48,624 nucleotides of DNA from a virus. Positions within the stretch are counted from its first letter, which is position 1. Each line of letters begins with the position of its first letter. The position numbers and the translations under genes were made by a program. The stretch lies in the IMG/VR virus record IMGVR_UViG_3300031772_004323, positions 1-48,624 of that record; one strand, written 5' to 3'. Positions 1 through 48,624 of this stretch are shown piece by piece. The notes under the pieces are model-generated. The model did not search any database. It had not been told where the DNA came from and saw nothing but the letters and a program-made list of their open reading frames with translations.

Positions 1-216
1 AGCGCATCCTATGCTCTGTCAAGTTCCTATGCAGCAACAGCAACCAGTGCATCTTACGCAACTGCTTCGTTCCAAGCAGTGAGCGCTTCATTTGCTATGA
101 TAGCCGTAAGCGCATCGTATGCTCTGTCAAGCTCCTACACAGCAACAGCAACCAGTGCATCTTACGCAACTGCTTCGTTCCAAGCCGTGAGCGCCTCATT
201 TGCTACGATAGCCGTA
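1..216 (+). repeat. Two tandem 108-bp units in the fibre gene
   Basis: Positions 1-108 and 109-216 are near-identical copies differing by scattered substitutions. Each encodes 36 residues of the SASYA/TASF pattern. A truncated copy follows from 217. The repeat probably extends left of the window. Confidence 0.85.
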
Positions 217-2871
217 AGCGCATCTTACGCAACTGCTTCTTTCCAAGCAGTAAGCGCATCTTATGCTCCAGGCTCTCCGACAATTAGCGCTTCATTTGCT
301 GATTCTTCAACAAGCGCATCCTACGCTTTGTCAAGCTCCTACGCAGCAACGGCAACCAGCGCATCATATGCTACTACGGCAAGTTTTGCGCCAAATCAAA
401 GTATTATTATTCTTGGTGATGGGGTTGGCTCAACGCAAAGAAGTGGTAGTGGCAATTTTGCATTTGGTTGTATCTCATCCGTTATTAGCGGCCAAAATAA
501 TATTAATTCAGGAAGTTGCTCGACTATTGCTGGTGGTGTGGCGAATTGTATAGTGCCTGCTGCTGCGACTGATTCATTTATAGGAGGTGGCCGTTCGAAT
601 GCCGTGTGGCGTTGTTCATCAACTATCGTTGGTGGTACGGCAAATTGTATAACAGGTTCATATAATTACGGTACAATCGTTGGTGGCTATTGTAATTGTA
701 TAATAGGTGGGCAGGCTCCTTTTATTGGTGGTGGTAAAGCCAATACAGTTAGTGGTTACTATGGTGTAATTCTTGGTGGTAGTACAAATACTGCTGTTGG
801 TTCATCGGCCTTTATTGGTAATGGTTTTACTAATTTTGTAAGTTGTAATGGTGGTTATAATAGTATTGTCAACGGAGCAAACAATACAGTGAGCGGTTAT
901 GCTACATACAGTTCAATTTTTGGTGGTTGTAATAATACAGTCACCGCAAATATAGCAAATTCCTTTATCATAGGTAGTAATTTAACTGCTGTGGCTGCTA
1001 ATACAACTTATGTAAATAATTTGAATGTCTCTGCTAGTTTAACTGGTGTTACTGCAAACTTTACAAGTATTACCGGAAGTGTTTTGGGAACAGCATCGTG
1101 GGCAAATAATGTTATTAGTGCATCCTATGCAGTAACAAGTAGTACGGCTATATCAAGTTCTTATGCTTCTATAGCAACCAGTGCATCATATGCTCCTGGA
1201 GCTCCGTCAATTAGTGCTTCCTATGCTACGACTGCTTCAGCAGCAACCAGTATTACTTTTACACCAACAACAGCTTCATTTGCAATAACCGCTTCCGCAG
1301 CAACCAGTATTACTTTTACGCCAACGACAGCTTCATTTGCAACGACAGCTTCAGCTGCAACCAGCATTACTTTCACGCCAGCGACGGCTTCATTTGCAAC
1401 CAGTGCATCATATGCTCCTGGAGCGCCGTCAATTAGTGCTTCCTATGCTACGACTGCTTCATATGCAGTATCCGCAAGTTATGTTCCATCAGCGCCTGGT
1501 TCTGCTATTATAATTGTGGGGGCGGGTACTTGTTCGACTCTTCGCTGTGGCAGTAGTAATGCTTCTGCTGGTGATTATTCGACGGTAAGTGGAGGAAAGA
1601 CAAACACTGCTAGTTGTAGTTATGCGACGATAGGTGGTGGATTAGGTAATACTGCTAGTTGTTATTATGCAACAGTTGGTGGTGGAAGAGCCAATACTGG
1701 TTTAGGAATTTATTCTGTTGTAGCCGGTGGTTATGCAAACTGTGTTGTTGGCACTCATTCATCAATTCTGGGCGGACTAACCAATTCTATTACTGTTAGC
1801 AGCACTTATTCTGTAATAGTTGGTGGAAAGAGCAATGTAGCTAATGGTGTTTGGAATTTCATAGGTGGGGGCACCTTAAATGTTACATGTTGTAATAATT
1901 CATCAATTATTGGTGGTTACAACAATACAGTTAGTGCTGCTTATTCGGTAATAGCAGGCGGAATGTGGAATACTGTTAGTGCCACTTATTCAACAGTCAG
2001 TGGTGGTTACTGTAATGTTATTAGTGGACATTGGGCAGGAATCTCTAGTGGTAATCGGAATACTATTAGTGGTTGTTATTCTATTATTGGTGGTGGTTGT
2101 GGTAATAAAATTCCAGGTAATCATAGTGCGATACTTGGTGGTATGGGTAATGCCATTTGTTCTATTGCTGGTGGTATACTTGGTGGTTGTAAAAACTACA
2201 TTCCTGCTTCGGCAGATAGAACTTTCATTGTTGGTTCAAACATATCTGCTAGTGCGGCATGTACAACTTATGTAAATAATTTAAATGTCTCTTCTTCTGT
2301 ATTAATTGGCCCAAGTGCAGACGCAACTGCAATGTTTTACATCTCAGCTAGTTCGAATGCAGACACTAATCTGATTGAGGTGGATGACTATCTTGGCAAT
2401 GAAGTCTTTGTTGTAAACTCAACAGGTTCTATTTCAAGTGGTCCCGATTTTATTTATAATAAAACCAGCAAAACACTAACATTAAGTGGTTCTACTGCAC
2501 CAAATCTAGGCCTTACATTTGGTAATTTAGCATCTAATTCGACTAGTTACTTCTTACAAACAACCAGTGGTTCAGGCGCAGTTGTTACAAGCTCGATGGC
2601 ATCGTTTGTGTTGGATAAAGGAACAACTGCTCAATTTATATGCCCAACAACAGGAACGGGCAGTGTTTTGATACCATTTAATTTTACATTTACTGCTGTG
2701 CCTGTTGTTGTATTAACACTCCAAAATATGCTTAACCATAATGCCTATGCCTTGCGTGCCGGCATCCGTTCAGGTTCGGTTACAACGACAGGATTTACCG
2801 CATCAATTGATGCGATCAGCGCGGCCGGGACGGTGTTGACAGGTTCAATAAATTGGATGGCTATATTATAA
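1..2871 (+). CDS. Tail fibre / adhesin-like structural protein, 5' end outside the window
   Basis: The frame is open from the first base, so the gene starts upstream; the first in-window ATG at 79 is internal. At least 956 residues are visible. Low-complexity SASYA/TASF repeats (about nt 1-390 and 1110-1490) alternate with two blocks of YadA-head-like (Hep/Hag) repeats of the form GGG-x-x-N-T-x-S-G (about nt 430-1000 and 1540-2250). Each block ends with a similar FI(V/I)GSN...TTYVNNLNVS segment. The last 200 residues are non-repetitive and probably form the tip or trimerisation part. Such repeats form left-handed beta-rolls in trimeric adhesins and phage fibres. A paralogue lies at 31915-34206. 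The role is a host-contact fibre by inference; no chaperone or lectin domain is recognisable. Confidence 0.8.
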   Translation, partial: SASYALSSSYAATATSASYATASFQAVSASFAMIAVSASYALSSSYTATATSASYATASFQAVSASFATIAVSASYATASFQAVSASYAPGSPTISASFADSSTSASYALSSSYAATATSASYATTASFAPNQSIIILGDGVGSTQRSGSGNFAFGCISSVISGQNNINSGSCSTIAGGVANCIVPAAATDSFIGGGRSNAVWRCSSTIVGGTANCITGSYNYGTIVGGYCNCIIGGQAPFIGGGKANTVSGYYGVILGGSTNTAVGSSAFIGNGFTNFVSCNGGYNSIVNGANNTVSGYATYSSIFGGCNNTVTANIANSFIIGSNLTAVAANTTYVNNLNVSASLTGVTANFTSITGSVLGTASWANNVISASYAVTSSTAISSSYASIATSASYAPGAPSISASYATTASAATSITFTPTTASFAITASAATSITFTPTTASFATTASAATSITFTPATASFATSASYAPGAPSISASYATTASYAVSASYVPSAPGSAIIIVGAGTCSTLRCGSSNASAGDYSTVSGGKTNTASCSYATIGGGLGNTASCYYATVGGGRANTGLGIYSVVAGGYANCVVGTHSSILGGLTNSITVSSTYSVIVGGKSNVANGVWNFIGGGTLNVTCCNNSSIIGGYNNTVSAAYSVIAGGMWNTVSATYSTVSGGYCNVISGHWAGISSGNRNTISGCYSIIGGGCGNKIPGNHSAILGGMGNAICSIAGGILGGCKNYIPASADRTFIVGSNISASAACTTYVNNLNVSSSVLIGPSADATAMFYISASSNADTNLIEVDDYLGNEVFVVNSTGSISSGPDFIYNKTSKTLTLSGSTAPNLGLTFGNLASNSTSYFLQTTSGSGAVVTSSMASFVLDKGTTAQFICPTTGTGSVLIPFNFTFTAVPVVVLTLQNMLNHNAYALRAGIRSGSVTTTGFTASIDAISAAGTVLTGSINWMAIL
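1240..1398 (+). repeat. Three tandem units of about 57 bp in the fibre gene
   Basis: Copies begin near 1240, 1297 and 1354 and encode a 19-residue unit of the pattern AATSITFTPTTASFA plus a linker. The third copy is shortened. They differ mostly at third codon positions, which suggests selection on the protein. Confidence 0.8.
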
Positions 2872-2873
2872 TA

Positions 2874-2901
2874 TTGACAATTTATTTAAATGGGTTATAT
2901 T
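2874..2901 (+). promoter_or_regulatory. Possible sigma-70-type promoter
   Basis: TTGACA (2874-2879) is followed after 16 nt by TATATT (2896-2901), ten bases before the ATG at 2912. It matches the bacterial consensus well, but a short AT-rich match can arise by chance. Confidence 0.35.
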
Positions 2902-2911
2902 AAAAGATGAT

Positions 2912-4423
2912 ATGATTTTAATATTGAAAGATGGTAATGATATTGCTAAAAATTACGGGTTTGGCTCGGCCCTAGATACTCTTTGTAAAGGACTTGATGG
3001 CTTGCATATTCCATACACACACAATGAAAGTGATTCTTTTGATGTTATAATCTCTAATGATTTTTTTAATGGTAGTAAGGGCATAGAATTAAAAAATAAA
3101 ACAGGCAAACCTCTTATTGCTTCGATTCATTTGAGCCATCCTGATATGCAGGAAGAGCAAGACTTATTAAAAAATTGTGATGGTATTGTGGTTTATTCAA
3201 AAGCACACTATTCTTTTGTCAAAGAGCATTATAATCCATCTGTGCCTATGCAAATTGTTCAATTGGGTATTGATACAAGCAAATGGAAGAATCTGAATAA
3301 AAAGAGACAAGATTTTTTGTTTTTTGTGGGTAGAACAAAGGCGGAAGGTAAAAATTTTATATCTATTCTGTGGAAGTCTTTGACGGAAGGTATTAAACTA
3401 AAAGTTGCGGGAGACTTGGATAATGCAAAGATTGGCAATGTAGATTGTAAATATATGAATCAACCGGAACTAATGGAAGCATATAATTCTGCTCAATTAC
3501 ACATCCTACCAAGTACATTTGAACCATTTGGATTGGTTACACTTGAAGCAATGGCCTGTGGTTGTCCTGTCGCTGTGAGCATTAAATCGGGTGTTGCTGA
3601 ATTATTAAATGATTCCGTGGCTATTTTATTTGATCCAACTAAAGATTTTAGTTTAACAGAACTTATGGCTAAGGCAAAAAAATTTAATCCCACAGAACTG
3701 AGTAATTTTGCCTATCAATTTAACCATAAAAACCATGCGCAAAAATTTATTGAAGCAGTAAATTCTATTCTAAATAAATCCGAAAAGACTATACGGGACA
3801 TTGAAAAAAAGAGGCAGGCCGATTTATTTATGATATTTGGTGAGATTGAGCGTGGCGACTATGACTATTTTGGACAAGATGCTGTAATGGGTAGGGATGT
3901 GGTTGATATTGGTGCATATATGGGTGAGACAGCTGTACACTTTAGTAATAATGGTGCAAAACTGGTTTATGCTTTAGAACCACTTGACACTTTTGATCGG
4001 ATAGAGACTAATGCAAAGGCAAATGGATGTGATAATATCATTGCATGTCGTATTGCCTTGGGAGCAAAAAATAAAATAGTAAGGGTAAAAAATGTTCTAA
4101 ATGATGGTTCTACAAGATTTTTAGAGAACTCCGATGAAGATGGCGTGCCCATTGAAGTTTGTACTTTAAAAACGATTACGGAACGATTTAATATTGAACA
4201 TGGTTTTTTAAAACTTGATTGTGAAGGAGCAGAGATTAACTTATTATATACAAATGTTGAGATTTTACATAAATATGACTATATCGTTATGGAATTACAC
4301 GAAGAAATTTATGCGGGATTGGGTTTACTGATTAAAGAACACCTAAAAAAATCAGGATTTAATGTTTGGCATGAAATAAGACCTAATACAAATGCAATGC
4401 TATATGCTAAAATGGATAACTAA
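2912..4423 (+). CDS. Bifunctional glycosyltransferase (GT4-like) and FkbM methyltransferase
   Basis: A 503-residue fusion. The N-terminal 290 residues look like a GT-B glycosyltransferase of the GT4 type: a GRTKAEGK strand-loop near residue 142 and the nucleotide-sugar-binding E-x7-E signature in EPFGLVTLE (E204-E212), followed by A-x-G-x-P. The C-terminal half is an FkbM-type SAM methyltransferase with motif I DIGAYMGE (D332), an acidic EP after the second strand and a conserved KLDCEGAE. It would transfer a sugar from a nucleotide-sugar donor and O-methylate a glycan. It sits directly after a fibre gene, so the acceptor may be the fibre or a host surface glycan; that is inference. The start follows an AAAAGATG leader with no strong Shine-Dalgarno. 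Confidence 0.85.
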   Translation: MILILKDGNDIAKNYGFGSALDTLCKGLDGLHIPYTHNESDSFDVIISNDFFNGSKGIELKNKTGKPLIASIHLSHPDMQEEQDLLKNCDGIVVYSKAHYSFVKEHYNPSVPMQIVQLGIDTSKWKNLNKKRQDFLFFVGRTKAEGKNFISILWKSLTEGIKLKVAGDLDNAKIGNVDCKYMNQPELMEAYNSAQLHILPSTFEPFGLVTLEAMACGCPVAVSIKSGVAELLNDSVAILFDPTKDFSLTELMAKAKKFNPTELSNFAYQFNHKNHAQKFIEAVNSILNKSEKTIRDIEKKRQADLFMIFGEIERGDYDYFGQDAVMGRDVVDIGAYMGETAVHFSNNGAKLVYALEPLDTFDRIETNAKANGCDNIIACRIALGAKNKIVRVKNVLNDGSTRFLENSDEDGVPIEVCTLKTITERFNIEHGFLKLDCEGAEINLLYTNVEILHKYDYIVMELHEEIYAGLGLLIKEHLKKSGFNVWHEIRPNTNAMLYAKMDN

Positions 4424-4427
4424 AAAC

Positions 4428-4435
4428 TATTTATA
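4428..4435 (+). promoter_or_regulatory. TATTTATA motif, candidate late promoter
   Basis: Exact TATTTATA in the short gap after the stop at 4423, with 11 nt between it and the ATG at 4447. It belongs to the recurrent motif described in the findings. Confidence 0.5.
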
Positions 4436-4446
4436 TATTAGACAAA

Positions 4447-5517
4447 ATGAATAAATTGACAGAATATCTTGTTGAAAATATTACTCCATCAGCAAATATG
4501 CTTTTAGAAGGGGGTGCCGCTGGACACATGGCCCATCCGTTTGATTTTTCACACACAGGCAAAAATTTGATTGATGTATTTAAAAAATCAATAGAAAGTT
4601 TAAAAGCGGGCACCGGCGCAATGAAAATTGATGGATTAAATGTTTCCATACGACTTGTTAATGGAAAATTTGTAATGGACAGAGGTTCAGCAAAACCTGC
4701 TGATGTTAAAGGTATGCGTCCAGAAGACCTGCCCCTGCGATTTACTACAGGAATTCATGGCTTGGAACATGGCTTAGTTGGTGTGGGAACAAAAGTTATA
4801 ACTATATTTGATGAGTCTTATAACACTATAAAACCGGAGCTTGATAAGTTGGGTTTATTAAAGAATCAACATATATTGTTAAATATAGAATATGTTGAAG
4901 GAAAAAGCAATGTAATAAGTTATACAAGTATAGGAAATTTTTTAGCTGTTCATGGTTTAAATGAAATCTTTGTGAAGACTGTAACAAAGGATGGGCAGCC
5001 AAAGAGTCGAGCGTCTCGAGAAATTGGTTATAATAAAAATACAATGTCCACATTAATTCACAAAGTTAATTTGGTGGCGCAAAAGCATCATTTTAAAGTC
5101 TTGGGTTCGATAGCTACTGAGTTCAAGCATGAACCAAATTTAAATAAAATATTGGCAGAAAAACAATCGGTGGTATTATCAAATGGAACGATAACCAAAA
5201 CTTTATTGGATTGGTTAAAAGATGTGAAAATTCCACATCCAATGATTACAAAACTTGAATTTCAAAAAGTTTTTGGGCATGTTCCCGTTGATACTCTCTT
5301 TGATAAAACTGTTTTAAAAGAAAAAATTTATGGTGGTATAACCTATCTTGCTACCATAAAATTGGGCGATGAAATATTACACAATTTGACATCGGAGATT
5401 GGAGATGCAAATACCCAAGAAGGCATTGTTATTCGAGATCCTAAAATCTATGCTAACCCATTTAAAATTACCGGAAGCTTTATAATAAAAGCAATGGATT
5501 CAAAATTTAATAAATAA
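4447..5517 (+). CDS. Putative ligase-fold nucleotidyltransferase (DUF6267-like)
   Basis: A 356-residue protein resembling conserved uncharacterised proteins of T4-like phages. The sequence shows the motif series of covalent nucleotidyltransferases (DNA/RNA ligase and capping enzyme superfamily): motif I KIDG (K60-G63), a motif III-like strand LNIEYVEG (about 145-152), motif IV EGIVIR (325-330), and a motif V-like segment FKITGSFIIKAM with K340 and K348. This order suggests lysine adenylylation and nucleic-acid or small-substrate ligation, but the family assignment rests on motifs only. The N-terminal GGAAGHMAHPFD segment is distinctive. A TATTTATA motif lies just upstream. No obvious OB domain follows motif V, so it may act with a partner or on a non-nucleic substrate. 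Confidence 0.6.
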   Translation: MNKLTEYLVENITPSANMLLEGGAAGHMAHPFDFSHTGKNLIDVFKKSIESLKAGTGAMKIDGLNVSIRLVNGKFVMDRGSAKPADVKGMRPEDLPLRFTTGIHGLEHGLVGVGTKVITIFDESYNTIKPELDKLGLLKNQHILLNIEYVEGKSNVISYTSIGNFLAVHGLNEIFVKTVTKDGQPKSRASREIGYNKNTMSTLIHKVNLVAQKHHFKVLGSIATEFKHEPNLNKILAEKQSVVLSNGTITKTLLDWLKDVKIPHPMITKLEFQKVFGHVPVDTLFDKTVLKEKIYGGITYLATIKLGDEILHNLTSEIGDANTQEGIVIRDPKIYANPFKITGSFIIKAMDSKFNK

Positions 5518-5566
5518 ATCTCCAATCGAATAGAAAAATATAGAAAAGCATACTATATATGTTTAT

Positions 5567-5743
5567 ATGAAACTTTCAGATTGGGCCAAAAAACAGGGGA
5601 TTACATACAGGACAGCCTGGAATTGGCACAAATCTGGAAAAATGCCTGTCAAAACCACTATCACTCCATCAGGAACAATTTTGGTCGAAGAAAAAGATAT
5701 TTTTAAACTCTCCAATAAAAAGGAAAGAAAACAATTGTTATGA
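5567..5743 (+). CDS. Short MerR/IS607-type helix-turn-helix protein (58 aa)
   Basis: Translation gives MKLSDWAKKQGITYRTAWNW followed by HKSGKMPVK, a Thr-rich wing and VEEKDIF, ending with a Lys/Arg-rich tail. This matches the N-terminal DNA-binding domain of IS607-family serine recombinases and related MerR-like HTH proteins: helix 1, the recognition helix TYRTAWNW, and the wing around PSGTILV. No recombinase catalytic domain is attached. Its stop overlaps the next start (ATGA at 5740-5743), so it is translationally coupled to the zinc-ribbon protein just before the terminase. It may be a transcriptional regulator or a DNA-recognition factor. A small terminase role is conceivable from position but unsupported. 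Confidence 0.65.
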   Translation: MKLSDWAKKQGITYRTAWNWHKSGKMPVKTTITPSGTILVEEKDIFKLSNKKERKQLL

Positions 5744-6351
5744 AAAAAGCATCAGGAATGTCAAATATAGATATAGTAAAAAGTTATGTAAGAGGTGACC
5801 GTCCATTTTCACAAGTTGGCTATAATGAGAATACAACCAAACGAAAAGAAGGTGAAGTTTGGAAATCTAAAGGCCAAACTTGGACTATTAAAAATGGAGT
5901 TAAAATTGCAATAAATAGTATAGGAAAAAATATAGATTTAGTTCGAGAAGAGTGTAAGGGTTGTCATAAGAATATAAAATTATTTGGTGACAGGTTAGAT
6001 GTAAAAATGTATAAAAAAACAGGAAACTGCTTTGATTGTCAAATTAAATTTGAATCGGAGTTGAAAAGAAAGGGTAAATATGAAAAATACGAAAAACTTA
6101 AAATTTTTCATAATCAAAAAAGCTTCTGTTTGGATTTAAAACAAAAGCTTGAAGAATCTATTCAATACCTTGAAACCAGCGGTGATAAAATTCCATATAT
6201 GCTGGAAGATGGAAGAACAATGTATTGGGATGATACGATGCGGGAAAAAGTGTTAAATGATGCCAAAAATGATTATAAAGAATGTTTGGAATCGTTGGAA
6301 AGAATTGAGGGACAATTAAAATCTTTAAATGAAAGACCAAGCAACAATTAA
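5740..6351 (+). CDS. Zinc-ribbon and coiled-coil protein preceding the terminase
   Basis: A 203-residue protein of unknown function. It carries one probable zinc ribbon, C-x2-C (EECKGCHK, about residues 70-73) and C-x2-C (NCFDCQ, about 97-100), then a charged, helical C-terminal half rich in Lys and Glu. It starts on an ATGA overlap with the HTH gene and its 3' end overlaps the terminase gene by 23 nt. The position is that of T4 gene 16 (small terminase), and small terminases often combine a DNA-binding head with a helical oligomerisation region. I see no direct similarity to gp16, so that role is only a positional suggestion. Confidence 0.6.
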   Translation: MKKASGMSNIDIVKSYVRGDRPFSQVGYNENTTKRKEGEVWKSKGQTWTIKNGVKIAINSIGKNIDLVREECKGCHKNIKLFGDRLDVKMYKKTGNCFDCQIKFESELKRKGKYEKYEKLKIFHNQKSFCLDLKQKLEESIQYLETSGDKIPYMLEDGRTMYWDDTMREKVLNDAKNDYKECLESLERIEGQLKSLNERPSNN

Positions 6352-7960
6352 TTTGCGTGAGGTTATCAGGAATGAGTATAAAAAATGTCATGATGATCCT
6401 GTGTATTTCATGAAAAAATATGTAAAGATTCAACATCCCCATCGCGGTACAATATTATTTGATTTATACGACTTTCAAGAAAAAGTTTTGCAGGATATGG
6501 CAAATTATGATTACAATATCATATTGAAATCTAGGCAGTTAGGTATTACCACGCTTGTTTCTGCATATGCATTGTGGTTGATGATTTTTCATTCAGATAA
6601 AAATATTTTATGCATTAGTATTAAGCAGGAAGTTTCTAAGGATATTATCACTCGTGTTAGCTTTGCAAATGATAATTTACCGTCTTGGCTGCGTGTTCAA
6701 TGCGTTGAAGACAACCGATTGTCGTTAAGATTAAAGAATGGCTCACAAATTCGTGCCACTTCTTCCAGCAGTGATGCTGGTCGGTCATCGGCTATCTCTT
6801 TTTTGATTATAGATGAATGTGCATTCATAGAAAATATTGAATCTATTTGGGCATCATCACAACAAACATTAGCAACGGGTGGTAAGGCGATGGTTCTTTC
6901 CACACCAAATGGTGTTGGAAACTTTTTTCATAAAACTTGGGTGGCGGCGGAAGCAAAAGAAAATAAATTTAACACGATAAGATTGCCATGGAGTTTACAT
7001 CCTGAAAGAAATCAAGAATGGCGTGACGAGCAAACTAAATTGCTTGGTGCTAAAATGGCTTCACAGGAATGTGATTGTAATTTTGAATCATCGGGAAATA
7101 CCGTCATTGACATTGAAATAATAAATTGGTACAGGGATAATACTGTTAAAGATCCTCTCGAAAAACGCTGGGTAGATCAAGGATTTTGGATTTGGGAATA
7201 TCCTGATTATAATAAAACTTACATAGTGGCGGCGGATGTGGCTCGAGGTGATGGCACCGATAAATCCGCCTTTCATATAATTGATATTGAAAATCTTGTA
7301 CAAGTTGCGGAATTCAAGGGGTTGATTGACACAAAAACATATGGAAATATGTTAGTCAGTGCTGCAAATGAATATAATAAAGCGATACTTGTTGTAGAAA
7401 ATAACAATATTGGTTGGGCAACATTACAGCAAATAATAGATTTGGAATATCCCAATACATTTTATAGTAGTGCAGATTTAATGTATGTGGATGTAGAAAA
7501 ACAAATAACAGGAAAGATAAACGCAATGGAAAAAAAGATGATTCCTGGGTTTAGCACTACTACCAAGACAAGACCCCTGATAATATCAAAGTTAGAATCA
7601 TATCTTCGAGAAAAAACCGTTGGTATTCGCTCTTCACGGCTCATTGAAGAACTTTTGGTGTTTATATGGAATAACAGTAAGGCAGAAGCATTGAAGGGGT
7701 ATAATGATGATTTGGTTACTTCGTTGGGTATTGGATTGTGGATAAGAGATACCGCACTTCGCTTAAGAGCTGGTTCTGCTGAATTTAATAAACATCTTTT
7801 AAATAATATATCAAAAACTCAAGCTGAAAAGGTTTATGTATCAGGCCACGAAGAAAGAGCTAAAAAATCGTGGGTGATGCCACTTTCTGTGAGTACAAGT
7901 GTTGTTCGTGTTACCACTCCAAAGAGTAATAAGGATGAAGACTTGCGCTGGCTTTTGTGA
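6329..7960 (+). CDS. Terminase large subunit (T4 gp17-like)
   Basis: DNA-packaging motor ATPase and headful nuclease, 543 residues (T4 gp17 is 610). The N-terminal ATPase has Walker A KSRQLGITT (K67-T75), Walker B LIIDECAF with D162/E163, and a coupling-type motif STPNGVGNFF. The C-terminal RNase H-fold nuclease shows its acidic residues in VAADVARGDGTD (D303), VVENNN (E357) and YNDDLV (D460/D461). The Walker A lysine precedes the loop while the canonical K of GKTT is Ile, a deviant form known in phage terminases. It acts at the portal vertex of the prohead. The start overlaps the preceding gene by 23 nt. Confidence 0.95.
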   Translation: MKDQATINLREVIRNEYKKCHDDPVYFMKKYVKIQHPHRGTILFDLYDFQEKVLQDMANYDYNIILKSRQLGITTLVSAYALWLMIFHSDKNILCISIKQEVSKDIITRVSFANDNLPSWLRVQCVEDNRLSLRLKNGSQIRATSSSSDAGRSSAISFLIIDECAFIENIESIWASSQQTLATGGKAMVLSTPNGVGNFFHKTWVAAEAKENKFNTIRLPWSLHPERNQEWRDEQTKLLGAKMASQECDCNFESSGNTVIDIEIINWYRDNTVKDPLEKRWVDQGFWIWEYPDYNKTYIVAADVARGDGTDKSAFHIIDIENLVQVAEFKGLIDTKTYGNMLVSAANEYNKAILVVENNNIGWATLQQIIDLEYPNTFYSSADLMYVDVEKQITGKINAMEKKMIPGFSTTTKTRPLIISKLESYLREKTVGIRSSRLIEELLVFIWNNSKAEALKGYNDDLVTSLGIGLWIRDTALRLRAGSAEFNKHLLNNISKTQAEKVYVSGHEERAKKSWVMPLSVSTSVVRVTTPKSNKDEDLRWLL

Positions 7961-8000
7961 TGAATATTAAATGGTTATTATAATAACATTATAATACTTA

Positions 8001-8008
8001 TATTTATG
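8001..8008 (+). promoter_or_regulatory. TATTTATG, variant of the candidate late promoter
   Basis: One mismatch from TATTTATA, 18 nt before the portal ATG at 8027, in a noncoding gap of 66 bases. Confidence 0.35.
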
Positions 8009-8026
8009 GACTATAACTAACAATTT

Positions 8027-11000
8027 ATGGCAACAAATTTTACAAATCAAGAATCATTGGATCTAAAATCAAGGTCTTTATACGCAAGGTTAAAAAGGTT
8101 ATTTTCAACAGATGTAATTGTTCGTAATGTCGGTGGAAAATTACTAAAAATAAAAGATACTGATCAAGCTCAGTATGCTACAGACAGAAATACCCTTCGG
8201 GATAGATTTAATCGAGTAAGAACTTCGGGTTATAGTCAATATAGTAGAGATTTTACATTAGCATATCAAGCTTCGAGAATTGAGCTGTTTCGGGATTACG
8301 ACACAATGGATATGGATCCAATCATAGCATGTTTGGCATCAGACACTTACATATCAACTTTAAATGGAAACGTAACAATAAAAGAACTGGCAGAAAAATA
8401 TCCTAATGGAGAATCATTTGAAGTATGGTCATGGGATAAAGAAAATTGTAAATATACAATTGGTAATGCACATCACCCCAGAAAAACAGGAACAAAAAAA
8501 GTTGTAGAAATACATTTTGACAATAATACTTGTTTGAAATGTACAGAAGACCATAGAATATTATTGATTGATGGGACATATAAACAAGCAAGAGATTTAA
8601 AGACTAATGATTCTGTTATGCCTTTTTTGTATAAAAACGACGAATATATGATGATTAAATCTAAAGAGGGGAAGTATAAGAAGGCGCATAGATATATTTA
8701 TGAAGATGTTTTTGATAAAAATATAGATAATATAGCAATTCATCATATTAATCATAATAAATATGATAATAGATCTACCAATTTACAGGAAATGTCTATT
8801 ACAGAGCATGCTTTATATCATGGTAAATCGCCAATCACAATAGAAAGAAAAAAGATTATTTGGTCAGAAGAAGCTAAGAAGAAACAGGGTGAAATTGTAA
8901 AAGAAAGATTTGATAATCCTAAGTATAGAGAAAAATTTTCTTCTATAATGAAGGATGTTATGATGGATGTTAATATAAAGAAACGAATATCTGATACTAT
9001 GAAATCTGTTTGGAAAACCACCGGTGGTTATAAAGAAAATGCTTTGAGTGGATGGAAAAAATGGCAAGCATCCAAAGAAGGCAAAGATTTCATGTCTAAA
9101 CATAGTTCAAAAATGAATTCTGAGAGATGGAAGAATGATATTAATTATAAAGAGAAAATGACTAAAATATTTTCTGATCATGCTAAGAAATTGTGGAACA
9201 CCGATGGGTTCAAAGAAAAATTTGTAAAGGAGAGATTGGAAAATTTAAAATTAAAAATTGCAAATGACCCGGAATACACAAAAAAGACCTATGGTAAAAT
9301 TGGGACAAGGAATCCTAATTTTAATAATGAAATTACTAATGAATTTATTTTAGTAGAAGGCCAAAAGTATAATACACTTAAAGAGTTTGCTGATAGCGTT
9401 GTTATTGATGCGTCTAAATCTCCGCGATGTAAATCACAATTTATAAGGAGAAGATTGGGCGCATGCGGATATAATTCTTTTGATGAATATAAGCAGAAGT
9501 ACAATTACACTAATCACAAGGTAATAAAAATTGTTAATAATAATGAAACAAGTGATGTGTATGATTTGACTGTAGATTTCTTCGAAAATTTTTGTCTGAA
9601 AGATGGCATCATCGTGTCGAATTCAGCTCTCGATATTTATTCTGATGAGTGTTTAAAAGAAAATGAATTCGGTCAAATTTTGACTGTTAAATCCACCAAT
9701 GATAATATAAAGAAGATCTTACATAACTTATTTTATGATATATTAAATATTGAATTTAATCTTTGGTCGTGGACTAGAAATATGTGTAAGTATGGAGATT
9801 TTTATTTGAAGTTGTATATTTCTCCTGAATATGGAATTTTCTTAGTTGAACCTCTTTCTTCTTATAATGTTACACGGGTTGAAAATAGTAATCCTGAGAA
9901 TAAAAACTACATAAAATATCAAATCAGTTTTGAAAGTGGTGTAATGGAAGAACTTGAAAACTATCAAATAGCACATTTTCGATTGATTTCTGATAGTAAT
10001 TTCTTGCCGTATGGAAAATCCATGGTTGAGGGCGCAAGACGTGTTTGGAAGCAACTTTCATTGATGGAAGATGCGATGCTTATTCATCGTATTATGCGTG
10101 CACCAGAAAAAAGAGTGTTTAAAGTTGATGTAGGAAATATTCCACCAAATGAAGTTGACCAGTATATGGATAGACTTATCAACAAGATGAAGAAAATTCC
10201 ATATATAGATGAAAAGACTGGTGATTACAATTTAAGATTCAACTTACAAAACATGGTTGAAGATTTTTATATTCCGGTTCGTGGTGGAGATAGTGGCACG
10301 GCGATTGAACCTCTTTCGGGAATGGAATTTACCGGCATTGATGATATTGAGTATCTTCGAAATAAAATGATGGCCGCGTTGAAGATTCCGAAGGCGTTCT
10401 TGAGTTATGAAGAAGATTTGTCAGGAAAAGCAACTTTGGCCGCTGAAGATGTTAGATTTGCTGGAACTATAAGCAGAATTCAAAAAATTCTTATATCAGA
10501 ATTATCTAAAATAGCTATTGTTCATTTGTATTCTCAGGGCTATACTGATGCAGAGTTGGTAGATTTTTCTCTTGAGTTTGCTAATCCATCTATAATTCTT
10601 GAAAAAGAAAAGGTTGCTATATTAACGGATAAGGTAAGTGTTGCTAAAGATATAAGAGAAAATAAGTTATTTTCTACAGAATGGATATACAAAAATCTAT
10701 TCAAATTCTCCGATGATGATATTTTGAAGATTAAGAATGCTCTTGTTAATGATGCAAAACAAGAATGGCGCTTAAAGAGCATTTCAGAAGAAGGTACAGA
10801 TCCCGCCGTTGAATTTGAAAAGATGAATACTTCAGGTGCCGGCGGCGGTGGTCCTCCATCTGAAGGTGGTGCTGGTGAAGGCTTCCCTGGAGAGCCAGGT
10901 GGACCTCCAGAACCGGGTGGTGCACCAGGCGGTGAAGCTCCTCCGGGTGCCCAAAAGGTTGGGGGAGGGCCTGAGACTCCGGAAGCTGGTGCTGGAAAGG

Positions 11001-11332
11001 AATTGCCTCCACTTACAGAAAAGGCAATTCGGCCATCGCAAGAAGGTGAAAAAAATGCTAAAGATTATCCATTTGGTGAAGACCCACTTGGAAGTCTTGA
11101 AAACAATGCTGATTACAGGAAAAATCCTTTGCAATATAAATACAAAAAAAATTCCCCTCTTGGATTTGAAAGTGTAAATGTAGATCCTAGAAAACTTCTT
11201 CCCCATGTAAATCTAAAAAGTCTAGCAATGTTTCTAAAAAATGATGAAAAACGAGAATTATTACAAGAAAATAAAGATAATGGAAGTAAATCTAAGTCTA
11301 TGTTGGACGAAACTAATATAAGAGGAGAATAA
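8027..11332 (+). CDS. Portal protein (T4 gp20-like) interrupted by an intein
   Basis: The 1101-residue precursor has an N-extein (1-101), an intein (102-532) and a C-extein (533-1101). The exteins join as MDMDPIIA/SALDIYSDE, the conserved segment of T4-like portals, giving a spliced product of about 670 residues (T4 gp20 is 524). The C-extein shows portal features: WSWTRNMCKYGDFYLKL, the HRIMRAPEKRVFKVDVG segment and LSYEEDLSGKATLAAEDVRFA. After about residue 925 there is an unusual Gly/Pro/Glu-rich tract, then a Lys-rich tail, so the protein is longer than T4 gp20 at the C-terminus. As dodecamer it forms the DNA channel and nucleates head assembly. It is followed by the head-core genes. Confidence 0.93.
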   Translation: MATNFTNQESLDLKSRSLYARLKRLFSTDVIVRNVGGKLLKIKDTDQAQYATDRNTLRDRFNRVRTSGYSQYSRDFTLAYQASRIELFRDYDTMDMDPIIACLASDTYISTLNGNVTIKELAEKYPNGESFEVWSWDKENCKYTIGNAHHPRKTGTKKVVEIHFDNNTCLKCTEDHRILLIDGTYKQARDLKTNDSVMPFLYKNDEYMMIKSKEGKYKKAHRYIYEDVFDKNIDNIAIHHINHNKYDNRSTNLQEMSITEHALYHGKSPITIERKKIIWSEEAKKKQGEIVKERFDNPKYREKFSSIMKDVMMDVNIKKRISDTMKSVWKTTGGYKENALSGWKKWQASKEGKDFMSKHSSKMNSERWKNDINYKEKMTKIFSDHAKKLWNTDGFKEKFVKERLENLKLKIANDPEYTKKTYGKIGTRNPNFNNEITNEFILVEGQKYNTLKEFADSVVIDASKSPRCKSQFIRRRLGACGYNSFDEYKQKYNYTNHKVIKIVNNNETSDVYDLTVDFFENFCLKDGIIVSNSALDIYSDECLKENEFGQILTVKSTNDNIKKILHNLFYDILNIEFNLWSWTRNMCKYGDFYLKLYISPEYGIFLVEPLSSYNVTRVENSNPENKNYIKYQISFESGVMEELENYQIAHFRLISDSNFLPYGKSMVEGARRVWKQLSLMEDAMLIHRIMRAPEKRVFKVDVGNIPPNEVDQYMDRLINKMKKIPYIDEKTGDYNLRFNLQNMVEDFYIPVRGGDSGTAIEPLSGMEFTGIDDIEYLRNKMMAALKIPKAFLSYEEDLSGKATLAAEDVRFAGTISRIQKILISELSKIAIVHLYSQGYTDAELVDFSLEFANPSIILEKEKVAILTDKVSVAKDIRENKLFSTEWIYKNLFKFSDDDILKIKNALVNDAKQEWRLKSISEEGTDPAVEFEKMNTSGAGGGGPPSEGGAGEGFPGEPGGPPEPGGAPGGEAPPGAQKVGGGPETPEAGAGKELPPLTEKAIRPSQEGEKNAKDYPFGEDPLGSLENNADYRKNPLQYKYKKNSPLGFESVNVDPRKLLPHVNLKSLAMFLKNDEKRELLQENKDNGSKSKSMLDETNIRGE
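8330..9622 (+). mobile_element. Intein with HNH homing endonuclease in the portal gene
   Basis: A 431-residue in-frame insertion begins at C102 (block A: CLASDTYISTLNG) and ends at N532 (block F: DVYDLTVDFFENFCLKDG; block G: IIVSN) before extein Ser533. Block B has the TEDH motif (CTEDHRILLIDG). The residue before the terminal Asn is Ser rather than the usual His. The centre carries an HNH motif (IHHINHNKYDNRSTNL, near residues 237-252) followed by repeated basic helices of NUMOD type. It should self-splice and home into intein-less portal genes. DNA in the insert is richer in AT than the flanking extein. Confidence 0.93.
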
Positions 11333-11367
11333 TATTCATAAAATGTATATTTTGTGAAATATTATAA

Positions 11368-11375
11368 TATTTATA
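11368..11375 (+). promoter_or_regulatory. TATTTATA motif, candidate late promoter
   Basis: Exact motif, 14 nt before the ATG at 11390. An AAGGAA ribosome-binding site lies between motif and start, so a transcript beginning just downstream would still carry it. Confidence 0.5.
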
Positions 11376-11389
11376 ATTAAGGAAATTAT

Positions 11390-12268
11390 ATGGAAAGCAA
11401 ATCTAAGCATTCAAAATTCAAGAATACTGGTATATTATTTGAATTATTAACAAGGCAGGTCACGTCGGACATTCTATCTGGGAAGGATGATAGCAAAGCA
11501 AAAGATTTACTTTTCAAGTATTTTAATGAATCCCGCGAAATAGGCAGAGAGTGGCAACTTTATAACTTCTTGGTAAATGAGCAGTTAAAGAATGAAACCA
11601 CCGCTGACCGAGCAATTAACATTGCTATGCGTTCTAGAGAAAAAATAAATAACAAAAAACTTGCAGAAGAAAAATATTCATTGATTAAAGAGATTAAAGA
11701 AACTTATCCAATTGATAAATTTTTAAAGTCGAGTATTAAAAACTATAAAGTTCACGCTTCAATTTATAAGGTGTTTGAAAACCATTTAAATAACAATTTT
11801 GACGCAAAAGAAGTAATTCAAGCAAGAACATGTTTAGTTGAGAATTTGGTAAATAAAAAAGATGTTAAAAATGTTAATGATCAACTCATGGAAATCTTTA
11901 AAAATCAAAAGGAAGAAATTAGATTGCTTTCCTATAAACTTTTGGTTGAAAAGGTGAATAAGAAGTATAAAGACTTGAATAAGAATCAAAAAGATATTTT
12001 GCGTGAATATATTAATTCGGTTTCAAATACAAATTCTCTTCCTGAGTTTTTAGCGAAAGAGCGTGAGTTTGTCGTGAATGAATTATCCACTCTGGCAAAA
12101 GAGATCCCAGCAAAAATAACAAATATTAAGTTAAATGAAGCTCTCCATCAAATCAATGGCCTTGATTTTTCTAAAGGTGTAAAGGATAGTCATATAAGTA
12201 TACTATTGCTTTCTCATGAACTTATTAAAGAAATACGGAGTAAAATAATTTCCAATGACAAAAAATAA
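11390..12268 (+). CDS. Conserved head-module protein of unknown function
   Basis: A 292-residue, strongly helical and Lys/Glu-rich protein without recognisable enzymatic motif. It begins MESKSKHSKFKNTGILFELL, a start I associate with uncharacterised proteins beside portal genes in environmental T4-like phages. It lies between portal and prohead protease, where T4 has the small core genes 67 and 68, so a prohead-core or assembly role is plausible from position only. Start supported by TTAAGGAAATTAT upstream. It overlaps the next gene by 14 nt. Confidence 0.7.
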   Translation: MESKSKHSKFKNTGILFELLTRQVTSDILSGKDDSKAKDLLFKYFNESREIGREWQLYNFLVNEQLKNETTADRAINIAMRSREKINNKKLAEEKYSLIKEIKETYPIDKFLKSSIKNYKVHASIYKVFENHLNNNFDAKEVIQARTCLVENLVNKKDVKNVNDQLMEIFKNQKEEIRLLSYKLLVEKVNKKYKDLNKNQKDILREYINSVSNTNSLPEFLAKEREFVVNELSTLAKEIPAKITNIKLNEALHQINGLDFSKGVKDSHISILLLSHELIKEIRSKIISNDKK

Positions 12269-12974
12269 ATTTAAAACACTGTTAAGACCATTGATTAATG
12301 AAGTAATGGACGAAATCGGTTCTTCTGGAGAAGCGCAACGGCAGTGTGAAAAATGCAAGCGGGTCGTTCCAACTGATAGTCATGGCTATGTAGAAGGTTG
12401 GGTTTGTCCAGCTTGTCGTGGTGAAGGAACAATTGGTGCATCCAGCGAAAATATAGATGAAGTATCTGTGACGGGTGGGGTTGATGCCCCAGCAACTAAG
12501 TTTGCCTTTGGTAAGGTTAAAGATCGTGTATCAAGACAAGCCGGATATATTCCTGTTATGTCTGAAAAACAGCAATTGAATGAAAATGTAAATTTTGATG
12601 TAAGACGAGAATTTTTTAATTATACAACAAAATCACAAAAATTGAAGTTAGATTTTGAAGCTATATTAAGCAGAAAGCTTACAGGTAAAAAGGTTCTTGT
12701 GCGCGCTAAAAAAGGTGTAAAAACAAACATTTATATTAAAAACTATGAAGTAGATGTAGCTAGTGTTCAGTTTGACGACTATGATATTATTCTTAAAGAT
12801 AAAGGCGGAAAAGCATATTTTGTAGATAAAAACTTTATGATTGAAATAGTTGAGCCCGCCGCTCCCGCTGCGCAAGCAAAGCCAGCTGCTGAAGTACCTG
12901 CTGCGCCGGCTGCTAAAAAGCCAGAAGCGCCAATAGTTAAAGATAAAACTTTATCTGGAGAAATCAATAAGTAA
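12255..12974 (+). CDS. Zinc-ribbon protein with Ala/Pro-rich tail in the head module
   Basis: A 239-residue protein of unknown function. The N-terminus MTKNKFKTLLRPLINEVMDE resembles the amphipathic tag shared by other small proteins of this window, ending in a gp21-like LINE site. Then comes a zinc ribbon C-x2-C...C-x2-C (QCEKCKR / VCPACRG, about residues 30-56), a beta-rich central domain (about 120-195) and an Ala/Pro-rich tail containing repeats of PAAP. It overlaps the upstream gene by 14 nt and is separated by a single base from the protease start. It could be a head-core component or packaged cargo; both are inference. Confidence 0.65.
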   Translation: MTKNKFKTLLRPLINEVMDEIGSSGEAQRQCEKCKRVVPTDSHGYVEGWVCPACRGEGTIGASSENIDEVSVTGGVDAPATKFAFGKVKDRVSRQAGYIPVMSEKQQLNENVNFDVRREFFNYTTKSQKLKLDFEAILSRKLTGKKVLVRAKKGVKTNIYIKNYEVDVASVQFDDYDIILKDKGGKAYFVDKNFMIEIVEPAAPAAQAKPAAEVPAAPAAKKPEAPIVKDKTLSGEINK

Positions 12975-12975
12975 T

Positions 12976-13614
12976 ATGGAAAGACAACTTTTAATAAATT
13001 GTATAGAATTCGTACAGATAAAAGAACCTCTGAATGAAACTCAATTAAATCAAATTTCTACTCCTGCTGATGGGAAGGTTATTGTCAAGGGAATTTTACA
13101 GAGAAAAAGTAGTGAAAATCAAAATGGCCGTGTTTATCCAGATGATGTATTGATGCGTGAAGTTGGCAAATATGATGAAAATTTTGTAAAGCAAAAGAGG
13201 GCTATGGGTGAGCTTGACCATCCAGAAAGCACCGTTGTCAATCTTAAAAATGTTAGCCATAATGTTAAAAAGATGTGGTGGAGTGGAGACAATCTTCTTG
13301 GAGAAGTGGAAATATTAACTACGCCAAGTGGAAATATTCTTAAAGAATTGTTTCGATGTGGAATTACCATTGGAATATCCAGCCGTGGATTGGGCAGTGT
13401 AAAACAGCTAAAAGAAGGAACAGTAGAAGTCCAAGATGATTTTGAACTTATTGCTTTCGATTTTGTTAGCAATCCATCAACCGTCGGCGCATTTATGCAT
13501 CCTGAGATTGGTTCTAATTTGAATGAATCCAAGGAACTTGTATATAATAATGTTACAAATCAATGGCAAGATGTAGATAATTTGATTTACGAAATATTAA
13601 ATGAAATAAAATAA
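12976..13614 (+). CDS. Prohead core maturation protease (T4 gp21-like)
   Basis: Serine protease of the phage prohead protease family, 212 residues, as in T4 gp21. Catalytic candidates are H82 in GELDHPE and S135/S136 in GISSRG, in the order and spacing of the family; the FDFVSNPS segment near residue 157 is also typical. It cleaves scaffold, capsid and internal proteins after (Leu/Ile)-x-Glu during head maturation. The ATG follows the preceding stop by one base (TAATATG), which indicates translational coupling. The cleavage specificity links it to the tagged proteins discussed in the findings. Confidence 0.92.
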   Translation: MERQLLINCIEFVQIKEPLNETQLNQISTPADGKVIVKGILQRKSSENQNGRVYPDDVLMREVGKYDENFVKQKRAMGELDHPESTVVNLKNVSHNVKKMWWSGDNLLGEVEILTTPSGNILKELFRCGITIGISSRGLGSVKQLKEGTVEVQDDFELIAFDFVSNPSTVGAFMHPEIGSNLNESKELVYNNVTNQWQDVDNLIYEILNEIK

Positions 13615-13628
13615 CGCCTCCTTGTCTG

Positions 13629-13636
13629 TATTTATA
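13629..13636 (+). promoter_or_regulatory. TATTTATA motif, candidate late promoter
   Basis: Exact motif, only 5 nt before the ATG at 13642. Confidence 0.45.
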
Positions 13637-13641
13637 TACAA

Positions 13642-13860
13642 ATGATAAAATTTTTCAAAAAAGATGATATAAATACTGTTCCATTTGTGGTGACCCGCCG
13701 GTGGAATTTAATGAGTGCAAGTGATGTATATTTGTTATATGAAGAAGGGTCGTGCCCAAATATATCATTATCATTAGTACCATGTAATACTTGTGATAAT
13801 TTCACATTTACACTTCTACCGATATATGAATGTTTATCTCTTGAAATATTATTATCTTAA
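13642..13860 (+). CDS. Small protein of unknown function (72 aa)
   Basis: Encodes 72 residues starting MIKFFKKDDINTVPFVVTRR. The second half contains three cysteines (CPNISL, CNTCDN) that could bind a metal, and ends in hydrophobic residues. No family recognised. It fills the space between protease and the next gene and follows a TATTTATA motif by 5 nt, with no Shine-Dalgarno. The consistent position of the motif supports a real gene, but composition alone does not prove it. Confidence 0.45.
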   Translation: MIKFFKKDDINTVPFVVTRRWNLMSASDVYLLYEEGSCPNISLSLVPCNTCDNFTFTLLPIYECLSLEILLS

Positions 13861-13898
13861 ACCATTATAATTTAAGAGATAAATGTAAAATGGTTCTA

Positions 13899-13906
13899 TA
13901 TTTATA
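13899..13906 (+). promoter_or_regulatory. TATTTATA motif, candidate late promoter
   Basis: Exact motif, 10 nt before the ATG at 13917. Confidence 0.5.
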
Positions 13907-13916
13907 TACATAATAT

Positions 13917-14486
13917 ATGCCAGCAAAAACTGAAAATTTAAAAGTTAAACGAATAAAATTGTCTGAAATTGCTAGAATTGTTTTGGGTGAAGAGGTTGAC
14001 AATCCTATTGTAAAAAACATAAAAACCGTGGAAGACTTTGATACATTTTTAGATAAACCGGAAAATAAAGGCGAAGCATTTTATAAAGAAGAATTTGATG
14101 TTGTAGATATGATGGATATAAAACCAAACAAAAAACTTGTTAATCAAATTAAATATAGTAAGACTGATGAAATTAGTAGTAAGAATAAAGAGTTGGTCAT
14201 CATTAAAAAGCAAAAAAAATATTTAGCATTTTCTTCTGTTAGAGAGCCAGCCGATTTAAGTGCTCCAGAACCAGAGCCAAAGCAACCAGTCCAACAAGAA
14301 TTGCCTCTTGATACTGGCCAACCACAAAAACCACCAGAACAATTAGAGCTTCCTATCGAAAAGGAAGAAGAAAAAGATACAATTTTTATAAAAGTTAGCA
14401 AGCCATTTGAAGATCAATCTAAAACACTTGATGTCTCTTTGCTGTCTAATTTTTTGAATGCATTATTATCAGAATTTCAAGTGTAA
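13917..14486 (+). CDS. Head-module protein of unknown function with Pro/Glu linker
   Basis: A 189-residue protein. Residues 1-105 are mixed charged and helical; about 118-155 form a low-complexity linker rich in Pro, Glu and Gln (PEPEPKQP, QELPLD); the last 35 residues are a short amphipathic segment. No enzymatic motif is visible. The layout of folded domain, flexible linker and short terminal peptide would suit a structural adaptor, but that is inference. The next start follows its stop after one base (TAATATG). Confidence 0.6.
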   Translation: MPAKTENLKVKRIKLSEIARIVLGEEVDNPIVKNIKTVEDFDTFLDKPENKGEAFYKEEFDVVDMMDIKPNKKLVNQIKYSKTDEISSKNKELVIIKKQKKYLAFSSVREPADLSAPEPEPKQPVQQELPLDTGQPQKPPEQLELPIEKEEEKDTIFIKVSKPFEDQSKTLDVSLLSNFLNALLSEFQV

Positions 14487-14487
14487 T

Positions 14488-14826
14488 ATGTCAAACTACA
14501 ATCATACATATAGTTTAAAAGAACTAGTTAAAACCGATAAAGTTCCTACTGATGATTGGAAAATTACCGAATATGATTTATTGGATGATTTGGATTTTGA
14601 TTTGAGCCAGTTTGACATGCACTTTGAATACACTTTTCTTAGAACAAGTGATGAAAAATATTTAGAATTAAATGTATATAAAACTAAAGATAATATTTGG
14701 CATTTGGAAATACGAACCAAGAAATCACTAACTTCAAAGGAAAATGAACAACCCCCAAAGGTATTAGAATTTAAGACTTTTGATGGTATGATGAAAGCAA
14801 TACATGACATATTTGCGAAATATTAA
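14488..14826 (+). CDS. Hypothetical protein (112 aa)
   Basis: No family recognised. The chosen start (ATG at 14488) follows the upstream stop in a TAATATG junction; an upstream in-frame ATG at 14458 lies inside the preceding gene and is less likely. The protein is acidic in its N-terminal half (TEYDLLDDLDFDLSQFD) and ends with a helical segment (FKTFDGMMKAIHDIFAKY). Its predicted alternation of strands and helices suggests one small alpha/beta domain. Confidence 0.6.
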   Translation: MSNYNHTYSLKELVKTDKVPTDDWKITEYDLLDDLDFDLSQFDMHFEYTFLRTSDEKYLELNVYKTKDNIWHLEIRTKKSLTSKENEQPPKVLEFKTFDGMMKAIHDIFAKY

Positions 14827-14856
14827 AAGATATGCTATTTTTTAATAAATAAAGTA

Positions 14857-14864
14857 TATTTATA
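14857..14864 (+). promoter_or_regulatory. TATTTATA motif, candidate late promoter
   Basis: Exact motif, 11 nt before the ATG at 14876, with TAAGGTAAT in between as a weak ribosome-binding site. Confidence 0.5.
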
Positions 14865-14875
14865 GGTAAGGTAAT

Positions 14876-15511
14876 ATGATACAATTAAAAAATATAATTG
14901 AAAGTTTGAATTTAGAGAGTGCTGGCAATCATAAGGAGCCCGAAACCGATCTTGCTCCTGTACAATTTCCAAACAGTACCATTCAACAGCGAGCGATGTC
15001 TCATGGTGGCGAATTATCTCCGATAGGTTATCCTAATAGTACTGTGCATCAACAAGCGATGCGACATTTAACAACGGAAGAAAAGAAAAAGTTGATGGAA
15101 ATGGTTGGTAGTTTTAATAGTTATAACAAAATTATATACCGCGAGGGCAAACTTACCGATGTTGCTCGAGATTTAAACGAAATACTTAGATTGACTGAAG
15201 CATATCTTGTAACAGAATCAAATGATTTTGTTGAGTCAAATACAGCGAAACGACACATTAATGAAATTCGAAAATATTGTGATGGGTTTGCAAAACTTGC
15301 AGAAGAAGTTGAAGGTAAGCAAAGACAATTAGAAGCTCTTTATAAAGACATGGGAACAAGATTGGAACACTATTTTGAAATAAAAAATGAAGAGCCAATA
15401 GAAGAAGTAAATGAAGCTCAAAGCGTAGTTCCGACTGATATAAAGGATAGAATGTCTCCTTCTATCAGAGATCCAAGAACAATAAATCCAGTAACGACAA
15501 AACGGATTTAA
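14876..15511 (+). CDS. Coiled-coil head-module protein of unknown function
   Basis: A 211-residue protein. Residues 30-62 contain a duplicated segment (FPNSTIQQRAMSHGGELSPI then YPNSTVHQQAMRH), an internal repeat of about 22 residues. Residues 65-170 are predominantly helical and contain a coiled coil (EEVEGKQRQLEALYKDMGTR). It sits upstream of the scaffold gene in the head module, and such helical proteins are typical of prohead cores, but no homology to T4 gp67 or gp68 is visible. An N-terminal LNLES could be a gp21-type cleavage site. Confidence 0.65.
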   Translation: MIQLKNIIESLNLESAGNHKEPETDLAPVQFPNSTIQQRAMSHGGELSPIGYPNSTVHQQAMRHLTTEEKKKLMEMVGSFNSYNKIIYREGKLTDVARDLNEILRLTEAYLVTESNDFVESNTAKRHINEIRKYCDGFAKLAEEVEGKQRQLEALYKDMGTRLEHYFEIKNEEPIEEVNEAQSVVPTDIKDRMSPSIRDPRTINPVTTKRI

Positions 15512-15564
15512 ATCTGAATAAATCGCTCACCGAATCGTCTAATCATTAGCAAACGGAGAAAACT

Positions 15565-15873
15565 ATGAAAATGTTTAAATGGCTTGCCGGATTATGTGTT
15601 ATAACAAGTTTACTTTTGGCAACTTCTGTACAGGCGGGGAATTCCACTCGCAATAATAGTGGTTATAACCAGCAACGATATTATCAACCACCGGTGTATA
15701 ATCGTGGATATTGTCAGCCATATAGATATTATAGACCATATTGCCGTGGGACTTCGGTAATTTATCAAAGCCCATATTCATATCCATATGGATTTTATTC
15801 TCCTCCAGCTGTAATTTACTATTATCGGCAACCGATTTGGTATTATTTTGAAGGCCAATGGTATTGTCGTTAA
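15565..15873 (+). CDS. Exported Tyr/Pro-rich small protein
   Basis: A 102-residue protein with a clear Sec signal peptide (MKMFKWLAGLCVITSLLLAT, likely cleavage after SVQA, residue 24). The mature 78 residues are extremely rich in Tyr, Pro, Arg and Asn, with three cysteines and repeated patterns such as RYYQPP, YRYYRPY and YSYPYG. The family is not recognised. Similar Tyr-rich secreted peptides can be wall- or envelope-associated. It sits inside the head-assembly block although it would leave the cytoplasm. The start has ACGGAGAAAACT upstream, a good Shine-Dalgarno. Confidence 0.7.
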   Translation: MKMFKWLAGLCVITSLLLATSVQAGNSTRNNSGYNQQRYYQPPVYNRGYCQPYRYYRPYCRGTSVIYQSPYSYPYGFYSPPAVIYYYRQPIWYYFEGQWYCR

Positions 15874-15935
15874 ATAACAAAAATTACTTTTTTTAAAAAA
15901 ATATAAAAAAAATAGCGGTTTCAGAAAATTAATTA

Positions 15936-15943
15936 TATTTATT
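15936..15943 (+). promoter_or_regulatory. TATTTATT, variant of the candidate late promoter
   Basis: One mismatch from TATTTATA, in the 169-base gap after the Tyr-rich gene and 99 nt before the scaffold ATG. This gap also holds an A/T-rich stretch (15890-15912) and otherwise nothing I can name. Confidence 0.3.
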
Positions 15944-16042
15944 CTTATAATATGACATTTCTATGTCATTCCAATTGAAGACTTTATTGAAGTTTATCTA
16001 ATAACTTCAGCAGTGATAGAAAATAAAGGTTAAAAACGAAAT

Positions 16043-17239
16043 ATGATTAACTCAGAATTGTTAAAAGAAGCTATTGCCGACGCTAAAGCCGTAAGGGCTA
16101 CTGCGTTAGCAAATGCTAAGGCTGCACTTGAAGAAGCATTCACACCGAAGCTTCAATCAATGTTAGCTGAAAAATTAAAAGAAGAAGCAGTGGAAGAAAC
16201 CCAACTAGAAGAATCTTCTGGTATTGGTACAAGTGACAATAAGAAACCAACTGTAAAGCCAAACGGACCTGCAGCCGATAAGGACAAGGGTCAGAAGTTT
16301 GATGCACATTTGGAAGAAATTGTTGATGAAGCCGCTGTTAGTGAAGTTGTTCCAGAAGCCGTTGGGGAAGTAGTTCCTGGCGGCGAAGGTGACCCACAAG
16401 GCGCAGAAGGTATGGAAGGTGGTCAGTCCGAGGAAGAAATTAGCGCTAATGAATTAGAAGAAATTCTAAAAGAATTAGAAGGCGAAGCTTCCCCAGATGA
16501 ACCAGTTGCTCCAGAAGCTCCGATTGCTCCTGGTGCAGAAGCTCCAGTTATTCCTGCTGCTCCAGTTGCTCCAGTTGCTCCGGCTTTAGGCGGAGAAGCT
16601 CCAATTGCTCCATCTCCGGAATTGCCAGTTGCTCCAGCGGCGGAATCGCCAGCACCTGCTCCATCTCCTGATGAGGAAGAGATTAACTTGGAAGCATTAC
16701 TTGAAGCTCTTGAAGAAGAGGGAGAGATGGATGAGGGTAAAGTTCCTGCCGGTCTAGCCAAGTGGCAAAAAGATCATGGTAAGGGTGAGAAGGGTGAGAA
16801 GGAAGAGAAGGAAGAGAAGGGTGAGAAGGAAGATGTTGATGAACAGCTTCAAACCGTTCTCAAGGAAAATGAAGAATATCGTAAGACAGTTGAATTCTTG
16901 CGTGAAGAGTTAAATGATGTGAATTTATTGAATGCTAAGTTGCTTTACACAAACAAATTGTTTAAGGCTAATAGCTTGAATAATCCACAGAAAATGAAGG
17001 TTATTGAAGCATTTGATTTGACCAATTCCATTCGTGAAGTCAAATTAACATTTGCTGCGATGACAGAAGCATTGAATCTTAGTAAAGTAACTCCTGTTGG
17101 TAACAAGAGGATTTCGATTACTGAGGGCTTGGCATCTAACCGAGTAGCTACTACGCGGCCAACTGACCAAATAGTAAATACTGAAGTTGATGAAATGGCT
17201 TTGAGATTCCAAAAACTTGCTGGAATTAAGAAGAAATAA
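16043..17239 (+). CDS. Prohead core scaffold protein (T4 gp22-like)
   Basis: A 398-residue acidic, helical protein directly before the major capsid gene, the position of T4 gene 22. The N-terminus MINSELLKEAIADA carries a gp21-type LLKE/A site. Residues 110-220 are an Ala/Pro/Glu-rich low-complexity region with repeated VAPEAP-like units; residues 245-265 are Lys/Glu runs (KGEKEEKEE). The C-terminal 130 residues form the conserved gp22-like part, a coiled coil (EYRKTVEFLREELNDVNLLN) followed by NKLFKANSLNNPQKMKVIEA. It would fill the prohead and be degraded by the protease on maturation. AATAAAGG lies upstream of the start. Confidence 0.85.
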   Translation: MINSELLKEAIADAKAVRATALANAKAALEEAFTPKLQSMLAEKLKEEAVEETQLEESSGIGTSDNKKPTVKPNGPAADKDKGQKFDAHLEEIVDEAAVSEVVPEAVGEVVPGGEGDPQGAEGMEGGQSEEEISANELEEILKELEGEASPDEPVAPEAPIAPGAEAPVIPAAPVAPVAPALGGEAPIAPSPELPVAPAAESPAPAPSPDEEEINLEALLEALEEEGEMDEGKVPAGLAKWQKDHGKGEKGEKEEKEEKGEKEDVDEQLQTVLKENEEYRKTVEFLREELNDVNLLNAKLLYTNKLFKANSLNNPQKMKVIEAFDLTNSIREVKLTFAAMTEALNLSKVTPVGNKRISITEGLASNRVATTRPTDQIVNTEVDEMALRFQKLAGIKKK

Positions 17240-17253
17240 AACGCAAGTAAACA

Positions 17254-17283
17254 TATAAATAACAAAGGAAAAATATATAAATA
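17254..17283 (+). promoter_or_regulatory. Two TATAAATA boxes before the major capsid gene
   Basis: TATAAATA occurs at 17254-17261 and 17276-17283 on the coding strand, matching the T4 late promoter core in its normal orientation. The second lies directly against the capsid ATG, so only the first could serve a transcript that keeps the AACAAAGGAA ribosome-binding site at 17261-17270. Confidence 0.4.
17258..17270 (+). promoter_or_regulatory. AATAACAAAGGAA leader with strong ribosome-binding site
   Basis: Near-identical to the leaders of tail sheath (36740-36753) and tail tube (44850-44863), where it reads AATAAACAAAGGAA. It contains a good AAGGA Shine-Dalgarno. Confidence 0.6.
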
Positions 17284-17284
17284 T

Positions 17285-18961
17285 ATGAGTACACAGGTAA
17301 AAGAATTGCTAACAGGCAATAAAAGCCCACAGAGTCGTCTTATGGAAGAGACTCGTGGACTACAGGGTAAGTGGGAGAAGACAGGACTTCTTGAGGGCCT
17401 AAATGGCCTTGATAAAGCCAACATGTCAGTCCTTCTTGAAAATCAAGCCCAACAATTGATTACAGAAGCAACCTCAACGGGTACTTCAGCTAACAGTGAA
17501 CAATGGGCGGGCGTTGCTCTACCATTGGTTCGTCGTGTGTTTGCTGAAATCGCTGCGAAGGAATTCGTCAGCGTGCAACCAATGAATCTACCTTCGGGTC
17601 TGATATTCTATCTAGATTTTAGATATGGTACAGATCAAAAGGGTAATCCAGCATTCACTAGCACCTCTATGTTTGGTGGAACAGATCTAAAACTCGGTTC
17701 GACAGATAGCGCAACGCGGGGTCTATATGGCCCAGGACGTTTTGGTTATTCAGTGAATGACCAATCTATAGGCGTGCTGTTAACAACCGGTTCAGTAACG
17801 GGTGACGATATTGATTGGAATATCGATCAAATAGTAACAGGTAGTTTGACAAAGGTAACATTCAATCTGTTTGATAATGCTACAGCAGCTGCAGACTTGC
17901 CAGGCGTTCGTTCGTTCCAGTTAAGTGGTTCGTCCGCAGGTGGCGGTGGTACCGGTATAGCTGTGACTGATGTTCTTCCTCAATATACTGTTGTAAGAAA
18001 CACAGGAACATTGGCCGTTCCAATATATATAGTTACAATGATTGTAACGGGTAGTGCTAACGTAATACCTGGAAGCAGTTCATTGTTCTATACAAAACAA
18101 CCAACACCATCAACTCGTGGTGATTTCGAAGATACCGCGGCTAGCACAGCTGGCCAACCAGTTAATCCTGGCGTTGGTATTCCTGAAGTCAACCTTGAGT
18201 TGAAGAGTGAACCAATCGTTGCAAAGACACGTAAGTTGAAGGCTGTCTGGACTCCAGAATTAGCGCAAGACTTAAATGCTTATCACAGCATTGACGCTGA
18301 AGCAGAGCTAACCGCTCTCTTGAGTGAATATGTGTCGATGGAAATCGACTTGGAAATTCTTGACATGCTTATCACGGCGGCTCCTGGTGTAACAACCGAA
18401 GCTTGGAGTGCTAAGATTGGTGTTGAGTTTAGTAAAACCCTTAGTACCGCAGGTTTAGCCTCGTTTACTTACTTGGCAGACGCTTCTCCAAATCGTACTG
18501 CTTATGTAAAGTCTACCTGGTTCCAAACACTAGGCAACAAGATTCAAAAGGTATCTAACAAGATTCACCAATTGACTCTTCGTGGTGGTGCTAACTTCTT
18601 GGTATGTTCGCCAGATGTAGCGACAATCTTGGAATCAATTCCAGGCTATGTTGCTTCAACAGATGGTGATAGTGCTAAGTTCGCAATGGGTGTCAGCAGA
18701 GTTGGTAGCTTCGCAAGTCGCTTCCAAGTCTACAAGAATCCTTATATGGTAGAAAACCAGATCTTGGTTGGCTTCCGTGGAAGTAACTTCTTGGAAACTG
18801 GCGCTGTATATTCACCTTATATTCCACTGGTCCAAACACCATTGGTATATGATCCGGTGAACTTTACACCACGTCGTGGCGTCATGACGCGTTATGCGAA
18901 GAAAGTAGTCCGCCCAGAGTTCTATGGTAAGATCTGGATTGCAGACCTTAACACTGTCTAA
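17285..18961 (+). CDS. Major capsid protein (T4 gp23-like)
   Basis: A 558-residue HK97-fold shell protein (T4 gp23 is 521). The N-terminal prodomain ends at LITE/A (E61/A62), matching the (L/I)-x-E cleavage rule of gp21 proteases, so the mature protein should start at A62. Family hallmarks include EQWAGVALPLVRRVFAE, VSVQPMNLPSGLIFYLDFRYG and the C-terminal PVNFTPRRGVMTRYAKK segment. The codon and base usage is less AT-rich than that of most neighbours, as expected for the most expressed gene. A strong terminator follows 26 nt after the stop. Confidence 0.96.
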   Translation: MSTQVKELLTGNKSPQSRLMEETRGLQGKWEKTGLLEGLNGLDKANMSVLLENQAQQLITEATSTGTSANSEQWAGVALPLVRRVFAEIAAKEFVSVQPMNLPSGLIFYLDFRYGTDQKGNPAFTSTSMFGGTDLKLGSTDSATRGLYGPGRFGYSVNDQSIGVLLTTGSVTGDDIDWNIDQIVTGSLTKVTFNLFDNATAAADLPGVRSFQLSGSSAGGGGTGIAVTDVLPQYTVVRNTGTLAVPIYIVTMIVTGSANVIPGSSSLFYTKQPTPSTRGDFEDTAASTAGQPVNPGVGIPEVNLELKSEPIVAKTRKLKAVWTPELAQDLNAYHSIDAEAELTALLSEYVSMEIDLEILDMLITAAPGVTTEAWSAKIGVEFSKTLSTAGLASFTYLADASPNRTAYVKSTWFQTLGNKIQKVSNKIHQLTLRGGANFLVCSPDVATILESIPGYVASTDGDSAKFAMGVSRVGSFASRFQVYKNPYMVENQILVGFRGSNFLETGAVYSPYIPLVQTPLVYDPVNFTPRRGVMTRYAKKVVRPEFYGKIWIADLNTV

Positions 18962-18986
18962 TCTAAACAATTAGATAGTTAACATT

Positions 18987-19021
18987 GAAACCCCGCTAGA
19001 AATAGCGGGGTTTCTTTTTTT
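18987..19021 (+). terminator. Rho-independent terminator after the major capsid gene
   Basis: GAAACCCCGCTA / TAGCGGGGTTTC pair perfectly around a GAAA loop (18999-19002) and are followed by a T run. The GAAA tetraloop makes it especially stable. It closes the head operon. Confidence 0.95.
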
Positions 19022-19047
19022 ATATGGATTAATCATAAAAATTATTA

Positions 19048-19055
19048 TATTTATA
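19048..19055 (+). promoter_or_regulatory. TATTTATA motif, candidate late promoter
   Basis: Exact motif between the capsid terminator and the next genes; the nearest ATG (19061) is 5 nt away. It could drive the whole 19061-22796 run. Confidence 0.55.
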
Positions 19056-19060
19056 TCCAT

Positions 19061-19188
19061 ATGGGCAAACTAAGCAAGCCGATTATAAATTATTAACTTA
19101 TAAAGGTAAACCGACACGCAAGTATTTGCATGTGATACTATATCGAATGCCAAGCGGAAGTTATGAAGTAACAAGGTATATATTATGA
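19061..19188 (+). pseudogene. Small gene with a broken or shifted reading frame
   Basis: The ATG at 19061 opens only MGKLSKPIINY and stops. One base back, the frame from 19072 reads ADYKLLTYKGKPTRKYLHVI, then LYRMPSGSYEVTRYIL, and ends in an ATGA overlap with the next gene at 19185. The second frame looks protein-like but has no good start codon of its own. A single-base indel or a minus-one shift near 19066-19080 would join both into a protein of about 42 residues. I cannot tell mutation, assembly error and programmed shift apart. Confidence 0.4.
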
Positions 19189-19469
19189 AAAAATCAGAAT
19201 TAAAACAACTTATTAAGGAAGTCATTAATGAAACAAATTCCCAACGTCTTACTACCGATATGAAGGGAGATTTAGATTGGTATGTAAACCAAGGAAAAAA
19301 ATTAACAGCAAAAGACAAAAACCTACAGTCTAGTATATCAGAATTGATAAATAATGCGTTTGTAGCTGGTTATCATCATGGTGGGCAAAAGATGCTTATG
19401 ATGGTTGATAAGAAGATTACTTCGGGGGAGATTCCAATGCCAAGGATTCGGGACGTAGGATTAAATTGA
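19185..19469 (+). CDS. Tagged small protein, MKKSELKQLIKEVINE family (94 aa)
   Basis: Starts with MKKSELKQLIKEVINE, the tag common to many proteins here, which contains the gp21-type sites LIKE/V and VINE/T. The remaining 78 residues form a helical domain (DLDWYVNQGKKLTAKDK; FVAGYHHGGQKMLMMVDKKI) of unknown function. It overlaps the upstream frame by ATGA. The first 50 bases are nearly identical in DNA to those of the gene at 19484, which points to exchange of the tag as a module. Confidence 0.7.
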   Translation: MKKSELKQLIKEVINETNSQRLTTDMKGDLDWYVNQGKKLTAKDKNLQSSISELINNAFVAGYHHGGQKMLMMVDKKITSGEIPMPRIRDVGLN

Positions 19470-19483
19470 AGGAAGAATATATT

Positions 19484-19768
19484 ATGAAAAAATCAGAATT
19501 AAAACAACTTATTAAAGAAATAATAAATGATGAAAAATCTTTTTATAATGAAATTTCTACATTTCACGATAAATGGAAATCGTCGAAAGATATACCGCAT
19601 CCTTATAACACAAAAACAACTGATATCGCTAAACATATTATAGCTAAAGCCGCTCGAATACGAGATGAATATCATATGACATATGAAGAAGCATTACGGG
19701 CTATATTAGCATATATTAATGCTGATATAGAAAGATTAGGTATACCGCCGGAGAAATTTCCTGCATGA
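19484..19768 (+). CDS. Tagged small protein (94 aa)
   Basis: Starts MKKSELKQLIKEIINDEKS. I chose ATG 19484, preceded by GAAGGAAG, over a TTG at 19466 inside the end of the upstream gene. The body is a helical domain of unknown function with a run resembling a helical bundle (IAKHIIAKAARIRDEYHMTY, then EEALRAILAYINADIERLG). It ends in an ATGA overlap with the next gene. The gene forms a set with 19185 and 19765. Confidence 0.7.
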   Translation: MKKSELKQLIKEIINDEKSFYNEISTFHDKWKSSKDIPHPYNTKTTDIAKHIIAKAARIRDEYHMTYEEALRAILAYINADIERLGIPPEKFPA

Positions 19769-20133
19769 AAAAATTAGAACTAAAACAAATTATTAAAGAA
19801 ATTGTGGGTGAAATGGAAGAGGTGGAGGTATTTTCTGATTGTTGCGGTCAGCAACCGAAACGTGAAGTTGAAACGCGAAAGGACAGTTCTGGGAATCTTG
19901 TTGGAGTTTGTTCTAGATGTGGAAATTGGACAAATTTTACCCCCGATGAAGGTCAATCTTTAAATGAAGCAGAAAGAAGTCTTCCTGTGTCTATGCTTGT
20001 TGGTGGAAAAATTGAAAGTTATTCTGTAGATACAGGCAGTGGCAACACGAGGGTAATATATTTTATAGTAAAAGGCTCTCAGAGATATTCTCTATCAACC
20101 AGTGATGGTGTAATCAAAAAATTGGCATTTTAA
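19765..20133 (+). CDS. Tagged zinc-ribbon protein (122 aa)
   Basis: Starts MKKLELKQIIKEIVGEMEE, the shared tag. It is followed by a zinc ribbon made of DCCGQQP (about residues 24-29) and CSRCGNW (about 48-53), then a short linker and a beta-rich domain (LVGGKIESYSVDTGSGNTRV; YSLSTSDGVIKK). The same ribbon type recurs in the next gene (CCCHAPP...CSKCETRG), so the two are related. Function unknown; candidate head cargo or metal-binding structural protein. Confidence 0.7.
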   Translation: MKKLELKQIIKEIVGEMEEVEVFSDCCGQQPKREVETRKDSSGNLVGVCSRCGNWTNFTPDEGQSLNEAERSLPVSMLVGGKIESYSVDTGSGNTRVIYFIVKGSQRYSLSTSDGVIKKLAF

Positions 20134-20135
20134 TT

Positions 20136-21929
20136 ATGGCAGTATTACAATCTCCAAATAAAATTTTAAATCAAAGATATAGTAAGTTGACCGGTTGGTT
20201 AGATACTAAAGGAAGACATTTGCCATTTGAAGAGGGTCATGAAGAAACATTAAAAAAGTATTTTCCAAAATTAAATCTTACCAACCCACAAGCAGTTGAG
20301 CGGGGATTTACATGGTTATCTGTTATGAAGGATTTTGGTGGTAAAATATTTCTTACGGCAGAAACACTACTTGAGAAATTGCCTTTGGCTAAAAACTTTA
20401 TACTGAAAAATAATGTTGAGAATCTCCCCGGTTTTATTCAAACACAAAATGCGTTTGGGCAACTGGACAATAAAGTATATTTTGATGGATTTGATTTTGT
20501 AAGTGAAGGAAAAAATAAAATGAATAGAAAAAAACTAAAGCAATTGATCAAAGAAGCAATAAATGAAGTTACTTCTGTGGTTAGTCTTAAAAGGCATATA
20601 GAGGATTATGTAAAATATCATCCTGATACCGATATTGAAGATGTAATTGATGGTATGGAAGATGAAGCTAGTAATGCGGGTGTATCTTTTAAACAATTAA
20701 AAGTAATGGCACAAGCCGCTATGTATGCTCACGGTGATTACACAGAAAATTCAGAAAAGTATTCTATAAAAGAGACTTCTAATCAAAATATTAATTTGGA
20801 TGTTAAAAAAATAAAGAATATAAGGATAGGCGGTATAAATAGAAGAGATTATCCTGATTTTGCCGATGCTTATGTTGAATCTGCAGAATATTTAGATGAC
20901 AGTGGTAATGGGAGAGATTTAACTGAGGATGAACTGGATTGGTTAAACAATAATCATCCAGAAATAACAAGCGAAAAGGCTCATGAACAATTTCGTAATT
21001 CTTATGCTGATAGAGAATTTGATGAAAAAATTTCAGAACAAAATGGTGAAGATGACTATGAGATGCACAAATTTCAAAAAGGTATATCTGATTTTAATAA
21101 AAAGAATCCACAGCGGTATCCTTGTCCAACCTGTAAAACACCGAATGCTTTATCGGCTCATGAAAAGAAAAGCGGATATCAGTGTAGCAAGTGTGCTGAT
21201 TCCGAAGAAGGTGTGTGTGAAGGAAAACCTTATGGAAGTACATTAGTATCTTGTTGCTGTCATGCACCTCCTGTTAATGGAGTAAATGCAAACCATGTAG
21301 GTACCTGTAGTAAATGTGAAACTAGGGGAGATTTTATACAAAAAACATCTATAGAAGATTTGCCGATATCACCATCGGCTAAACAAGCATTTAAACACGC
21401 AGATATGCGTGGCGAAACTGAACCAGAATCTTTGGATGAAATGTCCGTTTCACACAATATTAGTCCAGAAGATAAAGCCAATGGTGTTACGGGATATATA
21501 AACATTAATGCTAAATGTAAAGGTTGTGGGAAGCCTTGTAAGACATTAAGAAAGAATGCTTATAATAAAGAATGTATAGCGTGTTCCAAGGAATGTGCTA
21601 ATAAGGGATTGGATGAAGCTCAGTCTGGCGGTGAAAATCCTGATACTCAAAATTCAAATCCTCCAATCAATTCTAATGGAAAAGTATCGGTGATTTCGGT
21701 GGATCAGTGGACTTCTTCGGGGGAGTGGAAGGGCACTCCTTTTGATAAGTTAGAGTTAAATTTGATACAAGGTGGAGATAGTGCAGCCGCTAAAGCAATT
21801 TTTGGTGGTTCTTTTAAGAGAAAAGAAGTAGCACCGACAGATTCTCCGTCAATTGGAAGTGTGTGGTTAGTTAAAGGTAAAGATGGTTTTCCGAAAATAT
21901 GGAAAACAAATTATGATACATCAGATTAA
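20136..21929 (+). CDS. Multi-domain protein with an internal tag and three zinc ribbons
   Basis: A 597-residue protein. Residues 1-127 form a separate domain (LDTKGRHLPFEEGHEETL...). At residue 129 a complete tag begins (MNRKKLKQLIKEAINEV), preceded in the DNA by GAAGGAAAAAATAAA, a usable ribosome-binding site, so a second protein starting at 20520 may be made, or two genes have fused. Downstream come three Cys clusters: CPTC/CSKC (C330-C353), CCC/CSKC (C373-C394) and CKGCGKPC/CIACSKEC (C461-C487). The C-terminal 90 residues are beta-rich. No function is recognised; the ribbons suggest nucleic-acid or protein binding. Confidence 0.7.
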   Translation: MAVLQSPNKILNQRYSKLTGWLDTKGRHLPFEEGHEETLKKYFPKLNLTNPQAVERGFTWLSVMKDFGGKIFLTAETLLEKLPLAKNFILKNNVENLPGFIQTQNAFGQLDNKVYFDGFDFVSEGKNKMNRKKLKQLIKEAINEVTSVVSLKRHIEDYVKYHPDTDIEDVIDGMEDEASNAGVSFKQLKVMAQAAMYAHGDYTENSEKYSIKETSNQNINLDVKKIKNIRIGGINRRDYPDFADAYVESAEYLDDSGNGRDLTEDELDWLNNNHPEITSEKAHEQFRNSYADREFDEKISEQNGEDDYEMHKFQKGISDFNKKNPQRYPCPTCKTPNALSAHEKKSGYQCSKCADSEEGVCEGKPYGSTLVSCCCHAPPVNGVNANHVGTCSKCETRGDFIQKTSIEDLPISPSAKQAFKHADMRGETEPESLDEMSVSHNISPEDKANGVTGYININAKCKGCGKPCKTLRKNAYNKECIACSKECANKGLDEAQSGGENPDTQNSNPPINSNGKVSVISVDQWTSSGEWKGTPFDKLELNLIQGGDSAAAKAIFGGSFKRKEVAPTDSPSIGSVWLVKGKDGFPKIWKTNYDTSD

Positions 21930-21938
21930 GGTTATATT

Positions 21939-22796
21939 ATGAATAAACGGGCTATTTCACATTATAAATATGAACCATGGGATTCTTCTCTATCGTGGGC
22001 AGAAAACGTGCAAACTACTGAAAAGCGTTATGCAAAAATTGGTTATCCTTTAATTAGTGCTTGGCTTTTAAATGAGGCAATATCTACCGCTGAGCAATTG
22101 CAGAAGCAATTTTCAAGTTATAATTTTTCTATAGTTGATGAATTTGATGGCACAATTGTTTCATATTCCGTTGTTGTTTTGCCTAAGGTGAATGAGGATA
22201 AGAGGAATGAAATGATTTCATATGCAATTTCTTTAAAAGAAGATACAAATGATACCTTTATCTTATCATCTACAACTAAAAAATCCAAATTGCCAGTTTT
22301 AATTAAAGATGGTATGAGTGAGATGGATGAAGAAATAACTTTAAATAAAAAATCTAATGTTAAAATTGTAAGTATGAAACATCCCAATGAAGAAGAATTT
22401 GCTTTAAATGAATTAAAGAAGCAGCCGACTGGAGGGACAACTTATAAATCATCATTTATAGATGATAAAGATGAAGAACCAGAGTCAAAAACTATTATAA
22501 TTAAATTAAGCGATGTTCTTAAAAAAATAAAAAATGATGATGGTTTTAAAAAATTAATAAAAAATAAAAATGTTAATGTTCATCTTGATGCTATGCGTTT
22601 TATTGATGTTAGACATCGAATCTTAATTTATGAAGTGACAATTAATAATTGGTCGATAGAGCTTCAAATAAGATTTGATTTCATAAATAAACAGTTTGTC
22701 ATTGATCCAAGTGGAGATATATTCAAAGAAAATGATGCCGCGGGATTAATTGAATATTTATATACTGCCACGACAAATGCTGTGGCAAGCGATTAA
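21939..22796 (+). CDS. Hypothetical protein (285 aa)
   Basis: No family recognised. It begins MNKRAISHYKYEPWDSSLSW, is mixed alpha/beta, and has a charged central linker (DDKDEEPESK, about residues 174-183) dividing it into two domains. The last domain is beta-rich (RILIYEVTINNWSIELQIRF). It follows the zinc-ribbon fusion by 9 nt and ends convergently with the minus-strand gene at 22793; the two stop codons share a TTAA palindrome. It lacks the shared tag. Confidence 0.6.
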   Translation: MNKRAISHYKYEPWDSSLSWAENVQTTEKRYAKIGYPLISAWLLNEAISTAEQLQKQFSSYNFSIVDEFDGTIVSYSVVVLPKVNEDKRNEMISYAISLKEDTNDTFILSSTTKKSKLPVLIKDGMSEMDEEITLNKKSNVKIVSMKHPNEEEFALNELKKQPTGGTTYKSSFIDDKDEEPESKTIIIKLSDVLKKIKNDDGFKKLIKNKNVNVHLDAMRFIDVRHRILIYEVTINNWSIELQIRFDFINKQFVIDPSGDIFKENDAAGLIEYLYTATTNAVASD

Positions 22797-24295
22797 CTCA
22801 ATTTCTGTAACACTTTTGCTCGGGTAATTACGGTTTCTGGCCGATTGGTGTATTTATTTATCTGATGATTCTTTATGGTTGTTTCAATTTCAGCCTTATC
22901 GCCTTCAACCAAAGTGAAATTCATATTTGTAAAATATAATACAAAGCCTTTCTTTTGTATACCGGCTTCATTAGTTTCACCAATCATATTGACTATTAAT
23001 GCTTGTGTTCCACGATAGCTAAATTGTGTTGTGTATTCTTTCATTTTTTTGACTTCAACGGTCATTTTTATTTTATCGCCAATTTTTCCAAGATAACCAA
23101 ATTCTTCTGTTGCTTTAGACTGTGCTGCTTTCTTTTCGCCTGATGTTTTTTCCATTATATACATTTGAAAGAGAGCGGCTATGAAGCCATTGTTTCTTTT
23201 TTTAACGGTGTCACTTTTTGCTATGACGCTTAAGTTATGATAGAAATCAGCAAATTGTGGATTCTTTTGTTCTTCTGATGCGAAATCTTTTGTTTTTCCC
23301 CAAGCAACAATGTCCTTGGCCATTTGTTCGGCTTTATCAAGAAATGTCTTATCATTGTAGATTCTTTCTACATATTTGTCTTTTGCACGACTATCTTGTG
23401 GTGGCCGTTCCATAAAATCTTTAGCAGATAATGCTAAATGGAGCGTTGATATTGCACCTTCAAATTCCAATGCTTTCTTCTTTGATAGATATTTACCATC
23501 AACCAAATAGACCACAGCAATCCAAAATAAAGTATTACTCGGTGTCGTATATTGACTATAACTGCTGCCATAGCCGCCTTCCCCGCCTTCGTCGTCGCCA
23601 GCATCTTCTGCCATCAGTCTACGGATTTCGTCAATGAATTTTGCGTAGTTGACAAGAATCATCATATCTTTTGGTGGTAAAAATCTTTTTAAACATGCAC
23701 TACCGGCCATTATTAAATCATTAACTTTTTTATCTGGAAAGCGTTGGAGATCTTCTTTTGTCAATTTTAAAATAAAAGTGTTGTTTCTATCACGATTTGT
23801 ATTGCAGACATCACATTTTTGTGTAGCTGTTCTATATTCCGTTGGTAAATTTTTAGCACTAGCATATGGATTAAAATTGAGAATATTTCCTGCTGTGGTA
23901 TGTTCTATTTTAGCAATAAATTCATAACCTTCTACGTGTGGCGGTTTTCCTTCAATTTGTAGTGTATAAAACTTCTTGACATAAAATCCTGACTCGCCCT
24001 TGCTCACATCAAGAATATCTGAAGAATTCATTGGAACTTCTGATTGCCATTTGTGGCCCATTATTCCATAGCCGAATTTGAATTTCTTTTCAACTTCCTT
24101 GATTACTTTCAAAGTCATTGGCTCAACGCCATAACGATTTGCTTTTTTATTAAGCTTTTCAAGCGCATCTTTGATGAATAAATAACCACGCTCGCCAACC
24201 TCAAATGGTTCAGCTATGTCAAATTCTTTTTCTTGTTTGGTGGCCCAATCTTCTTCGGATATGATTTGGGAAGCGATTTCTAGGAGTTTTATCAT
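22793..24295 (-). CDS. Zinc-binding protein with C-terminal OB-like domain
   Basis: A 500-residue protein similar in layout to uncharacterised proteins of phages and conjugative elements. Residues 160-210 carry a treble-clef-like site: QKCDVCNTNRDRNNTFIL followed later by GSACLKRFL. The C-terminal 110 residues look like an OB-type beta-barrel (GDKIKMTVEVKKMKEYTTQF ... IKNHQINKYTNRPETVITRA), a pairing usual in this family. A Gly/Ser/Tyr stretch (residues 235-250) links the parts. It may bind nucleic acid; no catalytic motif is seen. On the minus strand it follows a TATTTATC motif by 5 nt. Confidence 0.65.
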   Translation of the reverse strand: MIKLLEIASQIISEEDWATKQEKEFDIAEPFEVGERGYLFIKDALEKLNKKANRYGVEPMTLKVIKEVEKKFKFGYGIMGHKWQSEVPMNSSDILDVSKGESGFYVKKFYTLQIEGKPPHVEGYEFIAKIEHTTAGNILNFNPYASAKNLPTEYRTATQKCDVCNTNRDRNNTFILKLTKEDLQRFPDKKVNDLIMAGSACLKRFLPPKDMMILVNYAKFIDEIRRLMAEDAGDDEGGEGGYGSSYSQYTTPSNTLFWIAVVYLVDGKYLSKKKALEFEGAISTLHLALSAKDFMERPPQDSRAKDKYVERIYNDKTFLDKAEQMAKDIVAWGKTKDFASEEQKNPQFADFYHNLSVIAKSDTVKKRNNGFIAALFQMYIMEKTSGEKKAAQSKATEEFGYLGKIGDKIKMTVEVKKMKEYTTQFSYRGTQALIVNMIGETNEAGIQKKGFVLYFTNMNFTLVEGDKAEIETTIKNHQINKYTNRPETVITRAKVLQKLS

Positions 24296-24300
24296 ATAAT

Positions 24301-24308
24301 GATAAATA
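24301..24308 (-). promoter_or_regulatory. TATTTATC motif on the minus strand, candidate late promoter
   Basis: Reads TATTTATC on the minus strand, 5 nt before the ATG at 24295. It is the only clear minus-strand instance and has the same orientation relative to its gene as the plus-strand motifs. Confidence 0.4.
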
Positions 24309-24316
24309 TAATAGAA

Positions 24317-24601
24317 TTATTGAATATTGTCTAAATATTCAGCGATTATATGCCCATGGCATCTTTTGGGCGCACAAAAGCAACCAAGTCTCTTGTCTTT
24401 TAACTCTTTAACTTTGTATTTGAATTCAGCGTCGGTATTAATTCTATTAATAAAGTATCGTTTATATCTTTCAAGAATTACTTCTCGGAATGATTCGTCT
24501 ACAAGAATATATGGATTTCCAAAATACCCGTCGCGACCATTTCCAGCGCGGCCAATATATACATCATATGGCTCTTTATATATGTTAACTATTTTTGTCA
24601 T
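24317..24601 (-). CDS. DUF4326 protein (94 aa)
   Basis: Matches the DUF4326 family by its motifs: YIGRAGNGRDGYFGNPYIL (residues 15-33) and the C-terminal LGCFCAPKRCHGHIIAEYL, with Cys residues and a Cys-His-Gly that may bind a metal. Length is as expected for the family. These proteins are frequent in phages and are thought to be related to nucleotide- or ADP-ribose-handling proteins, but the reaction is not established. It is on the minus strand beside a macrodomain gene. Confidence 0.85.
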   Translation of the reverse strand: MTKIVNIYKEPYDVYIGRAGNGRDGYFGNPYILVDESFREVILERYKRYFINRINTDAEFKYKVKELKDKRLGCFCAPKRCHGHIIAEYLDNIQ

Positions 24602-24669
24602 AAATCACCTATGGAAATTTCATAGAGATAGTCGTATAGGCCTATAATCCACATCTATTAGTTTAATAT

Positions 24670-24930
24670 TCATATTATTTTGTGATATGCTTTCCAAGAA
24701 TCAAATGTTTCGTCTGACTTATAAAATATAGGCTTTGTCCATGTAAATTTATTAATTGTCAATCCATAATTTTCATACGGAAATTTCTGTCCACAATCCC
24801 ACCGTTCTGTAATTATTTCATCGTCAGTAATTTTTATTGCCAGATATCTTCCGCCCAATATAAATAAATCCAGATCATACACAAGTATGTCGTTAATTTT
24901 AATTTCATCAATTGTTTTTTCGATAATCAT
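24670..24930 (-). CDS. Hypothetical protein (86 aa)
   Basis: I place the start at ATG 24930, which follows the stop of the macrodomain gene in a TAATATG junction; an in-frame ATG at 24963 lies inside that gene. The product begins MIIEKTIDEIKINDILVYDL and is a compact beta-rich domain with one Trp-Asp-Cys-Gly segment. No family recognised. It is probably co-transcribed with the macrodomain and DUF4326 genes. Confidence 0.6.
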   Translation of the reverse strand: MIIEKTIDEIKINDILVYDLDLFILGGRYLAIKITDDEIITERWDCGQKFPYENYGLTINKFTWTKPIFYKSDETFDSWKAYHKII

Positions 24931-24931
24931 A

Positions 24932-25405
24932 TTATTTTGAATACTGACAGATATACACATCAAATTTTTCTGCGAATAAATGTTTTATCATTTCATTGAC
25001 AATTGGCCATGACCCGCCGGCAAGTGTACATCCCATGTTTTTTGGGAAGCCAATTGTTTTTAAATTTTTATATAGGCAACTTGCTGCCATTTTATCTAAT
25101 GCTGAATAGATGGATTCATAATCCAAATATCTCTTATCTGTGCCATAATAATACTGGCCATAAAGATTATAAATATATTTTAGGTGTGGGTTTGAATCGT
25201 GGGATTGCACAAGACAATCACTAAAACTTCCAAATTTGGTTTTATCACCTTTTGTGGTCTTGCAATCAACAAAATAAGCTTCGGGAAACTTTTCTCGAAT
25301 TTGCCTTGCGATGCCACTGCCCATTGTATTAAAACAATTACAACAATGCGCGATGGCTTCGACATTGGCTGTTAATAAATCGGTGTTTTCTAGCTCAAAT
25401 ATCAT
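24932..25405 (-). CDS. Macrodomain protein (ADP-ribose binding)
   Basis: A 157-residue single macrodomain. The N-terminal EAIAHCCNCFNTMGSGIARQ (17-36) is the ADP-ribose-binding loop with the conserved Asn and GSG; FPKNMGCTLAGGSW (about 118-131) is the second phosphate-binding loop. It resembles Poa1/ALC-type macrodomains that hydrolyse ADP-ribose 1''-phosphate or remove ADP-ribose. In a phage it could reverse ADP-ribosylation by the host or by phage enzymes, or recycle NAD metabolites. First gene of a minus-strand set with a small protein and a DUF4326 protein. Confidence 0.88.
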   Translation of the reverse strand: MIFELENTDLLTANVEAIAHCCNCFNTMGSGIARQIREKFPEAYFVDCKTTKGDKTKFGSFSDCLVQSHDSNPHLKYIYNLYGQYYYGTDKRYLDYESIYSALDKMAASCLYKNLKTIGFPKNMGCTLAGGSWPIVNEMIKHLFAEKFDVYICQYSK

Positions 25406-25534
25406 ATAAGTATTTTATCCATTTTTTGTTAAAAGTCAACACTTTTTTGAAAAATCTTTACCTTCGCCGAACACACTTTTTGTGGGTTGGCGGTCTTTCG
25501 TCTTTTACAAGATGCGTTTCTCTTATTACAATCA

Positions 25535-25542
25535 TATTTATT
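25535..25542 (+). promoter_or_regulatory. TATTTATT, variant of the candidate late promoter
   Basis: One mismatch from TATTTATA, 24 nt before the chosen start at 25567, with GGGGAAAT in between. Confidence 0.35.
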
Positions 25543-25566
25543 GGGGAAATATGGGTGGTTACTATT

Positions 25567-26958
25567 ATGATTAAAAAAATTTTTGTAAATTGCACATTAC
25601 TATTTTTATTAATCTTTTCGGTGTCATCCTTTGCTTATACAGAAACAGGAATAACTGTTATAGCCACAACAATTCTTCCGAGCAGAACAAACTTGGGTGA
25701 GGTGCGCCGGCCTATTCGCATTAATCCTGTTTTTAAATGGAATGGAAACCTTTGGACGATTATACAATCCGGTGGTCCAACTACAATATCATTTTATAAT
25801 CTTTCTACAAAATTGGATAAAATTCCAGTAACTCCGATATATGCCACAATGGGCAGTGAATATGTTCAGCCAATACAATTGTTAAATGGAAATTTGGGAA
25901 TTTGGATTGGAGCAAAAAATGGCGTTCCTGGAGATTATTATGTTCTTGATTCCAATTTAAATGTTTTGGCCCATACAAATGCGTGGGGCAATGGTAATTA
26001 TGGTGCAGGCGGAACAGAAGGTGTTGGCACGATTAATAACTTTGCTACAATTGTTAATTTTGTCAGTCTTTATCGTCCTGGTATTTGTACTCACGATTTA
26101 CAACTTTTCCAGGGTGGAGAAACAGGAGGTTTGACGGTTGGTCCAATTTATACATTGCCTCAAGGTAATTCAACCTGCATTTCTATTTTTATGCCAAATT
26201 GTGCTTTAGTCAATGGCGTCGATGGGAAGCTTTATATTGGTGTGATTAGAGATTCCAATGGACATGGATATGCTGATTTTCTTAGAATAAATCCACTTAC
26301 ATTTGCTTTAGAAAAACTTTGGGCTACATGGAAAGCTATTGGTGCCGAAAGACCGCCGATTTATTCTACAAGGGCTGGTAGTAATATAGTTTTCTCTACA
26401 ACAAATGATGAACCTGTGAGAAGTACGCCTTTTAATCTAGCAAAACATCCAACTCTACTAATTGGTTTAAATCCAGATGTATTATCAGAATATGTAAATA
26501 CAAATGTGTGGGTTAGCGTGTATAATAATAATTATGTCGCTTCGAATCATAAAAATGAACCGCTTGTTGCTTCCTGTGTTTACGATGTGACAGATGGCTC
26601 TCAAACCACCTTATTAAATTTGTGGAGGCTTCGTGGGGGTAAATATGAATTGCTCTATACAGATAAAATGAGTGCTAATAATGATTTATATTCGTTTCGG
26701 GGAATTTACACAGAAAGCAATGATATATGGTTAGCCTATATTAAAACAAACGATGTTGGTGTAGTTGTTCAATTAAGGGATGGGGCTTCTACAATTTTAT
26801 GTCCGCCATGTCCACCGCAAACAAATTGTTTATCATCTGTTGTAGTTCCATGCTATTGCACAAATGCAACTTCTACTATCACAAAAACTGTGAATAATAA
26901 AGGTAAAGTAACAGCAATAACAACGAATACAAGTTATAAAGTAATATTGTGTAATTAA
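25567..26958 (+). CDS. Exported protein with Cys-rich C-terminal motif (463 aa)
   Basis: The start at 25567 is chosen because it begins a signal peptide (MIKKIFVNCTLLFLLIFSVS, likely cleavage after SFA, residue 23); an in-frame ATG at 25426 would bury it. The mature part is beta-rich with repeated Trp and Gly positions, compatible with a propeller-like fold, but I recognise no family. The last 55 residues hold the motif CPPCPPQTNCL ... PCYCTN ... NNKGKVTAITTNTSY ... C, shared with the next gene. It would act outside the cytoplasm. Possible roles are envelope modification or host recognition, without direct evidence. Confidence 0.75.
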   Translation: MIKKIFVNCTLLFLLIFSVSSFAYTETGITVIATTILPSRTNLGEVRRPIRINPVFKWNGNLWTIIQSGGPTTISFYNLSTKLDKIPVTPIYATMGSEYVQPIQLLNGNLGIWIGAKNGVPGDYYVLDSNLNVLAHTNAWGNGNYGAGGTEGVGTINNFATIVNFVSLYRPGICTHDLQLFQGGETGGLTVGPIYTLPQGNSTCISIFMPNCALVNGVDGKLYIGVIRDSNGHGYADFLRINPLTFALEKLWATWKAIGAERPPIYSTRAGSNIVFSTTNDEPVRSTPFNLAKHPTLLIGLNPDVLSEYVNTNVWVSVYNNNYVASNHKNEPLVASCVYDVTDGSQTTLLNLWRLRGGKYELLYTDKMSANNDLYSFRGIYTESNDIWLAYIKTNDVGVVVQLRDGASTILCPPCPPQTNCLSSVVVPCYCTNATSTITKTVNNKGKVTAITTNTSYKVILCN

Positions 26959-26968
26959 TAGGAAAATT

Positions 26969-28576
26969 ATGAAAAAATTAATTAAAATTTTAGTATTTTT
27001 ATTGTTTCTTATATCATCTGTGCAAGCAGAAACTATCTTACATTCTGTCAGGCCATTTAATGCTCAAGATACTTATCCTGCGCAAAGATTTTGGGATGAT
27101 GGAACAAATGTACATTTTCAAACATGTGATAAGCAGGATTATGTATTTTATCAAATTTATGACTGGAATCTTGGAACAGGAACTCAAACTCCACTTGTCG
27201 GCGCTGTATGTTGTAATGCTGTATGGGTAGATCAAAATTCTAATGGAATTTCTGGATGGGGAGATAGGTGGATGTCCGCTTATCAGTGGACAATTACAAA
27301 TAATTCTTTTCGAAGTCATGTGTCACCTCCAGGAATTGATCCAACAAATTGTAGAATATTAAGTGCTAAGCGACTCGGTGGAACGTTAACAGCTTTTCTT
27401 GCCGATGTTGGATCTCTTAAAACTGGTTGTGTTACACAACTTCATTTTGTTACAGGGGATGGTTTTGGGCCACTTATTACAAAAAATATTTTATTGCCCT
27501 GTGGTATGTCAAGTTGGATTGGAAATATAAATGGTTCTATAACAAAACATCCAAATGGTCAATTATGGATGCTAACTATGCGTGACAGCAATCATAATAT
27601 GGATTTGACAATCAGTAATAATGGTAGCATATCAACTTATGTAGATTGGCTTAGAACTCAAGGTGAGCTTCCTATGCAATTGTGTGAACCATTTTCTACA
27701 AATGCTGTTGCGATTTTGTCGTGTGATACAGCCGCAGGGCTTACACAATGGCCTTGGTATCGTTCTTTGCCTTATATTGCAATTGCTAAAAGTCCAACAT
27801 TATTAGAAATGTTCTATGTTCCTGGTGCTGATATGGAAAGGCAGCAAGCAATGCAAATGACATTAGATAGTTCTGGAAACCCAATTATTCAGCTTCTTTT
27901 ACGCGATCCATCTAAACCGCCCTATACTGATGCAACTGGGGTTCATACCGAGAATGATACTTGGGCGACATTGTGGAGATTTAAAAATTCAAAATTTGAG
28001 TTATTAGATTCTAGAATCATTACAAATGGATGGCCGTCGGTGCGGCAAGGTGGGGTGTTTGCTTCTAGAGGAAAAATTTATAATGCTTATTTATCTTCAA
28101 ATAATGGAACGGATATTCAAATATTAGATGATTTGGTTGTTCCGTCTCCAGTTGTGCCTGTAGCAAACTTCTCTGGAACACCAACTAATGGCATCACCCC
28201 ACTAAGCGTGATGTTCACAAATACTTCGACCGGCCAAGTTGGCTTGAGCCGATGGGATTTTGGCAATGGCACGCTTAACACTGCTGCTTTAAGTTTAATT
28301 CGTTCCTATACGACTGGTATCTATAATGTGTCTTTAGTTGTGACTAATTCTGGAATTGCCAGCGCATTAGCAAAGCAGTCATATATTACTGTTTTGCCTG
28401 GTCCAACAACAAATGTGTGCCCTCCATGTCCAGTTGTAACAAATTGTCTGCCGGTGGTCACTTTTCCATGCTATTGCACAAATACATTAATAAATATTGT
28501 AAAAACTTTGAATAACAAGGGTAAGGTGACTTCAATAACAACAAACACAAGTTATAATGTAAGAGTATGTCCATAA
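26969..28576 (+). CDS. Exported PKD-domain protein with Cys-rich C-terminal motif (535 aa)
   Basis: Signal peptide MKKLIKILVFLLFLISSVQA with cleavage after residue 20. The first 380 mature residues are beta-rich and not recognised. A PKD domain follows at about 28150-28410 (VANFSGTPTNGITPLSVMFT, then SRWDFGNGT and SYTTGIYNVSLVVTNSG). The last 55 residues repeat the motif of the preceding gene: CPPCPVVTNCL, PCYCTN, NNKGKVTSITTNTSY and a final Cys. PKD domains are common in extracellular proteins of bacteria and unusual in phages. It starts 11 nt after its neighbour, so the two are co-expressed. Confidence 0.78.
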   Translation: MKKLIKILVFLLFLISSVQAETILHSVRPFNAQDTYPAQRFWDDGTNVHFQTCDKQDYVFYQIYDWNLGTGTQTPLVGAVCCNAVWVDQNSNGISGWGDRWMSAYQWTITNNSFRSHVSPPGIDPTNCRILSAKRLGGTLTAFLADVGSLKTGCVTQLHFVTGDGFGPLITKNILLPCGMSSWIGNINGSITKHPNGQLWMLTMRDSNHNMDLTISNNGSISTYVDWLRTQGELPMQLCEPFSTNAVAILSCDTAAGLTQWPWYRSLPYIAIAKSPTLLEMFYVPGADMERQQAMQMTLDSSGNPIIQLLLRDPSKPPYTDATGVHTENDTWATLWRFKNSKFELLDSRIITNGWPSVRQGGVFASRGKIYNAYLSSNNGTDIQILDDLVVPSPVVPVANFSGTPTNGITPLSVMFTNTSTGQVGLSRWDFGNGTLNTAALSLIRSYTTGIYNVSLVVTNSGIASALAKQSYITVLPGPTTNVCPPCPVVTNCLPVVTFPCYCTNTLINIVKTLNNKGKVTSITTNTSYNVRVCP

Positions 28577-28630
28577 TAACCACATAAAAACAAACTTAAA
28601 AAGAAATTATTGAAACTCTTAAATTGTAGA

Positions 28631-28638
28631 TATTTATA
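28631..28638 (+). promoter_or_regulatory. TATTTATA motif, candidate late promoter
   Basis: Exact motif, 9 nt before the ATG at 28648. Confidence 0.5.
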
Positions 28639-28647
28639 TATACATAT

Positions 28648-29898
28648 ATGAGTAATCCAACAAGTACCGTCATAGTTGATCAGGATCGTGTAAGATGGCC
28701 GGGTAGTGGTTCGGCTGTTTCTGGAAGTACGCCATTTGCTTTTTACGACACTGATTTAGAATTTACCACTGATTGTTATGCTGCGGCTATTTGGGCTGGC
28801 CGCCGACTTGGTTATCCTGTAACCGATATTGAACTAATTGCTGTTAATTTTTATGCGTGCTTTGAAGAAGCCGTCACAGAATATGCGGCTCAAGTTAATC
28901 AATATAATATTTCCAATAATTATTTAACTCTTATTGGCCTTCCTTCTAATCAAGATTTAAATGGTATTGCTGTGGTTGGGAGTGGCGTAAATTATGCTGT
29001 GCAATTATCATCTGATTATGGCAGTGAAGTTGGTGTTGGTGGTAAAATAGATATTAAAAAAGGTTGGATAGAAGCAAAATCTGGCGTTCAAACTTATGAT
29101 TTACAATGCTTATGGGCAAATGTTAGCGAAAGTTTTAATAGAATAGAAGTGCGCAGAGTGTTTCATGGTCCGACTCCCGCCTTTGCTAGAATTTATGACC
29201 CGTTTAGTATGACGGGTATGAGTTATAGTAATATTTTAAATGAAATGGGTTTTGCGGGTTATAGTCCTGCAACACAATTTTTGATGACGCCTATCTTTGA
29301 AGATTTGCTGCGTGGTCAAGCAATCGAATTTAATGATATGGTAAGAAAGAGTGGTTATAGTTTTGAAATTGCTAACAATAAGATGAAAATTTTTCCAATT
29401 CCTGTTCAAGATTATAAAATACATTTTGAGTATATTGTTGCAAATGATAGGCAGGGTTCGTCGTTCTTGTCGGGTTCACCATATTCACTTACATCAGATT
29501 TTTCAAATATACCTTATCAAAATATACCATATCATACAATTAATGATGTTGGCCGGCAATGGATAAGAAAATACTTTCTTGCTCTTTGTAAGGAAGTATT
29601 GGGCGCGATTCGTCAAAAATACTCGACAGTTCCTATACTTGGCGGTGAAGTAACTTTAGATGGTGCAGAATTGAGAGCCGAAGCAGAAAAAGAAAAAGAT
29701 GTATTGGTCACCCAATTAAGAGAAATGCTTGATTCTATAAATCCATCTAAGCAACTAGAGTCTTTTGCGACTAGAGCAGAAAAACAACAAGATATGTTGA
29801 AGAAAATGCCTATGCTTATATATGTGGGAATGATTATTATTGGATGTTTTCTTAACTTATCTACCCAAAAGATAATTGATTATATCAATAAAGTTTAA
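28648..29898 (+). CDS. Neck / head-completion protein (T4 gp13 position)
   Basis: A 416-residue structural protein upstream of the gp14- and gp15-like genes, so it occupies the place of T4 gene 13. The segment FYDTDLEFTTDCYAAAIWAG followed by GYPVTDIELIAVNFYACFEE is, to my knowledge, conserved in neck proteins of environmental T4-like phages; the identification rests on that and on position. The C-terminal 60 residues contain a charged helix and a hydrophobic stretch (MLIYVGMIIIGCFLNL, near 387-402) unusual for a neck protein. It probably closes the filled head together with the next genes. Confidence 0.6.
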   Translation: MSNPTSTVIVDQDRVRWPGSGSAVSGSTPFAFYDTDLEFTTDCYAAAIWAGRRLGYPVTDIELIAVNFYACFEEAVTEYAAQVNQYNISNNYLTLIGLPSNQDLNGIAVVGSGVNYAVQLSSDYGSEVGVGGKIDIKKGWIEAKSGVQTYDLQCLWANVSESFNRIEVRRVFHGPTPAFARIYDPFSMTGMSYSNILNEMGFAGYSPATQFLMTPIFEDLLRGQAIEFNDMVRKSGYSFEIANNKMKIFPIPVQDYKIHFEYIVANDRQGSSFLSGSPYSLTSDFSNIPYQNIPYHTINDVGRQWIRKYFLALCKEVLGAIRQKYSTVPILGGEVTLDGAELRAEAEKEKDVLVTQLREMLDSINPSKQLESFATRAEKQQDMLKKMPMLIYVGMIIIGCFLNLSTQKIIDYINKV

Positions 29899-29906
29899 TA
29901 TTTATA
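29899..29906 (+). promoter_or_regulatory. TATTTATA motif, candidate late promoter
   Basis: Exact motif just after the upstream stop, 6 nt before the ATG at 29913. Confidence 0.45.
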
Positions 29907-29912
29907 TAGCAT

Positions 29913-30218
29913 ATGAAGAAATTCGAATTGAAACAATTGATAAGAGAATGTTTAAAAGAAGGACATGAAGAAGACGCCGCCGTTCAGAGAGCAGCAAATA
30001 AAAATATGTATGGCGGCCAGAGCAATATGGGATTTAGTGCAGATAATAAATTGAACCCAAACATCATAAAGGTTGACAAGAGAACATTGGAGAAGATTTC
30101 TGAACTTTTAGGAGAAGCGATAAATTCTGCGGGAGATAATTTGGGCAGAGATGGAGAATATATATCAGATAAATTGGTGGCTGTGGACGATTTGGTGGAT
30201 AAATTGTTAGGGTTATAA
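29913..30218 (+). CDS. Tagged small protein (101 aa)
   Basis: Starts MKKFELKQLIRECLKEGHEE, the shared tag with sites LIRE/C and CLKE/G. The rest is a low-hydrophobicity linker (MYGGQSNMGFSADNKLNPN) and a helical C-terminal domain. Unknown function. Its place between two neck genes, under its own TATTTATA motif, shows that tagged genes are scattered among virion genes rather than confined to one cluster. Confidence 0.65.
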   Translation: MKKFELKQLIRECLKEGHEEDAAVQRAANKNMYGGQSNMGFSADNKLNPNIIKVDKRTLEKISELLGEAINSAGDNLGRDGEYISDKLVAVDDLVDKLLGL

Positions 30219-30224
30219 ATTATT

Positions 30225-30698
30225 ATGTCATCAGCAGGAAGATATTTTAGTGAGCGGGATTTAAAACTTATAGACAGTATAAATGCTGAGCTTATGGGTG
30301 ATATTATTCAAACGATTGTTTGGGCGTATAAGGTTTGTCCAACGGAAACGCAGACAAATATTTATGGTGAAACCGACCAGCAATCTGGAAAGTTTTATTT
30401 TCCTGGAATAGAAATCACTGCTATGATTGACCGTGGGGATATAACTACGGATGATGCTGATTTTGGGCCGGATCGAGACCAGACAGCGGTGTTTAAATTT
30501 CGTGAAAAAATGCTTAAATTGTGTGATTTTTATCCACAAGTTGGCGATATAGTACTGTTTAATGAAAGGTATTATGAAATAGACAATGTTGTGCAAGAAC
30601 AACTCTTGGGTGGACAAAGCGAAAAGAGCCTTTCAATCATCTGTAATACCCATTACGCAAGATTCAGTAAAATCAATATATTAGACAGACAAAATTGA
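30225..30698 (+). CDS. Neck protein, possibly T4 gp14-like
   Basis: A 157-residue protein between the gp13-position gene and the gp15-like gene. It contains NIYGE (about residue 43), then FPGIEITAMIDRGD and FYPQVGDIVLFNERYYEIDN, which resembles the gp14 pattern of a beta-rich core with a PxxGD-x-(I/V)-x-F element. T4 gp14 is longer (256 residues), so it may be a minimal version. In T4 gp13 and gp14 form the neck ring that connects head and tail. Weak motif evidence combined with position. Confidence 0.55.
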   Translation: MSSAGRYFSERDLKLIDSINAELMGDIIQTIVWAYKVCPTETQTNIYGETDQQSGKFYFPGIEITAMIDRGDITTDDADFGPDRDQTAVFKFREKMLKLCDFYPQVGDIVLFNERYYEIDNVVQEQLLGGQSEKSLSIICNTHYARFSKINILDRQN

Positions 30699-30730
30699 TA
30701 CATTTGTTATTAACTCCCCAAAAATTTTAC

Positions 30731-30738
30731 TATTTATA
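30731..30738 (+). promoter_or_regulatory. TATTTATA motif, candidate late promoter
   Basis: Exact motif, only 3 nt before the ATG at 30742; no Shine-Dalgarno can fit between them. Confidence 0.45.
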
Positions 30739-30741
30739 TTT

Positions 30742-31905
30742 ATGTGGAGAGGTAATACTCAAAATCCAGCACCGAATCCGATAGACCAGAAAGGTAATGT
30801 TTCTGATGTTAAAATATCAGAAAACAGAGCATTAAATGTTCGCCGGGACTTAGATGTAGATAGAAATTTTACCGTTAATTTATTAGATATTGATGGTGCT
30901 ATCTTAAACTACATAAATGATTATATAAATATTCATGTATTGGATAATGGCGATAGTGTAAAGGTGCCTGTTTTTTATGCGTCTCCTGAGAAGTGGAAGT
31001 CAGTTCAGAAGGATGGTGGTTTGCGTGACGGGCAAGGCAAGTTACAATTACCCGTGTTAGTATTTAAGAGAAACACCGTCGCTAAAAATCAAGAGCTATT
31101 AACTTTAAACAGACATTTAAGTTATCCTATAATAAAAAAATATTATGAAAAAAATAAATATGATAATTTTTGTGTTTTAAATAAAAGTATGGCGCCGATT
31201 CATCAAATTTATTCGGTAACTCTTCCTGACCATGTAACTATTACTTATCAATTTCTCGCTCAAACTGAATTTGTTGAGCAAATGAATACAATAATTCAAA
31301 AAATTAATTTTGCCGCGGAAGAATACTGGGGCGACCCAAAGCGTTTTCGCTTCCGAGTATATATAAGCGATTATAGTTTGACTACGGAAAATCAAAACGA
31401 TAAGGATAGATTGATAAAATCTGAATTCAGCGCCACTGTTCAGGCATATTTGTTGGAAGATTCCTTTGAACAGAGACAGCTAACTACTAAGAAGTCTTTT
31501 ACACCGAGACGAATTGTTTTTAATACCGAAACGGTTATTAATAGTCAAATGGAGGCAATCAACAGGTCGTTGAATAATACAACATACAAAAAAGCGTATC
31601 CTTATTCCTGGGATGGTATTGCTACACAAAAAGACGGAGAGAAGTTTAGATTACCAGCTTTTCTTGCTGTGGAAGATTTTGAAGATTTAAATGGAGCACG
31701 TGCAATGAATAATGCAATAGAACAAATTAGAGCGGCATATCAAAAGGTTATTATCATCAATAATAACAGTGGAACTATTTGGCATACCCCACCGACAACT
31801 ACAACTTCTCCCGGAGAAGAAGGTTGGATGGCACATGATGATAATTATATATATATATATGCATCTGGACAATGGTATCGTCAGTCGATATCAACGGGAT
31901 GGTAA
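30742..31905 (+). CDS. Tail terminator / sheath stabiliser (T4 gp15-like)
   Basis: A 387-residue protein (T4 gp15 is 272). Similarity is visible in blocks: DSVKVPVFYASPEKW near residue 73 against RVPITYASKEHF in gp15, LQLPVLVFKR, and NKSMAPIHQIYSVTLPDHVT followed by FVEQMNTIIQKI against NPSPIKMIYEL...MFQIVEQIL. gp15 forms the hexameric ring that ends tail growth and joins tail to neck. An added C-terminal domain contains Thr/Pro residues and a short Trp-rich segment (GSGTIWH-like, GQWYRQS). The start sits against a TATTTATA motif and lacks a Shine-Dalgarno, so it may be translated from a nearly leaderless message. Confidence 0.72.
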   Translation: MWRGNTQNPAPNPIDQKGNVSDVKISENRALNVRRDLDVDRNFTVNLLDIDGAILNYINDYINIHVLDNGDSVKVPVFYASPEKWKSVQKDGGLRDGQGKLQLPVLVFKRNTVAKNQELLTLNRHLSYPIIKKYYEKNKYDNFCVLNKSMAPIHQIYSVTLPDHVTITYQFLAQTEFVEQMNTIIQKINFAAEEYWGDPKRFRFRVYISDYSLTTENQNDKDRLIKSEFSATVQAYLLEDSFEQRQLTTKKSFTPRRIVFNTETVINSQMEAINRSLNNTTYKKAYPYSWDGIATQKDGEKFRLPAFLAVEDFEDLNGARAMNNAIEQIRAAYQKVIIINNNSGTIWHTPPTTTTSPGEEGWMAHDDNYIYIYASGQWYRQSISTGW

Positions 31906-31914
31906 ATTTTAAAA

Positions 31915-34206
31915 ATGAATAACCACGACATATATATCCATCAATACAATGGCTCGGCTTTTGAAGAACGATCAATTTCTGGTTCAAATCTTGTTATTGG
32001 CACTGATGTTAATGGCCGATTAATAGGAAATAAAGATGTTGGCGTTATTGTTAAGGGCGCTGGCAACAATTCGTCCATGCGTTGCACTAGTGGTAATACC
32101 GCGTCAGGAAATTATAGCACGGCTCTTGGCCGGTGTAATACTGCCGGCGAAGACTATGCAACAGTGGGCGGTGGTTATTGTAATTGTGCTTTCAGAGGAA
32201 CTTCAACAGTAAGTGGTGGTTATTGTAATTCGGCAAGTGGTTACAGCGCTGTTGTTAGCGGAGGCGATTGTAATTTGGCTAGTGCCGGCGAAGCAGCAAT
32301 CGGCGGTGGTTGTGCAAACACTGCTAGTGGGCCTTATACAACAATTGGCGGTGGTGCTAGTAATACTGCTAGTTCTTATGGTGCAACCGTGAGTGGTGGT
32401 TATTTTAATTCTGCTAGTGCTTATGGTGTAACCGTGAGTGGTGGTGGCTATAATACTGCTAGTGGTTCAGGTGCAACGGTGAGTGGAGGTTGGTTTAATT
32501 CTGCTAGTTCTTATGCTGTAACCGTGAGTGGTGGTAAATGTAATACTGCTAGTTGTAAGTATGCAACAGTTGGTGGTGGTGAATGTAATACTGCTAGTGG
32601 TCTTTATGCAATCATAGGTGGCGGTTATTGTAATGCCGCCAGTTGTCAGTATGCAACCGTAAGTGGTGGCCGTGATAATATTGCTTCTGGTAATTCTGCA
32701 ACGATGAGTGGTGGTTATACTAATACTGTTAGTGGTAATTATTCCGTAATAGGTGGTGGAGAATTGAATAATGCTAGTGGTTGTTATGCAACTGTGGGGG
32801 GTGGTAAATGTAATACTGCTAGTGGTCTTTATACAATCATAGGTGGCGGTTTTTGTAATACTGTCAGTGCTTCTTATATTTCAACCGTAGCTGGCGGTCG
32901 AGGTAACATTATATGTACTGGCGGTGGTGGCAACACAATTAGTGGCGGTGCCAATAATACTGCTAGTACTATTTATACAACAATTTCAGGTGGATATTGC
33001 AATTCTGCTAGTGCTAGGTATGCAACTGTGGGCGGCGGTTGTTATAATTCTGCTGTCGGTTGTTCTTCTACAATTGGTGGGGGTATTGGTAATACTGTTA
33101 GTGGTAATTATTCAACGGTGGGTGGTGGTGCTGGCAATGCAATTTTAAATTGTTGCGATACAAATTCTAGTTATTATACTACTTTTGGAAGCAATGCTGG
33201 AACGATTGGCGGTGGTACAAGCAACACAATTATTCATTGCATTGCTAATGTTAGTATTTGTGGTGCTATTGCTTGCGGTAACAATACTATTGGTGGTGGT
33301 TCTAATAATACTGCCGGATATACCATTAATGGAAATTTTCAATGCTCTGGTTTTGCAACAGTTGGTGGTGGTTCTAATAATACTGCTACTCATTTAGGAA
33401 CAACAATTGCTGGTGGTAAAGCCAATCTTGCTAGTTGTAAGTTTGCAACAGTGGGCGGTGGATGTAGCAATACTGCTAGTTGTAATTATTCAACGGTGAG
33501 TGGTGGTTATAATAATACTACTAGTGGCTTTTCAACAACAATCGGCGGTGGCTGTGGTAATACTGCTAGTTATAATTATGCAACAGTGGGCGGTGGATGT
33601 AGCAATACTGCTAGTGGTTATTACACAACAGTTGGTGGTGGCTGTGGTAATACTGCTAGTGGTGTTTATTCAACGATAGCTGGTGGTGACCAGAATAATA
33701 GTAGTGGTATGTATGCTACGATTGCTGGCGGTGGTGGCAATCTTGCTACTGGTTTATATGCAACAATAGGCGGAGGTTGGGGTAATACTGCTAGTAATAA
33801 TTCTGCAACGGTAAGTGGTGGTTATATTAATATTGCTAGTGGTGTTTATTCAACAGTAAGTGGTGGTCAAGTTAATACTGCTAGTTGTAAGTATGCAACA
33901 GTAAGCGGCGGCTATAAAAATATTGCTAGTGGTTCATATGCAACAATTGGTGGTGGTTGTAACAATCTTGCTGACGGAGATAGAAGTGGAATTTTGGGCG
34001 GTGCCAACAATAATATGTGTGGTGCAAGTGATTCATTTATTGTTGGTTCGAATATACTTGCAACGGCTGTATGTACTACTTTTGTTAATAATTTGAATGT
34101 TGAGAATAATATAACCGCGGCAACATTTGTTGGTGGTAATTGTAATGTTAGTGGAAGCGGCACTGTATTACACTTCTGCCGAGGATTGTTTGTATGCGCA
34201 ACATAA
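31915..34206 (+). CDS. Cys-rich YadA-head-like tail fibre protein
   Basis: A 763-residue protein. An N-terminal 60-residue domain (MNNHDIYIHQYNGSAFEERS...) probably attaches it to the virion. Then come about 45 Hep/Hag-type repeats of 14-16 residues (for example YATVGGGYCNTASG), followed by a closing segment (DSFIVGSNILATAVCTTFVN, NLNV) as in the fibre at 1-2871, and a short tip. Such repeats stack into a trimeric left-handed beta-roll. Very unusual is the regular Cys within many repeats (GGYCN, NTASC). It sits right after the gp15-like gene and is followed by a spanin-like protein and glycan enzymes. Confidence 0.8.
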   Translation: MNNHDIYIHQYNGSAFEERSISGSNLVIGTDVNGRLIGNKDVGVIVKGAGNNSSMRCTSGNTASGNYSTALGRCNTAGEDYATVGGGYCNCAFRGTSTVSGGYCNSASGYSAVVSGGDCNLASAGEAAIGGGCANTASGPYTTIGGGASNTASSYGATVSGGYFNSASAYGVTVSGGGYNTASGSGATVSGGWFNSASSYAVTVSGGKCNTASCKYATVGGGECNTASGLYAIIGGGYCNAASCQYATVSGGRDNIASGNSATMSGGYTNTVSGNYSVIGGGELNNASGCYATVGGGKCNTASGLYTIIGGGFCNTVSASYISTVAGGRGNIICTGGGGNTISGGANNTASTIYTTISGGYCNSASARYATVGGGCYNSAVGCSSTIGGGIGNTVSGNYSTVGGGAGNAILNCCDTNSSYYTTFGSNAGTIGGGTSNTIIHCIANVSICGAIACGNNTIGGGSNNTAGYTINGNFQCSGFATVGGGSNNTATHLGTTIAGGKANLASCKFATVGGGCSNTASCNYSTVSGGYNNTTSGFSTTIGGGCGNTASYNYATVGGGCSNTASGYYTTVGGGCGNTASGVYSTIAGGDQNNSSGMYATIAGGGGNLATGLYATIGGGWGNTASNNSATVSGGYINIASGVYSTVSGGQVNTASCKYATVSGGYKNIASGSYATIGGGCNNLADGDRSGILGGANNNMCGASDSFIVGSNILATAVCTTFVNNLNVENNITAATFVGGNCNVSGSGTVLHFCRGLFVCAT
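32080..34030 (+). repeat. Imperfect tandem repeats of about 45-48 bp coding for Hep/Hag motifs
   Basis: Degenerate units of the pattern AATACTGCTAGTGGT...GCAACAGTGGGCGGTGGT, each one coil of the predicted beta-roll. They also produce long spurious open frames in other phases. Similar units occur at 430-1000 and 1540-2250. Confidence 0.85.
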
Positions 34207-34559
34207 AGCAATTACTATTAATTATACCAGCGATATTTTTGCTCAATTCATGCGCATTAAATTCTACCTTGGTTAAAATTGGTAAAAGTGCAGATGCAAT
34301 AGCTATGGTAGCGAGCAACGATATACCGCAGACACTTGCTTGTGCGAATGAAATATTATTAGAATCAAAAAAGACGGTCACAGCAACCACAGATATAATT
34401 AATCAAACAAAAGATAATCAAAAAGAATGGCACAAGATTTTAATAGATAATTGGTATGTAATTGTATTAATTATATTATTGTTATTTTTTGGTTTTTCCA
34501 AACATACATTTAAAACGGCTGGTATAGCTATGTATCAAGGGTTGCGAATGAGAAAATAA
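34194..34559 (+). CDS. Lipoprotein with C-terminal membrane segment, u-spanin-like
   Basis: A 121-residue protein. The N-terminus MRNIKQLLLIIPAIFLLNSC is a lipoprotein signal with lipobox LNSC (C20; Asn at minus two is less usual). A helical periplasmic region of about 65 residues follows, then one membrane segment (WYVIVLIILLLFFGF, 87-101) and a basic tail (FSKHTFKTAG...GLRMRK). This is the topology of unimolecular spanins such as T1 gp11: lipid anchor in the outer membrane, helix in the inner membrane, used to fuse membranes at lysis. No endolysin or holin is recognised next to it. It overlaps the fibre gene by 13 nt. Confidence 0.55.
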   Translation: MRNIKQLLLIIPAIFLLNSCALNSTLVKIGKSADAIAMVASNDIPQTLACANEILLESKKTVTATTDIINQTKDNQKEWHKILIDNWYVIVLIILLLFFGFSKHTFKTAGIAMYQGLRMRK

Positions 34560-34587
34560 AATAAGTTTTTATAGTATAAAAAAACTA

Positions 34588-34595
34588 TATAAATA
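34588..34595 (+). promoter_or_regulatory. TATAAATA box before the GT9-like gene
   Basis: T4-late-type TATAAATA, 33 nt before the ATG at 34629, in the orientation opposite to most motifs of the window. Confidence 0.3.
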
Positions 34596-34628
34596 TGTAA
34601 AGGTTTTATTAAAAAAGTTACTAAAGTT

Positions 34629-35507
34629 ATGAAAAATCCAAAGTATGTTATTTTTGATGCGAGTGGCGGAATCGGCAAACATATTGCAGCAACAGCGGTT
34701 GTTAAAAATATAAAGTTAGCATATCCTGATTCTAAATTGATTGTTGTTGCGGCGTGGCCTAGAGTTTTCATTGGCCATCCGGATGTTTGGCGAGTATTTG
34801 GAAATGGGGAGCTTAGGTATTTTTATGAAGACTATATCAAAGACAAAGACTTTTTGTTTTTAAAATCTGAACCTTATCATCACACCGATTACATAAAGAA
34901 AGAAAAACATTTGGTTGAAGTTTGGACAGAGCAATGTGGTGTGCCTGTTGTTGAAACTATTCCACGATTGTATTTGAATGACCGGGAGATTCAATTTTAC
35001 AATGGAAAATATGCAACTGATAAACCCTTGTTAGTTTTACAAAGCAATGGTGGAATGAATTTACCATTTCCGTATAGTTGGACGCGGGATATGCCTGTGG
35101 ATTTTGTAATAAAAGTGTTAAATATATTAAAAACAAAATATCAAATCCTACATTTGAGAAGTGCTAATCAGCCACAGTTTGAAGGTACATTTAGTGTAAC
35201 TAGTGATGATATTCGTGAACTTTTTGGAGTTGTAAATTTAAATTGTAAGCGACTATTAATTGATAGTTTTGGACAGCATGCTTCTGCGGCGTTGGGTAAA
35301 GAAGCAACGGTATTATGGCCAATTGATAATACTAAAATACTTGGATATCCATCAAACATTAATATTGTTTCAAAAACAATGACGCTTCAGTTTCAACGGC
35401 CTTACGCATATATTGAAGATTATAGATTGGAAGGTCCCTTACATGACTATCCATTTAATGACATGGAATTATTCAATCCAACAGAAATCGCGGAGGCATT
35501 ATTATGA
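34629..35507 (+). CDS. Glycosyltransferase, GT9 (heptosyltransferase)-like
   Basis: A 292-residue protein. The N-terminal SGGIGKHIAATAVVKNIKLA followed by YPDSKLIVVAAWPRVF is the signature of GT9/ADP-heptose:LPS heptosyltransferase-like GT-B enzymes. The C-terminal half has the corresponding donor-site elements (LLVLQSNGG, LLIDSFGQHASAALGKEATVLWP). It would transfer a sugar from a nucleotide donor. Its stop overlaps the start of the sulfotransferase (ATGA), so the two are translated together. The likely acceptor is a virion glycoprotein or a host lipopolysaccharide; this cannot be decided here. Confidence 0.75.
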   Translation: MKNPKYVIFDASGGIGKHIAATAVVKNIKLAYPDSKLIVVAAWPRVFIGHPDVWRVFGNGELRYFYEDYIKDKDFLFLKSEPYHHTDYIKKEKHLVEVWTEQCGVPVVETIPRLYLNDREIQFYNGKYATDKPLLVLQSNGGMNLPFPYSWTRDMPVDFVIKVLNILKTKYQILHLRSANQPQFEGTFSVTSDDIRELFGVVNLNCKRLLIDSFGQHASAALGKEATVLWPIDNTKILGYPSNINIVSKTMTLQFQRPYAYIEDYRLEGPLHDYPFNDMELFNPTEIAEALL

Positions 35508-36343
35508 TAAATGAAAAGAATATATTTTTTAATAGTTCGATGCCTCGATCAATGTCAACATTATTTCAAAATATATTGATGCAAAATCCAGAGATTTATT
35601 CTACGCCGACAGATGGCAGTTTGGAATTGTTGTATGGTGCACGAATGAATTTTACAAGTTCTCCTGAATTTAAGGCGCAAGATCAGACATTGATGTTATT
35701 GGCCTGGCGTGGATTTTGTTATGCAGCTTTACAGGGTTATGCAAATGGGCTGACTGCTCGGCCAAATATTTGTATTAAAAGTAGAGGAATTGGTATACAT
35801 TATGATTGGTATAATGCCTTTTTCACACAACACAATAAACCACTAAGAATATTTTGTATGGTTCGAGATTTGCGCCAAATTTTTAGTTCTATGGAAAAAA
35901 TATATAGATTAAATCAAGAGAAACATCAGAACATTCAAGATCATATTAATATGGCAGGCACTACTACCGCAAAAAGAATTGATTCGTGGATTGCTTCGCC
36001 TCCAATTGGATTAGCTTTGGAAAGACTTGAGCAAGTAATGCGTGAAGGTAAAGATAAAAATATTTTCTTTATCCGTTCAGAAGATTTAACTTCAACACCC
36101 GAAGATGCAATGAAGAAAGTTTATGATTATTTGGAGATGCCTGTTTATAATCATAATTTTGATGAAGTCGAACAATATACTGTTGAAGATGATGATGTCT
36201 ATGGCTTAACAAAATCATTACATAAGATTCGTAAAAAAGTTGAACCTGTAAAGAAGGATTATTTAGAGGTTCTTGGAAAAGAGTCAAGCGATTGGATAAA
36301 TGGTCGCTTTGCTTGGTATCAAAAATACTTCAAATATACATAA
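35504..36343 (+). CDS. PAPS-dependent sulfotransferase
   Basis: A 279-residue enzyme of the sulfotransferase superfamily. The 5'-phosphosulfate-binding loop is SSMPRSMSTL (residues 11-20, with R15, S16, S18 and T19) and the 3'-phosphate-binding motif is MVRDLRQIFSSM with R121 and S128/S129. It would move sulfate from PAPS to a hydroxyl, probably of a glycan, given its tight coupling to the GT9-like gene. It begins on ATGA overlap. The partner gene at 36345 follows after one base. Sulfation by phage enzymes is little described, hence the acceptor is unknown. Confidence 0.82.
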   Translation: MINEKNIFFNSSMPRSMSTLFQNILMQNPEIYSTPTDGSLELLYGARMNFTSSPEFKAQDQTLMLLAWRGFCYAALQGYANGLTARPNICIKSRGIGIHYDWYNAFFTQHNKPLRIFCMVRDLRQIFSSMEKIYRLNQEKHQNIQDHINMAGTTTAKRIDSWIASPPIGLALERLEQVMREGKDKNIFFIRSEDLTSTPEDAMKKVYDYLEMPVYNHNFDEVEQYTVEDDDVYGLTKSLHKIRKKVEPVKKDYLEVLGKESSDWINGRFAWYQKYFKYT

Positions 36344-36344
36344 T

Positions 36345-36650
36345 ATGGAAACTACAACTACAAATACTGCTGACGGACAAGTTATTAAGTTTAATCAAGA
36401 AGAATTGGATAAATTTAAGGTGCTTGAAAGAAAATATCAAGAAAGTATATTTCAGTTTGGTCAACTATATTTAGAACAATTAAGTATAGAAGACCAGTCA
36501 AAGAACTTAAAAATTGCACAAGAAAAGCTAACCACTGATCATTTAGATATACAGAAAGAAGAGAGGGATTTTCTGACAACACTGGCAAATAAATATGGTG
36601 AGGGCTCATTGTCTTTGGCTGATGGCACCTTCATTCCTACTAAGAAATAA
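36345..36650 (+). CDS. Small coiled-coil protein (101 aa)
   Basis: Begins METTTTNTADGQVIKFNQEE; ATG 36345 follows the upstream stop in a TAATATG junction and is preferred over an earlier start inside the sulfotransferase gene. Residues 18-80 form a long amphipathic helix with heptad-like pattern, followed by GEGSLSLADGTFIP. No family recognised. Structural or chaperone roles fit the composition and the position just before the tail sheath gene. Confidence 0.65.
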   Translation: METTTTNTADGQVIKFNQEELDKFKVLERKYQESIFQFGQLYLEQLSIEDQSKNLKIAQEKLTTDHLDIQKEERDFLTTLANKYGEGSLSLADGTFIPTKK

Positions 36651-36696
36651 TCGGTTTTTTATCTAAAAAAATGTGTTGTTTCAAAAAATATTGGCA

Positions 36697-36704
36697 TATT
36701 TATA
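36697..36704 (+). promoter_or_regulatory. TATTTATA motif, candidate late promoter of the tail sheath
   Basis: Exact motif, 55 nt before the ATG at 36760; the interval carries the AATAAACAAAGGAA leader. Confidence 0.55.
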
Positions 36705-36739
36705 CTTAGATTTTAAATTATATTTTTAAAATATAAGCA

Positions 36740-36753
36740 AATAAACAAAGGAA
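36740..36753 (+). promoter_or_regulatory. AATAAACAAAGGAA leader with strong ribosome-binding site
   Basis: Identical over 14 bases to the leader of the tail tube gene (44850-44863), and nearly so to that of the major capsid gene. Confidence 0.65.
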
Positions 36754-36759
36754 TAACAT

Positions 36760-39700
36760 ATGCCAATCACAGAAGGTGGAAGATTTAGCCCAGTCGATAC
36801 TATAGTAAGTCCTGGAGTGTTCACAAGAGAAAACGACTTAAGCGGTCTAGCTCAAGGCGTTGCCAATATTGGTGGAGCAGTTGTTGCGCCCTTTGCACGC
36901 GGCCCCGCTTTTACACCAACTCTTGTTACGGATGTCAATGAACTTGAATCAAAGTTCGGTCTTGCTGATGGAGTTTATTATGGTCCATATACAGCAAAAC
37001 AATATCTACAAGAACAAGGCCGCGTAACAGTCTGCCGTGTTGGTGGTTTAACAGGCTATTATCAAAAAAATCCATATATGATTTATGCGTATCCTGGCAC
37101 ATGGACACGAGCTAATTGGCAGTTATTTATAGATACGGGAAGCTTGAGTTCTTATATTGAAAGTAGTGTAGGTAATACAGATCCATTTGATGTGCTAACT
37201 TATACTTCCGCCTCAGGTATAACTTCTTCTTTAGCAGTAGCAGGAACTCTTTTTGCAACATTTACATCAATAACTGCTAGTAATTTGCCTGCTGGTTCTG
37301 GAAGTGCATATGCTGGCCAAACATTCGATGTAGGTACTTTTACTATAACATTGTCGGGTAGCCAATTTTATCTTACTTCTAGCATACAAGGAGATGGGGC
37401 TCAGTCACAAGAACAAAAATTACTACAAGCAATTGTTGAGAGCCAAACAAATATGAGTTTTCTAAGTGGTTCTTATACTGGAAAAATTCCTATAGTTGCT
37501 TCATCTACCTTTGGTGGAAGTGACATTTATCTGGTTAATCCAAGTTTTGCAGTTTTTCGAGCGGCTGGTGGCTGCGGTTCTGTGTTGTATTTGGTTAGTG
37601 GTTCGGTTAGTGGTTCATTTGGTGATTACACAGGAACATTTGCGTGGTCCGGCGGATTAAATTCAGATCCATGTGCTACTCCAACTGACAGTGGCAGTGT
37701 TCAGATTCTTGCAGTATTGGCAAATACACAATATGTTTCTCAAGATTCTACTGATTTAAGTTTGGCAGGATTTAGTGGTTCAACCTTGACTCAAGTTCTA
37801 GCGGCAGGTTATACTGCGGCCGATGTTGTAAATGGTAAAAAATTCAATTTACTATTGAAAGATGGTATAAGTAATACGACATTTGGAACATATGAATTTT
37901 CATTAAATCGTACAGATAATGAGTATATAACATCTGTATTCGGCAATGATGCTACGGCTGGCAATCCTGCTCTCTTTGTGAGAGGGCAAAAGATAGAAGC
38001 GGCATATTTGTATTCTATTTTCCAAGACACCATTGATAAAGTTGTTGCTGAACCATGGAATTGGTTAATTGCTGGTGGCGTTTCTATTGTGCCTCAATCA
38101 GGCAGCACAACTCAAGCAAGAATTGGAGATTTGTTGAACTTTACTGATGCTAATTCTTTGAATATTTCCGCTGGCGACAGTGCATTTTCTATAACAAATG
38201 CTTATACGCCTTGGATAAATTCTCAAGGAATCGCTAACTGGGCAGGAAGCACAGGCGGCACAGCAAAGACTCGTTTCCCATTGTTTAGAGTTAATACTTT
38301 AGGTGATGGTACAGTAGAGAATAAGCGGGTTAAGATTGAAATCAGCAATGTAAAACTTGCTGGAACTGTTCCTGGTTCTGAATTTGGTTCGTTTACTTTG
38401 TCGGTGCGAGATTATAATGATACAGATAAACGTCCTAAGACATTTGAAATATTCCAAAACTTGAATCTGGATCCAAATTCTGCAAACTTTATTGCTAGAA
38501 GAATTGGTGACAGATTTAATTATATAACCTTCGCGGGTAAAATAATTGAATTTGGTACATATGCTAATTTGAGCCGTTATATTAGAATTGAAATGACGGA
38601 AAATGTTTATCCTGATACCGCTGTTCCTTATGGTTTTGCTGCTTACGCAACTCCTATTGACAGCAATTATGGAAAATTTATTCCAAAAATGCTATACAGT
38701 AAGGCCTCAACCTATTCTAGTCAGCCTGGAAAATATCCATCGGGATTAGTCTTTGGTGACCCTCCGGTTGGAGCAGATCAAGTATTACTTGATTTATATC
38801 CCGAAACGACAACGGGGGTTGGTGTTGATATTGATACAAAACAATATTTCAACTCATTGCCAGCATTTGGTGCTAACATATCTGTAGGTGCTAATGTTCC
38901 ATTCGATTTGGAAGATGACCTTACAGAAGGTGGTGTAACCGCTGGAAACAGTGTACCATCCATCTATGATGTTGCTAATGAGACAACATATGTTAAAATG
39001 CGTAAGTTTGTTCTTGGATTCCAAGGCGGTTTCGATGGTCAATGGCCGGGAATTCCAATCAATGTTGGTTCAGATATTATCGCAGGTAATACTCAAGGCC
39101 TTGACTGCACAGGAATTACAAGTGCGGGCAGTATTGCTTACAAACAATGCATTGCAGCTTTAGGTAATTCAGAAGAATGGGATATTAATCTTGTTGTTCT
39201 TCCTGGTATTTTCTCAAGCTTACACATTTATGTAGCAAATCAAGTTGTTGAAATGTGTGAAGATCGTGGTGATTGCTTCTATATTATGGATAATGTTGTA
39301 TTCCCAGCAAGTAATCAATCGACAGGAATGATTGACGCAGCCGTTGCTGAAGCTGAAAAGTTTGATACAAGCTATGCTGCTACTTATTATCCTTGGGTTA
39401 GAATTCTTGATGTAAACACTAATAAAATTGTAAGTGTTCCTCCTTCGGTTGTAATGCCAGGAGTTTACGCAGCTAATGATAGAGCTTCCGCTGAATGGTT
39501 TGCTCCAGCAGGATTAAACCGTGGCGGTATTACTCAAGCAATTCAAGTTCTTGATAGAACAACGCACGCAGACCGCGATGTTCTTTATGAGGGACGTGTT
39601 AATCCAATTGCAGCATTCCCAGGCCAAGGCATTTGCGCGTGGGGTCAAAAGACTCTGCAAGTTAAGGCCAGCGCTTTGGATAGAGTTAATGTTCGTAGAT

Positions 39701-39999
39701 TGCTGATTGCTTTGAAGAAGTATATTGCAAGCACAAGCCGATACTTGGTATTTGAGCAAAATGTAGCGGCTACACGAAATAGCTTCTTGGGTATTGTTAA
39801 TCCATATCTTGAAAGTGTACAGCAACGCAGTGGCCTGTATGCCTTCCAAGTTGTAATGGATGATACAAATAATACGCCGGACATAATTGATAGAAATATC
39901 CTGTATGGACAAATCTATCTACAACCAGCAAAGACTGCTGAATTTATTGTGTTGGACTTCAATGTAATGCCTACCGGCGCTACATTCGCCAATCTATAA
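36760..39999 (+). CDS. Tail sheath protein (T4 gp18-like), enlarged
   Basis: Contractile sheath subunit of 1079 residues, against 659 in T4 gp18. The N-terminus (ISPGVFTRE-like VSPGVFTREND, then GAVVAPFARGPAFTPTLV) and the C-terminus (PAGLNRGGI, NPIAAFPGQGICAWGQKTLQ, SALDRVNVRRLLIALKKYI, PDIIDRNILYGQIYLQPAKTA) match the conserved sheath core. The extra 400 or so residues lie between about 130 and 700 and are Ser/Thr/Gly-rich and beta-like, probably surface domains on the sheath exterior. A terminator follows the stop by 20 nt. Confidence 0.94.
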   Translation: MPITEGGRFSPVDTIVSPGVFTRENDLSGLAQGVANIGGAVVAPFARGPAFTPTLVTDVNELESKFGLADGVYYGPYTAKQYLQEQGRVTVCRVGGLTGYYQKNPYMIYAYPGTWTRANWQLFIDTGSLSSYIESSVGNTDPFDVLTYTSASGITSSLAVAGTLFATFTSITASNLPAGSGSAYAGQTFDVGTFTITLSGSQFYLTSSIQGDGAQSQEQKLLQAIVESQTNMSFLSGSYTGKIPIVASSTFGGSDIYLVNPSFAVFRAAGGCGSVLYLVSGSVSGSFGDYTGTFAWSGGLNSDPCATPTDSGSVQILAVLANTQYVSQDSTDLSLAGFSGSTLTQVLAAGYTAADVVNGKKFNLLLKDGISNTTFGTYEFSLNRTDNEYITSVFGNDATAGNPALFVRGQKIEAAYLYSIFQDTIDKVVAEPWNWLIAGGVSIVPQSGSTTQARIGDLLNFTDANSLNISAGDSAFSITNAYTPWINSQGIANWAGSTGGTAKTRFPLFRVNTLGDGTVENKRVKIEISNVKLAGTVPGSEFGSFTLSVRDYNDTDKRPKTFEIFQNLNLDPNSANFIARRIGDRFNYITFAGKIIEFGTYANLSRYIRIEMTENVYPDTAVPYGFAAYATPIDSNYGKFIPKMLYSKASTYSSQPGKYPSGLVFGDPPVGADQVLLDLYPETTTGVGVDIDTKQYFNSLPAFGANISVGANVPFDLEDDLTEGGVTAGNSVPSIYDVANETTYVKMRKFVLGFQGGFDGQWPGIPINVGSDIIAGNTQGLDCTGITSAGSIAYKQCIAALGNSEEWDINLVVLPGIFSSLHIYVANQVVEMCEDRGDCFYIMDNVVFPASNQSTGMIDAAVAEAEKFDTSYAATYYPWVRILDVNTNKIVSVPPSVVMPGVYAANDRASAEWFAPAGLNRGGITQAIQVLDRTTHADRDVLYEGRVNPIAAFPGQGICAWGQKTLQVKASALDRVNVRRLLIALKKYIASTSRYLVFEQNVAATRNSFLGIVNPYLESVQQRSGLYAFQVVMDDTNNTPDIIDRNILYGQIYLQPAKTAEFIVLDFNVMPTGATFANL

Positions 40000-40018
40000 T
40001 CCGCTGTTATGATATAAG

Positions 40019-40050
40019 AAAGCCGTGGTTGAAAAATCACGGCTTTTTTA
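40019..40050 (+). terminator. Rho-independent terminator after the tail sheath gene
   Basis: AAAGCCGTG (40019-40027) pairs with CACGGCTTT (40038-40046) and is followed by Ts. Confidence 0.93.
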
Positions 40051-40197
40051 TTTAGTACTTAAGCAGTACTTGTACTATTTTTTATAATCTTAATTTAAAC
40101 TATTAACCAACTAATGCCTATTGCTTATTGCTTAAGCGGAATAACATGAAGAATATGACTTTTAAACAGCAAGTCAACTTTTAATATTTTATTACTA

Positions 40198-40205
40198 TAT
40201 TTATA
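40198..40205 (+). promoter_or_regulatory. TATTTATA motif, candidate late promoter
   Basis: Exact motif, only 4 nt before the ATG at 40210. The preceding noncoding stretch (40051-40190) has a short duplicated AGTACTT but nothing else I can name. Confidence 0.5.
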
Positions 40206-40209
40206 CTAA

Positions 40210-40731
40210 ATGGCTAATACCGACAGAATATTATATCTCGATATGGATGGCGTGATTTCAGACTTTAACAAGCAAGTGATTAAATACACTAAATTGTCAC
40301 TGGGAGAGCCCTTGGACAGCGATTTATTAACGCAAAAATACGGCCGGAAGGAGCTTTTAACGATAATGGACTCTGGAGGGGAGGAATTCTTTTCTGAGAT
40401 GCCTATTATGAAGGATATGTATGAGTTAAAGTCCTTCATTTTTAACAATTTTATAAATATTAAGATACTCAGTTGTATCAAGGGAAATCCTCCTGCCACT
40501 GATAGAATAAATGGTAAACTTAAATGGTTAAAGACTTATAGTTTCAATTTACCAGATGCCAATATTATACTTATAGATAAGAGTGTAAATAAGCAAAAAT
40601 ATGCTAGACCAAATGACATTTTAATAGATGATATGGAAATAAATATAAATCAATGGAATCAGCGCGGTGGGATTGGAATATTACATAAAAATTCCAAAGA
40701 TACAATCAGGCAACTTAGCCAATATGTCTAA
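40210..40731 (+). CDS. HAD-family phosphatase / 5'-nucleotidase-like protein
   Basis: A 173-residue haloacid-dehalogenase-fold protein. Motif I is YLDMDGVISDF with nucleophile D11 and acid D13; a motif II-like ILSCIKG (about residue 95) and the C-terminal motif IV ILIDDMEININQW (about 136-148) are present. Together they resemble the small 5'(3')-deoxyribonucleotidase and phage HAD proteins. Likely role is dephosphorylation of a nucleotide or repair end. Its stop overlaps the start of the next gene. Confidence 0.8.
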   Translation: MANTDRILYLDMDGVISDFNKQVIKYTKLSLGEPLDSDLLTQKYGRKELLTIMDSGGEEFFSEMPIMKDMYELKSFIFNNFINIKILSCIKGNPPATDRINGKLKWLKTYSFNLPDANIILIDKSVNKQKYARPNDILIDDMEININQWNQRGGIGILHKNSKDTIRQLSQYV

Positions 40732-42187
40732 TAATATAAAAGATAAATTTAAAATTTACAACAATACTCTAGATCCGTTACTCTGGGATTCGGCCGGAAA
40801 TCTTAAACCAGATGTTGCGAAACAATTGCTGACAATTGCTAATGAATTTTATGAAAGCTTGGAAATCAAACCATTGCTACGCAATGTAATACTTCTTGGT
40901 TCTGCTGCATCATTCAACTATAGTGCAAAAAGTGATATAGATATTCACTTGGTAATAGATTTTAAAGAGTTGGACATGGAAAATGAGGATGCGCATAAAT
41001 ATGTTAATGCATTAAAATCGGTATGGAATGACAAACATGATATTCATATAAAAGGAAAAAATGTTGAAGTTTACATTCAGGATGTAAAACATATTACTCA
41101 TGCCAACGGCATTTATTCATTATTAAATTCGATTTGGCTGAAAAAACCTATAAAAGAAAATACTGGAATAGTTGATAAGGAGCTTATAAAACAAAAATAT
41201 AACGATATGGTTTATAAGATAGTCAATTTGGAAAAATCCACAGGAGACAACAAAACAAAAATTGAAAAAATAAAACAAATTCTCACCGACATATATGTAA
41301 TGCGGCAAGCAGGTTTGGATTCTGCGGGAGAATTGAGCACAGAGAATATAGTTTTTAAGTTACTAAGACATCGTAATTTTATCAAACGATTGAAAGATTT
41401 AAAAGATGTTTTGTATGATAAAGCTCTATCGTTGAATGAAGCAATAGAGGCAAACTTACAAGTTAAAAAAGATAAAATTAGTGACCGCTTGACCAGATTT
41501 TTTCTATGGAATGGGGGACAAAAAGTTGGGAAGTTAGCAGTCAATCGTGGATTATATGAAAATTATTATGTAATTTCATCGTTTATTGTTCACAACAAAG
41601 CAGATCGCGGCCGTGGTTATGGCTCAAAATTAATAAAAGCTGTTTTGGCGGATAAAGATTATGCTGATAGACCGCTGATTGTTAAACCAGAACCATATTA
41701 TGATGATGACACAACAGTTTCAGAATTAATGGATATGTATAAAAAGTTTGGGTTTATACCGTGGAAAGAAGATTTAAATTATATGATTTATAATAGACCA
41801 TTGAATGAAAACATAAAGATTGATAATATTAATGGTATCGGTGCTGTTCCGTGGAATCAAGAAGTGAACTATCGAGGCTTTAAGCGTTATATGACGCCGA
41901 ATGAATTTTTGAAACTTGCGTTGCCTATTTACGAAAAAGAATCTATAGATTTTTATATAAATTTAATCAAAAAAGATGGGATAGCATCGCCGTGGTTAGA
42001 AGTTGATTGGAATAAAAAATTAAAATGTTGGAGAACAGTTGGCCACGAAGGAAGGCATAGAATGGCCGCAGTGCAAAAAATTTCTCCAAATGAAAAAATA
42101 GAAATCCATGTGTTTCCCCGTGGTATGAGAGCAAAAGACTTGACAGATGATATGAAAAATGCCATAATATTAAAACAATTAAAATGA
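40724..42187 (+). CDS. Three-domain fusion: nucleotidyltransferase, GNAT acetyltransferase, HEGRHR domain
   Basis: A 487-residue protein. The start at 40724 overlaps the HAD gene; an earlier in-frame ATG (40667) lies inside that gene. Residues 50-110 have a Pol-beta/MNT nucleotidyltransferase motif: LLGSAASFNYSAKSDIDIHL (G59-S60, D71-x-D73). Residues 240-345 look like a GNAT domain with the acetyl-CoA loop RGRGYG (R295-G300) and YKKFGFIPW. The last 110 residues carry GHEGRHRMAAV (H441-R446), as in ParB/sulfiredoxin-like phage domains. No toxin-antitoxin partner is seen. Such chains of enzyme domains resemble the polyvalent proteins that phages inject to modify host targets. Confidence 0.72.
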   Translation: MSNNIKDKFKIYNNTLDPLLWDSAGNLKPDVAKQLLTIANEFYESLEIKPLLRNVILLGSAASFNYSAKSDIDIHLVIDFKELDMENEDAHKYVNALKSVWNDKHDIHIKGKNVEVYIQDVKHITHANGIYSLLNSIWLKKPIKENTGIVDKELIKQKYNDMVYKIVNLEKSTGDNKTKIEKIKQILTDIYVMRQAGLDSAGELSTENIVFKLLRHRNFIKRLKDLKDVLYDKALSLNEAIEANLQVKKDKISDRLTRFFLWNGGQKVGKLAVNRGLYENYYVISSFIVHNKADRGRGYGSKLIKAVLADKDYADRPLIVKPEPYYDDDTTVSELMDMYKKFGFIPWKEDLNYMIYNRPLNENIKIDNINGIGAVPWNQEVNYRGFKRYMTPNEFLKLALPIYEKESIDFYINLIKKDGIASPWLEVDWNKKLKCWRTVGHEGRHRMAAVQKISPNEKIEIHVFPRGMRAKDLTDDMKNAIILKQLK

Positions 42188-42684
42188 AAACAAAATTAAA
42201 ACAATTAATACCAGAAATAAATAAAAGTCTAAAAAGATTTTATGTGGCATACAATGAATATTCAGAGGTGACACGGCCTAGGAGTCCTGACGATGAGTGG
42301 GATGCTGATGATATTCTTACCACTGTTGAATTTGAAAATGCCTTTATTGCTATTGATGGAGACACCGCTGGCAAGCACACTGTAGATGTTACATCTTATG
42401 CGGCGAGCGATGGTACTAGCGACCACTATTTCAGAGAAATGGATATAGAATGGAATGAAAATTTTGATGATATATATCTTGTTTACGCAAGATATTCAGA
42501 TGGAGATACCTTTCATAGAGAAGAGGGCAAGTGGGCAGTAATTGCAGCTTTTTCAGATATTCATAAAGCAAAAACTTGGATAAAGAGGAATGAAGAAATT
42601 GTTGGTAAGAATTTTAGCGGATATTTTGAGAGATATCATGGCTTACACATTGAAAAATTACCATTTAAAAACTATACGATATGA
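42184..42684 (+). CDS. Tagged protein (166 aa)
   Basis: Begins MKTKLKQLIPEINKSLKRFY, a diverged form of the shared tag (LIPE/I). The remainder is an acidic domain of unknown function with many Asp and Glu (SPDDEWDADD, DGDTAGKHTVD) and a C-terminal helix. It starts on ATGA overlap with the three-domain fusion, so the two are translationally coupled and may be delivered or act together. No family recognised. Confidence 0.65.
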   Translation: MKTKLKQLIPEINKSLKRFYVAYNEYSEVTRPRSPDDEWDADDILTTVEFENAFIAIDGDTAGKHTVDVTSYAASDGTSDHYFREMDIEWNENFDDIYLVYARYSDGDTFHREEGKWAVIAAFSDIHKAKTWIKRNEEIVGKNFSGYFERYHGLHIEKLPFKNYTI

Positions 42685-42696
42685 CAATATTATAGA

Positions 42697-42704
42697 TATT
42701 TATT
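42697..42704 (+). promoter_or_regulatory. TATTTATT, variant of the candidate late promoter
   Basis: One mismatch from TATTTATA, 21 nt before the ATG at 42726, with ACAAGGAATAAA between as ribosome-binding site. Confidence 0.4.
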
Positions 42705-42725
42705 GATATACAAGGAATAAACGAT

Positions 42726-43220
42726 ATGGCAAAAAAACAAGATGTACAAAAAAAGAAATCAAGAATTACTAAAAAAAGTGTAATTCTAGTAGTAGTTAGC
42801 GCTTTGATATTATTGAGCTGTCTATATGCGACACAAATATTAAAATGTAAGCGTCCATGCAAACACCCGTCCGTTGTGACAAATATTACTACAATCGTAA
42901 CTAATAATGTTACAACCATTGTAACAAATGTTGTAACTGAACCTACGCCAATGCCAAAATTTGAGGATATTACCGGCGTTGATATGACTCAAAACTTTGT
43001 GCAAAAAACGAATGTCGTGGCATCCTATAAAACTAGCTGGGACAATAAGCATTTATGTACCCCACTTACAACTGAAATCAAGAAAACAGAAATTAAGACC
43101 ATACAAGTTTCACAATTGAATTTAGTTTGGTTGGGCAAAAAACACACTCTCACCGAAGAAAAGCTAGTAAATACCTCTTGTAAAGTGGTTGAAAAATGCG
43201 TTGACCGAATTCCGTGGTAA
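42726..43220 (+). CDS. Membrane-anchored protein with Thr/Val repeats (164 aa)
   Basis: A basic N-terminus (MAKKQDVQKKKSRITKK) precedes one membrane segment (SVILVVVSALILLSCLYATQ, about residues 18-37), so the rest should face the periplasm. Next comes a Thr/Val/Asn-rich repeat (VVTNITTIVTNN, VTTIVTNVVTEP) and a soluble domain with four cysteines. A lipobox-like LLSC occurs at C33 but is preceded by an unusually long n-region. No family recognised. Possible roles are envelope attachment, superinfection exclusion or lysis; none is supported by motifs. Confidence 0.6.
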   Translation: MAKKQDVQKKKSRITKKSVILVVVSALILLSCLYATQILKCKRPCKHPSVVTNITTIVTNNVTTIVTNVVTEPTPMPKFEDITGVDMTQNFVQKTNVVASYKTSWDNKHLCTPLTTEIKKTEIKTIQVSQLNLVWLGKKHTLTEEKLVNTSCKVVEKCVDRIPW

Positions 43221-43221
43221 A

Positions 43222-44733
43222 TTAAATTCTATTAGTAAATATCCATTTGCTGTTGCCACAATCCCAAATTCTATCATAGCCATTTAATTTCATATTTTCC
43301 CATTCACTCAATTTTGGATCAAAGGTTTTTAGAATCTTTTTTAACTTATGCTTTTGAAAACTCATGCGATTTTTTAAATCCTTATAATTGTTGATTATAT
43401 AACTATATCCAGGAGGTGTGTGGTCTACAAAATTAAACCCTAATTTTTTATATAAATTACCATGAAAATATCTCCTATCACAATATGAAACAATATTTTT
43501 TGGTGCATAATTTTGAATGAAATAAACAAATAATTTACTGGCGCCTCCATTAACTATGGTGTTTGTTTTGTTACAAAACCTTGTTAATTCCCACTGAAAG
43601 CATTTTTCAAATCGAGAACCTTTTCTAAATGTCATAATAGACACCAAATCGGTTTTGTGATATAACCCAATTTTTATTGTAGATTTATCCTCTCCTTGTA
43701 AATGATTGCGGTTTAAAAATTCATTCTTTTCTTTTTCAGTCACTTCTATAATGCTACACTCGCGCGCATTAATTTTATCTATAACAGAAACATTTAATAA
43801 ATTTTTAATTATAGATTTTACAATTTCTTCCTTATATAACCATTCATTTTCAAATATGTGTATAAGATTAATTCCATGATAAGCGCAGGATTTGGTTTTA
43901 TTTAAATGATAAAGCCTGTTTGTTTCTCCTGAATTTTCACTGTGCCAATATAAACCATTTATCTCAAAAGCATATTTTTTGTCGGGAATATAAAAATCTA
44001 ATTCCTTTCCAACTAATATTGTTCTATCATTCCGTTTTATAATTGTTTCTTTATCAACTATTTCTTGAAGAAATTTATAAAATTTATTTTCAACGGTGGT
44101 TATTTTCTCAGGCTCACAATAATCACAGAATAAATTATTTAAATTATACACAGTAGTTTCTAAAATTTTATTACAATTTAAACATTTTAATTTGTATAAA
44201 TTACTAAAATGGTATCCTTTATAATCAACTTTAGAACACAATAACTCAAGCTTCTTATCTTTGCAAAAATTTATCAAAAAATCATAGTGATTAGATTTTT
44301 TAGTCAATGTGGTTTGTTCAACAATAGTTTTAGATTTTTGAGGATTATCTACACCATACCGAGATAACATAGTAGATTTTATCTTTTTTATGTTGTTATA
44401 ATTTTCGATACCATACCTGTCTTTTAATGTTGCTTTAACGTTAATAATAAAATTAGGCATTTTTGCTGGATGATCAACACCATATTTATTTAACATTGAT
44501 CGCTTAAAGGTGTCTTGAACCTTTTTTGTTTGCATTGGATGTTCGACGCCATATTTTTTTAAATAAGTCTTTTTTTGACTTTCACGCATTTTGTTAAGAA
44601 CCGAAGGCGCGTGCTGTGCACATGTTTTACTACAATATACTTGATGTTTTTTTTCATATTTGATGTTAAAATCCTTGCCACAAGTTGGACAACGATTAAT
44701 TACAGTCAGTGGATTCTTTTTTGGTCTAGCCAT
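43222..44733 (-). CDS. Homing endonuclease-like protein (VSR/EDxHD type)
   Basis: A 503-residue protein opposite to its neighbours. Residues 12-40 form a zinc ribbon-like site (CPTCGKDF...YCSKTC). Then come four KYGV-x-HPxQ-type repeats (LKKYGVEHPMQ, LNKYGVDHPAK, KDRYGIENYNN, LSRYGVDNPQK) that bind DNA in this group. The nuclease core shows GKELDFYIPDKKYAFEINGLYWHSE, as in VSR-like EDxHD homing enzymes, followed by INLIHIFENEW. A C-terminal domain is typical of the family (GGASKLFVYF, SYCDRRYFHG). It is a freestanding selfish gene next to the tail tube gene. Confidence 0.85.
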   Translation of the reverse strand: MARPKKNPLTVINRCPTCGKDFNIKYEKKHQVYCSKTCAQHAPSVLNKMRESQKKTYLKKYGVEHPMQTKKVQDTFKRSMLNKYGVDHPAKMPNFIINVKATLKDRYGIENYNNIKKIKSTMLSRYGVDNPQKSKTIVEQTTLTKKSNHYDFLINFCKDKKLELLCSKVDYKGYHFSNLYKLKCLNCNKILETTVYNLNNLFCDYCEPEKITTVENKFYKFLQEIVDKETIIKRNDRTILVGKELDFYIPDKKYAFEINGLYWHSENSGETNRLYHLNKTKSCAYHGINLIHIFENEWLYKEEIVKSIIKNLLNVSVIDKINARECSIIEVTEKEKNEFLNRNHLQGEDKSTIKIGLYHKTDLVSIMTFRKGSRFEKCFQWELTRFCNKTNTIVNGGASKLFVYFIQNYAPKNIVSYCDRRYFHGNLYKKLGFNFVDHTPPGYSYIINNYKDLKNRMSFQKHKLKKILKTFDPKLSEWENMKLNGYDRIWDCGNSKWIFTNRI

Positions 44734-44814
44734 ATAGTTTATACCTTTACGCTTTAATGTCGTAGTATAATTATATGAATTGATAACTTTTACACAATTT
44801 TTTATATTTTAAAA

Positions 44815-44822
44815 TATTTATA
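44815..44822 (+). promoter_or_regulatory. TATTTATA motif, candidate late promoter of the tail tube
   Basis: Exact motif, 49 nt before the ATG at 44872. It is part of a palindrome (ATATTTATAAATAT), so it also reads TATAAATA in T4 orientation shifted by a few bases. Confidence 0.55.
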
Positions 44823-44849
44823 AATATGATAAGAAATCATTGTAATAAC

Positions 44850-44863
44850 AATAAACAAAGGAA
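44850..44863 (+). promoter_or_regulatory. AATAAACAAAGGAA leader with strong ribosome-binding site
   Basis: Same 14 bases as before the tail sheath gene at 36740-36753. Confidence 0.65.
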
Positions 44864-44871
44864 TTCATAAT

Positions 44872-45363
44872 ATGGCAGACCTACTTACAAACTCAGAAAT
44901 ATTTTATACTAGTTTTGAGCCAAAGGTTCAAAACAGATTTATTATGTATATTGATGGAATTCCATCATTTATACTAAAGAAATGTGATAGACCAAAATTT
45001 AATGCAGATAGAAAACCAATTGACCACATCAATTTGCAGCGTTACTACCGTGGAAAACATATTTGGCAAGAAGTAGCAGCCGAATTGTATGACCCAATTG
45101 TTCCATCCGGCGCACAAACCGTAATGGAGTGGGTTCGATTGAGTCACGAATCTGTAACAGGCCGCGATGGTTATATGGATTTCTATAAGAAAGATATTGT
45201 TTTTGATGTCCTTGGACCTGTCGGTGATAAAGTTGAAGAATGGACATTGAAAGGCGCATTTGTAACCAATGGTGAATTTGGAAATATGGACTGGGCAAAT
45301 CTTGGAGATTATTTGCCAATTACAATTACGATTAGTTATGACTATGCCCTGCTCCAATTTTAG
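44872..45363 (+). CDS. Tail tube protein (T4 gp19-like)
   Basis: A 163-residue tube subunit, the same length as T4 gp19. It has the family layout: N-terminal EPKVQNRFIMYIDGIPSFIL, the CDRPKFNADRKPIDHINLQR loop, YRGKHIWQEV, and the C-terminal GNMDWANLGDYLPITITISY. Hexamers stack into the inner tail tube through which DNA leaves. A shared strong leader and two terminators show it is an isolated, strongly expressed unit. Confidence 0.95.
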   Translation: MADLLTNSEIFYTSFEPKVQNRFIMYIDGIPSFILKKCDRPKFNADRKPIDHINLQRYYRGKHIWQEVAAELYDPIVPSGAQTVMEWVRLSHESVTGRDGYMDFYKKDIVFDVLGPVGDKVEEWTLKGAFVTNGEFGNMDWANLGDYLPITITISYDYALLQF

Positions 45364-45384
45364 TACATAAAAGCAAGCTATACA

Positions 45385-45418
45385 AAAAATCCCCACATTA
45401 TAAAGTGTGGGGTTTTTG
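45385..45418 (+). terminator. Rho-independent terminator after the tail tube gene
   Basis: CCCCACA (45391-45397) pairs with TGTGGGG (45406-45412) and is flanked by an A run and a T run. Confidence 0.93.
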
Positions 45419-45436
45419 TTTTTTTTAATAGGACAT

Positions 45437-45471
45437 AAAAATCCCGACTGGAATAACCAGCCGGGATTTTT
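45437..45471. terminator. Bidirectional terminator between convergent genes
   Basis: AAAAATCCCG (45437-45446) pairs with CGGGATTTTT (45462-45471), with an inner TGG/CCA pairing. The A and T runs allow it to work on both strands; on the minus strand it follows the exported-protein gene by 12 nt. Confidence 0.9.
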
Positions 45472-45483
45472 GAATTACTGCGA

Positions 45484-46272
45484 TTAACGACCAACAGGGA
45501 ACGGAGTGGCTTCATTACCACTGACGTTATCCAATGTTGAGTGAATGCCCTTACCACCAAAGCCATAAACGACTTGGAATACAGCAAGATAGTCGCCGTG
45601 ACTATCACGCTCGGCTTTAACGGCCAAATCCCAATTTTTATCAATGGAATAGGCCAAGGCAGGACCAGCATAAACGCCCTTAACATCTCCGCCCTTATAG
45701 CCAACAGTGGTTTCTGTGGAGAATCTATCGTTCCACTTATGAACCCAGAAGCCTGCACCACTATCGGTGGCTTCATCGCCATTACTATTGGTGTTCAGAT
45801 GGAGAACGCCCTTACCGCCGAATGAGTTTTTATCATTGATACTCAAGCCGGCAATTGGACGAAATGCCCATAGATCCGAACCGCGTGTATTGCGATCATA
45901 GGTAAACAAGGCAGCTACAGCAGCGGTCTGATTATTTTTACAAGGAAGGCCACGTAAGAAAAGGCCTGCGTTTCCATTATAAACGCCTTTATTTGCGCCA
46001 GAATCGGTTTCGGACATGCCTGCGCTACCACCGAGTTGTCCGCCCAAAATAGCGTTATTATCGAACTTGTAGACAGCGAAGCCATCTTGGATTCCAACCG
46101 AAGCATTTAATGCCTCATTTTTATCATCGGCCTTTGTGATGCCACTAGAAGCGTTAATGTAAAGATTGGATGAAATGACTGCGGGAACATCTTCTACTCC
46201 ACCCGCTCTAACAGCCATTGTACCAACCAAGGCAATAACAGCAATTGCAATTAATACTTTTACTTTATTCAT
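45484..46272 (-). CDS. Exported, beta-barrel-like protein of possible host origin
   Basis: A 262-residue protein from ATG 46272 (GGAGAAAG upstream); an earlier in-frame ATG at 46305 would place 11 charged residues before the signal peptide MNKVKVLIAIAVIALVGTMA (cleavage after VRA, residue 23). The mature part alternates polar and hydrophobic residues in strand-like runs with many Gly and Asn (AILGGQLGGSAG, FRPIAGLSINDKN, STETTVGYKGGDVKGVYAGP), as in small outer-membrane barrels or surface proteins. The base composition is less AT-rich than the neighbours, like the capsid gene. It stands alone on the minus strand between terminators. Confidence 0.65.
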   Translation of the reverse strand: MNKVKVLIAIAVIALVGTMAVRAGGVEDVPAVISSNLYINASSGITKADDKNEALNASVGIQDGFAVYKFDNNAILGGQLGGSAGMSETDSGANKGVYNGNAGLFLRGLPCKNNQTAAVAALFTYDRNTRGSDLWAFRPIAGLSINDKNSFGGKGVLHLNTNSNGDEATDSGAGFWVHKWNDRFSTETTVGYKGGDVKGVYAGPALAYSIDKNWDLAVKAERDSHGDYLAVFQVVYGFGGKGIHSTLDNVSGNEATPFPVGR

Positions 46273-46440
46273 ACTTTCTACTTTCTCCTGTTTTGTTTGT
46301 TTCAAATATAACCTATGTTATTTGTTTTAATACATATAGAAAAACCAACCAAAAACGCAATATAAAAACAGAAAATTTAACCATTTTTAAACTTGAATTC
46401 TCTCAACTAATAATATGGAGTTTTTTGTGTTAAACTCTTT

Positions 46441-46456
46441 TATTTATATATTTATT
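46441..46456 (+). promoter_or_regulatory. TATTTATA followed by TATTTATT, candidate late promoter
   Basis: The two motifs abut at 46441-46448 and 46449-46456, 11 nt before the ATG at 46468. The 167 bases between the exported-protein gene and this site hold no other recognisable element on the plus strand. Confidence 0.5.
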
Positions 46457-46467
46457 GGTATATTATT

Positions 46468-46785
46468 ATGAAAAAATCACAACTAAAGCAATTAATCAAG
46501 GAAGTCATTAACCAAAGTCTTAATGAAGATAAATTTTTTATTATCAATTATGAAAAACCAAAAGGCGGTTATTACGAAACATTTTATATAAATGCAGAAG
46601 ACTCTGACGATGCTTTGAATAAAGTTGCCGCTAAATTAGGTCATGTTAATTTCTATATTAAACAGGCCAGATTAAATGATGTAGAGATGGAGGGTTTAAG
46701 AGATACAATAAAAGAACTCATTGATAAAATGTCTGATGAAAATTTGCGTGGGTTGTTGAAACACATCAAATCAAATAAACTATGA
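46468..46785 (+). CDS. Tagged small protein (105 aa)
   Basis: Starts MKKSQLKQLIKEVINQSLNE, the shared tag with site LIKE/V. The middle is a short alpha/beta segment (FFIINYEKPKGGYYETFYIN, AEDSDDALNKVAAKL), then two C-terminal helices (MEGLRDTIKELIDKMSDEN). Unknown function. First of a run of coupled genes to the window's end; it ends on ATGA overlap with the next. Confidence 0.68.
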   Translation: MKKSQLKQLIKEVINQSLNEDKFFIINYEKPKGGYYETFYINAEDSDDALNKVAAKLGHVNFYIKQARLNDVEMEGLRDTIKELIDKMSDENLRGLLKHIKSNKL

Positions 46786-47036
46786 AAAAATCACAACTAA
46801 AACAGCTTATACACGAAGTAATACAGGAATCCAAAGATGAATGGCGCTGGGTTGGTTCAGGCTTTAAACCGAGTGGAAATGTGTATCTATATAAAGGAAA
46901 TAGATCCATTCTTAGTTGTCAAGATGGCGTTGATCCAAAAGATGCAGAATTTATACTCAAGGCTCTTAATAATTTTAATGCTAGCAACAATAATTCGTCT
47001 CAAGAACGAGCCGACCATTACAAAGGAAAACTTTAA
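46782..47036 (+). CDS. Tagged small protein (84 aa)
   Basis: Starts MKKSQLKQLIHEVIQESKDE with sites LIHE/V and VIQE/S. The body (WVGSGFKPSGNVYLYKGNRS; PKDAEFILKALNNF) is a small domain of unknown function. It overlaps the previous gene by ATGA and its TAATG stop/start junction joins it to the membrane protein at 47036. The first 20 bases equal those of the gene at 46468. Confidence 0.65.
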   Translation: MKKSQLKQLIHEVIQESKDEWRWVGSGFKPSGNVYLYKGNRSILSCQDGVDPKDAEFILKALNNFNASNNNSSQERADHYKGKL

Positions 47037-47287
47037 TGAATCGAGAAGCAAAATGGGTAATCATCAGAGTCGTCCTATATTTTGGGATAAGCTTTATTCC
47101 GGATATTTTAAATGTTATGGGAGAGTCGGCTAAGTATGAATATTGGCCATCAGGAGTTAGAATTACCGCAGCGGCTTTGAGCGGAACATTGGCGGGACTA
47201 ATTTCAATAAAAGCATATTTAGACGGAACATTTCAAACTTGGAATGAAGATAGAAAAAAACAAATAGAGGCAGATAAAACTATATGA
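47036..47287 (+). CDS. Small membrane protein (83 aa)
   Basis: Two probable membrane helices: WVIIRVVLYFGISFIPDILN (about 7-26) and VRITAAALSGTLAGLISIKA (about 41-60), with charged ends and a basic C-terminal tail. No family recognised with confidence. Size and topology fit a holin-like or small envelope protein, and no other holin candidate is evident here, but this alone is weak. Start and stop overlap neighbours (TAATG and ATGA), so it is translated with the tagged genes around it. Confidence 0.6.
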   Translation: MNREAKWVIIRVVLYFGISFIPDILNVMGESAKYEYWPSGVRITAAALSGTLAGLISIKAYLDGTFQTWNEDRKKQIEADKTI

Positions 47288-47682
47288 AGCGCATTGAACT
47301 TAAACGATTAATAAAAGAAGTAATACAGGAAGTATCTGCTACGGCTGAAGAAAATGTTGCAAATAGTGTTATTAGTAATTGGAAAGAAACACTGGGAACA
47401 ACTAAAGTGTATAACATTGAAATTTCTTCCGACTCACGCACGCTAACGATTAAATTAATTGATGGTGGCACGGCACAAATAAGCTCACAGACACCTCTGA
47501 TATTAAAACCATTTAATCATGTAAATGAAAGCAGAAAAAAAGAATTTAACAGAAAATGGGTTAAGCCTGGCTGTAAGTATTGTGAGGAGCATAAATTTGA
47601 CAGAGATATGCCAGCTCATGAACCAAGTTCAGCTTGTGAATCAGGAAAGAAACCGCATTGCACATGTGATGCTTGCTATTGA
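47284..47682 (+). CDS. Tagged Cys-rich protein (132 aa)
   Basis: Starts MKRIELKRLIKEVIQEVSAT, the shared tag with sites LIKE/V and VIQE/V. A beta-rich domain (VYNIEISSDSRTLTIKLIDG) follows, then a C-terminal metal-binding segment with GCKYCEEHKFDR and SGKKPHCTCDACY. Cys and His spacing suggests one or two zinc sites. Unknown function. It resembles other tag-plus-zinc proteins at 19765 and 47691. Confidence 0.68.
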   Translation: MKRIELKRLIKEVIQEVSATAEENVANSVISNWKETLGTTKVYNIEISSDSRTLTIKLIDGGTAQISSQTPLILKPFNHVNESRKKEFNRKWVKPGCKYCEEHKFDRDMPAHEPSSACESGKKPHCTCDACY

Positions 47683-47690
47683 GGAATAAT

Positions 47691-48624
47691 ATGGAAAGAT
47701 TAGAATTTAAAGAATTTTTAAAAGAAATCGTTGGCGAAATGATTGGCAAGGAAGAAGAACAACCATTAGAAGGTCAGTGTGCGTGGTGTTTAAGAAGGAC
47801 TCGCAATGGAAAGGCGATTGGTTCACCTCTATCCGCAAAATTACCAACTGCTTCCCATGGTATATGTCCTGAATGTAAAGAAAAGTTTTTTGATAATGGA
47901 AAAGATAGACCTTTAAATGAGGCAGAAGGATATTGTCCTAAATGTGCCAGTAGATTGTATTCAGGCGATGCGGAATATATGGATAAAACTGGTGTATGCT
48001 CTAATTGTGTGACCTATGATAAAACTCTTGATAAAAGATTTTATAATAAATATATTCAAGCTACCAAGGCTGATAAATCATTGGCCAAAAAAACGAATAA
48101 CGAAGATAATAAATTTGATGATGCTGCTATGAGCGTTGACCACGAAGAAACTTCTCGAGATAAGGCCCATAAAATTCTTCAAAAAAAGATGGGAAGTAAA
48201 TATAATAAAGAAAGGGCTGACAGAGCAATATTCCGAGCACGATTATCTCAATTTGATAAGAATAATGCAAAATTGGATGAAAATGTGATTAGATTTCGCG
48301 TTGGTGATACTTTTACGGTAACACAAAAAAGCTGGCAAAATTGTGATAATAACGCAAGAAGCATTAAGGCCTATCCAAGCTTCGACTTTGTTGCAAAGCT
48401 AAAGACATATATTGGTAAAGAAGGAAAGGTGACACATGCATTTCCTCCGGGTTATACATTTACAGGGGAATTTGAAGATGGTAAAGCGTTTCATTTGCAA
48501 GACAATTGGGTGGAAAAAACAGGCCAATTGGATATGTTTAATGGTCCCCTTGATGAATCTAAACTGAAACTTAAAGAACAAATAAAGAAAATGATAAATG
48601 AAGCGGGGGAAGAACCAGAACCAG
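47691..48624 (+). CDS. Tagged protein with two zinc ribbons, 3' end outside the window
   Basis: An open frame of at least 311 residues continues past the window edge. It begins MERLEFKEFLKEIVGEMIGK, a diverged tag with site FLKE/I. Zinc ribbon 1: CAWCLRR and CPECKEK (about residues 30-66). Zinc ribbon 2: CPKCASR and CSNCVTY (about 84-109). A charged helical part follows (DKAHKILQKKMGSKYNKERA), then a beta-rich domain (FRVGDTFTVTQKSWQNCDNN; VAKLKTYIGKEGKVTHAFPP). A strong GAGGAATAAT precedes the ATG. It is the longest tagged zinc protein after the one at 20136. Confidence 0.75.
   Translation, partial: MERLEFKEFLKEIVGEMIGKEEEQPLEGQCAWCLRRTRNGKAIGSPLSAKLPTASHGICPECKEKFFDNGKDRPLNEAEGYCPKCASRLYSGDAEYMDKTGVCSNCVTYDKTLDKRFYNKYIQATKADKSLAKKTNNEDNKFDDAAMSVDHEETSRDKAHKILQKKMGSKYNKERADRAIFRARLSQFDKNNAKLDENVIRFRVGDTFTVTQKSWQNCDNNARSIKAYPSFDFVAKLKTYIGKEGKVTHAFPPGYTFTGEFEDGKAFHLQDNWVEKTGQLDMFNGPLDESKLKLKEQIKKMINEAGEEPEP

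Follow-up and report, generated by a model that had tools for sequence, protein, structure and literature searches.

The DNA examined here (IMGVR_UViG_3300031772_004323; the window, 48,624 nt in length) encodes a terminase, a portal protein, an S77 prohead protease, a Gp23 capsid protein, a tail sheath and a tail tube, and this gene content identifies it as the virion module of a T4-like phage. The capsid protein has its nearest relatives (52-54% identity) in Microcystis phage Mel-JY01, an uncultured phage and Flavobacterium phage immuto, and its translation contains a candidate propeptide cut site, LITE↓A (the arrow marks the predicted cut, here and below). A 115-kb contig, G002, matches the final 18,794 bases of the window apart from two mismatches and extends the phage. 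The genes central to this analysis are as follows.

12976 to 13614, + strand: prohead protease of the T4 gp21 family (Peptidase_S77; PF03420, E 1.4e-29; phrog_207, E 4.3e-52).
17285 to 18961, + strand: major capsid protein of the Gp23 family (PF07068, E 3e-75; tblastn matches to T4-like phages).
40210 to 40731, + strand: HAD phosphatase gene, 173 aa, NT5C / 5'-3' deoxyribonucleotidase-like, with a DMDG motif.
40724 to 42187, + strand: putative NTase-GNAT-HEGRHR polyprotein, 487 aa (domain matches, models; identical in contigs G001 and G002).
42184 to 42684, + strand: 166-aa gene with the N-terminal capsid-targeting-like tag MKTKLKQLIPE.

The first-pass annotation had described the 487-residue chain as a fusion of a Pol-beta type nucleotidyltransferase (NTase), an acetyltransferase and a ParB/sulfiredoxin-like HEGRHR domain, coupled by start-stop overlaps to a preceding HAD phosphatase gene and to a tagged gene that follows. 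Profile matches and models confirmed this composition, with the GNAT-like part discussed below, and the overlaps are 8 nt with the HAD gene and 4 nt, of the ATGA type, with the gene at 42184. The exact order NTase-GNAT-HEGRHR was seen only in near-identical contigs. The chain can be divided into three predicted products and two predicted cleavage sites.

40724 to 41440, + strand: predicted product 1, Pol-beta superfamily NTase, residues 1-239 (phrog_36119, invariant residues, Foldseek).
41432 to 41440, + strand: predicted prohead-protease site 1, LNE(237-239)↓A, between NTase and GNAT.
41441 to 41809, + strand: predicted product 2, GNAT-like domain, residues 240-362 (Acetyltransf_7 below gathering score; RGRGYG).
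41801 to 41809, + strand: predicted prohead-protease site 2, LNE(360-362)↓N, just before the conserved KIDNxxGxGAV domain start.
41810 to 42184, + strand: predicted product 3, ParB/sulfiredoxin-fold domain with HEGRHR, residues 363-487 (alignment, model, Foldseek).

A full-length alignment mixing NTase and HEGRHR fragments was misaligned, and consequently the two parts were modelled separately. Searching solved structures by sequence yielded weak matches only. Residues 12-237 match phrog_36119 (E 3.8e-34), and G59, S60, D71, D73 and E115, representing the GS, the DxD and the third carboxylate, are invariant in 41 NTase sequences. AlphaFold2 confidence exceeds 90 across most of residues 10-235, and the best Foldseek matches of the model are AadA/AAD(9), LinB and MNT antitoxin, so that both the fold and the key residues of the Pol-beta superfamily are present. 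The same holds for the ParB/sulfiredoxin fold expected of the HEGRHR domain, which is conserved across 22 sequences and was modelled with a mean confidence of 90.7; its best Foldseek matches are sulfiredoxin, Noc, ParB and SbnI, with probabilities of 0.8-0.95 for the first three and a best E of only 0.036. The predicted fold is shared with ParB, Noc, SbnI, sulfiredoxin and Osa, but the HEGRHR family differs from these proteins in having its own IDNxxGxG start and in lacking the centromere-binding parts. No match to the HEGRHR segment, or to the HEGRHR domain of a relative, was obtained by tblastn against isolated phages.

The GNAT assignment is the weakest of the three. The segment matches Pfam Acetyltransf_7 over residues 258-345 just under the curated cut-off (E 2.7e-5; 24.9 bits versus 27), and its translation contains an acetyl-CoA motif A-like string, RGRGYG. 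The acetyltransferase fold is suggested at the sequence level only; the AlphaFold2 model of this part is of low confidence, a consequence of its having no close relatives: tblastn with the segment gave no match in isolated phages, and the sole phmmer match among all fetched loci was the protein itself, encoded on an identical contig.

Upstream, the HAD protein scores 27.9 bits against Pfam NT5C, above the cut-off of 24.8, and matches phrog_2643 (E 1.6e-23); the score and the DMDG string in its translation place it with the NT5C-type HADs. HAD homologues are fused before the NTase in 11 loci and within the chain of locus L049, and lie no more than 60 bp upstream of the NTase in six further viral loci. 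This recurrent fusion or adjacency in many phages suggests that the HAD and NTase may act jointly.

The T4 prohead protease gp21 cleaves C-terminal to L/I-X-E, and gp22 is cut at a Glu-Ala bond (PMC9026906). There are five [LI]xE sequences in the chain, of which only two are LNE (ending at E239 and E362), and these fall exactly in the two interdomain linkers; the other three copies lie inside domains. Thus, cut sites predicted from sequence and a gp21-type protease are both present in this phage. In the AlphaFold2 model a single helix runs through site 1. [LI]xE is a weak motif. In a general count, [LIV]NE occurs 11 times in the window versus 3.9 +/- 1.8 expected, and 15 times in the 115-kb contig versus 10.0 +/- 3.2. 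As the latter is only a mild excess, genome-wide counting is weak evidence and we used a test of domain boundaries in relatives instead.

An [LI]xE-type site occurs at the HEGRHR boundary in 17 of 23 non-redundant relatives, against a background of 12.5% (P about 2e-11), although such P values overstate independence, the relatives being of common ancestry, and are guides only. Standalone HEGRHR genes begin right after a tag, as in MKSSEFITE↓VTIDN (L175), MRANEFINE↓INIDN (L197) and MKIKEILE↓VT (L202), and elsewhere the domain is internal, after INE, ITE or LDE. All three contigs with a detectable S77 protease and Gp23 (L171, L190 and L191) have the boundary site; in most contigs with such sites no S77 protease was detected, and many are fragments. 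The relatives that lack it include L164 and L181, which look prophage-like, as judged only by sequence taken out of context. At the NTase joint, 17 of 21 fused NTases have [LIVM]xE in the expected window, as do 8 of 33 lone ones. This contrast is partly one of length, since lone chains often stop at that window or short of it, which itself lowers their count. In the fused proteins the motif is mostly at one fixed alignment column, with its glutamate at +32 after ENxxFK, and it is uncommon there in the lone proteins. These sites in relatives support the predicted processing of the chain.

Other chains are built in a similar manner, although several of their domain names are by-eye motif readings. 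The L049 chain strings together an NMNAT-like domain, an NTase, a zincin-like domain and a HAD, with SLNE↓N, ALNE↓N, TLNE↓S and PINE↓T between domains. L190 (the same protein as L139) combines HEGRHR with a GNAT-like segment and an MNT-type NTase of another kind, whereas HEGRHR is joined to GNAT in L165 and to an NTase of the phrog_36119 type in L172 and L174. In the L197 phage, GNAT and HEGRHR are separate tagged genes (MKASEFITE↓ and MRANEFINE↓). A separate observation concerns the 1841-aa chain of L165 (positions 5989-11514), in which QGVAEG-like separators recur between domains and may represent VAE↓G cut sites; no mention of the string was found in the literature searched.

That the protein encoded downstream of the chain is tagged, as previously noted, was borne out: a regular expression for the tag, run over the 178 proteins of the composite phage, gave 19 matches, and 13 of these fall in residues 1-22 (P about 2e-10). 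Profile searches of Pfam and PHROG identified no known domain in this protein. Further copies of the tag lie behind the capsid gene.

19185 to 20133, + strand: three small genes in a row, each with the tag at its start (MKKSELKQLIKE / MKKLELKQIIKE).
20136 to 21929, + strand: 597-aa protein carrying the tag internally, near residue 134 (MNRKKLKQLIKEAINE).

The 597-aa protein also contains several CxxC pairs and is perhaps another cargo polyprotein. The NTase-GNAT-HEGRHR chain itself starts MSNNIKDKFKIYNN, without an N-terminal tag, and none is gained from upstream in-frame starts; many lone and HAD-fused NTase relatives are also untagged. A homologue of the NTase, ORF156 of S-CREM2 (126012-126725; 37% identical), was identified by six unique peptides in a mass spectrometric analysis of CsCl-purified virions, in which its neighbors ORF154 and ORF155 were also detected (PMC10665884). 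ORF154 has a tag-like start, MKNFSSFLTE↓A. Virion presence is established for this distant homologue only, an NTase alone, and purified virions can carry contaminants.

What the evidence shows is the domains (the GNAT at the level of sequence), a cut motif in each linker, its recurrence at the corresponding boundary in relatives, the types of protease and capsid, and a distant NTase homologue in virions. We consider it somewhat better than even (a probability of roughly 0.55) that the chain is a packaged cargo polyprotein cut by the head protease, a variant of both the polyvalent proteins and the T4 internal proteins. According to this model, the polyprotein would be made late, its gene lying beside tail genes, and would enter the prohead by targeting that does not depend on an N-terminal tag. 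The gp21-type protease would then cut after LNE239 and LNE362, releasing an NTase, a GNAT-like protein and a ParB/sulfiredoxin-fold protein, which would stay in the head with other tagged cargo and be ejected with the DNA into the bacterium. There they may modify host molecules early in infection, most likely to blunt defence or take over metabolism. The NTase would transfer a nucleotide, perhaps together with the HAD phosphatase encoded next to it, and the GNAT would acetylate its presumed substrates. A modifying effector against host tRNA, protein or defence targets, as had been proposed for the chain, is plausible and agrees with the finding of an NTase of this family in S-CREM2 virions, but no such target was shown.

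The T4 internal proteins (IPI-III and Alt), which have capsid targeting sequences and are processed by gp21, share with this system the Gp23/S77 head and the [LI]xE motif, and are also alike in the tagged small genes of the same phage and in a proposed early role after injection. They differ in losing a short propeptide, whereas here there are several enzyme domains per chain with sites at the joints, and the N-terminal targeting sequence is found not on the chain but on its neighbor at 42184. In polyvalent proteins, a single chain unites several modifying domains of unrelated families, including GNAT and Pol-beta NTase, and delivery with the DNA has been proposed; the Pol-beta NTase was reported only in those of conjugative elements, and release of the domains was ascribed to a metallopeptidase within the chain (Iyer et al., 2017; PMC5512222). 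Like them, the chain carries two or more distinct catalytic or conflict domains on a mobile element. An embedded peptidase is common but not universal in polyvalent proteins; profile searches found no peptidase domain in the chain, and its sites instead match a head protease acting in trans. The phrog_36119 phage NTases, e.g., S-CREM2 ORF156, have the same domain and are virion-associated in S-CREM2, but are often lone proteins, whereas here the domain is fused to GNAT and HEGRHR.

A broader proposal, to which we give slightly less than an even chance, is that environmental T4-like phages encode combinatorial cargo polyproteins from interchangeable domains (NTase, HAD, GNAT, HEGRHR, zincin and NMNAT-like) with a head-protease site per joint, such that one gene would deliver several separate injected effectors and a domain could switch between tagged single gene and polyprotein unit, keeping its cut site. 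If so, head maturation would double as the release step for injected effectors, polyvalent proteins would be extended to processing in trans by the head protease, and a rule of tag plus [LI]xE joints would enable the injected arsenal of T4-like phages, mostly unannotated genes, to be read from sequence. No paper describing head-protease-cut cargo polyproteins was found in a literature search of incomplete coverage.

It is also feasible, but unlikely, that the chain is packaged and injected whole, as one uncut multifunctional protein like the classic polyvalent proteins. Multidomain phage and plasmid proteins that combine modifying enzymes are well described (PMC5512222), and the NTase homologue in virions would fit uncut packaging as well, but the LNE motifs lie exactly at both joints, relatives keep boundary sites and the domains are also found as separate tagged genes. 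The first-pass annotation had treated the chain as a single multifunctional effector; one enzyme with three activities was ranked lower because the head-protease sites at both joints point to a polyprotein instead. Improbable, too, is an unpackaged, late cytoplasmic protein that works with the HAD phosphatase on, e.g., nucleotides or RNA ends, its LNE motifs incidental or inherited. The untagged start of the chain, shared by HAD-NTase fusions, and the membership of the HAD in a nucleotidase family are consistent with such a role, yet the detection of an NTase homologue in virions, the location amid virion genes and just ahead of a tagged one, and the boundary statistics argue against it. Lastly, an antitoxin-like module, with the NTase working in the manner of MNT to AMPylate a host toxin of the HEPN type, is suggested by Foldseek matches to MNT antitoxins and HEPN-MNT complexes and a weak MntA profile match (14.2 bits versus a cut-off of 60), but is very unlikely given the larger size of the NTase, its helical C-terminal domain and the better scores of aminoglycoside adenylyltransferases; as this concerns the action of the NTase, it can coexist with any of the other readings.

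Several other features of the window merit mention. An insertion in the portal gene (8027-11332) matches HNH endonucleases and is probably an intein, and an HNH/homing endonuclease gene (43222-44733, - strand), read from the opposite strand, separates the tail sheath gene from the tail tube gene. The product of 24932-25405 (- strand) appears by eye to be macro domain-like (ADP-ribose related), and 79-2871 and 31915-34206 encode two long GGGxxNTASG-type repeat proteins, without a PHROG match, that are probably fibre-like.
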